Positions 1 to 33,966 of a DNA stretch of 33,966 nt are shown one piece after another; within the stretch, counting starts at the first letter, position 1; each line of letters begins with the position of its first letter. The DNA comes from Falsiroseomonas oleicola (GTDB lineage: Bacteria > Pseudomonadota > Alphaproteobacteria > Acetobacterales > Acetobacteraceae), in contig NZ_JAERQM010000015.1 in assembly GCF_019029495.1 (NCBI RefSeq), forward strand, positions 1 through 33,966, read 5' to 3'. The translations under genes were made by a program, and so were the position numbers. The notes under the pieces are model-generated. The model had not been told where the DNA came from, made no database searches, and worked only from the letters and a program-made list of their open reading frames with translations.

Positions 1-97
1 CTCAAGCGCAACTCAAGCGCAACTCAAGCGCAACTCAAGCGCAACTCAAGCGCAACTCAAGCGCAACTCAAGCGCAACTCAAGCGCAACTCAAGCGC
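1..97. repeat. 11-bp tandem repeat (CTCAAGCGCAA), left end
   Basis: Eight perfect copies of CTCAAGCGCAA start at 1, 12, 23, 34, 45, 56, 67 and 78, followed by a nine-base partial copy (89-97). The same array fills the right end of the window, and bases 1-91 equal 33876-33966 exactly. Because 11 is not a multiple of 3, each copy shifts the frame and the array stays open as the repeating 11-residue peptide NSSATQAQLKR. The repeat sits inside a tyrosine-recombinase coding region at its Ala-Gln-Leu-Lys-Arg codons. The true copy number cannot be read here because the window is cut within the array. Confidence 0.97.
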
Positions 98-189
98 GCC
101 TCGGCCGGCGCTGGCGCTTCGATATCCTTGGTGAATACCTGGGATGCGGCAACCTGTTCGAGAGACACCCGCTGACCGGCAGCCTGTGA
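1..189 (+). pseudogene. Tyrosine recombinase, C-terminal end (disrupted by tandem repeat)
   Basis: After the repeat, the codons from 100 to the TGA at 187-189 read LGRRWRFDILGEYL and end in HPLTGSL. This matches the C-terminus of the recombinase fragment on the minus strand at 2716-2890 (LGRHKRFDAFGKYL). The Gly-Arg-x-x-x-Phe-Asp segment and the Tyr of GEYL are placed like the last catalytic region of a phage-integrase-type recombinase, but the Tyr assignment is my inference. One extra base after the last partial repeat (CTCAAGCGC then G) puts this tail out of frame with the repeat's Leu-Lys-Arg reading. The upstream part of the same gene is at 33550-33966, joined across the circle. With several frameshifts it cannot make a normal enzyme. 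Confidence 0.8.
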
Positions 190-216
190 TTCCGCGAGAG
201 TTGGGCAGTTTTGAAG

Positions 217-237
217 GATATCTAGTAGCTACCAGTT
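217..237. promoter_or_regulatory. Left inverted repeat flanking the par operon
   Basis: GATATC-TAGT-AGCTACCAGTT lies 60 bp before parA. Its reverse complement, with four changed bases in the spacer only (GATATC-CGAA-AGCTACCAGTT), lies just after the second par gene at 1353-1373. A related motif, CGGAAAGCTAT, is on the minus strand at 247-257, and a TTGACT that could be a -35 box is at 236-241. Matching sites on both sides of a partition operon suggest operator or centromere sites for the small DNA-binding partner. No binding data exist here. Confidence 0.5.
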
Positions 238-296
238 GACTTCCATATAGCTTTCCGAGAACTATCGGGGCGCAACCGGATAGCGAGCAATGGCTG

Positions 297-986
297 ATGC
301 CGATAATCGTGTTCGCGTCGCCAAAGGGCGGCGCCGGGAAAAGTACCTCGGCCGTCGTGCTCGCGAGTGAGCTGGCACTGCGAGGCGCAGAGGTCGTCAT
401 CATCGACGCGGACCCGAATCGTCCGGTCAGCAGCTGGGCGGGGCGGCCCGGCTGCCCCCCGACCCTCACCGTTCTGTCAGATGTGGCGGAGAGTTCCATC
501 ATCGACGAGATCGAGGCCGCGGCGGCGCGGGTTCCCTTCGTGATCGTCGATCTCGAGGGAACCGCCAGCATGACGGTGGCCTACGCCATCAGCCGGGCGG
601 ATTTGGTCATCGTGCCGACGCAGGGCAGCCAGCTCGATGCGGCGGAGGCCGTGAAGGCCATTCGCCTGATCCGCCAGCAGGAACGGGCTTTCGGCCGGCG
701 CATCCCCTACGCCGTGCTCCTCACGCGCACCTCATCCGCCATACGTCCCCGGACCCTCCAGCACATCCGGGATGAGATGGCGCGAAACGAAGTACCGGTC
801 CTCGACACCCAGATGCATGAGCGCGAGGCCTTCCGAGCCATCTTCAGCTTCGGCGGCGCGCTGCAGGGCCTCGGCGCCAGCCAGGTCAGCGGCGTCGAGA
901 GCGCCATCAGGAATGCCCAGGCGATGACAGCGGAAGTGGTCTCACTCCTCAAGCGCACATCCGAGAAGATGGAGGCCCTCACTTGA
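297..986 (+). CDS. parA: ParA-family partition ATPase
   Basis: This 229-residue protein is a small type Ib-like ParA/MinD-family ATPase that should segregate the plasmid. The deviant Walker A motif KGGAGKST is at about residues 10-17, with the signature lysine near its start. The Walker A' region reads VVIIDADPNR and the Walker B-like segment reads VIVDLEG. There is no N-terminal helix-turn-helix domain, so autoregulation would have to come from the partner encoded next. The ATG at 297 is chosen because the conserved PIIVFASPKGG begins directly after it; the ribosome-binding site is weak. The stop overlaps the TTG start of the next gene (TTGA), which indicates translational coupling. VirC1-type ATPases are similar in sequence, but the neighbouring iterons and repA favour plasmid partition. 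Confidence 0.92.
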   Translation: MPIIVFASPKGGAGKSTSAVVLASELALRGAEVVIIDADPNRPVSSWAGRPGCPPTLTVLSDVAESSIIDEIEAAAARVPFVIVDLEGTASMTVAYAISRADLVIVPTQGSQLDAAEAVKAIRLIRQQERAFGRRIPYAVLLTRTSSAIRPRTLQHIRDEMARNEVPVLDTQMHEREAFRAIFSFGGALQGLGASQVSGVESAIRNAQAMTAEVVSLLKRTSEKMEALT

Positions 987-1354
987 GCGGCGGGAGGGCG
1001 CCTCTCTTCGGGCAGGATGCGGACCTCGATCTGTCCGGCTTCAAGCCCAAGCCGGCCGCCAGGCCAGAGCAGGTGCGCGATGTTGCCGAGCAGGCCGGCT
1101 TTCGCAGCCGGGAGGCTGCGTCGCCCTCGACGGTGCCAGAGCCGACGACGCCAGGACCGGCGCCGCGGGAGCCGCGTCGGTATCGTACCGGCCGCAACGT
1201 CCAGCTGAACCTCAAGGTCAGGCGCGAGACGGTGGACGCCTTCTACCAGATCGCCGACGCGCAGGGCTGGGTGCTCGGCGAGGCCTTTGAGCGCGCCGTG
1301 GCTGCCCTCAGGAAGGAAATCGATAGCGATATCGAAAAGCTATCGAAAGGCTAA
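983..1354 (+). CDS. Small ParB-like partner, ribbon-helix-helix type (hypothetical)
   Basis: The 123-residue product starts at a TTG that overlaps the parA stop. The first ~65 residues are rich in Pro, Ala and Arg and look disordered. Residues about 70-115 (NVQLNLKVRRETVDAFYQI then a second helix, EAFERAVAALRKE) fit a beta-strand plus two-helix ribbon-helix-helix DNA-binding domain, as in ParG, omega and similar partners of small ParA proteins. Function as the centromere-binding protein is inferred from this shape and from its position. The 3' end runs into two 11-bp-spaced TATCGAAARGC motifs (1330-1351) and the right inverted repeat (1353-1373), likely targets. Family membership is not certain from sequence alone. 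Confidence 0.75.
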   Translation: MSGGRAPLFGQDADLDLSGFKPKPAARPEQVRDVAEQAGFRSREAASPSTVPEPTTPGPAPREPRRYRTGRNVQLNLKVRRETVDAFYQIADAQGWVLGEAFERAVAALRKEIDSDIEKLSKG

Positions 1355-1373
1355 CTGGTAGCTTTCGGATATC
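1330..1373. promoter_or_regulatory. Right par site: 11-bp-phased motifs and inverted repeat
   Basis: TATCGAAAAGC (1330-1340) and TATCGAAAGGC (1341-1351) are head-to-tail with an 11-bp period. They are followed directly by AACTGGTAGCT-TTCG-GATATC (1353-1373), the mirror image of 217-237. The motifs overlap the last codons of the par partner gene. Helically phased direct repeats beside a ParA operon are typical centromere or operator architecture; use as parS is an inference. Confidence 0.5.
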
Positions 1374-1428
1374 TTCCGGATTGCGCCCATCGCCCGATGC
1401 ACCGCCCGCGGGCCGACTCGGAAGGGGA

Positions 1429-1602
1429 GGGGACTCTACTGACGCCGCCATCTGTCCACAGGGCAGGCAGTTTTCCAGGGGACTCTACTGACGCGAAAAG
1501 GGGACTCTGCTGACGAAACGCGAGTCGTCCAGGGGACTCTACTGACGAATCTAATAGTTTGAATCTAATAGCTTCCAAATAGCCTGCGTCAGTAGAGTCC
1601 AC
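1429..1602. repeat. Replication origin iterons upstream of repA
   Basis: The 16-bp iteron GGGGACTCTACTGACG occurs at 1429-1444, 1478-1493 and 1532-1547, with a one-base variant (CTGCTG) at 1500-1515. An inverted copy is at 1587-1602 (reverse complement GTGGACTCTACTGACG), just before repA. An AT-rich stretch with GAATCTAATAG repeated at 1547-1557 and 1561-1571 lies between the direct and inverted copies and could be the melting region. RepA would bind direct copies to start replication. The inverted copy next to repA could act as its operator. Confidence 0.88.
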
Positions 1603-1631
1603 CTTGCACTCGCGGCGTGTTTTCATGGCAA

Positions 1632-2573
1632 ATGCCGAACATGGCGGATGTTCACCAGCTGATCCTGCAACACGGCCTCGAAGCGGCGCGGCTGATGGCT
1701 GCGACGAAAGGTGAGCGCCAGGCCATCGATGCGGCCGCGCAGGTGATGGGCGATGAGGAAAGCAGACTTGGCATCACGCATGCCGGCTTCGCCATGACAT
1801 CGCTGCCACACAAGCGGATCGAGGAAGCCTTCTGGCGGCGCGAGGGGCACCGCACGACATTGCTCGTGGAAGCCGGTCGAGACCGGGACGGGACTGTGAT
1901 GGGCGTTCCCTACGGATCGATCGCGCGGCTCATCCTTTTGTACCTGCAAACCGAAGCCGTCAGGACCAATTCGCCGGAGGTCGAACTCGGCAGGTCCATG
2001 AAGACCTGGATGGGCCGCATGAGCCTCTCCACTGGCGGAAAGACATACCAGCTGGTGGCAGAACAGGCGCGCCGCATCTCGGCCTGCCGCCTGACCTTCT
2101 TCACCGATCGCAGCAATGGCGCAGAGGCCAGGCACAACGGCGCCTTTGTACAGGACGCCATCACCCTTTCCGGGGATTTCAGGGACGAGGATCAACCGTC
2201 GCTCTGGCAGGACCGAGTCAGGCTCGACCGGCACTTCTGGCATTCGCTGAAGGAACACCCGGTACCGGTCCGTGAGGAAGCGATCAGGGCGATCGGAACG
2301 CGCAGCCTGGCGATCGACGTCTACATCTGGCTGGCCTATCGCCTGCACGCACTGGCCAAGCCAACCCCGGTGACCTGGTCGGCCATCCATGGCCAGTTCG
2401 GCGCCGGGTTTCGCCTGGTGCGCCAGATCAAGCCGACCTTCAGCGAAGCCCTACAGCTTGCTCTCGCCGTCTACCCGGCCGCGAAGGTGGACATCGACAA
2501 GGAAGGCATCGTCCTGCACCCGTCACCCCCGGCCATCCCCAAGATTGAGGCCCGGCGGCTCGGCATCGCGTGA
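1632..2573 (+). CDS. repA: Plasmid replication initiator RepA
   Basis: The product (313 residues from the ATG at 1632) resembles the alphaproteobacterial RepA initiators that act on iteron origins. The N-terminal part contains a segment reading LPHKRIEEAFWRR, followed by VPYGSIARLILLYLQTEA and the stretch LGRSMKTWMGRMSLSTGG, which I recognise as characteristic of this RepA family (PF04796-type). Basic and aromatic residues in the second half (VYIWLAYRLHAL) fit winged-helix DNA binding. Seven iterons surround the gene, five before and two after it. The start is uncertain: GTG at 1617, ATG at 1632 and ATG at 1641 (MADVHQ) are in frame and none has a strong ribosome-binding site. The inverted iteron at 1587-1602 suggests autorepression. 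Confidence 0.92.
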   Translation: MPNMADVHQLILQHGLEAARLMAATKGERQAIDAAAQVMGDEESRLGITHAGFAMTSLPHKRIEEAFWRREGHRTTLLVEAGRDRDGTVMGVPYGSIARLILLYLQTEAVRTNSPEVELGRSMKTWMGRMSLSTGGKTYQLVAEQARRISACRLTFFTDRSNGAEARHNGAFVQDAITLSGDFRDEDQPSLWQDRVRLDRHFWHSLKEHPVPVREEAIRAIGTRSLAIDVYIWLAYRLHALAKPTPVTWSAIHGQFGAGFRLVRQIKPTFSEALQLALAVYPAAKVDIDKEGIVLHPSPPAIPKIEARRLGIA

Positions 2574-2589
2574 CCCAGCAAGCCGCAAA

Positions 2590-2634
2590 GTGGACTCTAC
2601 TGACGCCACTCCATGAGAGTGGACTCTACTGACG
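2590..2634. repeat. Two iterons downstream of repA
   Basis: GTGGACTCTACTGACG is present at 2590-2605 and 2619-2634, direct with respect to the upstream set and starting 17 bp after the repA stop codon. A second iteron group on the far side of the initiator gene often serves copy-number control by RepA-mediated pairing of origins (handcuffing). That role is inferred. Confidence 0.85.
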
Positions 2635-2715
2635 CTCGATGAGGGCAATCCAGATCATGCCCCGAGGCCCAGTATAGGAGTTGTGCTCCTTGGCGCGCTG
2701 AGCCGCCGTGTCAGG

Positions 2716-2890
2716 CTACCATGGCGGACAGGCTGACGGTGGATGGTCGTCGGATAGATCACCGAATTCGAGGTATTTGCCGAAGGCGTCAAAACGCTTG
2801 TGGCGGCCCAGGCGCTTGAGTTGAGCCGGGTGGGCACCTCGGTTCATGCCGGTGGTCAGCGCGCCGCGCTTGAGGCTATGGCCGCCAAAG
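2716..2890 (-). pseudogene. Tyrosine recombinase C-terminal fragment
   Basis: The minus strand from about 2890 to the TAG at 2716-2718 encodes FGGHSLKRGALTTGMNRG, then AHPAQLKRLGRHKRFDAFGKYL and EFGDLSDDHP. This is the C-terminal catalytic end of a phage-integrase-type recombinase, with the H-x-L-x-R motif in GHSLKR and a likely nucleophile Tyr in GKYL. It is the same gene type as the repeat-expanded pseudogene at the window ends, and shows the normal sequence there (AQLKRLGR without repeat). The homology stops abruptly at about 2890, where Tn3-type sequence seems to begin. The last residues (PPSACPPW) also diverge from the usual end, so both sides are eroded. Confidence 0.75.
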
Positions 2891-3014
2891 GGCCGGACCT
2901 AACGAAACGCGCAGCCGTGTAGCATAGCGGTACGGAGCGAGAACGCGGCGACGACCCTGCCCTGCAAATCCGGCGGCTTGCTGTCGCATCCGGTATTTTG
3001 GCCGCCGTTTCCTG

Positions 3015-3105
3015 GTGTCGGGAAACGGGTGTTTGTCGACGGGGGCGCTGACCGGAGCGCCGGATGCCTGCCGACGGCCGAAATCCTGCGCGACAAACGC
3101 TGTCG
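3015..3105. other. Possible resolution (res) site of the Tn3-type element
   Basis: Upstream of the resolvase gene, GTTTGTCG (3031-3038) and its inverted copy CGACAAAC (3091-3098) lie 52 bp apart, each next to a TGTCGG element (3017-3022 and 3101-3106). Resolvases of this family bind such sites beside their own gene, which also autoregulates it. The call rests only on these short inverted motifs and position. Confidence 0.3.
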
Positions 3106-3149
3106 GAATGACCTACCATGCGGAAACCCCCGGGATGGGTTTTCCGTGC

Positions 3150-3755
3150 ATGCTGGTCGGCTACATGCGGGTCTCCTCCGACGGCGATCGCCAGGTCCTT
3201 GACCTCCAGCGCGACGCGCTGCTCGCGGCCGGTGTCGACGCGCGGCACCTGTTCGATGACCGCGCCAGCGGCAGCCGTGACGACCGCGCCGGCCTTGCCG
3301 CCGCGCTCGCCTTTCTGCGGCCTGGCGACTGCCTGGTGGTCTGGAAACTCGACCGCCTTGGTCGGTCGCTGCCGCACCTGCTGACCGTGGTGAACGACCT
3401 CAAGGCACGCGGCGTCGCCTTCCGCTCGCTGACCGAGGCGATGGACACGACGACCCCGCAGGGTGAGCTGTTGTTCCACGTCTTCGGCGCGCTGGCGCAG
3501 TTCGAGCGCTCCCTGACGCAGGAGAGGGTCAGGGCCGGACTTGCCGCGGCACGGCGGCGCGGCCGGCGTGGCGGCCGGCCCGCTGTGATCGGCGCCGAGA
3601 CGCTCGCGGCGGTTGTCGCAGCCCTGGAGGGCGGCGCCAGCAAGGCGGCCGTCTGCCGGACCTTCGGCGTCAAGCGCAGCACCTTGATCGACACGCTGGC
3701 GCGCATCGGCTGGTCGGCTGGCGCCGCGGAACGGGGAGGACGGGGTGGCGCGTAG
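3150..3755 (+). CDS. tnpR: Serine recombinase (Tn3-type resolvase)
   Basis: A 201-residue resolvase/invertase. The catalytic domain starts MLVGYMRVSS with the nucleophile Ser expected at residue 9, followed by LDLQRDAL and FDDRASGSRDDRAGL. Next come VVWKLDRLGRS, the GVAFRSLTE region and the LFHVFGALAQFERSLTQERV helix, all typical of the family. The C-terminal part (residues ~140-195, GGRPAVI then SKAAVCRTFGVKRSTLIDTL) is a helix-turn-helix for binding res. The ATG at 3150 is chosen because conserved sequence begins there, although the frame is open from further upstream. It probably resolved Tn3-type cointegrates, and may now only resolve plasmid multimers because its transposase is broken. 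All key residues look intact. Confidence 0.9.
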   Translation: MLVGYMRVSSDGDRQVLDLQRDALLAAGVDARHLFDDRASGSRDDRAGLAAALAFLRPGDCLVVWKLDRLGRSLPHLLTVVNDLKARGVAFRSLTEAMDTTTPQGELLFHVFGALAQFERSLTQERVRAGLAAARRRGRRGGRPAVIGAETLAAVVAALEGGASKAAVCRTFGVKRSTLIDTLARIGWSAGAAERGGRGGA

Positions 3756-3770
3756 ACAGCACGGACCGAG

Positions 3771-4556
3771 GCTCAGATCGCGGCGCCCTACGACCCGCCA
3801 ACCGAACCGCGTGACCTCGCGCGCCACTGCATGCTGTCGCCGAAGGACCTCGCGTCGGTCACGCGCCGGCGGGGCGACCATAGCCGGCTCGGCTACGCGC
3901 TGATGCTCATCTACCTGCGTCACCCCGGTCGTCCGCTCAGCGCCGGGGAGGTGCCACCGGCGCGCTCGTAACCTTCGTCGCCGAGCAGGTCGGTGCGGCG
4001 CCGGAAGCGCTCGGCGACTATCTCGCCTCGGAGCAGAACCGGCGCCGCCATGCCGCCGAGCTGCAGGAATGGCTCCGCCTGCGCCCCTTCGGCCCGCGCG
4101 CCGCGGCGGACCTCACCGGCTGGCTGCTGCCGCACGCAATCGAGGACGACCGGTTGGTCCACCTGGCGGGGCTGGCGCTCGAGGAATGCCGACGTCGAGG
4201 GATCGTGATCCCGCCGCCTGACCGACGGGCTGTCGGCCGAGCAGCGACGCCGGCTGGACGCACTTACGGCGCGCCGGGGGGAGACGAGCGGGAACTGGTT
4301 CGCCTGGCTGCGGGGATGCCGGAGGCCATCAGGCCGTCCGCAATGCTCGGCCTAGTCGAGCGCCTCCGGCATGTCCGCGCCATTGGCCTGGACCCGGGGC
4401 ACGGGCATCGCGTTCACCAGGCGCGCCTCGCCCGGCTCGCCCGAGAGGCGGCGGCACGCCACCCTGGTCGCGGTGGGGCTCGACATCTCGGCGGACCTGA
4501 CCGACGCGGCGCTTGAGTTGTTCGACCGGCTGGTCGGGGCGATGTTCCGCCCGCGG
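3771..4556 (+). pseudogene. tnpA: Tn3-family transposase, N-terminal remnant with frameshifts
   Basis: Successive frames encode recognisable pieces of the N-terminal region (DUF4158-like) of a Tn3-family transposase. They are MLSPKDLASVTRRRGDHSRLGYALMLIYLRHPGRPLSAGE (about 3829-3950), LVTFVAEQVGAAPEALGDYL with ELQEWLRLRPFGPR (3964-4110), and LSAEQRRRLDALTARRGE (about 4229-4282). The last pieces are LGLVERLRHVRAIGLDP (4346-4396) and LDISADLTDAALELFDRLVGAMFR (4478-4549). At least three frameshifts separate them, and the catalytic two-thirds is missing. The remnant ends within ten bases of the stop codon of the oppositely oriented glycosyltransferase gene, so the cargo junction is here. No right-hand inverted repeat is visible. 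Confidence 0.82.
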
Positions 4557-4563
4557 AGAGAAT

Positions 4564-6636
4564 TCAGCCCATGGAATAGTCTCGCAACTGGCCTTTGCGA
4601 ACGGTCTGTAATGCGCCACCCACCGTGCAATCAACGAACTCGATTCCACGTCGGCTCAATTCCTCCGAAACCAACTTATATACGAATTGCCCACGTCCCT
4701 CCTCGGTCCAGGTCGAGGTCAGGCTTTCCTCCCGCGTCTCCGCAGAGGTATGCTGCGACATATCGTAGAAGTATTTTGCGGTGGTCCCAGCCTGATTGTA
4801 GTTGGAATCACAACCAACCAGCACGATGCGTTCGAAGCCAAGCATCACCGCAGCGGGAATAGCCAGGCTGATGACACCGGTGCGGCCATCGTCCAGAAAC
4901 GTGTCTATATCTGCGTTGAAGCGACCGACCCGGTCGATGAAGCGTTTGAACGGCTTCTCGAACAACCCGTAGTTGACCTCAAACTCCCGATGCAGGCCGA
5001 TAGATTCGATGAACTCGCGGAAGTAATAGGAGGTCCAGAGTGCGGGCCGGTGCTTGTGCGCGCGGAGTTTCTCCAGATAGCCGTCGGGAAAGCGCGGCTC
5101 CGTGGTCGACCAGCCGCCAAACAGCATATGTGAGCCCAGCACCAGATGATCGGGCCGCACCACGTCAAAGCCGTCATGCAGCACGAACCAGTTGAAGGCG
5201 AATTTCTCCAGCCCATCCACTGGTGTCAGATCGGTTTGCGCCATGGAGGGCCCATTTCCGAGCATCACACAGGTGCGGCGCCCCGCCGCCATGGAAGCCA
5301 GACGTATCGGTAATGCACGTCGATGGGCCTTGGCGTGGTTTCGATAGGCTTCCACCCGGGTGTGGAACATCATGTCCCGATAGGCATCGATCCAGGGCTT
5401 CGGGAACTGCATTGCCTTCGAGGTGACCGACTGCATATGGTCCGCAGCTACATAAAGCCTGTTGTTCCAAGGCTTCGGGCCTGCAAAATGAATAATCGAA
5501 ATTCCATCCGGCTGGCCATTGAGGAACTTGGCCAAGTACTTGACGTTACAATTGTAGTTCAGCGGCAGGTAACGCTTGGGCTTGTCACGCAGATAGATGT
5601 TCCAGATCTTCTGATCCGAAAACCGGTCTATGACAGGACAGACTTCGGTGGAGGCATAGGCCACGATTGCCTCCCGAAACGCCGCATAGGCTTCAGGCCC
5701 GGTACGATCTCCGGGAATGCTGATGACGCCGCTGTTGAAAACCCATTCACCAGTGAAAGTGGAGCGGGCGACATATTCACGATCGCCGCAATCGTAGCAA
5801 ATGTTGTAATCTTCACCATCCCAAAGCTCAGAGAGGTCGTCGAGGATCAAGATATCGGAATCCAGCAGAATTACTCGCTTGAATCCGGTAAGGGCCAAAC
5901 CCTCCATGTTCATGTAGCCAAGCTTGCCGATCCGCTTGTGGTTGTCGGATGTGGCAGGAACCTGGTCGAACCAGTCCATGTTCGGCTCAAGGAAAATCAA
6001 GTTCGCATAGAAGCTTCGCAGCCGTGCCTGCACAAAAGCGCTTAGCGTACCGTCATGACAGATGTGGATTGGACTGGTCATGTCGGGATAAACCCGCAAC
6101 AATGACAGGATAAGACCTTCGATACCCGGCAGGAACTTCGCATTTGCCACAGTAAGGAAGGCGATGTCCGCCCCAGGAGTCTGGCGCGGCCGTGCGGCAC
6201 GACGCATCGGCGGGATCAGCCGGTCCCCCAGCAGTTCAGCCTCACGGATCGACAGCGGCAGCCCCTTGGCCTGCTTGGCGCGTAGTTCCGGCAGTTGCGT
6301 CGCGCGCTCGGACTCGAGCGCGAAGACATCCAGCTCCCCGATGTCGCGTGGTGGTGGCGCCTTCACGGATCCGCCACGCGCCGCAGAGGTCAACTGGCCC
6401 TCGAGTATCTCGATGCGGGACTTCAACTCGTCACGCTGTCTGCGAACCTCGTCCCTCTGCTGCCGCGCAACCTCTCGCTGCTGGCGGGCTTCGTCCCGTT
6501 GGCGACGGAAGAAATCCGCGCCCTGGTCGGCCTTGGGCTCGGCTGTCGGTACCTTGGCAGGCTCGGCAGGCGGGCCGGCAGCATGCGCTTCACTACGGAG
6601 AATCAAGGGCAACGGAGCCGGAGCGTTCGCCGACAT
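4564..6636 (-). CDS. Coiled-coil / GT8 glycosyltransferase / DUF115 (Maf-like) fusion
   Basis: The 690-residue protein has three parts. Residues ~40-85 form a charged coiled coil built from repeats like RQQRDEVRRQRDE. Residues ~155-440 are a GT8-type nucleotide-sugar transferase domain with the metal-binding DSD at 259-261 (LLDSDILILDDL) and a conserved HFAGPKPW near its end. Residues ~455-690 start with GNGPS (460-464) and continue to SLAIPAAVMLGFERIVLVGCDSNY. This is the DUF115/MptE-like fold also found in Maf flagellin glycosyltransferases, which resembles GT42 sialyltransferases. The protein therefore probably transfers two sugars, or one sugar plus an ulosonic acid; acceptors are unknown. 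It is the last gene of the minus-strand nonulosonate block, 48 bp after its upstream neighbour, and borders the Tn3 remnant. Confidence 0.8.
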   Translation of the reverse strand: MSANAPAPLPLILRSEAHAAGPPAEPAKVPTAEPKADQGADFFRRQRDEARQQREVARQQRDEVRRQRDELKSRIEILEGQLTSAARGGSVKAPPPRDIGELDVFALESERATQLPELRAKQAKGLPLSIREAELLGDRLIPPMRRAARPRQTPGADIAFLTVANAKFLPGIEGLILSLLRVYPDMTSPIHICHDGTLSAFVQARLRSFYANLIFLEPNMDWFDQVPATSDNHKRIGKLGYMNMEGLALTGFKRVILLDSDILILDDLSELWDGEDYNICYDCGDREYVARSTFTGEWVFNSGVISIPGDRTGPEAYAAFREAIVAYASTEVCPVIDRFSDQKIWNIYLRDKPKRYLPLNYNCNVKYLAKFLNGQPDGISIIHFAGPKPWNNRLYVAADHMQSVTSKAMQFPKPWIDAYRDMMFHTRVEAYRNHAKAHRRALPIRLASMAAGRRTCVMLGNGPSMAQTDLTPVDGLEKFAFNWFVLHDGFDVVRPDHLVLGSHMLFGGWSTTEPRFPDGYLEKLRAHKHRPALWTSYYFREFIESIGLHREFEVNYGLFEKPFKRFIDRVGRFNADIDTFLDDGRTGVISLAIPAAVMLGFERIVLVGCDSNYNQAGTTAKYFYDMSQHTSAETREESLTSTWTEEGRGQFVYKLVSEELSRRGIEFVDCTVGGALQTVRKGQLRDYSMG

Positions 6637-6684
6637 TACTGGACTTGTCCCGATCTGGCAGTTGTTACGTGGCGCATAGCCATC

Positions 6685-7740
6685 TTAGCCGACTGCGCTT
6701 AGGCTGTCCCGCAATTCGGCGATGCCGCGCTGGCGCAGGAAGGGCTCCAGCAACGCAGTCGCGATCGCCACGTCTTCCACTGACTGCTTTTCCTGCACCA
6801 TGCGCGCATAGCCGACGCAGAACTCTGCAACCTCTGGCGCCGATCGTGCTGCCAGGCGCGCGGCTTCCAGCGCCTCGGCTGGCGCGTTCTCCCGACGCAG
6901 CAGCGTGGCCCGCAGGTGCTGCCAGCCAGGGTTGGTCCAGTCGGCGTCCGCCTCCACCAGACGCATCGCACGCTTGCGCCCCGACTGACCTCGACCCATG
7001 GCAGCATGTACCTCGTGGAAGGCCGCATACTGGCGCGGCTTTCCATGTGCGTATGGCAGCGAGACGACTTCTTCGTCCATCAGCGCCCGCAATGCGTCGG
7101 AGCCGCGTTCCAGCAAGACGCCCAGTGCCCGCTTTCGGCGGAGATAGGCGATGCCGTTACTGCGGCAGGGCAGTTCGACGATGGTGCCATAGGCCGGCCG
7201 CAGCGTCTCCTCGCGCCGCAGCATGGCCGCAGCGGCCGGATCCCAGGAGCAGAGCGCAGTGACACCCATCTGTTTGGCCGGGAGGCCACTGGCCAAATGA
7301 TCAACCTGGCCCCAGAAAGGATGCGGCAAGGCGCCGGCCTCTGTGAAGCTCTCAGGCACTGTCAGCGGGTTGACGGCCAGCATCCGGGCCTTGGGCAGGA
7401 GCATGTTGGCCAGCAGCGCCACCGTGGCGCCCGCACCTTCGCCGACCAGATGGATGGGCAGTTCCGTCCCCAGCCCGCGCAGCCAGCAGAACAGGCTGTC
7501 CAGGCTGTCGACAAAGCCGGGGACACCCTTGCCGAAGGCGCCCTCCGGGTCGGTGAAGCGCGCCACCGAGACGGGAGTGGTGGTGTCGGTGGCGTTCGGT
7601 GCATCCGTACCGAACGCAAGGAAGATGCTGCGCGCCCCCGGGCGCACCACGATCTTGTGGTTGCTGCCACTGCCCGTTTCCAGGGTTGTCGGCATTGGCG
7701 AATCCTGCGCCGTGGTCACGGTGGATGAGATCAAGGACAT
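6685..7740 (-). CDS. Alpha/beta-hydrolase-like protein with TPR-like C-terminus, nucleophile missing
   Basis: This 351-residue protein has an alpha/beta-hydrolase-like N-terminal half and a helical, TPR-like C-terminal third (residues ~255-351: WQHLRATLLRRENAPAEALEAARLAA). The expected nucleophile elbow reads LVGEGAGAT (residues 98-106), so the usual G-x-S-x-G serine is replaced by Gly102, which argues against hydrolase activity. Its layout parallels the protein at 15238-16416, which keeps the serine. The ATG at 7740 is chosen over longer readings because AAGGGA lies upstream and it begins 11 bp after the previous gene's stop. It may be a structural or regulatory partner in glycan modification; no specific function can be named. 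Confidence 0.65.
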   Translation of the reverse strand: MSLISSTVTTAQDSPMPTTLETGSGSNHKIVVRPGARSIFLAFGTDAPNATDTTTPVSVARFTDPEGAFGKGVPGFVDSLDSLFCWLRGLGTELPIHLVGEGAGATVALLANMLLPKARMLAVNPLTVPESFTEAGALPHPFWGQVDHLASGLPAKQMGVTALCSWDPAAAAMLRREETLRPAYGTIVELPCRSNGIAYLRRKRALGVLLERGSDALRALMDEEVVSLPYAHGKPRQYAAFHEVHAAMGRGQSGRKRAMRLVEADADWTNPGWQHLRATLLRRENAPAEALEAARLAARSAPEVAEFCVGYARMVQEKQSVEDVAIATALLEPFLRQRGIAELRDSLSAVG

Positions 7741-7751
7741 GTGCGCGTCCC

Positions 7752-8426
7752 TTACGACTGATACCAAAACAAGGCTTGCGGCGTGACACGTCGCATCTGG
7801 CTGGCGCTTAATCCTGCCGCCTCGACAATGCGTTCCCGGATCTGCTGGCCGAGGCGTGCACGGCATTCGCGGCCGAACTGGCGGCGTACGATGCTGGCGA
7901 AGGAGGGCGCCTCCTGGCCAGGCGATATCGCGGTGGCAAGGGGTACACTGACGACACGCCCATGATCATCGACGATGTCGCCGCCGAACAGCAGCGAACC
8001 CCCGGGCCGCAGCGCGTGGCTGAACGCTTCCAGCACGGCCGGAACCGCTGCTCCAATGTCCATCAGGCCATCGGCAATGATAATCAGGGCGTAGGAACCT
8101 GGCGCCAGTGCCTCCGCCTGGCCCGCAGGCTCGAATTCGTGGAACGGCACTGCATTTGTCGGGGGTGCCGTGCCGGGCGCTATGGTCGGGTGGTAGTTGC
8201 TGCCCAGCAACGCATACAGCCGCCGCGCAACGACCGCGCTCGGCATGTGGTGCAGCACGGGGCCGTCAGCCTTCAGCAAATTCAGTCCCGTGAGCATGAC
8301 CCAAAGGATTCGGTCCGCCACGGTCGAACCGCACACCTCGCACGTCGCGTCGACCGCCACCGGCGCCCCGCAATAGGGGCAGTGGGGTTGTGACGTTGCG
8401 CCTCCGGGGGTCGGGGTCATCGCCAT
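7752..8426 (-). CDS. Zinc-ribbon protein with methyltransferase-like domain
   Basis: The 224-residue product begins with a small zinc ribbon (CPYCG at 16-20 and CEVCG at 29-33). Next come a helical segment and SYALIIIADGLMDI, followed by LEAFSHALRPGGSLLFGGDIV, which matches the middle and late strands of class I SAM-dependent methyltransferases. The glycine-rich SAM-binding motif I is not visible, so the enzyme may be degenerate or use an unusual motif. AGGAGAG precedes the ATG at 8426 at good spacing. It lies 18 bp after the neuA-like gene and 11 bp before the hydrolase-like gene, in one apparent operon. A role in modifying the nonulosonate or its carrier is inferred from context only. Confidence 0.65.
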   Translation of the reverse strand: MAMTPTPGGATSQPHCPYCGAPVAVDATCEVCGSTVADRILWVMLTGLNLLKADGPVLHHMPSAVVARRLYALLGSNYHPTIAPGTAPPTNAVPFHEFEPAGQAEALAPGSYALIIIADGLMDIGAAVPAVLEAFSHALRPGGSLLFGGDIVDDHGRVVSVPLATAISPGQEAPSFASIVRRQFGRECRARLGQQIRERIVEAAGLSASQMRRVTPQALFWYQS

Positions 8427-8444
8427 CGATCTCTCCTGCGAGAA

Positions 8445-9623
8445 TTAATGATTCTCGATTTGATGCCTGAGCAAGAATTCGGCCAATGCGCGGATCGCGC
8501 CGAAACCGCCCTTCTGTTTCAGGATCAATGCGCCGGCGCGCACCGACTGATGCGCATCCGCCGGCACAACGGCCAGCCCCGCTGCATTGAGGCAGGCGGC
8601 ATCGTTGATATCGTTTCCGAGATAAGCAACCGCATCCCAGGACAATTCTCGTTCTTCCAGCCAGGCGGACAGGGCGCTGAGCTTGTCATCAATTCCCTGC
8701 AAGCATGGCACCTGAAGCTTGCGCGCGCGCGCCGCGACAACCGGGTTGCGTTCCTTGGACAAGATCAGCACATGGAACCCGGCGCGGCGCAGCATTTCCA
8801 CGCCCATGCCATCGGATCTGCTGCAGAACACAGCCTCGCGTCCGTCCTGGTCCACCAGCACGCGATCATCGGTATGGACGCCGTCGAAATCCGTCACCAC
8901 CACCTGGATGCGCGTCTGCGGCGGCAGCCTCGGGCGATCGAGCACCGCGGCCATGGCATCGCACAACAGCAGGTCGGTCTCTTCGTCGATCTCGATGTGA
9001 GGCGCCGCCATCGGCACCGGCACCGCCGGACCGCAGAACCTGTTGCCACTGGCCCGGAATGGCGCAACGCGCATGGCATAGAGCGCGCCATTCTCGCGGA
9101 ACTGGGGCGGCAGTTCCTGGCGCATGCGGCGGCGCCCCGTATGGTCGTGGTTTACCCCGACGCCAAAGCCGCGATCGTCCAGGCCCCAGAGAAAGCCGTG
9201 ATCCTCCACGACCGAAAGCGCGCAGGCGGCCTCCCTTTGGTCCACCGCGGTGACCAGCGCATCAATGTCCGCGCCTGTCGTAAAAGGCGAGGTGCATTGC
9301 ATCAGCACCACCACATCCGGCAGCGCGGGGCCCCTGGCCTCAAGGATTTCAAGCGCGTGCAGGACTGCTGCTTCGGAGGAGGCGCGGTCTCCCGAAATTT
9401 CGGCGGGACGCTCCACGAGCACCGCACCGGCAGCCGTCGCCGCGGCACCGATTGCCGGATCATCGGTGGAAACCAAGACCAGATCGACGCAGGCGGCAGC
9501 CCGGGCGGCCTGGACGGCACGGACGATCAGGGAGCGTCCGCCAACGAGCCGTAGATTCTTACCAATTATGCCCTTGGACCCACCACGGGCCGGAATGACA
9601 ACCACAGCGCGCAACGAGGCCAC
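8445..9623 (-). CDS. neuA: Acylneuraminate cytidylyltransferase fused to HAD phosphatase
   Basis: The N-terminal ~225 residues are a CMP-nonulosonate synthetase, which couples CTP to a sialic-acid-like sugar. The nucleotide-binding motif IPARGGSKG is at residues 10-18, with STDD and QCTSPF further on. The C-terminal domain (from ~240) is a KdsC-like HAD phosphatase: D-x-D nucleophile motif DFDGVHTDD with Asp245 and Asp247, the LSKERN segment, and motif IV in YLGNDINDAACL. Mammalian CMAS has the same two-domain order. The start is taken as GTG at 9623, with GGAG about ten bases upstream; an in-frame TTG at 9683 would add 20 unlike residues. It follows neuB in the same direction after 129 bp. 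The phosphatase may act on a 9-phosphate intermediate, or supply the Kdo-8-phosphate phosphatase missing from the kds set. Confidence 0.9.
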   Translation of the reverse strand: MASLRAVVVIPARGGSKGIIGKNLRLVGGRSLIVRAVQAARAAACVDLVLVSTDDPAIGAAATAAGAVLVERPAEISGDRASSEAAVLHALEILEARGPALPDVVVLMQCTSPFTTGADIDALVTAVDQREAACALSVVEDHGFLWGLDDRGFGVGVNHDHTGRRRMRQELPPQFRENGALYAMRVAPFRASGNRFCGPAVPVPMAAPHIEIDEETDLLLCDAMAAVLDRPRLPPQTRIQVVVTDFDGVHTDDRVLVDQDGREAVFCSRSDGMGVEMLRRAGFHVLILSKERNPVVAARARKLQVPCLQGIDDKLSALSAWLEERELSWDAVAYLGNDINDAACLNAAGLAVVPADAHQSVRAGALILKQKGGFGAIRALAEFLLRHQIENH

Positions 9624-9752
9624 AAGGACGCACTCCAGCCGAAATGCCCGGTCGCAGGACCAGGCATAAGACGCGACGGGCAAACAAAACTTCGGGACCC
9701 TGACCCAAGGATGCCCGCGTGGCGGCCACAGGCCCCCTGAAGACAGCGAGGG

Positions 9753-10631
9753 CTACTGCGCGGCCACCTGGGTGGCGGGTTCCCACTTCAGCTTGCGGCG
9801 TGTGGCTTCCTCGATCTCGAGAATTTCCGTCCGCTTGTAGGTCAGCGCCTTGTTGACATTGATCAGGTCGCGCTTGAGACGCCGCATGCCGTCAGGTTCC
9901 AGCGAGGCGGCATGGTCGGTACCCTTCCAAGTACGGTCCAGCGTGAAGTGCCGCTCAATGACCGTCGCGCCCAGCGCCATGGCTGCAATGTCGGCGGAAA
10001 TGCCGAGATGGTGGCCGGAGAAACCAATCTCCCGAACCCGCGAGCCGTACATCTCCCTGAAGCGCGTGATCTCGAGCAGACACAGATCCTCGAACGGCAC
10101 CGGATAGCCGGAGGTGCACACATACAGGACCACATCCTTGGCGCGACCGCGGTCCTCGTAGAAGCGGACCACGGACTCGACTTCCGCCGCCGTGGTCATG
10201 CCGGTCGAGACATGCAGTTCGCCCGGGTAATTGGCGCAGAGCCACTCCTGCAGATCGAAATGCAGATTGGTTGCCGAGGGGATCTTCAGGAATGCAGGCC
10301 GGAGCGCCGCCATTTGCTTCGCGGATGTCAGATCCCACACCGAGGTGCCATAGATGACCCCCTCACGCGCACAGACCTCCATCAACTCCGCATGCTGGTC
10401 CGGAGTGAATTCCAAGGCCTCGCGATGCGCACCATAAGTGTCGCCATAGGCATTGGACGGCACCGGATGGGGGGCGTGATACTGAGTCGAGCTTAGAAGC
10501 TCGACATTATTTCTTTTTTGGAATTTGACCGCATCGACCTGACAAATGCGCCCCGCAACACCAACCATCTCCTTGGCCAGCGCCAGGTCGCCCTTATGGT
10601 TGCAGCCAATTTCCGCAATCAACTTTGCCAT
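9753..10631 (-). CDS. neuB: N-acetylneuraminate synthase family protein without SAF domain
   Basis: This 292-residue NeuB-type barrel enzyme should condense phosphoenolpyruvate with a hexosamine (or its 6-phosphate) to make a nine-carbon nonulosonic acid. It opens with LIAEIGCNHKGD, then VKFQKRNN, GTSVWD and KIPSATN. Near the C-terminus is the family signature ERHFTLDRTWKGTDHAASLEP. Usual NeuB proteins have about 340-350 residues with a C-terminal antifreeze-like SAF domain that caps the active site of the partner subunit. That domain is absent here, the protein ending soon after the barrel. A strong ribosome-binding site (AAGGAGG) precedes the ATG. It is probably the first gene of the operon running to 4564. 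Which nonulosonate is made cannot be told. Confidence 0.88.
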   Translation of the reverse strand: MAKLIAEIGCNHKGDLALAKEMVGVAGRICQVDAVKFQKRNNVELLSSTQYHAPHPVPSNAYGDTYGAHREALEFTPDQHAELMEVCAREGVIYGTSVWDLTSAKQMAALRPAFLKIPSATNLHFDLQEWLCANYPGELHVSTGMTTAAEVESVVRFYEDRGRAKDVVLYVCTSGYPVPFEDLCLLEITRFREMYGSRVREIGFSGHHLGISADIAAMALGATVIERHFTLDRTWKGTDHAASLEPDGMRRLKRDLINVNKALTYKRTEILEIEEATRRKLKWEPATQVAAQ

Positions 10632-10779
10632 GTCGGCCTCCTTAATAAGGAAAATCTCTTATTTTGAAATGCGTTGCGGGAGCGCCTTTACTCTCGTCTC
10701 TCTGCCAATTTATTGCGCAGGCTTCTGTCCGGCGCAAGCAAAGATTGAGTAAGCATAGTTTCGTTCAGGCGCCACACGC

Positions 10780-12378
10780 TCAGAGCATCACTTTTCCTGC
10801 ATGTAGCACAAGACCTGCCATTCCACGATGCAAAGCCTGCCCATCCAAAAGGCAGTTGTGCATCTCCACACTCCGCAACCGCCGATCTTCATCTCGGCCC
10901 GCCACAATCGCCGGACGTGTGCTGCCAGGCGCGGCCCGGATGTCCAGATCACGGCACCTCGCATCCCAGCGCAGGTCATTGGCTGCTGTCGGCACGTCGT
11001 CCTGCAAGGCGCCTCGGGGGAAGCCTTCAATCCGTCCCGACAAGACCAAGCCGCTGCTGGCAAGGCGCAGGACCCCGAGATCGGGGATCCGCAACGGATC
11101 TGGCCCGGATGCCGAAAGCTCCAGCCGCAATGCGCCGCCTGAGGCATTGATCGAGACGGCCGGACGCCGCCGACGCGTCCCGGCCGCTCGCCCCATGCCG
11201 CGACCGACGACCTGCCCTTCGATGGTTGCGACATGGGAAGCCCCCAGCGCCTCCGGTCCACCTATGACGACCACACCGGCCCCGAGCGTCAGGCGCCGCA
11301 GCGGGCAGACAGCGCGGCGTGTGGCGCGGATCGCATAGACAGCCATGTCCTCCAGAACCACGTCTTCCAGTAGAAGATGTTCCGTTGCCGCTTGGCCAGG
11401 GAACATCGAATCATTGATCTCCGCGCCAATGTCGATGCCCTTTCCATGAAAGTCGGACGCTCCGTCATCTTCGGACCGGCGCGGTGGGCGTCCCTGAGCA
11501 CGAAGCCGGCGGATGGTGAAGTGGCCTGGCCCGCCCAGATTCATCAGAGAGCCACTCCAGGCCCCTTCCGTGGCGAAGTCCTCGATCAAAACTTCGCGGG
11601 TCTGCAGGCCCATGACGTTCAACGGCGAACTGACGCCGCCCTGGCCAGCTTCCGTTGGCCCCCGTAGCCGAAATCCACGCACCAGAAGGCGGCGCGCATC
11701 ATGTACGAACAGCCCCTCGCGAAAGGTCGGGTGCTGAAGCGCCAGGTCGTGCAGCTCTACATCCTGGCAATCCGCCACCAGCAGCGGTCCGCGCCGTCCG
11801 TAGGCCCCGCGTATCGGCGCGCGGTTATCCCAGTGACCAGCAAAGCCGGTTAGCACCACGTCGCGCAGCACGCAGTGGCGCGCGCCCCGCACCTCCAGCA
11901 GCGCTGCGGCGTGCGGGTCCGGTCCCTGCCGAAGCCCGCGCCTGCCCTGGGAAATGCCGCCATCCAGCGTGACGCCACGCAGCGAGAATTCAACGGCCCC
12001 CACCGACTTTAGGATGGGGCGGCTTACGGGAAGCCCGGGGTTTGGCGGCGTTGGTCGCGGCACGCAGAGAAGTCGCGTGCGCCCCGCACCTTCGCCGCGG
12101 ATGCGCAGGATGGCATGCCGCACCTCCGGGCAATCATGGTCGCGCGCATCGGCCACCTCACCCGGCGGCACAGCAATGACCGTGGTGCCTGCTCCGAGCA
12201 GTAGATCGGTACCGCGCATGGCGGCCCCCGCAAGTCCCCGGGCGAAGGCTTCGGAGGCATTGGTACCGTCAGCCTGCCCACCGAATTCCGCAAGGCGCAC
12301 GCCCTGTAGGCGCTGGGATAGACCGGGAGTGGCAAGGGTACTAGCGAACAGGCCAAGTGCGGCACGGCGTCGGATCAT
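10780..12378 (-). CDS. Exported right-handed beta-helix protein
   Basis: The 532-residue protein begins MIRRRAALGLFASTLATPGLS, a short basic and hydrophobic leader that fits a Tat-type or Sec signal peptide. The body consists of repeated short strand units such as LLLEDVVLEDMAVYAIRATRR and RGVTLDGG. These are typical of parallel beta-helix proteins (pectate-lyase-like and carbohydrate epimerase or lyase families). An opening EFGGQADGTNASEAF resembles the F-G-A-x-x-D-G-x-x-D start of pectate-lyase superfamily proteins. GGGAGA lies upstream of the ATG. A role in binding, trimming or remodelling an exported polysaccharide fits the neighbours, but no catalytic residues can be identified. Confidence 0.7.
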   Translation of the reverse strand: MIRRRAALGLFASTLATPGLSQRLQGVRLAEFGGQADGTNASEAFARGLAGAAMRGTDLLLGAGTTVIAVPPGEVADARDHDCPEVRHAILRIRGEGAGRTRLLCVPRPTPPNPGLPVSRPILKSVGAVEFSLRGVTLDGGISQGRRGLRQGPDPHAAALLEVRGARHCVLRDVVLTGFAGHWDNRAPIRGAYGRRGPLLVADCQDVELHDLALQHPTFREGLFVHDARRLLVRGFRLRGPTEAGQGGVSSPLNVMGLQTREVLIEDFATEGAWSGSLMNLGGPGHFTIRRLRAQGRPPRRSEDDGASDFHGKGIDIGAEINDSMFPGQAATEHLLLEDVVLEDMAVYAIRATRRAVCPLRRLTLGAGVVVIGGPEALGASHVATIEGQVVGRGMGRAAGTRRRRPAVSINASGGALRLELSASGPDPLRIPDLGVLRLASSGLVLSGRIEGFPRGALQDDVPTAANDLRWDARCRDLDIRAAPGSTRPAIVAGRDEDRRLRSVEMHNCLLDGQALHRGMAGLVLHAGKVML

Positions 12379-12499
12379 AAGGCATCTCCCACCCAGGTCG
12401 CCTATCCGAGCGTGATCCGTTCAAAGGGACAGGCCCCACATCCCAAATAGGGCTGGATTTTGGAAAATACGCTCCAATCAAACCAGCCCGAGAAGAATA

Positions 12500-13414
12500 T
12501 TAATCTGGCGGGGCGCGCGAGACAAGGCCGAAATATGAAGGCGGGAATATTCTTGACAACCCACAGTCATGGAAAATTCGCCACATTTCCTCTTTAACTC
12601 TCTGAACCCAAGCGGATGGCATGGGGTCGTAAATTTCTTTTTTATCATATAAATTAAAATATTCATCTTGGTATCGGTTGTCAGATTCGCCCTTGCCGCT
12701 TCCTCGTTTTTTTCGAGCGGCGTATTCTTCCAAGCTTTTAATCCCATAGTGGCGAAGAATAGCAAGCCCGTGACCGGAAGTAGTCCAGTTTTGATGAGAG
12801 ATGCCATTTCGGAAATTTTCTGGATTAATCGGCTGACCATCAGAATAAATCGAGTTGACTTTGGATAAGTCAAAATGATGAGGGAAGTGAGGACCAAACC
12901 CCCTTAGATTAGAGTCGTGCAACGAGAGTGTCTTTAAGGTTTTGCTTCCGCGATGCGAATCGCTACACCGCCAATGATAATTTTCCATCACAAGGCCCGC
13001 CGGCCTCACCTTATGTCCGTCCGAACCATAGAATCGCCAATTGAAAGATATGCTATGCGCATCTGGGAATCTAGAAACGTAACTTGAGATGTCAATGTCT
13101 TCCGTAAGGTATAAAAATTCATCAGCATCTACAGGATAGACATAAAAAATAGAAGCGCGTGATCGTGCCGCAGCCAAACATAGGCGATATCCGGATTTTT
13201 GCGGATTTCCCAAGGGAGGCACTTCGTTCAAAAAATACTCAATCATACCTCCATCCGCAAGGCACTGAAAGACTTCCAAACTTCGATCGGTATTGTTGTT
13301 GGTCGCAATAAAAATTTTTGAAAAACCAAGTAATTTATAATGCGCCACAAATTCCAAAACATAAGGCCCTTCGTTTCTCATTATCGAAACGAGAAAAATC
13401 GGATCTTGGGGCAT
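12500..13414 (-). CDS. GT2-type glycosyltransferase (Glyco_tranf_2_4-like)
   Basis: The 304-residue protein matches the DUF23/PF13704-type glycosyltransferases. It starts FLVSIMRNEGPYVLEFVAHYKLLGF, with NNNTDRS next and a D-x-D-like acidic motif in VDADEFLYL. An SFNWRFYGSDGH segment follows. The donor and acceptor are unknown. The ATG at 13414 is chosen since the family starts there and AGGGAA lies about ten bases upstream; an in-frame TTG at 13474 would overlap the preceding gene. The gene is part of a stretch (12.48-15.23 kb) clearly richer in A and T than its surroundings, suggesting separate acquisition. Confidence 0.8.
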   Translation of the reverse strand: MPQDPIFLVSIMRNEGPYVLEFVAHYKLLGFSKIFIATNNNTDRSLEVFQCLADGGMIEYFLNEVPPLGNPQKSGYRLCLAAARSRASIFYVYPVDADEFLYLTEDIDISSYVSRFPDAHSISFNWRFYGSDGHKVRPAGLVMENYHWRCSDSHRGSKTLKTLSLHDSNLRGFGPHFPHHFDLSKVNSIYSDGQPINPENFRNGISHQNWTTSGHGLAILRHYGIKSLEEYAARKKRGSGKGESDNRYQDEYFNLYDKKEIYDPMPSAWVQRVKEEMWRIFHDCGLSRIFPPSYFGLVSRAPPD

Positions 13415-13455
13415 TGTGCGTAAATTCCCTGAAATCGCACGAAAATAGCGAGCGA

Positions 13456-14214
13456 TCAGCCTTTCCGAAGGCAAAGAAGCGCTCGAGATTTGTCAAAATC
13501 CAAGATCCAGCGGGGAAATTGCATATCATCGGCGCCTTCGGCCCTGATGCGCTCAAGGGCTGGAAGGGCGGAAGTCGTGTTGGACAGATCAATACCCTTC
13601 TCTCTTAGATCCAAATCCCACCACCGAACCGAAAGAAGCCTTGAAACGATATCGGTAGAAAATCGTGATTTAATACGTCGAGCCGGAACACCTCCAACTA
13701 TATCATACGGCGCAACATCGCGAGTTACCACTGATCCAGCAGCGACGACCGCGCCATGTCCAACCGTTACTCCGCGACGAATGAACACCCCGTTGCCGAT
13801 CCAGACGTCGTGGCCAATCGTGACTTTTCCACTGCGCCAGGGGGTGCGTCTTCTGGACTGCACCGCGCTAAACCAAGGATCACCGCGAAAGACATTCCCG
13901 GATCCCCAGGCAATAGGATGTGTAGAGACGCCATCGAGGGGGTGGTCGACGGAGCCGATTATCACACGCCGGGCGATTGAACAGAACCTGCCTATGGTGG
14001 TTTCACGAAACTCACAGCCTATCCCCGAAAAGGAATAAGCGCCTATTTCGAAGACTCCGTAGATACGTGCGGGCGCAATACTGCATGGCGTTTCGATAAC
14101 CGCTGATGCCGGTATGTTCTTACTATCGAAGCCAATGCCGCGGGCTTGAAGTGCTTTACGCACTTCCGGCTCGCTGACTGTGGAAAGGGAGATATCATCG
14201 TTCTGCGTAAGCAT
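13456..14214 (-). CDS. Hexapeptide-repeat O-acetyltransferase
   Basis: The 252-residue product contains a left-handed beta-helix acyltransferase domain (about residues 45-185) with hexapeptide units such as [55 protein letters not shown] and [13 protein letters not shown]. The insert with SVDHP is like CatB/Vat and WcaF-type acetyltransferases, and its His is the likely catalytic base. It probably O-acetylates a sugar of the surface glycan using acetyl-CoA. The ATG at 14214 lies two bases after the stop of the preceding gene, so the pair is coupled; the longer frame would overlap that gene. Chloramphenicol or streptogramin resistance is unlikely given the glycan context, though not excluded by sequence alone. 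Base composition is AT-richer than the flanks. Confidence 0.82.
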
Positions 14215-14216
14215 GG

Positions 14217-15143
14217 TTATCTTACTGCGTCGACCCAAATGCTTTCATTCGGCCGGGTCTTGTCAAAATAAGCCTTGTTCCTCATGAGGGGGAGGATAGA
14301 TTGGCCATAAGAAGATCTGAGTACCAAACGAAATCCGGAAGACACTAACATCCGGCGCAGCTTTTGTTCTGTCCAATAATTTATATGCTGGTTGGGTTTT
14401 TTTCTGCTAAAGTCTGCGTTTGCCAGGATCGAGTCCGCAGCCGCCTCTGGTGGGCGGCTTGCATGTTCGGCAATAATCGCTTCTTCAAGCGGCAATCCGC
14501 GCCACTCCTTTAGCGCACCGTAACAGGAAGCAATTCTTTCAAAGTAAAGCTGATGGACCGGCTTGCCTTTGCTGAACCCTGAATTGGTATTTATCATCAA
14601 GACGTCTCGCTTGAGGCGCCCCGTCGATCGCTGATCGTAATAGCGCGCGTCGTTAATTTTCCATGCGGCATAGGCTGTGTAAAAATCAGGTGTTGAAATG
14701 CGAAATACGCCGCCGGGGCGGATAATTCTGGCCATTTCAGAGAAGATGTGCATGACCATCTCATCGGTGAGATGCTCAATGGTGTGGCTCGTAAATGCGC
14801 CATACAAAAAATTAGATTCAACCGGCCAAGATTCAAGAACAGACAAGTCTATATTGTAATCGGGTGGGGTATATTGATCGTATGGCGGTTGAACAAAATC
14901 GTGGTTGCGCCAGCAGGGGTGGGACCAATCTCCTGCGCCGATATTGAGAAAGGGTCGCAGGTCTGTCGCCTTGTCGCCCAACAGGGCGGTGTAGTCTGCG
15001 GTGTCATCTACGCGATCAGTCATAAGGCGATCGTCTAAATTGGCAAGCGAAAAAAGTGATGCGGTGTCGTCAAGCGCGCTCCAATCGAACCCAGCCTGTT
15101 CTACCGCAGGTGGTGCCAAAAGAGATCTCTTTTCGCTTTCCAT
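14217..15143 (-). CDS. SAM-dependent methyltransferase
   Basis: A 308-residue class I methyltransferase. The SAM-binding region is [13 protein letters not shown], and later segments include [38 protein letters not shown] (Methyltransf_11 type). It most likely methylates a sugar, lipid or sugar-nucleotide in the same glycan pathway as the acetyltransferase and glycosyltransferase that follow it. The ATG at 15143 has AAGG nine bases upstream; a TTG five codons earlier is less likely. A good sigma-70-like promoter (15200-15227) lies just upstream, making this the first gene of a three-gene, AT-richer unit (15143 to 12500). Confidence 0.8.
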
Positions 15144-15199
15144 GATAACCACCTTCAAATCCAGGGATTAAAGCGTTACGTGTTGCTTGCGCGGCACTA

Positions 15200-15227
15200 T
15201 TTTTATGTTTAATCCAGATGGTGTCAA
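15200..15227 (-). promoter_or_regulatory. Sigma-70-like promoter for the AT-rich three-gene unit
   Basis: On the minus strand a perfect TTGACA (15222-15227) is followed after 16 bases by TAAAAA (15200-15205), 57 bases upstream of the methyltransferase ATG at 15143. The surrounding bases are AT-rich. This is the clearest consensus promoter in the window. The -10 box is imperfect, so the exact position could shift by a base or two. Confidence 0.55.
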
Positions 15228-15237
15228 CCTCGGATAC

Positions 15238-16416
15238 TTACATATCCTCTGGTTGCTCTTCGATGGCGGGCATCGATGGGCGTTTACCGCTCACGATTGC
15301 CTCCTTTAGCGCCACGGCCCGGGCGAGGCGAGGGCGTATTGAAATTGCCAGATCCAGATGTCCCATCGCTCGGTCCCGATCACCGGCCCGTGCTCGCAGC
15401 ATGCCCAGCGCACACAGGGCTGCGTAGTGCTTCGGTCGAATTTTCAAGCAACGTTCGAAAGCGTCAGTTGCTTCTTCTTCCCGCCCCAGCCGCATCAGAA
15501 GCTCGGCGTGGGAAGTTTGCAGGGTGATTGAATGTGGTGCCAGAGCGGCGGCGCGGCTGGCGGAGATCTCGGCGGTGGCCAGATCGCTGCGACGCTTGGC
15601 AAGCACAGCCAGTACATCATGCGGCACAGCCCAGCCTGGCTCGATCCTGCGTAACCGCTCCGCCCACTCCTGGGGTTCCAAGTCCTTCTCATCCAAAAAT
15701 AGAGCCCGGGTCAGCCGGTCGATGATCGATTTGATGCGCGGCACCTCGCATCGATGATCCAGCGGAGCACTGATCTTGAAAGGGCGCCCTGTCGCCAAAC
15801 CTGTAAGGGCCGCAGCAAGATCGCCGTTCCCGGCAATCAAGGTCGAAGCCAGATGGTCGCGGCCCGCGACCGGGTACTGGCCATCTTCTGGCATCGTCAC
15901 CACGCGGGTTGCGTTCCAGACATCGACGATGTCGTCCGACCCGAACAGAATATGGGTGGCCGGTCGGTGCCGGTTCTTGATCCGGAGCAGCGGTGCCAGG
16001 TCGAAATACGGACGATCGGAAAAGTCCTCCGACGGCGTGTGCGGCAGGCGGCGGTCTATGATGGTTTGTGGCGACATCGCGAACACGGAATCGACGCGCA
16101 GCAGGTGCCCGAACAACAGGGCCGCATAGCCGCCCATGGAGGATCCCATGGTCACGCGGCGCAGCGGTCGCAGCCTCGCCAGCACGCGGCTGAGATGCTC
16201 GACCAACGCCTCAGGGGAGTCGACGCCCTTGCCAACGCCACGCTGGAACCAGCAGTCGAACGGATCCCTTACATAAACCCGGGAAAACGGCAGCTTCTCG
16301 AGATTCTTGTAAAATGAGAAGCCATTCGAATTGACCGATGTGAATGCAATGATAACTGGCGCCCCAGGACTGAATTCTCGGACCTCCAGAGCATCTGGAA
16401 TATTGAATTCACTCAT
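15238..16416 (-). CDS. Alpha/beta-hydrolase with C-terminal TPR repeats
   Basis: This 392-residue protein joins an alpha/beta-hydrolase domain (residues ~15-215) to TPR-like helices (about 260-375; for example LQTSHAELLMRLGREEEATDAFERCLKIRPKHYAALCALGMLRARAGD). The nucleophile elbow is MGSSMGGYAAL with Ser93 in G-S-S-M-G, and a late Asp (LFGSDDIVD) and His (AGRDHLAST) could complete the triad. It could be an esterase or deacetylase acting on an acylated glycan, guided by its repeats; substrate unknown. The related protein at 6685-7740 lacks the serine. It ends 11 bases before the promoter of the downstream unit and is divergent from the large plus-strand operon. Confidence 0.72.
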   Translation of the reverse strand: MSEFNIPDALEVREFSPGAPVIIAFTSVNSNGFSFYKNLEKLPFSRVYVRDPFDCWFQRGVGKGVDSPEALVEHLSRVLARLRPLRRVTMGSSMGGYAALLFGHLLRVDSVFAMSPQTIIDRRLPHTPSEDFSDRPYFDLAPLLRIKNRHRPATHILFGSDDIVDVWNATRVVTMPEDGQYPVAGRDHLASTLIAGNGDLAAALTGLATGRPFKISAPLDHRCEVPRIKSIIDRLTRALFLDEKDLEPQEWAERLRRIEPGWAVPHDVLAVLAKRRSDLATAEISASRAAALAPHSITLQTSHAELLMRLGREEEATDAFERCLKIRPKHYAALCALGMLRARAGDRDRAMGHLDLAISIRPRLARAVALKEAIVSGKRPSMPAIEEQPEDM

Positions 16417-16576
16417 GTCGCAGCAAGCGCCGGAGGGGCGCTGTCAGCCGGTCCTGCGTGTCTCAGCATCGAGCGTTCACCATCCTCGGGATCTTGGTGC
16501 TGGAGCTAGTCCCTTTGTACTCGCGGTTAGCCCACTCTTCCACGAACAGGGTTATCCGTGCGACTGATGTAAAGCA
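16417..16576. other. Intergenic region between divergent transcription units
   Basis: These 160 bases separate the hydrolase-TPR gene (leftward) from the sialyltransferase operon (rightward) and must hold at least the start of the latter. I see no convincing -35/-10 pair, only a TTGTAC at about 16515. The first operon gene lacks a clear ribosome-binding site. No long repeat or hairpin is evident. Confidence 0.4.
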
Positions 16577-19270
16577 ATGGCATCCTCTCTTCGCGCATCC
16601 CGCCCCGCAGAATCTTACGCCAAAGAACTCAGGGCCCTTCGCAACGCCGGACGACCTCTAGCATTGCGGGAACTGCTTGAGGAGGCACTAGCAGCGCATC
16701 CATCTCGCAAAGATTTCAATGCTTTGCGAGCCAATCTCCCGGCGCTGGAGAATCGTCCCGCCGACGCCGCGTCCGAGTGGTTGGAGCGTGGCCCCCGCTT
16801 GGCCCTTGTGCATTGGCGGTTCCATGCGGCCCGGCATCTGGCCTGCGCCGGGGACCCAGACTGGGGTCGTACCGAGCCACTCGCTGATGTGTTGGATACG
16901 CTGTTCCTGCGCGATGCCTTGCCGATGCTGGACTCACCACAGCAGGCGCCGCTGGCGAACGCCATCGCCTCCCGCTTGGTGCAGGAGGCTCCGGGCCTCG
17001 GGCCGGAGGCGGCGCTCGCTTTCCTGCGCGGGGCCGAGCGCTTCCTGCGACTGGCCCCCAGCGGTCTTGGCGACCACCCCGAGACGGTGGCGAATCTGAC
17101 TGCTGCGACCCGCAGCCTCGCCGCCCGAATGGACATTCGGGACAGCCTTGCCGGTGCGCCGGAGGGGCTGGGCCTGTTGCTCGCCAGCACCTGGCCGGAC
17201 CGCACTGCGGCGGCCTTCGGCAGCGACTTGCCCGCCGCCATCCTCGCCGCCTTCAACGGCCCTGTCGCGGCCCGGTTACTCGGGCCGACGCGGATTTTCG
17301 GCCTGATCCGGGATCTCGCCGAATTGGGCCTGCCGTTGCCTGCCACTGCCGCGGTGCCGCCGGCCCTGCTGTCCCTGCTGGCGAAGGATCCACTGCCCAT
17401 CCTCGGCCGCCTGCATGCCGCGGGCGGCGTCGCGGCGTTGGTCATGCTGGTGCCGAAGCTGCCGGCCGATGCCGCCATCCTGCCGCTGCTCGGCCGCATC
17501 GCCGAGACCACGGATGTGCCCGCCTTGGCCGATGCCTGCCTGACAGCGCTGGAACCACGCCTCGGCGCCTATCTGGGGCTGCTCCTGCGGCTTCGGGCTG
17601 AGGGCCGGCTGGGGGGCGATGCGGCCTTCAGGCCTGGGTTGCTCGGCCTGCTGCGGCGCGCCGGTGCGCCAAGCCTGGCCAACCCCACAGCCGCGCCACC
17701 GCCGGCGCCGCCCGTTTCCCCCTGGCCTCGCCGCGCCGCGGCCGAGGCGGCAGGCAACGGCGACCTGGCCGGCGCCACCGAACTGGGCGAGGCGCTGGCC
17801 GACACGCTGGACCATCAGGGGTTGCGTGACCTGACGGCGCGGATGGTCGCCGCCGCGCCACATGACCCGCGCACCGGGGTCGCCACCGCCCGCCTGCTGC
17901 GCCGTGCCTGGATGTGGGAGGAATGGTTCGCCGCCTGCCATCGGCTGGAGGAGGTTGCGCCGCGTTCCGCCCCGGCTGCCGTCGAATGCGTCTTCGGTGC
18001 CATCGATGAACGTGACTTCGGCCGCGCCTGGGATGCGGTGCGCCGCGCCCGGAGGCTCGGCGCCAGCACCGCCGCGCTGCGCGCGGAGGCCAGGGTGCTG
18101 CATGCGGAGGGCCGGGTGGATGAGGTGCTGGCCGCGTGGGAGGCGGTCTGCGCGCAGCCCGATGCTGGTGCCTCCGACCGGCATGACCGCATCATCTGGC
18201 TGTTCGGCGCCGGCCAGGACGTGGCGGCGGAGGCCGCCGCGGCGCAGGCCCATGCGCGCCATCCGGCGGAACCGCGCTTCGCCATCAAGCTGGCCCAGGC
18301 CGCGGAACGCCGGCGCGACTACGCGGCCGCGGCCCTCGCATGGGGTGCCATCGCCGCCCGCCCGGATGCGCCGGCGGATGCGTTGCCGGGCCTGCTACGC
18401 TGCTTGTGGATGCAGGATGATCGATCCGGGCTGGCCGCGGCGATCGAGGCCTATCGCCGCCCTGGTACCCCACATGACCTGCTGTTCGGCCTGCTCGATG
18501 CCTGGTTGCGCGGCGAGGCGGCAGGCCAGATGGCCCTGGCCGAGGCGGTGGCCGCGCTGCACCGGACGACGCGCGCGCAGCTTGCAGAGGCACGCGCCAC
18601 CTGGCGGGCCGATCCCGGCCTGATGCTGCTGTCCGGCCAGCCTGTCCCGCACCCCTCTCCCGAACACGCCGCCGCCCTGCAGGGCGCCGAGGCGGTTCTG
18701 CAGAAGATGGAGGCCGGCCAGACCGTCATTGTCGGAAATTCACCGGAACTGATTGGCCGAAACGACGGGGCGCGGATCGACGCGGCGGGCAGTGTGGTGC
18801 GGCTGAACGATGCGCGGATCGGGGGGTTCGAGACCGATACCGGGGGTCGCACCACCTTGTGGTTCTCTTCCGCCAACCGGCTGGGTGAGCCGGATCCCGG
18901 GCTGCGGCCGGAGCATGCCTGGCTGTACCAGCCTGAGGCGCAGCACCTGCCGCCGATGGCGCTGTTCTGTGCCGGCCGGCTCGGCGTGCCAGCGCCATCC
19001 GGCAGCACCTTCCTGCCGCCGGATATGCACCGCTTCAGCAATGACTTGGTTTACCCAAAGCCAACCACGGGCTTTCGCATGGTCACGACGCTCGCCTTTG
19101 CGCTGGAGAGCCCTGTGGCCGTAGCCGGCTTCGATTTCTTTGTGCGCCATGGCGGTCATTACTTCAGCACCGGCCGGCCGCTACAGGTGGGCGAGGTGCA
19201 TGCGGTCGATTTCGAGCGGCGGCTGGTCGATGAGATCCTGGTTCCCGCCGGGCGTGTGCACCGATGGTAG
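16577..19270 (+). CDS. Large helical-repeat protein with C-terminal GT29 sialyltransferase-like domain
   Basis: The 897-residue protein has about 700 residues of Ala/Leu/Arg-rich helical, TPR-like sequence, then a C-terminal domain with the sialylmotifs of GT29. Motif L (717-762) includes VIVGNSPELIG, VVRLNDA, GFETDTGGRTT. Motif S starts KPTTGFRMVTTLAF with Pro829-Gly832 and ends VAGFDFF. Motif III is HYF (861-863), and motif VS is H-x4-E (His875, Glu880). All four are in the order and spacing known for animal and plant enzymes. The donor would be a CMP-activated sialic acid or Kdo; both pathways are encoded on this plasmid. It is the first gene of the operon and overlaps the next start by seven bases (ATGGTAG). 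The helical part may hold the acceptor or anchor a complex. Confidence 0.82.
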   Translation: MASSLRASRPAESYAKELRALRNAGRPLALRELLEEALAAHPSRKDFNALRANLPALENRPADAASEWLERGPRLALVHWRFHAARHLACAGDPDWGRTEPLADVLDTLFLRDALPMLDSPQQAPLANAIASRLVQEAPGLGPEAALAFLRGAERFLRLAPSGLGDHPETVANLTAATRSLAARMDIRDSLAGAPEGLGLLLASTWPDRTAAAFGSDLPAAILAAFNGPVAARLLGPTRIFGLIRDLAELGLPLPATAAVPPALLSLLAKDPLPILGRLHAAGGVAALVMLVPKLPADAAILPLLGRIAETTDVPALADACLTALEPRLGAYLGLLLRLRAEGRLGGDAAFRPGLLGLLRRAGAPSLANPTAAPPPAPPVSPWPRRAAAEAAGNGDLAGATELGEALADTLDHQGLRDLTARMVAAAPHDPRTGVATARLLRRAWMWEEWFAACHRLEEVAPRSAPAAVECVFGAIDERDFGRAWDAVRRARRLGASTAALRAEARVLHAEGRVDEVLAAWEAVCAQPDAGASDRHDRIIWLFGAGQDVAAEAAAAQAHARHPAEPRFAIKLAQAAERRRDYAAAALAWGAIAARPDAPADALPGLLRCLWMQDDRSGLAAAIEAYRRPGTPHDLLFGLLDAWLRGEAAGQMALAEAVAALHRTTRAQLAEARATWRADPGLMLLSGQPVPHPSPEHAAALQGAEAVLQKMEAGQTVIVGNSPELIGRNDGARIDAAGSVVRLNDARIGGFETDTGGRTTLWFSSANRLGEPDPGLRPEHAWLYQPEAQHLPPMALFCAGRLGVPAPSGSTFLPPDMHRFSNDLVYPKPTTGFRMVTTLAFALESPVAVAGFDFFVRHGGHYFSTGRPLQVGEVHAVDFERRLVDEILVPAGRVHRW

Positions 19271-21168
19271 CTGCGCCACTGCCCTGGGCCGTTCTGGCGC
19301 GGGACGCCACAGTGGCGGTCGACGCGACCGAGGCGCTGCTGCCGCCCGATGTGCCCGCACTCCTGCATCTGGGGGAGGCTGCGGCGGCCGAGCCGGTCGC
19401 CGGGCTGATCCTGTTCGATGACCGCAGCGCCATCGCGCGCGCGCGCATCGCCGAGGCGCGTGCCGCCGATCTGCCCGTGGTGCTGGCGCAGGCCACGGCC
19501 GGGTTGCCGCGCAACGTCTTCGGCCTGGCGTCGCTGGACACAACCCAGGCGCCGGCCTGGGGCGCCAGCGCGCCTGACCTGCTGGTTCTGGCAAGTCCGG
19601 CGGATGCCGCAGCCGTGGCACGCCAGGCCGGCCCGGCAGCACCGCGACGGGTGGCGATCGGCCAGCCCGGCGTGGGGTCCTGGGCCTGGTCGCGGTTGCG
19701 CCGGCCGGCTCGGCCTGGCCAAGTGGTGCTCGATCCCGGTCTGCAGGCCCCCGAACTGCGGACTGCTGGCCTGAACCTCCCGCTCAAGGGTCGTGAGCCG
19801 CCGATCCTGGTGACGGCCCGCCCGGCCGATGCGGCCGAGGCGCTGCGGATGGGGTGGAAGACGCTGCTGCTCGCGCCCGGGTACCGGGACGACGACATAT
19901 CGCAGGGCCTGGCCATCGCTGACGGGCCGGTCCGGGCCGCGGCGTTGCTCCCCCGCTTGGCGGCAGACCGTGATTCGCCCACGGGATGCCCGGCGCGGCT
20001 ACTGCCGCTTGCCGGGGGCGAACCACTGGCGCGACTGCTGGCCCAGCTGGTCCTGGCGGGGGTCGACGCGGTGGGCCAGCCTTGTGGCATGCCAACCGCC
20101 GCGCCAGCCCGCACGGCGCTGCGGCTGGATGGCCTCGCGATGCCGCGCGGCGGCCTCGTCATCGTCTCGCATGACTGGTCCGAGCGCACCGGCCTGGCCC
20201 GCCCGGCGCTCCGCATGGCGGAGGTGCTGCGCGCCGCCGGTATCCCCGTACGTTGTCTGCCAATCGGCCCGGAGGCGGATCCCCGGCCGGTCCTGCGCGC
20301 CATCCCGCCGGAGGCCGCGGTGCTATTCAACTCGGCCGGCATGTTTGAGCGTGGCGAGGCGGCGCTGCGGGTCTACGACGCCATCGCGCCGGCGCGGCGC
20401 GCCATCTACCTGCATGAGACCGCGTGGACGCTGGAGCGCTTCCGGCAGACGGCGCCGGATCTATGGCAGGGTTTCGCCCGGCGCCTGCCCACGGCGCTGC
20501 TGCTGTGCGTCTCCGCCGCCCAGGCCCGGCTGCTGGCCGGGCAATATGGTGCCACGCGCTGCGTCGTGGTCGGCAATGCGACGGAAGTGCCGCGCGCGGC
20601 CGAGACGCTGCTGCCGGCCCCGGCCGGTGCGCACACGGCTATCGCAATGCTCGGCACCGTGCAGGTGCGCAAGGGCCCTGCCCTGTTCGGCGCTGTGGCG
20701 GAACGTGCGGCCAGGTTGGCGTTGCCCTGGGATTTCAGTTGGATCGGCCATGACGTGCAGGAACCGGGCATGCCACCGCCCAGCCCGGCCGTGCGCTGGG
20801 CCGGGCGGCTCGAGGGGGCGGCGTTGGCGGCGGAGCTGGCGGCGATGGACCTGCTGTTGCTGTCCTCGGCCGATGATCCGATGCCGCTATCGGTGATCGA
20901 GGCGCTGGCGCTCGGCAAGCGGGTGGTCGCCTATGCCGAGACTGGCGCGGCCGAGGCGGTGGCCGGCCTGCCGGGCTGCGCCGTCTTTGCCGACTACACC
21001 CCCGAGGCCGCGCTGGCAGCACTGCAGGCGGCACTGGCCCGACCGGCCGATCCTGCGGTGATCGCCGCGCGGGGGCAGGATCTCGCCTCCCCGGTCGGCC
21101 TGGCGCAGCGGATCCTGGCCGCACTGATGGCTGGCGCCACGGGCCGGCCGGTCCCCGCCGCCGCATGA
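19264..21168 (+). CDS. GT4-type glycosyltransferase with long N-terminal extension
   Basis: The 634-residue product carries a GT-B, GT4-type domain in its C-terminal ~350 residues. HDWSERTGLARPALRMAEVLRAAG forms the start, LGTVQVRKGPALFG the linker into the donor half, and SSADDPMPLSVIEALALGKRVVAYAETG the donor-binding region. The usual first glutamate of the E-x7-E motif appears as Asp. The N-terminal ~280 residues resemble another GT-B-like half but are not assignable. The sugar is unknown. It overlaps the preceding gene by seven bases and the following gene by four (ATGA), so it is translated with the two sialyltransferase-type proteins. Confidence 0.75.
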   Translation: MVAAPLPWAVLARDATVAVDATEALLPPDVPALLHLGEAAAAEPVAGLILFDDRSAIARARIAEARAADLPVVLAQATAGLPRNVFGLASLDTTQAPAWGASAPDLLVLASPADAAAVARQAGPAAPRRVAIGQPGVGSWAWSRLRRPARPGQVVLDPGLQAPELRTAGLNLPLKGREPPILVTARPADAAEALRMGWKTLLLAPGYRDDDISQGLAIADGPVRAAALLPRLAADRDSPTGCPARLLPLAGGEPLARLLAQLVLAGVDAVGQPCGMPTAAPARTALRLDGLAMPRGGLVIVSHDWSERTGLARPALRMAEVLRAAGIPVRCLPIGPEADPRPVLRAIPPEAAVLFNSAGMFERGEAALRVYDAIAPARRAIYLHETAWTLERFRQTAPDLWQGFARRLPTALLLCVSAAQARLLAGQYGATRCVVVGNATEVPRAAETLLPAPAGAHTAIAMLGTVQVRKGPALFGAVAERAARLALPWDFSWIGHDVQEPGMPPPSPAVRWAGRLEGAALAAELAAMDLLLLSSADDPMPLSVIEALALGKRVVAYAETGAAEAVAGLPGCAVFADYTPEAALAALQAALARPADPAVIAARGQDLASPVGLAQRILAALMAGATGRPVPAAA

Positions 21169-24059
21169 TCGAGCCCTTGCGCGGTGCGGCGGCATGGTCG
21201 GAGGCGGCACGCCTCGGGCGGCCGGTCGTGGTGGTGGGCAACGGCCCCTCGGCCGCCGACCTGCCGGCAGGCGCGGTGCCAGAGGAGGCTGTGATCGTCC
21301 GCACCAATGCCTTCTTCTTCGAGGATACGCGGCGCTACGGCCGCCGGGTCGATGGCATCTTCTGGGCGGTGGCGCGGCGCTGGCTGCAATTGGGCTTCCA
21401 GGCGGCGATCGCCGAGCAGGTCTATGAGTTCGGCACATTCTTCACTCCGGTCGACGTGGCGCGCGAAACCCTGCCGCCGTTCCGGACGGAGGCCGCGGAG
21501 CTGACGCGCCAGCTGCAACCGCGCATGTCGCATTTCGACCTGCTGCGCGCCGAGCCGATCATCGCCGGCTTCCTGGCCGCGCCGCGAGAGCGGGTGCGGC
21601 CCATGCTGCCGACCCAGGGGCTGCAGGCGGTGGCGACGATGCTGGCCTTCGGCTTCCGGGACATCCGCATCGCCGGCATGGACCTGTACCAGGCCGACCA
21701 GCGCTATGTGCATGCCGTGCCCGACTTCATCCGCGACATGACCGCGCCCGTTCATCTCTCGGGCGGCTACGAGGCGGCACAACATGGGCTGGAGACCGAC
21801 CTTGGCTTTCTGACGGCGTTGCGGGTGGCCTTCCCGTTGGCGCGGATCAGCTGCCTCAGCCCAAGATCCTACATGGCGAAGTTGCTGCCGCTGGCGTCGC
21901 CATCCGCCCGGCCTGGGGCCTCGGCGGGTCCGGCCCCGGCCAGCTTCGAATCACGCCTCCGGATGCTGTGCGGGGCGCCTTTTGGGCAGATGCCGGCCGC
22001 TGAACCCCAGGCTGGATCCGCTGAGCCTGGCTTGGCCGGTGGCGTAGCCCAGCTCGACGTGCGCCGGGCGTTGCTCTGGGCCTGGCGGCCGGAACAGCCG
22101 ACGGCCTGGCGCAGCATCCTGATCGAAGGCGCGGCAGGGCTGCGGGAGCGGTTGCGGCCGGACCAGAAGGTGCATGAGCTGGAACTCGCCTGCCTCGGCG
22201 ATGGCCGGCATGGGCGGATCCTCGACCTGGCCTGGCTGGCCGAACGGGTTGGCCCGCCGCCCTGGCGGTTTACCGACGTGGCCAGCGGCCTGCCGCTGCA
22301 TGGCAGCCCGCTCGACCCGCGCGAGGCGCTGCGCTGGCCGCGGCCCGACCCGCGTGAGATCAGGCTCGTCACCGATCCTGCGGCAGCGGCACCGGGTGGC
22401 GTATCAGGCGGGGCATCGGGCGACATACTGGCGGTGCCGGATGGCGAGGGGCGGCTCCGCTGCGACACCGAGGATGGCCCGACATGCCTGCTGCGCCCAG
22501 CGCTACCTGGCCTGGCCGGACAAGTGGCGGCGCTGCAGCATGCTTTTCCAAATGTGCCGGTGCGCTGGCAGCCTGCCCCCGGCACGCTGCATCCGGCCGC
22601 CCTTGCTGCGCTGGTTCAGGCGACAGGTCCGCGGCTGGGCGACTTGCTGGCAATGGCGGCGGAGGGGATGTTGGTTGGACTGCCGGCAACGGCGCAGGAT
22701 CAGATCAAGGCCGCCCTCATGCTGCAGTCCACCCTTTTCATCCTTGGCGAGGGCCATGTCCGGGATGGCTTTGGCGGCCTGCTCGACCAGGTGTCAGCGG
22801 CCCAGCGATTGCCGCTTTCGGTCGCGACGGGGCTGCTCAGCGTGCTGGGAGAGACGCCAGGCGGCGGGGCGCTGCTGATCGGGCTACCCGACTTGCTGCA
22901 GGGCGGGGAGATGCTGATGCCGCGGCTGCTCGCCATGGCCCGGGGCGGCGAGAAGCATGTCTTCGTGGCGGTGCCCGGCTGGCCGTCTGGCGGCGCACGG
23001 GCGCGCGACCTGCTGCATCGGCTGGGTGCCGCCGGCGGCACCGCGATCGCCACCGATCTGGGTGTTGCCGATGCGCTGCGGGTGGCCCTGCCGGGGCTGC
23101 CGCTGCGGGTTGCCGAGGCACCGCCGGCGGCCTGGCACGCCCTCTGCCTGCGGCCTGCACACGCCGATGCGCGGCGCACCATCGGCCTGCTGGTCGCAGA
23201 GGCGGACCGCGCCACGCTCGACCTGGTGGCCGATGCGGTCTGGGCATTGCCGGCCGGGGATCGCCAGCGGCTCGACCTGCTGGTGCTCCCCCTGGGTGGC
23301 CAGGCAGGGCCTGCCGAGGCGGAGGCGGCCGGCATTGCCTCCGCCGAGACGGTGCCGGTGGCGAACCCCTCGGCGGAGGTTATGGCGGCCCTTGAGGTCT
23401 GCATCCTGATGGGCTCCGCATCCGGCTTCCCGCCAGCGCTGTCGCATGCTTCGGCGTTGGGCCTGCCGCTGCTGCTGGCCCAGCCGGCCGGCTTCGCGTC
23501 CCAGGGGACAGCGCCGCCAGTGCTGGGACTGGACGCGGCGTTGGCCGCGGCGCTGGCCGGCGGTGGCGAAGCGGGCGTGCTGCGGGCGCCGGCTGCCGAA
23601 GGCAGCACGGCCGCGCTGCTCGCCGCGATGGCGGACGTGCCGCGGCAGGCGGCTGCGGCCTTCCTTGCCGGGCAGGCCAGCCTGGCGGTCGGTAACCAGC
23701 CGGAGGAGGACGCAACGGATCTCGAAATCCGCGCCTATTTCGGCACCTCGGGTGAGGGCAGCACCGTTACGCTTCACCTGTTCAACCGCAGCCCCCACAC
23801 TTGGCTCCGGGCTGGTCGGTCCGGGTGTGGCGCAACCCATCTCGACATGGCCTTCCACAGCGGTGACCCGGGCGCCGCCTTGGTGCGCCATACACTGCCG
23901 CTATTGGCGGACCTGCCGCCGGGCGGCGATTGGACGGCTGCCTTTCCCATGCCCAAAGGGCTGGCGGGACGTTCCTGCACTTTCACCCTGAGCCTGCTCC
24001 GCGGCGCGATGAGGCGAAGGCGATTGTTCGGCCCGGTGCAGATCAGAAGGGTTCCATGA
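21165..24059 (+). CDS. Multidomain protein with N-terminal GT42 (CstII-like) sialyltransferase
   Basis: The first ~250 of 964 residues match the Campylobacter Cst sialyltransferases of GT42. GNGPS is at 25-29 and VRTNAFFFEDTRRYG around Asn48. PTQGLQAVATMLAFGFRDI starts at 149, and GMDLYQ carries Tyr175, with Tyr181 six residues on. QHGLETD gives His207-x4-Asp212, followed by CLSPRSYMAKLLPLA. The two tyrosines and the His-x4-Asp keep the spacing I recall for CstII Tyr156/Tyr162 and His188. The Ser of CstII 'ITSG' is Gln151 here. The rest includes an uncharacterised middle, a GT-B-like half (SGFPPALSHASALGLPLLLA, ~750-775) and a beta-rich end. It should transfer a sialic-acid-like sugar from CMP. 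It overlaps genes on both sides by four bases. Confidence 0.8.
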   Translation: MIEPLRGAAAWSEAARLGRPVVVVGNGPSAADLPAGAVPEEAVIVRTNAFFFEDTRRYGRRVDGIFWAVARRWLQLGFQAAIAEQVYEFGTFFTPVDVARETLPPFRTEAAELTRQLQPRMSHFDLLRAEPIIAGFLAAPRERVRPMLPTQGLQAVATMLAFGFRDIRIAGMDLYQADQRYVHAVPDFIRDMTAPVHLSGGYEAAQHGLETDLGFLTALRVAFPLARISCLSPRSYMAKLLPLASPSARPGASAGPAPASFESRLRMLCGAPFGQMPAAEPQAGSAEPGLAGGVAQLDVRRALLWAWRPEQPTAWRSILIEGAAGLRERLRPDQKVHELELACLGDGRHGRILDLAWLAERVGPPPWRFTDVASGLPLHGSPLDPREALRWPRPDPREIRLVTDPAAAAPGGVSGGASGDILAVPDGEGRLRCDTEDGPTCLLRPALPGLAGQVAALQHAFPNVPVRWQPAPGTLHPAALAALVQATGPRLGDLLAMAAEGMLVGLPATAQDQIKAALMLQSTLFILGEGHVRDGFGGLLDQVSAAQRLPLSVATGLLSVLGETPGGGALLIGLPDLLQGGEMLMPRLLAMARGGEKHVFVAVPGWPSGGARARDLLHRLGAAGGTAIATDLGVADALRVALPGLPLRVAEAPPAAWHALCLRPAHADARRTIGLLVAEADRATLDLVADAVWALPAGDRQRLDLLVLPLGGQAGPAEAEAAGIASAETVPVANPSAEVMAALEVCILMGSASGFPPALSHASALGLPLLLAQPAGFASQGTAPPVLGLDAALAAALAGGGEAGVLRAPAAEGSTAALLAAMADVPRQAAAAFLAGQASLAVGNQPEEDATDLEIRAYFGTSGEGSTVTLHLFNRSPHTWLRAGRSGCGATHLDMAFHSGDPGAALVRHTLPLLADLPPGGDWTAAFPMPKGLAGRSCTFTLSLLRGAMRRRRLFGPVQIRRVP

Positions 24060-25975
24060 GCGAAACGGTATTGCCGACAGCCGTCATCGAAAAGCGCTGG
24101 CTGCAGCGGGTTACGCTCAGCATCGCGCCCGCGCCACTGCCGCGCGGTGCCGTGCTGATGGTGGGGGGCACGCCGCAGCCCTGGACCCCGGCCGGACCTA
24201 GCGGAGCCATGTTCTCCTTGCCTGAGGAGCTGATCGCCAAGGGTGACACCACGGCAGAGTTCGTCGGCACCGACGGCGCGAAGCTGTCCGCACCCTGCCC
24301 ATTGCCGATCGGTTTCTGGATCTCCTTCGGCACGCTGGTCGGCTTCATCGACCACGTCGAACGCCTGCAGGACCAGGTGACGGTGCGGGGCTGGGCCGTG
24401 GATTGGCGGAAGCCGCGGCAGCGCGTGCAGATCGGCCTCGAGACCGAAGGCCGGATCGTCGCGCTGGCGCGCGCCGACATCTACCGCGCCGACCTCAAGC
24501 AGCTCGGCGTCGGCGACGGTCACCAGGGCTTTGCCTTCTGCATTCTCGGCAACGCCCTGCACCGCGATGAGGAAATCGTGGTCCGGCTGATGGCCAATGG
24601 CGCGCCGCTCAACGGATCACCGGTGCGGCTTGGCGGCGGGCACGACAAGACCGGCGGCGCCACCGTGGTCGGACGGCTGCACGCCCCGCAGCAGGTGCAG
24701 GCAGAGGCGGCCGATGCTGTGGCCGAAGACATTGCGCTGCCCCCGGACCTGATCCCCGTGGCCATGCCACCGGCACTGGCGGAGCAGGATGCCGAAATCC
24801 AGCGCATGCTGACCAAGGCCGCGCAGGATCACCCGCAGGCCTATCTTCTGCTGTGCGAAAGCGGCACAGCCCTGTCGCCGGCGCAGGCCGCACGCCTGGT
24901 GGCAACGCTGCGCACCAATGCTTGCGCCGGCTTCGCCGCGGCAGTGACGATGATGCCGGACGGCATGGTGGTGGGCGGCGGCTATCGCATGATCGGCGAT
25001 GGGGAGGGCGACAGGATTGCGGCGATCCGGCCGCCGCCGGCACTGGATCTTCTGGTGGCGGAGATTGGCAGCCCCGGCGTGATCGCCTTCCCTGCGCCGG
25101 TGCTGCTGGCGGCGCTGGCGGAGTGCGGTCCCTGGCAGGAAGGCCGCCTCGGCTCGATCTGGAGCGAATTGGCGGTGGCGCTGCTGGCGCGTGGCCTGGT
25201 CGGCCTGCTCGACCCTGCGGTGCAGGCGATGGCACCCTATCGGCATTCCAAGGACCGCTGCCCGCCGAAGGTCAGTCCTGCCTTCCTGGCCGCCTTCCGC
25301 CCGGTACGACCCCGCCGCCGTGCGCAGCGACTGGTGGAGCTTTCGGCCGCCACCGACATCGGCCTGGCCTGGCAGACCTTGGGCGAGATTCTGCTACGCC
25401 GCGCCGTGGTCTGGGCGTTGCTCGACCACCGGCCTGTGGTGGCACTGGATCCGGCCGCGCCCGCAGCGTTATTCCGGCGACTACGTGGCCATGGGCTGGA
25501 GGTGCTGGAAGCGCCCCTTCCCGATGGCCTCGACGCTGCGGAACAGCCGCTGCGCCACCGGCTGCTGCGGCAGGTGCAGCAGCCATCCGCGACCAGCCGG
25601 GGTTTGGTGCTGCAAGATCTGGTCGTCGGCGAAGACTCTCCGGGGCTGGAGGCGATTTCACTGCACAGCCATCCGCTGGCGATACTGCCGCCGCCTGACG
25701 CAGCCCTTACCGCGGCCCTGCTCCGCGCCCAGATGCTGCCAATCGCCCCTGCGCGGGAGCCATCGCTGTGGCGGGAGCGCGGCGGCGGCGAAGATCCGCT
25801 TGATCGCATGGTTGCCGCACAACTGGCCCTGGAAGCAGGCACGGAGGGCGCGGCGGATGCAATGCGGGATCTGGCGCAGGCTGGGGCTGCCACGGTCGAA
25901 ACACCGCCGACAGGCCGCAGCCCGCAGGCCTGCGCCGAGCACCTGCAGGCAAGACTGCGGCAGATCGGGTTCTGA
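24056..25975 (+). CDS. Glycosyltransferase-associated accessory protein (uncharacterised)
   Basis: The 639-residue product starts at the ATG overlapping the previous stop (ATGA). Residues ~85-195 hold a beta-sandwich-like module of the form GWAVDWRKPRQRVQIGL and ADIYRADLKQLGVGDGHQGF. I recognise this module as recurring in bacterial multi-domain glycosyltransferases, with no known chemistry. The middle (LLLCESGTALSPAQAARLVATLR, then VGGGYRMIGDGEG) is reminiscent of the later part of GT2 domains but lacks the early DxD-type motif. The C-terminal third is unassigned. As the last gene of the operon it is followed by two hairpins and a convergent gene. It may bind a glycan or hold the glycosyltransferases together. 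Confidence 0.6.
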   Translation: MSETVLPTAVIEKRWLQRVTLSIAPAPLPRGAVLMVGGTPQPWTPAGPSGAMFSLPEELIAKGDTTAEFVGTDGAKLSAPCPLPIGFWISFGTLVGFIDHVERLQDQVTVRGWAVDWRKPRQRVQIGLETEGRIVALARADIYRADLKQLGVGDGHQGFAFCILGNALHRDEEIVVRLMANGAPLNGSPVRLGGGHDKTGGATVVGRLHAPQQVQAEAADAVAEDIALPPDLIPVAMPPALAEQDAEIQRMLTKAAQDHPQAYLLLCESGTALSPAQAARLVATLRTNACAGFAAAVTMMPDGMVVGGGYRMIGDGEGDRIAAIRPPPALDLLVAEIGSPGVIAFPAPVLLAALAECGPWQEGRLGSIWSELAVALLARGLVGLLDPAVQAMAPYRHSKDRCPPKVSPAFLAAFRPVRPRRRAQRLVELSAATDIGLAWQTLGEILLRRAVVWALLDHRPVVALDPAAPAALFRRLRGHGLEVLEAPLPDGLDAAEQPLRHRLLRQVQQPSATSRGLVLQDLVVGEDSPGLEAISLHSHPLAILPPPDAALTAALLRAQMLPIAPAREPSLWRERGGGEDPLDRMVAAQLALEAGTEGAADAMRDLAQAGAATVETPPTGRSPQACAEHLQARLRQIGF

Positions 25976-26085
25976 ACGACGCGGAGAGGTGCCGTCGCAG
26001 CGTCGTCATGCCGTCGTACTACGGTCCGCGTGACCTCATACCGACGGCCCTATCGCGTGACCGCTCCGGGCCGCCCCCACACGGT

Positions 26086-26149
26086 CGTGCCGTAGGCACG
26101 CCTGCGGCCGCTGCCGTTCGGCCGCTCGGACCGGTCAGGAGACCGGTCC
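26086..26149. terminator. Two hairpins between convergent genes
   Basis: CGTGCCGTAGGCACG (26086-26100) can form a six-pair stem. A perfect nine-pair hairpin, GGACCGGTC / GACCGGTCC with an AGGA loop, occupies 26128-26149. They lie between the end of the plus operon (25975) and the end of the minus gene at 26157. No run of T follows, so a strictly intrinsic terminator is not proven, but the position suits a two-way terminator. Confidence 0.5.
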
Positions 26150-26156
26150 GCTGGTA

Positions 26157-27419
26157 TCAGTCGAGCGCCGTCAGGGCTGCCTCCATCTGGCTGCCGGTCA
26201 TGGCGAATGGCAGGACGCGCAGATGCCGGATTTCGCCGAACAGGTTGTTCGTCCCGGTTGCTGAAGACCCCAGACGCAGCGTTGTCAGATCGGTGCTCAA
26301 GGCGACCAGCGGCTGAATGCTGTCCCCACGCAGCAGCACCGATCCGCTGCCGGTACCGTCCACACTCAGCCCGACAGCGAAGGGTACCCCCGCCGTGATC
26401 GTTCCGGCATTGGCCTTGAGGGTCGTGCCGGGGCTACGCACCCGCACTGCCCCGCTGGCTTGCACAGGCATGGCGATGCGGTTGGTGTTCCCGCCATCGT
26501 CGAGATGAAACAGGTAGGCTTCACCAGAAAGGGCCGGTATTTGCCCAGCCCACAGCACCGTGCATGGGCCAGCAACGCCCAGGCTCGCCAGGGGCGTACT
26601 GACCAGGTCCATGCCGCGCGTGCTGGCCCCTGGCGAGCCGACCAGGGGCAGGATTGGGCTGGAGACGAATGGTGCGAGTTCCTGCTGCGGGCAGGCGACC
26701 CGCAACGTTACGTCGATGGTGCCCGCGGCCGGGATGGTGAGCAGCACCTCGGAATGGGCAAAGGCAGCCAGCGCCGGCATGGTGAGCGTGGCGTGCCATC
26801 GCTGGCTGCCAAGGCTGGCGCCGGTCGGTACCATGGCAATGCTCTCAACGCCGATGGACACACCGCCTGCATCGCGCGCCCGCATCACCTGCGCGACCGA
26901 GGTCAGGCCAGTAAGGGAGCCGCCCACCAGCCTGACGAAACTGCTTGATGTCCAGGTTTCACCAGGCGATGCGGCGTTGGCTGTGCCGGCTTCTGGCGAA
27001 ATGCTGAGTTGCAGCGTGCTACCGGCGCTGTTCGTGCCGCTGAAGCGCAGGTCGATCCAAGCCAGGCCATTTTCGGTTCCGGTATCCATGATTTGGCGCG
27101 TGATGCCGCTGCCGGTGCCGCTGATGACCCAATGCGTCGGCGCGGTGCCGGGGGAGCCAATGGCAGCGCCCTGCGCACGTGGGTTGCGGATCCCGTTGGT
27201 CCGCTGCCCCTCGATCAGCAGGCGGCGTGCGGAGCCGCTGAAGCGCGGCACATCCGCCCCGTACTCGAGCCAACTCATGCCATCCGCACCAAGCGAGCTC
27301 GTATTCGCCGTGACCTGCGCGCGTTGCAGCGGCGCAAAGTCGCGAAGAACCGAGGGGCTGACCAGCCGGGTGCCGGCCTCGCCCAACATGCCCAGCATAG
27401 GAGCCATTGTCATGGTCAT
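26157..27419 (-). CDS. Tail-fibre-like or LamG-like surface protein
   Basis: This 420-residue protein is rich in Ser, Thr, Gly and Ala and has no long hydrophobic segment. Residues ~40-95 contain WLEYGADVPRFSGSARRLLIEGQRTNGIRNP, a stretch typical of phage tail-fibre or head-decoration proteins in alphaproteobacteria ('dpvt-prGlLiEeqRTN'). The C-terminal ~170 residues look like a concanavalin/LamG-type sandwich ending FGEIRHLRVLPFAMTGSQMEAALTAL. There is no phage gene nearby, so it is more likely a secreted or surface-attached carbohydrate-binding protein, possibly an acceptor for the encoded glycosylation. The ATG at 27419 is the first of three close Met codons; AGGGAAG lies about 12 bases upstream. 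No signal peptide is evident. Confidence 0.62.
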   Translation of the reverse strand: MTMTMAPMLGMLGEAGTRLVSPSVLRDFAPLQRAQVTANTSSLGADGMSWLEYGADVPRFSGSARRLLIEGQRTNGIRNPRAQGAAIGSPGTAPTHWVISGTGSGITRQIMDTGTENGLAWIDLRFSGTNSAGSTLQLSISPEAGTANAASPGETWTSSSFVRLVGGSLTGLTSVAQVMRARDAGGVSIGVESIAMVPTGASLGSQRWHATLTMPALAAFAHSEVLLTIPAAGTIDVTLRVACPQQELAPFVSSPILPLVGSPGASTRGMDLVSTPLASLGVAGPCTVLWAGQIPALSGEAYLFHLDDGGNTNRIAMPVQASGAVRVRSPGTTLKANAGTITAGVPFAVGLSVDGTGSGSVLLRGDSIQPLVALSTDLTTLRLGSSATGTNNLFGEIRHLRVLPFAMTGSQMEAALTALD

Positions 27420-27926
27420 GCCTGGGGCTTCCCTGCATCGTTGCGGGTCTGTGCGGCAAGCAGCATGGGATGATGTCCCTTCGATGTTGATTGTCGGAGC
27501 GCATCCGGATGGTGCCCCCTCCGAAGGGGCAGGCCGGCTTCATGGTGCGGCGGCCTGGAGGGTAGGGGACTCTTGTTGCGCTGCCGCCGCGTGATGATGC
27601 CTAAATACCTATTTAATCACCGATGTCAAGGAAATATTTCCTTTTCCGGGGCGCTGTTTGCCAGCCGCTCCTGCCACGGCCAGCATCCTGCTTCCGTTGG
27701 GACCAGCCTTGACCGGCTGCCGCGATAGGTCGTGCCCCGAAGGGGTTTTCCTTCCGCTTGGCTGCGTCCACCGACTGAAGAACAGGGGCGCCTATCTGAG
27801 CGAGGACGACATCGTCCGGTTGGAAGAGGTCCACGGACGCTCATAGCCCCTGGCCTGCCGCAGGCGGGCCAATGGCGACAGCGGAAGCCGGCCTCGCACG
27901 CCGGCCTTCGGATGGTTGGTGGGCGC
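27420..27926. other. Intergenic region with AT-rich palindrome; no clear gene
   Basis: About 500 bases without a convincing gene. The part at 27594-27645 is unusually AT-rich for this plasmid and contains the perfect palindrome AAGGAAATATTTCCTT (27628-27643), a possible operator or promoter element for the minus-strand gene at 26157-27419. A short plus-strand reading frame at 27658-27846 ends LSEDDIVRLEEVHGRS and could be a gene remnant, but nothing confirms it. Confidence 0.45.
27885..27908 (-). terminator. Likely terminator after the GT8 gene
   Basis: AAGCCGGC (27885-27892) and GCCGGCCTT (27900-27908) form a GC-rich hairpin with one bulge, starting about 20 bases beyond the minus-strand stop codon at 27927. 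The A-rich start gives a short T/U tail on the minus strand. Modest support only. Confidence 0.4.
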
Positions 27927-28793
27927 TCAGCCCGACATGATCAGGGGAATGCCGGCCATTTGCCGGAGTTCATGAAACCGCTCGTATAAGGGGTTTCCGT
28001 CGCTTGGCTGCAGCAGGCGCCACTTCGTGGTTCCCACGAAGTGGATAGCCCGGGCATTCTGCAGAGCTTCCTTGCAGAATGCCGTCGAGGCATTTTCCTG
28101 CAACTTCCAGTTATAGGTGTGCGGAAGGTAAAATACGTTGGAGTCCTTCCATAGATATTGCAGGAGAGACTGGTCCTGGATACTGGTGTGATTTTTTTCC
28201 CGCAGCAAGGAGACGGCCTTTTCGAACCAGACCATGCCGATATGGGGCTTCTTGATCAGCATGAAGCCGGAGTTGATTGGTGCGCGGGAAGCACCGAAAT
28301 CAACGCCGAAGCTATGGCGTGAAGGTCCAGCCGCTACCATCGCCAAGCTAAAGGGCAGCCGAAACACACCGCCTACGCCGCGCAGAACCATGAAGTCCGA
28401 ATCGATCCACATTAGCGCTTCGTAACGCTCCATCCTGAGAAGACAGAGCTTCAGATAGACGCTTCTCTTGTTGGGAAGGCCGGCGTCGATCCCTTTCTTG
28501 ACGATCTTGCCGCCACTCCATCGTTTCGACAGATCATCATCCAGAAAGTCGGCGTTGGCTTCCTCGAAGATCAGTGAAGGATAGATCCGTATAAGCAGAT
28601 CGCGGTTCTTGTCATTCAGCGGAGCGTAGAGTGGATGTGTCAGAAGGATGACGTCGGTATTGACGGGGATGGATTTGGACAAAACCAGGCTGTATAAAAA
28701 GACACCACCGAAGCCGATGAAGTTGTCGGTGACGCAACTTACGAAGGCGCGGCGGGCTGGGCGCGGGGGGGGATTCGGCGATGTATCTTCCAT
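27927..28793 (-). CDS. GT8-type glycosyltransferase
   Basis: A 288-residue GT8-like glycosyltransferase with the metal-binding DSD motif at 131-133 (ALMWIDSDFMVLRG). It has INSGFMLIKKP for the acceptor-side loop, QDQSLLQYLW next, and AIHFVGTTKWRL near the end, matching the H-x-G-x3-K-W type motif of GT8 enzymes. It uses a nucleotide sugar such as UDP-glucose or UDP-galactose; the exact sugar cannot be told. The ATG at 28793 is chosen because conserved sequence (AFVSCVTDNFIGFGGVFLYSL) starts soon after it; AAGGGAA lies about 12 bases upstream. The frame is open further but that part is unlike the family. It stands alone between two gene-free stretches, on the same strand as the kds genes. Confidence 0.82.
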   Translation of the reverse strand: MEDTSPNPPPRPARRAFVSCVTDNFIGFGGVFLYSLVLSKSIPVNTDVILLTHPLYAPLNDKNRDLLIRIYPSLIFEEANADFLDDDLSKRWSGGKIVKKGIDAGLPNKRSVYLKLCLLRMERYEALMWIDSDFMVLRGVGGVFRLPFSLAMVAAGPSRHSFGVDFGASRAPINSGFMLIKKPHIGMVWFEKAVSLLREKNHTSIQDQSLLQYLWKDSNVFYLPHTYNWKLQENASTAFCKEALQNARAIHFVGTTKWRLLQPSDGNPLYERFHELRQMAGIPLIMSG

Positions 28794-29243
28794 GACCGGA
28801 CCAATTCCCTTTCCATTTTGCCGCGGCGGCCAAGCATGATCGTCTGGCAGCCTGTCCCTGCCAATCCCGTGTTCACCGCAAAAGCCCGGCAGTATTGTAG
28901 CCATATTGGGTGATGGGGCTCGATGGCGCGGAAGGCGGCTGAGAGACGTCCGGACCCCGAGCGGCCTGAAAGACGACCGGTCAATCCACGGCCATGTCCA
29001 GCTCCCGCATCCAAAACGTCGCACGGAAAATCCCGAGCCGTCGCGCCGCTTACAACGCGTGCCGCGCTACAAGGTCATCTACACTCCGGCAGGCGCAGAT
29101 GATGGGGCTGCTGGAGATGCGCCCGTAGCTGTTGCCCACCAACCCAAGGCAGCCGCCCATTCGGGACCAGGCCGTTCACAGCCTATGCGCGGTTCAGCAC
29201 CAGCAAAGTCTGGGACCGCATCCAAATGTCGTTGCCAAGGACA
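28794..29243. other. Gene-free stretch between GT8 gene and kdsD
   Basis: About 450 bases with no reading frame that looks real on either strand. A 44-codon plus-strand frame from 28993 (MSSSRIQNVARKIPSRR) has no recognisable relative. It presumably contains the promoter of the GT8 gene and the end of the kds transcript. No strong hairpin or repeat was seen. Confidence 0.4.
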
Positions 29244-30221
29244 TCAGAGCACGCCGGCGCGCAACAGGTCGTGCAAGTGCAGAATTCCCACCGGCCGGCG
29301 GTCGTCCTCCACCACGAAGACGCTGGTGATGCTGTACTCGTTCATCATGCCGAGCAGCTCGGCGGCCAAGGCCTGGGGCGAGGTGGTGCGCGGTGCGCGA
29401 GTCATGACCTCCGCCACGGGCACAGTCAGGTCGAATCTGCTCTGGAAGGCACGCCGCAGGTCACCGTCGGTCAGAACGCCCGCCAGGCAGCCATCCTGGT
29501 CCACCACGCCTGTGATGCCGAAGCGGCGGGACGTCATTTCCATGATCGCCTCGCCCAGTGTCGCCGCCATGGTGACGCTGGGGATCTCGTCGCCACCATG
29601 CATCAGGTCCCGCGCCCGCATCAGCTGCGCCCCGAGCTTGCCGCCAGGGTGAAAAGCCCGGAAATCCGCAGGCGAAAAGCCCCGCGCCTGCAGCAGGCAG
29701 ATCGCCAGCGCATCGCCCATGGCCAATTGCATGGTCGTGCTGGTGGTTGGGGCCAGGCCGTTCGGGCAGGCCTCGGGCATGCGTGGCAGCGTCAGCAGGA
29801 TGTCGGCGGCACTGCCAAGCGCGCTGTCCGGCCGCGATGAGATGGCGATCAGCGGCACGTCGAAACGGCGGGCATAGGCGATGACGTCGGCAAGCTCCGG
29901 CGCCTCCCCCGACCAGGACAAGGCCAGCACGGCATCCTGCCGGGTGATCATGCCGAGGTCGCCGTGGCTGGCCTCGGCGGGATGCACGAACATCGCCGGC
30001 GTGCCGGTGGAGGCCAGGGTGGAGGCGATCTTCCGGCCGACATGACCAGACTTGCCCATGCCGGTAACAATCAGCCGGCCTGGTCGTGCCAGGATCAGCG
30101 AGACCGCCTCGATCGCTTTACCGCCCAGGGGCCCTTCCAGGGCCCGCCGCAACTCCTGCAGGCCCTCCACCTCCAGGGTAAGGGTCCTGATCATGGCCTC
30201 GCGACGCAAATCGTCGGTCAT
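29244..30221 (-). CDS. kdsD: D-arabinose 5-phosphate isomerase
   Basis: The 325-residue enzyme converts ribulose 5-phosphate to arabinose 5-phosphate, the first committed precursor of Kdo. It has the SIS sugar-isomerase domain (about residues 35-175; [31 protein letters not shown] and [10 protein letters not shown]). The conserved [20 protein letters not shown] follows, and two CBS domains end the protein (about 205-320). The length is normal for the KdsD/KpsF group. Its ATG overlaps the kdsB stop (ATGA), so kdsA-kdsB-kdsD are translationally coupled. A plasmid copy beside a capsule-like locus resembles the KpsF-type paralogues used for capsule; a chromosomal copy for lipopolysaccharide would be expected. 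Confidence 0.95.
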
Positions 30222-30943
30222 GCCAGCATGTCACGTGCGCGCTGCAGGTCGGCGGGCGTGTCGACACCAAGCGGCACATCCGCCACGGCGATTGCCTCGA
30301 TCCGCATGCCAGCCTCTAGCGCGCGAAGCTGCTCCAGCTTCTCACGCAGCTCGAGCGGGGACGGCGGCAGTGTGACGAAGCGGTCGAGCGAACTCCGACG
30401 CCAGCCATACAGCCCGATGTGGTGATACAACGGCCCGTCACCCCAGGGCGCCGTGGCGCGAGTGAAGTACAGGCAGTGGAAATGACCTGGTGCCAAACCG
30501 GAGCCGACCATCTTCACGACGGAGGGGGCGGTGCGCTCATCATCCCGATGAATCTCGGCGACCAGGGTCGCGAGATCCACCGCCGGGTTGTGCAGAGGCG
30601 TCAGCACAGCGCGGATGGCTGCGGGGGCGATGGTTGGCAGATCACCCTGAAGATTGATCACCACGTCATGCCGCTCGTCAGGGTCGATGGCTTGCAACGC
30701 TTCATGGATGCGGTCGGAACCCGAGGGGTGGTCGATGCGGGTCATCTGCACCCTGCCGCCCACCTGCTGGATGGCCTGGGCGATCTCGCTTGCATCCGTC
30801 GCGACCACGACCTCGCCTATCGCGGCTTCGATGGCGCGGCGCCAGACATGCACGATCATCGGCGTGCCGTGGATGTCGGCCAGCGGCTTGCCGGGCAGCC
30901 GGCTCGCCGAAAGGCGGGCCGGAATCAGGACGATCGGATTCAT
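30218..30943 (-). CDS. kdsB: 3-deoxy-manno-octulosonate cytidylyltransferase
   Basis: The 241-residue KdsB activates Kdo with CTP to give CMP-Kdo. Motifs are [15 protein letters not shown] near the N-terminus, [12 protein letters not shown], and NLQGDLPTI (the alphaproteobacterial form of the NxQGDEP motif). It then has [14 protein letters not shown] and ends [10 protein letters not shown]. Length matches the family. The ATG at 30943 overlaps the kdsA stop codon by four bases, which fixes the start; an upstream in-frame codon would overlap more. The product would supply CMP-Kdo to a Kdo transferase, possibly the GT29-like protein. Confidence 0.95.
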
Positions 30944-31797
30944 GCGATGATCGGGTCTGCCGGGAAAGCCTTCACCAAGCAATCGATCGCCATCAACCGG
31001 CGCAGCAATGCTTCGAACTTCCCCATTGGTACCATGTTGGGGCCATCGGATGGCGCGTTGTCCGGGTCCTCATGCGTCTCGATGAACAAGCCCGCCACAC
31101 CGACCGCGACCGCGGCGCGGGCCAGCGTCTCAACGAATTCCCGCTGGCCACCGGAGGAGGTGCCCTGACCGCCGGGCTGCTGCACCGAATGGGTGGCGTC
31201 GAAGATCACCGGCAGGCCGGTGTCGCGCGCCATGATGGGCAGGGAGCGCATGTCGGAGACCAGGGTGTTGTAGCCGAAGGAGGCGCCGCGCTCGGTCAGC
31301 ATCACGCGCGAATTGCCAGCGCCGGTCAGCTTGGCGGCGACGTTCTTCATGTCCCATGGCGCCAGGAACTGGCCCTTCTTGACGTTCACCGCCCGCCCGG
31401 TCGCCGCCGCGGCCAGCAGCAGATCAGTCTGTCGACAGAGGAAGGCCGGGATCTGTAGCACGTCTACCACCTCAGCCAGCGGTGCGCATTGGGCGGCATC
31501 GTGCACATCGGTAAGCACCGGCAGGTTCAGACTTTCGCGGATCTCGGCGAAAACAGGCAGAGCAGCGGCCATGCCGACGCCGCGCGCGGCGTCGGCTGAG
31601 GTGCGGTTCGCCTTGTCGAAGCTGGTTTTGTAGATCAGGCCGATCCCCAACCGACTGGCGATCTCCTTCAATGCGGTGGCCGTCTCCAGCGCGTGGACAC
31701 GGCTTTCCATCTGACAGGGGCCAGCAATCAGGACGATGGGCAGATGATTGCCAAGGCGGACGCCCCCAATATCTACCGAAATCTGATGAGCAATCAT
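30940..31797 (-). CDS. kdsA: 3-deoxy-8-phosphooctulonate synthase (metal-dependent type)
   Basis: The 285-residue KdsA condenses arabinose 5-phosphate with phosphoenolpyruvate to Kdo 8-phosphate. It has [10 protein letters not shown] near the N-terminus, [43 protein letters not shown] and [17 protein letters not shown]. The Cys28 in GPCQMES, in place of the Asn of the E. coli enzyme, marks it as the metal-dependent class. The ATG at 31797 has only a weak ribosome-binding site. It heads the kdsA-kdsB-kdsD set. No kdsC (Kdo 8-phosphate phosphatase) is in the set; the HAD domain fused to the NeuA-like protein is the only candidate in the window. Confidence 0.96.
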
Positions 31798-32096
31798 ACG
31801 ATACCAGCCACACTTCTATGTTGAGAACGCCCAGAGCAATGCCGCGGCATCGCAAGCAAAACTAACGCCCTACCCGCCGAAGCTAGTGTCAGATATATGG
31901 CACCAGCCTGTCGGCAGTATTTCCCGCGACAGTCCGGGGCACCGTCGTCGCGGTGATCCGCGACGAATGACGCATAAGGCGCCTGATAGCAGAGTTTGCA
32001 GATGCGGTCTTTCATCTCTCGGTCGGACGCGTGGCGCCTTCGTCTGGCTGGTTCCCTAATGGCCTGCCATGGCCGCCCGCTTACCCTGACGGCCGG
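31798..32096. other. Intergenic region between ugd and kdsA with a perfect hairpin
   Basis: These 299 bases hold no convincing gene. A perfect nine-pair hairpin (TCGTCGCGG, loop TGAT, CCGCGACGA) is at 31945-31966, without a T-run, and may end ugd transcription or mark a regulatory RNA structure before kdsA. A consensus promoter for kdsA was not found. Confidence 0.45.
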
Positions 32097-33416
32097 CTAA
32101 AGTCGGCCGATGGACCGGTAGCTGAAGCCGGCTTCCCGCATCGTCCCCGGCTCATAGATGTTGCGTAGGTCCTCCAGCACCGTGCCGCGCATCGTCTGCT
32201 TCAGCTTCTCCGGCGACAAGGCACGGAACTCGTTCCACTCCGTCAGAACAACCAGCGCATCGGCGCCGGCGGCCGCATCCAGCGCGCCGCTGGCATAGAC
32301 CACCGCCTCCGGCAGCATGCCCTTGGCATGGCCCATCGCCACCGGGTCATAGGCCCGCACCGTGGCGCCGGCCTCCACCAGCTTCGGCACCACCACCAGG
32401 GACGGCGCATCGCGCATGTCGTCGGTTTCCGGCTTGAAGGCCAGGCCGAGCACCGCGATGGTCTTGCCCGCCACACTGCCGCCGCAGGCCGCGATGATGC
32501 GGTCCGCCATCTGGCCCTTGCGCGCATCGTTGATGGCAATCGTCGTCTCGATCAGCGTCAGCGGGCTGTCGTAGTCGCGCGCCGTGCGGGCCACAGCCAG
32601 CGTGTCCTTCGGGAAGCAGGACCCGCCATAGCCCGGGCCAGGATGCAGGAACTTGCGTCCGATGCGGCCATCCAACCCAACCCCGCGCGCCACGTCATGC
32701 ACATCCGCGCCGACGCGCTCGCAGAGGTCCGCGATCTCGTTGATGAAGGAGATCTTCATCGCCAGGAAGGCATTCGCTGCATACTTCGTCAGCTCCGCCG
32801 TCTCCAGCGAGGTGTTGACGATCGGCGTCTCCATCAGGAACAGCGGGCGGTAGATGCGGCGCAGCAATTCGCGCGCCCGCTCCCCCACCGGGCCATCCTC
32901 GGTGCCGACGACGACGCGGTCCGGCCGCATGAAGTCGCCGATGGCGTTGCCTTCGCGCAGGAATTCCGGGTTGGAGGCGACGGAGATCTCGAGGTCCGGG
33001 CGGACGCGGGCGACGATTTCCTTGATCTTGCGGCCGGTGCCGACCGGGACGGTGGACTTCGTCACCAGCACGATCGGGCCCTTGGCGGCCTTCGCCACCT
33101 GCTCGGCGGCGGCGAAGACATAGGTGAGGTCCGCATGCCCATCGCCGCGGCGGGACGGGGTGCCCACGGCCAGGAAGACCGCATCCGCGCCCGCCATCGC
33201 CGCATCCAGGCTCGTGCCGAATTCCAGGCGGCCGTCGCGGACATTGTCCGCCACCAGGGCATCGAGGCCCGGCTCGTAGATCGGGATCCGCCCTTCGTGC
33301 AGCGCCGTGATCTTGGACGGATCGGCATCTATTACATGGACCTGCATGCCGAACTCGGCGAAGCAGGCGCCTGACACCAGGCCGACATATCCGGCCCCGA
33401 TCATCGCTATCCGCAC
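32097..33416 (-). CDS. ugd: UDP-glucose 6-dehydrogenase
   Basis: The 439-residue enzyme oxidises UDP-glucose to UDP-glucuronate using two NAD+. The Rossmann motif GAGYVGLVSG starts at residue 7, and SNPEFLREG, AELTKYAANAF and FLHPGPGYGGSCFPKD (catalytic Cys267) follow. Then come LGLAFKPETDDMRDAPS and the C-terminal NAD-binding half. The GTG at 33416 is chosen because GGAG lies six bases upstream and the family begins VRIAMIGAGYVGL. A further in-frame TTG at 33473 would add an unlike 19-residue extension. Glucuronate is a usual component of acidic capsules and exopolysaccharides. It is on the same strand as the kds genes, 299 bp upstream of them. Confidence 0.96.
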   Translation of the reverse strand: MRIAMIGAGYVGLVSGACFAEFGMQVHVIDADPSKITALHEGRIPIYEPGLDALVADNVRDGRLEFGTSLDAAMAGADAVFLAVGTPSRRGDGHADLTYVFAAAEQVAKAAKGPIVLVTKSTVPVGTGRKIKEIVARVRPDLEISVASNPEFLREGNAIGDFMRPDRVVVGTEDGPVGERARELLRRIYRPLFLMETPIVNTSLETAELTKYAANAFLAMKISFINEIADLCERVGADVHDVARGVGLDGRIGRKFLHPGPGYGGSCFPKDTLAVARTARDYDSPLTLIETTIAINDARKGQMADRIIAACGGSVAGKTIAVLGLAFKPETDDMRDAPSLVVVPKLVEAGATVRAYDPVAMGHAKGMLPEAVVYASGALDAAAGADALVVLTEWNEFRALSPEKLKQTMRGTVLEDLRNIYEPGTMREAGFSYRSIGRL

Positions 33417-33549
33417 GCGCCACTCCGTTGCGTTAGGGAGCGGTTGTCTACCCTGCGTAACCGTCTCGATCAAACCTGCCGCAGTGCAGCATCACGTGAG
33501 GTCCGGCTTCCCGCATGCACCTGTTTGCCTGCGGTGATCATGGCCGCGT

Positions 33550-33966
33550 CGGGTGCCCAAGAAGCCAGGCCGCCGCGGTGCGCATCGCATCCCCCTGCTC
33601 TATGACCTTGCCGAACTCTGCCCATTGCCCGGTGGCGCATGACAGCGGCGGTTGGAGGCCGGGCCGCTGTTCCGACGGATCCGAGGCTCCAGGGCCGGCA
33701 AGGCCGGGCAAGCGCCCTGCCTTGCCCCGCATCGGTACCGCGCCGCTTTCGCTGCAGTCGGTCGGCGACATCTTAGGCACGCGGCGGCGACGGGCTTCGA
33801 TCCGGCCAGTTTTGGCGGGCACAGTCTGAAACGGGGCGCGTTGACCACATGAGCCGCGGCGCCCACCCTGCGCAACTCAAGCGCAACTCAAGCGCAACTC
33901 AAGCGCAACTCAAGCGCAACTCAAGCGCAACTCAAGCGCAACTCAAGCGCAACTCAAGCGCAACTC
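33550..33966 (+). pseudogene. Tyrosine recombinase, upstream part (frameshifted, repeat-expanded)
   Basis: Pieces in different plus frames match a phage-integrase-type recombinase. They are AGPLFRRIRG (about 33658-33687), RIGTAPLSLQSVGDIL (about 33729-33776), and AAATGFDPASFGGHSLKRGALTT (33783-33850), with the His-x-Leu-x-Arg motif. After a four-base deletion compared with the copy at 2716-2890, it continues MSRGAHPAQLKR (33848-33883). Its final AQLKR codons then run directly into the 11-bp tandem repeat. A further frameshift separates the DIL and AAATG pieces, so the gene is dead apart from the repeat. The C-terminal codons continue at the left end of the window (100-189), which supports a circular molecule. 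The start of the gene is not visible. Confidence 0.78.
33870..33966. repeat. 11-bp tandem repeat (CTCAAGCGCAA), right end
   Basis: After a partial GCGCAA (33870-33875), eight perfect copies of CTCAAGCGCAA start at 33876, 33887, 33898, 33909, 33920, 33931, 33942 and 33953, and the window ends after three bases of the next. The array begins exactly at the Ala-Gln-Leu-Lys-Arg codons of the recombinase pseudogene. The unexpanded form GCGCAACTCAAGCGC has GCGC on both sides of an AACTCAA core, an 11-bp offset that would let the strand slip during replication. Confidence 0.97.

Follow-up and report, generated by a model that had tools for sequence, protein, structure and literature searches.

Four overlapping genes of Falsiroseomonas oleicola (A to D) include two that encode sialyltransferase domains of different families, GT29 at the end of gene A and GT42 at the start of gene C. 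They lie in the window analysed here, the 33,966-nt contig NZ_JAERQM010000015.1. Each part of this arrangement has known relatives, and the GT29+GT42 pairing is new among the samples searched. Our preferred reading, to which we give a probability of a little under one half (0.48), is that both transferases would use one CMP-nonulosonate and form two linkages on a single plasmid-encoded surface glycan.

Organization of the operon and of its replicon

The run begins with gene A (positions 16577 to 19270, + strand; 897 aa), in which a C-terminal GT29 domain (18647 to 19267, +) follows an N-terminal region of approx. 690 aa. Gene B (19264 to 21168, +; 634 aa) ends in a GT4-like domain (PF13692; 39.4 bits, cut-off 27), and gene C (21165 to 24059, +; 964 aa) carries an N-terminal GT42 domain of the CstI/CstII type (21165 to 21908, +) followed by approx. 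700 aa. A and B overlap by 7 bases (ATGGTAG, 19264–19270) and B and C by 4 bases (ATGA, 21165–21168). A further 4-base overlap (ATGA, 24056–24059) connects C with a gene of no assigned function, D (24056 to 25975, +; 639 aa), which is therefore likewise a member, the fourth, of the run. An earlier note on this DNA had placed a GT4-like gene between two sialyltransferase-domain genes in a translationally coupled operon. The order and the overlaps are as it described; coupling itself fits the overlaps, which are compatible with it and are no proof of it.

No sigma-70-like promoter sites were seen between positions 16200 and 26400 (0 versus 0.3 expected), and a scan for promoters and terminators gave a count not above that in shuffled sequence. 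Gene B had no plasmid relative at E 1e-5, and gene D gave only chance-level matches to PDB sequences. The possibility that the transferase genes are pseudogenes was rejected, as the frames are open and the catalytic residues are kept.

The contig is probably a complete circular plasmid of approx. 34 kb. An 11-bp tandem array (8.8 copies, positions 1 to 97) is found in identical form at 33870–33966, and the presence of one array at both ends is consistent with a circular replicon. Genes for a RepA_C plasmid replication protein (1617 to 2573, +) and a ParA/VirC1-type partition ATPase (297 to 986, +) were also identified. The earlier placement of both transferase genes on a plasmid is supported. 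The gene at 32097 to 33473 (−) is tentatively called UDP-glucose dehydrogenase-like from its sequence; Rhizobium sp. 32-5/1 contains a stretch with 59% identity to it.

The GT29 domain of gene A

Pfam profile PF00777 (GT29) matched A at 2e-13 (50.8 bits), above its curated cut-off of 23. With the E limit set at 10, a profile built from 16 bacterial domains (A's own and those of 15 relatives) found 15 PDB sequences; eight were mammalian GT29 rows (best ST3Gal-I, 3.2e-20; weakest 6.6e-13) and the other seven were CstII rows (E 0.02 to 0.16). Within the domain, all 16 rows share R62, N64, G76, G152, G171, H195 and E200, and the His and Glu of motif VS, the Asn/Arg of motif L and the Gly of motif S are present and profile-aligned to ST3Gal-I. 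Motif III reads His-Tyr-aromatic in 10 of the 16 rows (His-Tyr-Phe in seven, gene A among them) and deviates in six. The sialylmotif names agree with PMC5811610. The domain with motifs L, S, III and VS reported earlier at the end of A was thus recovered. Motifs L, S and VS also align with mammalian ST3Gal-I and ST6GalNAc2; in contrast to mammalian and plant GT29 enzymes, A has its domain of about 210 aa fused behind a long N-terminal region. As regards the GT-A variant fold, the domain modelled with one relative gave an unusable model (pLDDT 37).

The N-terminal region of A, approx. 690 aa, had no Pfam match of weight. It aligns with that of the closest relative over 466 aa at 28% identity, with an E-value (4e-16) that is too favourable, having been obtained without composition correction. 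The same region of the relative shows a weak TPR match (E 0.021), and none was found in A itself. It is conceivable, although we regard it as very doubtful, that A modifies a protein: the N-terminal region would recruit the acceptor and the GT29 domain would add a nonulosonate to it. Such a layout, with an N-terminal binding module and a C-terminal transferase, is described in PMC7591256 for FlmG, which transfers pseudaminic acid onto Caulobacter flagellin. This resemblance of described layout, together with the alignment and TPR match of the relative, favours this role; the lack of a TPR match in A and its location in a glycosyltransferase operon argue against it.

The GT42 domain of gene C

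PF06002 (GT42) matched C at 1.5e-6 with 28.4 bits, only slightly over its cut-off of 25. CstII was matched at 2.3e-11 in a single-sequence phmmer search and at 1.7e-29 with a 7-row profile, in which N26, N48, Y175, Y181 and H207 are invariant (7/7). The two Tyr residues are spaced six apart and C has a His-x4-Asp motif, as the earlier note had observed. H207, Y175 and Y181 would be catalytic, as their counterparts are in CstII. The catalytic Tyr, Tyr and His are common to C and to CstI/CstII of Campylobacter, whereas C is longer by approx. 700 residues without assigned function, for which there was no database match of weight and only chance-level matches in PDB.

The profile searches that the earlier note had proposed as a check therefore gave significant matches for both domains, with catalytic residues kept in the aligned relatives. 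Chance resemblance of motifs was rejected on the profile E-values.

Kinship of the two families and spread of bacterial GT29

Two statements of the earlier note did not stand, namely that the families are unrelated and that GT29 is chiefly an animal and plant family with few bacterial members. Alignment of the two profiles with hhalign gave a probability of 97.5 (E 5e-12, 172 columns) and placed the motif VS His of GT29 opposite the His of GT42. Elsewhere in 299 genomes of the bacterial family, the only matches of the GT42 profile at E up to 1e-4 (best eight or fewer candidates per genome, so that copies may be missed) fell within two GT29 proteins. Judged by these profiles, GT29 and GT42 are distantly related, and a phylogenetic relationship is stated in PMC5811610 (2018), which also counts 23 bacterial GT29s, 19 of them from alpha-proteobacteria. 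Alphaproteobacterial GT29 proteins, both in that source and among the relatives found here, share with A the sialylmotifs and the kinship with GT42.

GT29 was found in eight of 15 genomes of the genus, including that of F. oleicola. PF06002 gave no match at E 0.01 in the 14 other genomes, and the plasmid's own copy reached just E 0.009, so that this profile is a blunt tool for GT42 proteins of this type; over 385 genomes of the class it gave nothing, at a threshold that also missed gene C's own domain and is hence uninformative. One may imagine that only the GT42 domain serves the plasmid glycan, and that A's GT29 is a genus-common passenger acting on an unrelated acceptor (e.g. the LPS core). 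The occurrence of GT29 in 7/14 other genomes against 0/14 for PF06002 speaks for this, as does the closest relative of A, which has no B, C or D homologues within 20 kb. We nevertheless consider a passenger distinctly unlikely, since A heads the operon and overlaps B by 7 bases, and since the count of zero comes from a blunt profile.

Searches of genome contigs for close relatives of whole A confirmed 0 of 27 candidate stretches, and a two-row alignment used as query confirmed 1 of 192. In the stretches read, some bacterial GT29 relatives have no such partner, others have a CMP-synthetase as neighbour or fusion partner, and the GT42 profile gave only weak cross-matches on the GT29 frames themselves. 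A cytidylyltransferase was fused to GT29 in L022 and L023 (both of genome G003) and adjoined it in L026, L030 and L034 (5/15 relatives in all); none was seen in the stretches fetched around the other ten. A candidate synthetase-GT29 fusion in L030 was rejected, its two parts being in different frames. All five enzymes match PseF, of the nonulosonate type, best (37–75 bits; cut-off 206), and two also match KdsB at a lower score. As the PseF scores are under the cut-off, the exact sugar is not fixed by these matches.

Nonulosonate genes of the plasmid

The predicted genes for CMP-nonulosonate synthesis announced in the earlier note are present. A NeuB-family nonulosonate synthase of 292 aa (9753 to 10631, −), the sole NeuB-family match found in the genome, passes the Pfam family threshold (212.6 bits), misses the equivalog cut-offs for NeuB/NnaB (189 bits, cut-off 400) and PseI (134 bits, cut-off 340) and has no SAF-domain match. 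A CMP-nonulosonate synthetase is fused to a KdsC/Kdn-9-phosphatase-like HAD domain (8445 to 9683, −), whose best match is Kdn-9-phosphate phosphatase NF058599 (98 bits, under the equivalog cut-off of 180).

We infer that the plasmid codes for some of the steps that build a surface glycan bearing a nonulosonate. NeuB and the fused synthetase/phosphatase would supply the CMP-nonulosonate. This is perhaps CMP-Kdn, the simplest candidate, since mannose-6-phosphate and PEP can be converted to it with no more than three activities (synthase, phosphatase and synthetase). That nonulosonate would be transferred both by GT42 of C and by GT29 of A, giving two linkages, and the remaining residues would be added by B, the GT8 proteins and others. 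The PseF-like cytidylyltransferases of five GT29 relatives favour this scheme. Against it weigh the ten relatives around which none was seen in the stretches fetched, and the fact that no exporter or polymerase was recognised among the plasmid genes scanned. A Kdn polysaccharide is reported from Sinorhizobium fredii SVQ293 (PMC7845648), and two other S. fredii records hold this NeuB (61–62%) and synthetase (49.5%).

A gene at 4564 to 6636 (−) encodes a GT8 domain and a C-terminal GT42-like (MptE-like) domain, and its product is a possible third nonulosonate transferase, which could add a third linkage. The C-terminal domain matched CstII at 8.4e-6 with a 3-row profile, pointing to GT42 homology; a single-sequence search with it found no GT42. 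None of the Tyr, Tyr and His positions is invariant (0/3) in the 3-row alignment, one row of which is short, and the domain modelled alone gave an unusable model (pLDDT 36). We therefore call it GT42-like and do not assign it to GT42.

Kdo genes and the question of a second donor

The plasmid also carries genes for CMP-Kdo synthesis, as claimed earlier: kdsA for Kdo-8-phosphate synthase (30940 to 31797, −), kdsB for CMP-Kdo synthetase (30218 to 30982, −) and a kdsD/kpsF-type arabinose-5-phosphate isomerase gene (29244 to 30221, −). The earlier note took them as a pointer to a second linkage, and this did not hold. The plasmid kdsA is the sole copy found in the genome, one copy occurs in each of 15/15 genus genomes, and a WaaA-type protein is present in the same genome as the plasmid; the Kdo genes are thus accounted for by core LPS, and their use as proof of a second donor was rejected.

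Separate donors could still be envisaged, with GT42 using the plasmid CMP-nonulosonate and GT29 using CMP-Kdo, so that the glycan would contain both a nonulosonate and Kdo. The plant GT29 RCKT1/MGP2 is required for Kdo in RG-II (PMC11288761, in the consulted part of which enzyme activity was not assayed), the plasmid has all three kds genes, and in genome G007 (L021) the GT29 gene directly follows kdsD, approx. 6–7 kb from kdsA and kdsB, a gene order equally compatible with a Kdo donor. We regard separate donors as unlikely, given that the single-copy kdsA of 15/15 genomes makes its presence uninformative on the operon and that the five cytidylyltransferases beside or fused to A's relatives appear to be of the nonulosonate type. 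A glycan with two ulosonic acids, Kdn or another nonulosonate added by GT42 and Kdo by a bacterial GT29, seems very unlikely; if it existed, A's GT29 would be a bacterial Kdo transferase of the GT29 family, of which we found no report.

Related plasmid clusters

Among 72,556 plasmid records, seven matched GT42 of C with an E-value no higher than 1. All seven fall among the ten records with a NeuB 60–80% identical; the fused synthetase/phosphatase is present in all ten, at 45–55% identity in the seven. NeuB, the CMP-synthetase/phosphatase and GT42 are therefore a recurring plasmid nonulosonate set. One of the seven GT42 matches, in Pseudorhodobacter, is weak alone (E 0.05) and is labelled alpha-2,3-sialyltransferase in its record, and the two Ensifer records are near copies, not independent.

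Comparable clusters occur on plasmids of Pseudorhodobacter, Marinovum (pMaD10), Tritonibacter (p4), Maritalea, Sinorhizobium meliloti ml28 and Ensifer adhaerens. These alphaproteobacterial clusters share the NeuB subfamily (61–65%) and the fused synthetase (45–55%), with GT42 located 3–30 kb from NeuB. Their GT42 proteins have approx. 260–275 aa, or approx. 556 aa with GT8 (S. meliloti, Ensifer), in contrast to the 964 aa of C. DUF6716 is found in five of the six GT42 records read (it is absent from the Ensifer stretch around GT42), whereas the window had no DUF6716 match.

Whole A used as a query revealed no GT29 in those GT42 records, and no second GT29+GT42 locus was found in the genomes and plasmid records searched. 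Joint action of A and C is therefore a supposition. The pairing is rare within the samples searched, in agreement with the earlier note's view that no such system is described, and no such operon was found in the literature covered (mostly papers outside subscription).

Significance

In the consulted parts of the literature we found no report of tested activity of a bacterial GT29, these enzymes being known only from sequence. The operon offers a compact native system for asking what bacterial GT29s transfer, and how related GT29 and GT42 enzymes, likely with a common donor, divide their work. It is also relevant to how animal and plant sialyltransferases arose: according to PMC5811610, their source lies in bacterial GT29s, mainly those of alpha-proteobacteria.

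Two related transferase families in one operon

The operon genuinely unites two related enzyme families, an arrangement seldom found in the samples searched, and its plasmid also carries a recurring nonulosonate set. The operon comprises the plus-strand genes A (16577-19270), B (19264-21168), C (21165-24059) and D (24056-25975), whose overlaps of 7 (A/B), 4 (B/C) and 4 (C/D) bases support, without proving, translational coupling. The earlier note had described a coupled operon of three genes with a GT4-like gene between the two transferase genes; B is indeed GT4-like and the overlaps favour coupling, but D is a fourth member. No sigma-70-like promoter was found for the operon, which is a weak indication in this bacterial group. 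The remaining parts of A, B, C and D gave no database match of weight, and the only named relative of gene A that a contig sequence search revealed is from Pseudoroseomonas aerophila (Teichococcus aerophilus, Roseomonadaceae, at NCBI).

Both proposed sialyltransferase domains were confirmed. A, which carries its GT29 domain at the C-terminus, scored 50.8 bits against PF00777 (the Pfam model of GT29; cut-off 23), with the best part at residues 710-766. The domain alone matched ST6GalNAc2 in the PDB at 2.4e-4 (phmmer), and a profile of 16 bacterial GT29 domains matched ST3Gal-I (3.2e-20), with an alignment that covers most of the domain, including motif VS. In the alignment of 16 bacterial domains (that of A included), R62, N64, G76, G152, G171, H195 and E200 are invariant; motif III, His-Tyr-Phe in A, is variable in six of the 16. 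C, with its GT42 domain at the start, scored 28.4 bits against PF06002 (the Pfam model of GT42; cut-off 25); its domain alone matched CstII at 2.3e-11, and a seven-sequence GT42 profile did so at 1.7e-29. Residues N26, N48, Y175, Y181 and H207, which we take to be positions with roles in CstII, are invariant in all seven aligned GT42 domains.

The two families had been called unrelated, which is contradicted by profile comparison (hhalign: probability 97.5, E 5e-12, 172 columns), where the His of GT29 motif VS faces H207 of GT42. Cross-matches went both ways: the GT29 profile detected the window's GT42 protein at 0.0019 and all but one of the six others at E values between 3e-9 and 2.5e-4, and the GT42 profile matched eight of the GT29 proteins at 7.6e-9 to 0.0025, with no match to the window's own GT29 protein. 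Among 299 family genomes (E <= 1e-4), the GT42 profile gave three matches, namely C and two proteins encoded at GT29 sites. On this evidence we regard GT29 and GT42 as related families, and GT42 serves as a related outgroup of GT29 in PMC5811610, which also reports 23 bacterial GT29s, 19 of them alpha-proteobacterial.

A further gene (4564-6636) encodes a GT8 domain (39.7 bits) followed by a C-terminal GT42-like domain. A three-row profile of the latter matched CstII at 8.4e-6; its alignment to the GT42 profile spans only 38 columns, and the single sequence gave no GT42 match in the PDB. It was not classed as GT42, because the Tyr and His residues could not be placed. The protein is a candidate third nonulosonate transferase.

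Occurrence of the pairing

GT29 was found in 8 of 15 genus, 9 of 299 family and 2 of 385 class genomes, the source genome being counted each time. PF06002 (E 0.01) detected GT42 in one of the 15 genus genomes, the source genome itself, and the multi-sequence profile in one of the 299 family genomes, with at most eight candidates scored per genome and the two GT29 cross-matches set aside. The class search with PF06002 (0 of 385) was discarded, since it failed to find the window's own copy. In 72,556 plasmids, whole A had one match (E 1e-3), a GT29 gene of Paracoccus liaowanqingii adjoining an acylneuraminate cytidylyltransferase gene, and the GT42 domain had seven (E 1), with no plasmid record common to both lists. 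The pairing was thus not found elsewhere in the genomes and plasmids searched, which are a sample.

The nonulosonate set and its putative product

The window's minus strand encodes NeuB (9753-10631) and a fusion of a CMP-synthetase with a KdsC-like phosphatase (8445-9683). NeuB, with 292 aa compared with approx. 349 aa in the matched bacterial NeuB structures and no SAF match, seems to lack the C-terminal domain. Among 100 plasmid records in which NeuB had a match, ten encode a protein 60-80% identical to it; all ten contain the fused synthetase, and all seven GT42 records fall among them, with NeuB and GT42 3 to 30 kb apart (two S. fredii records and one of Rhizobium have no GT42 match). NeuB, synthetase/phosphatase and GT42 therefore form a recurring set, of which the window is one more case. 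The phosphatase domain best matched the Kdn-9-phosphatase model, below its cut-off. PMC7845648 reports Kdn as part of a polysaccharide from S. fredii SVQ293, and two other S. fredii strains possess the same NeuB and synthetase types, on which grounds our guess for the donor is CMP-Kdn; a possible alternative is the CMP form of a Neu5Ac-like sugar.

The presence of several TRANSFERASES within one cluster is already known and not new. S. meliloti ml28 encodes, within approx. 17 kb, an A-2_8-polyST polysialyltransferase-family protein, separated by recombinase and insertion-sequence genes from the other members: a GT42-GT8 fusion (the reverse of the domain order in 4564-6636), a DUF6716 protein, the fused synthetase and NeuB. 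The window differs in having GT29 and no DUF6716 match. Within 26 kb, Rhizobium sp. 32-5/1 has matches to NeuB, the synthetase, the C-terminal domain of 4564-6636 and window genes 13456, 15238 (part), 27927 and 32097 (UDP-glucose dehydrogenase-like); this strain also encodes two DUF6716 proteins.

DUF6716, a putative glycosyltransferase, occurs in six of the seven examined records with window-type NeuB (loci L035, L036, L041, L042, L045 and L046), as detected with a profile built from four of these six; the profile matched neither the Ensifer stretch nor the window. A literature search for DUF6716 by name found no paper.

The replicon

The window (contig C7, 33,966 bases) belongs to a 5.6-Mb genome of 30 contigs (completeness 99.6%). 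An identical 11-bp tandem array occupies 97 bases at each end (1-97 and 33870-33966). This repetition, combined with genes for RepA_C and ParA, is consistent with a circular plasmid of approx. 34 kb whose assembly broke inside the array. A 14-bp core, GGACTCTACTGACG, occurs four times around repA (at 1420-1547 and 2581-2605), and these copies look like iterons.

Genes A-D (70-75% G+C, compared with 67-71% in five 20-kb stretches of other contigs) look native in composition. Three minus-strand genes at 12500-15158 (GT2-like, hexapeptide acetyltransferase-like and methyltransferase-like; 44-54%, the other plasmid genes measured having 56-75%) look foreign and are likely later arrivals. Two long genes have no Pfam match (26157-27419 and 10780-12378); the product of the latter resembles a secreted beta-helix protein.

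The GT29 donor and the Kdo genes

In one genome (G003), Pfam searches placed a cytidylyltransferase and a GT29 domain in one open frame twice (3753-5729 of locus L022 and 4670-6712 of L023). These are apparent natural synthetase-transferase fusions, of which a literature search found no published report. A third candidate, L030, was rejected, its cytidylyltransferase lying in a separate frame; there, as in L026 and P. liaowanqingii, this gene adjoins GT29. All five cytidylyltransferases best match PseF (pseudaminate type; 37-75 bits, cut-off 206), which mildly favours a nonulosonate as the GT29 donor. The competing CMP-Kdo reading draws on another genome (G007), where GT29 follows kdsD with kdsA and kdsB approx. 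6-7 kb away, and on a plant GT29 required for Kdo in RG-II (PMC11288761).

A second, truncated GT29 piece precedes the fused gene of L023 in another frame (4338-4808). In L023, L026 and L030 the cytidylyltransferase and GT29 come after a gene whose product looks UvrA-like, which suggests a shared genomic place.

The plasmid's Kdo genes had been taken as a sign of a second donor, and hence of a glycan with two different ulosonic acids, which is unproven. KdsA (30940-31797) and KdsB score above their equivalog cut-offs, and a KdsD-like protein above the KpsF subfamily but below the KdsD equivalog cut-off. All 15 genus genomes contain exactly one kdsA (E 1e-10), in at least one case (G008) on a contig of >1.5 Mb. 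A KdsA search of the source genome (E 1e-5) found the plasmid copy only; the copy count covers kdsA, and the genome may be slightly incomplete. A WaaA-type protein is encoded on contig C4 of the source genome, and 13 of the 15 genus genomes have one. The simplest reading is that the plasmid carries the housekeeping kdsA, in which case the Kdo genes are no evidence for a second donor and the plasmid itself, of approx. 34 kb, may be indispensable.
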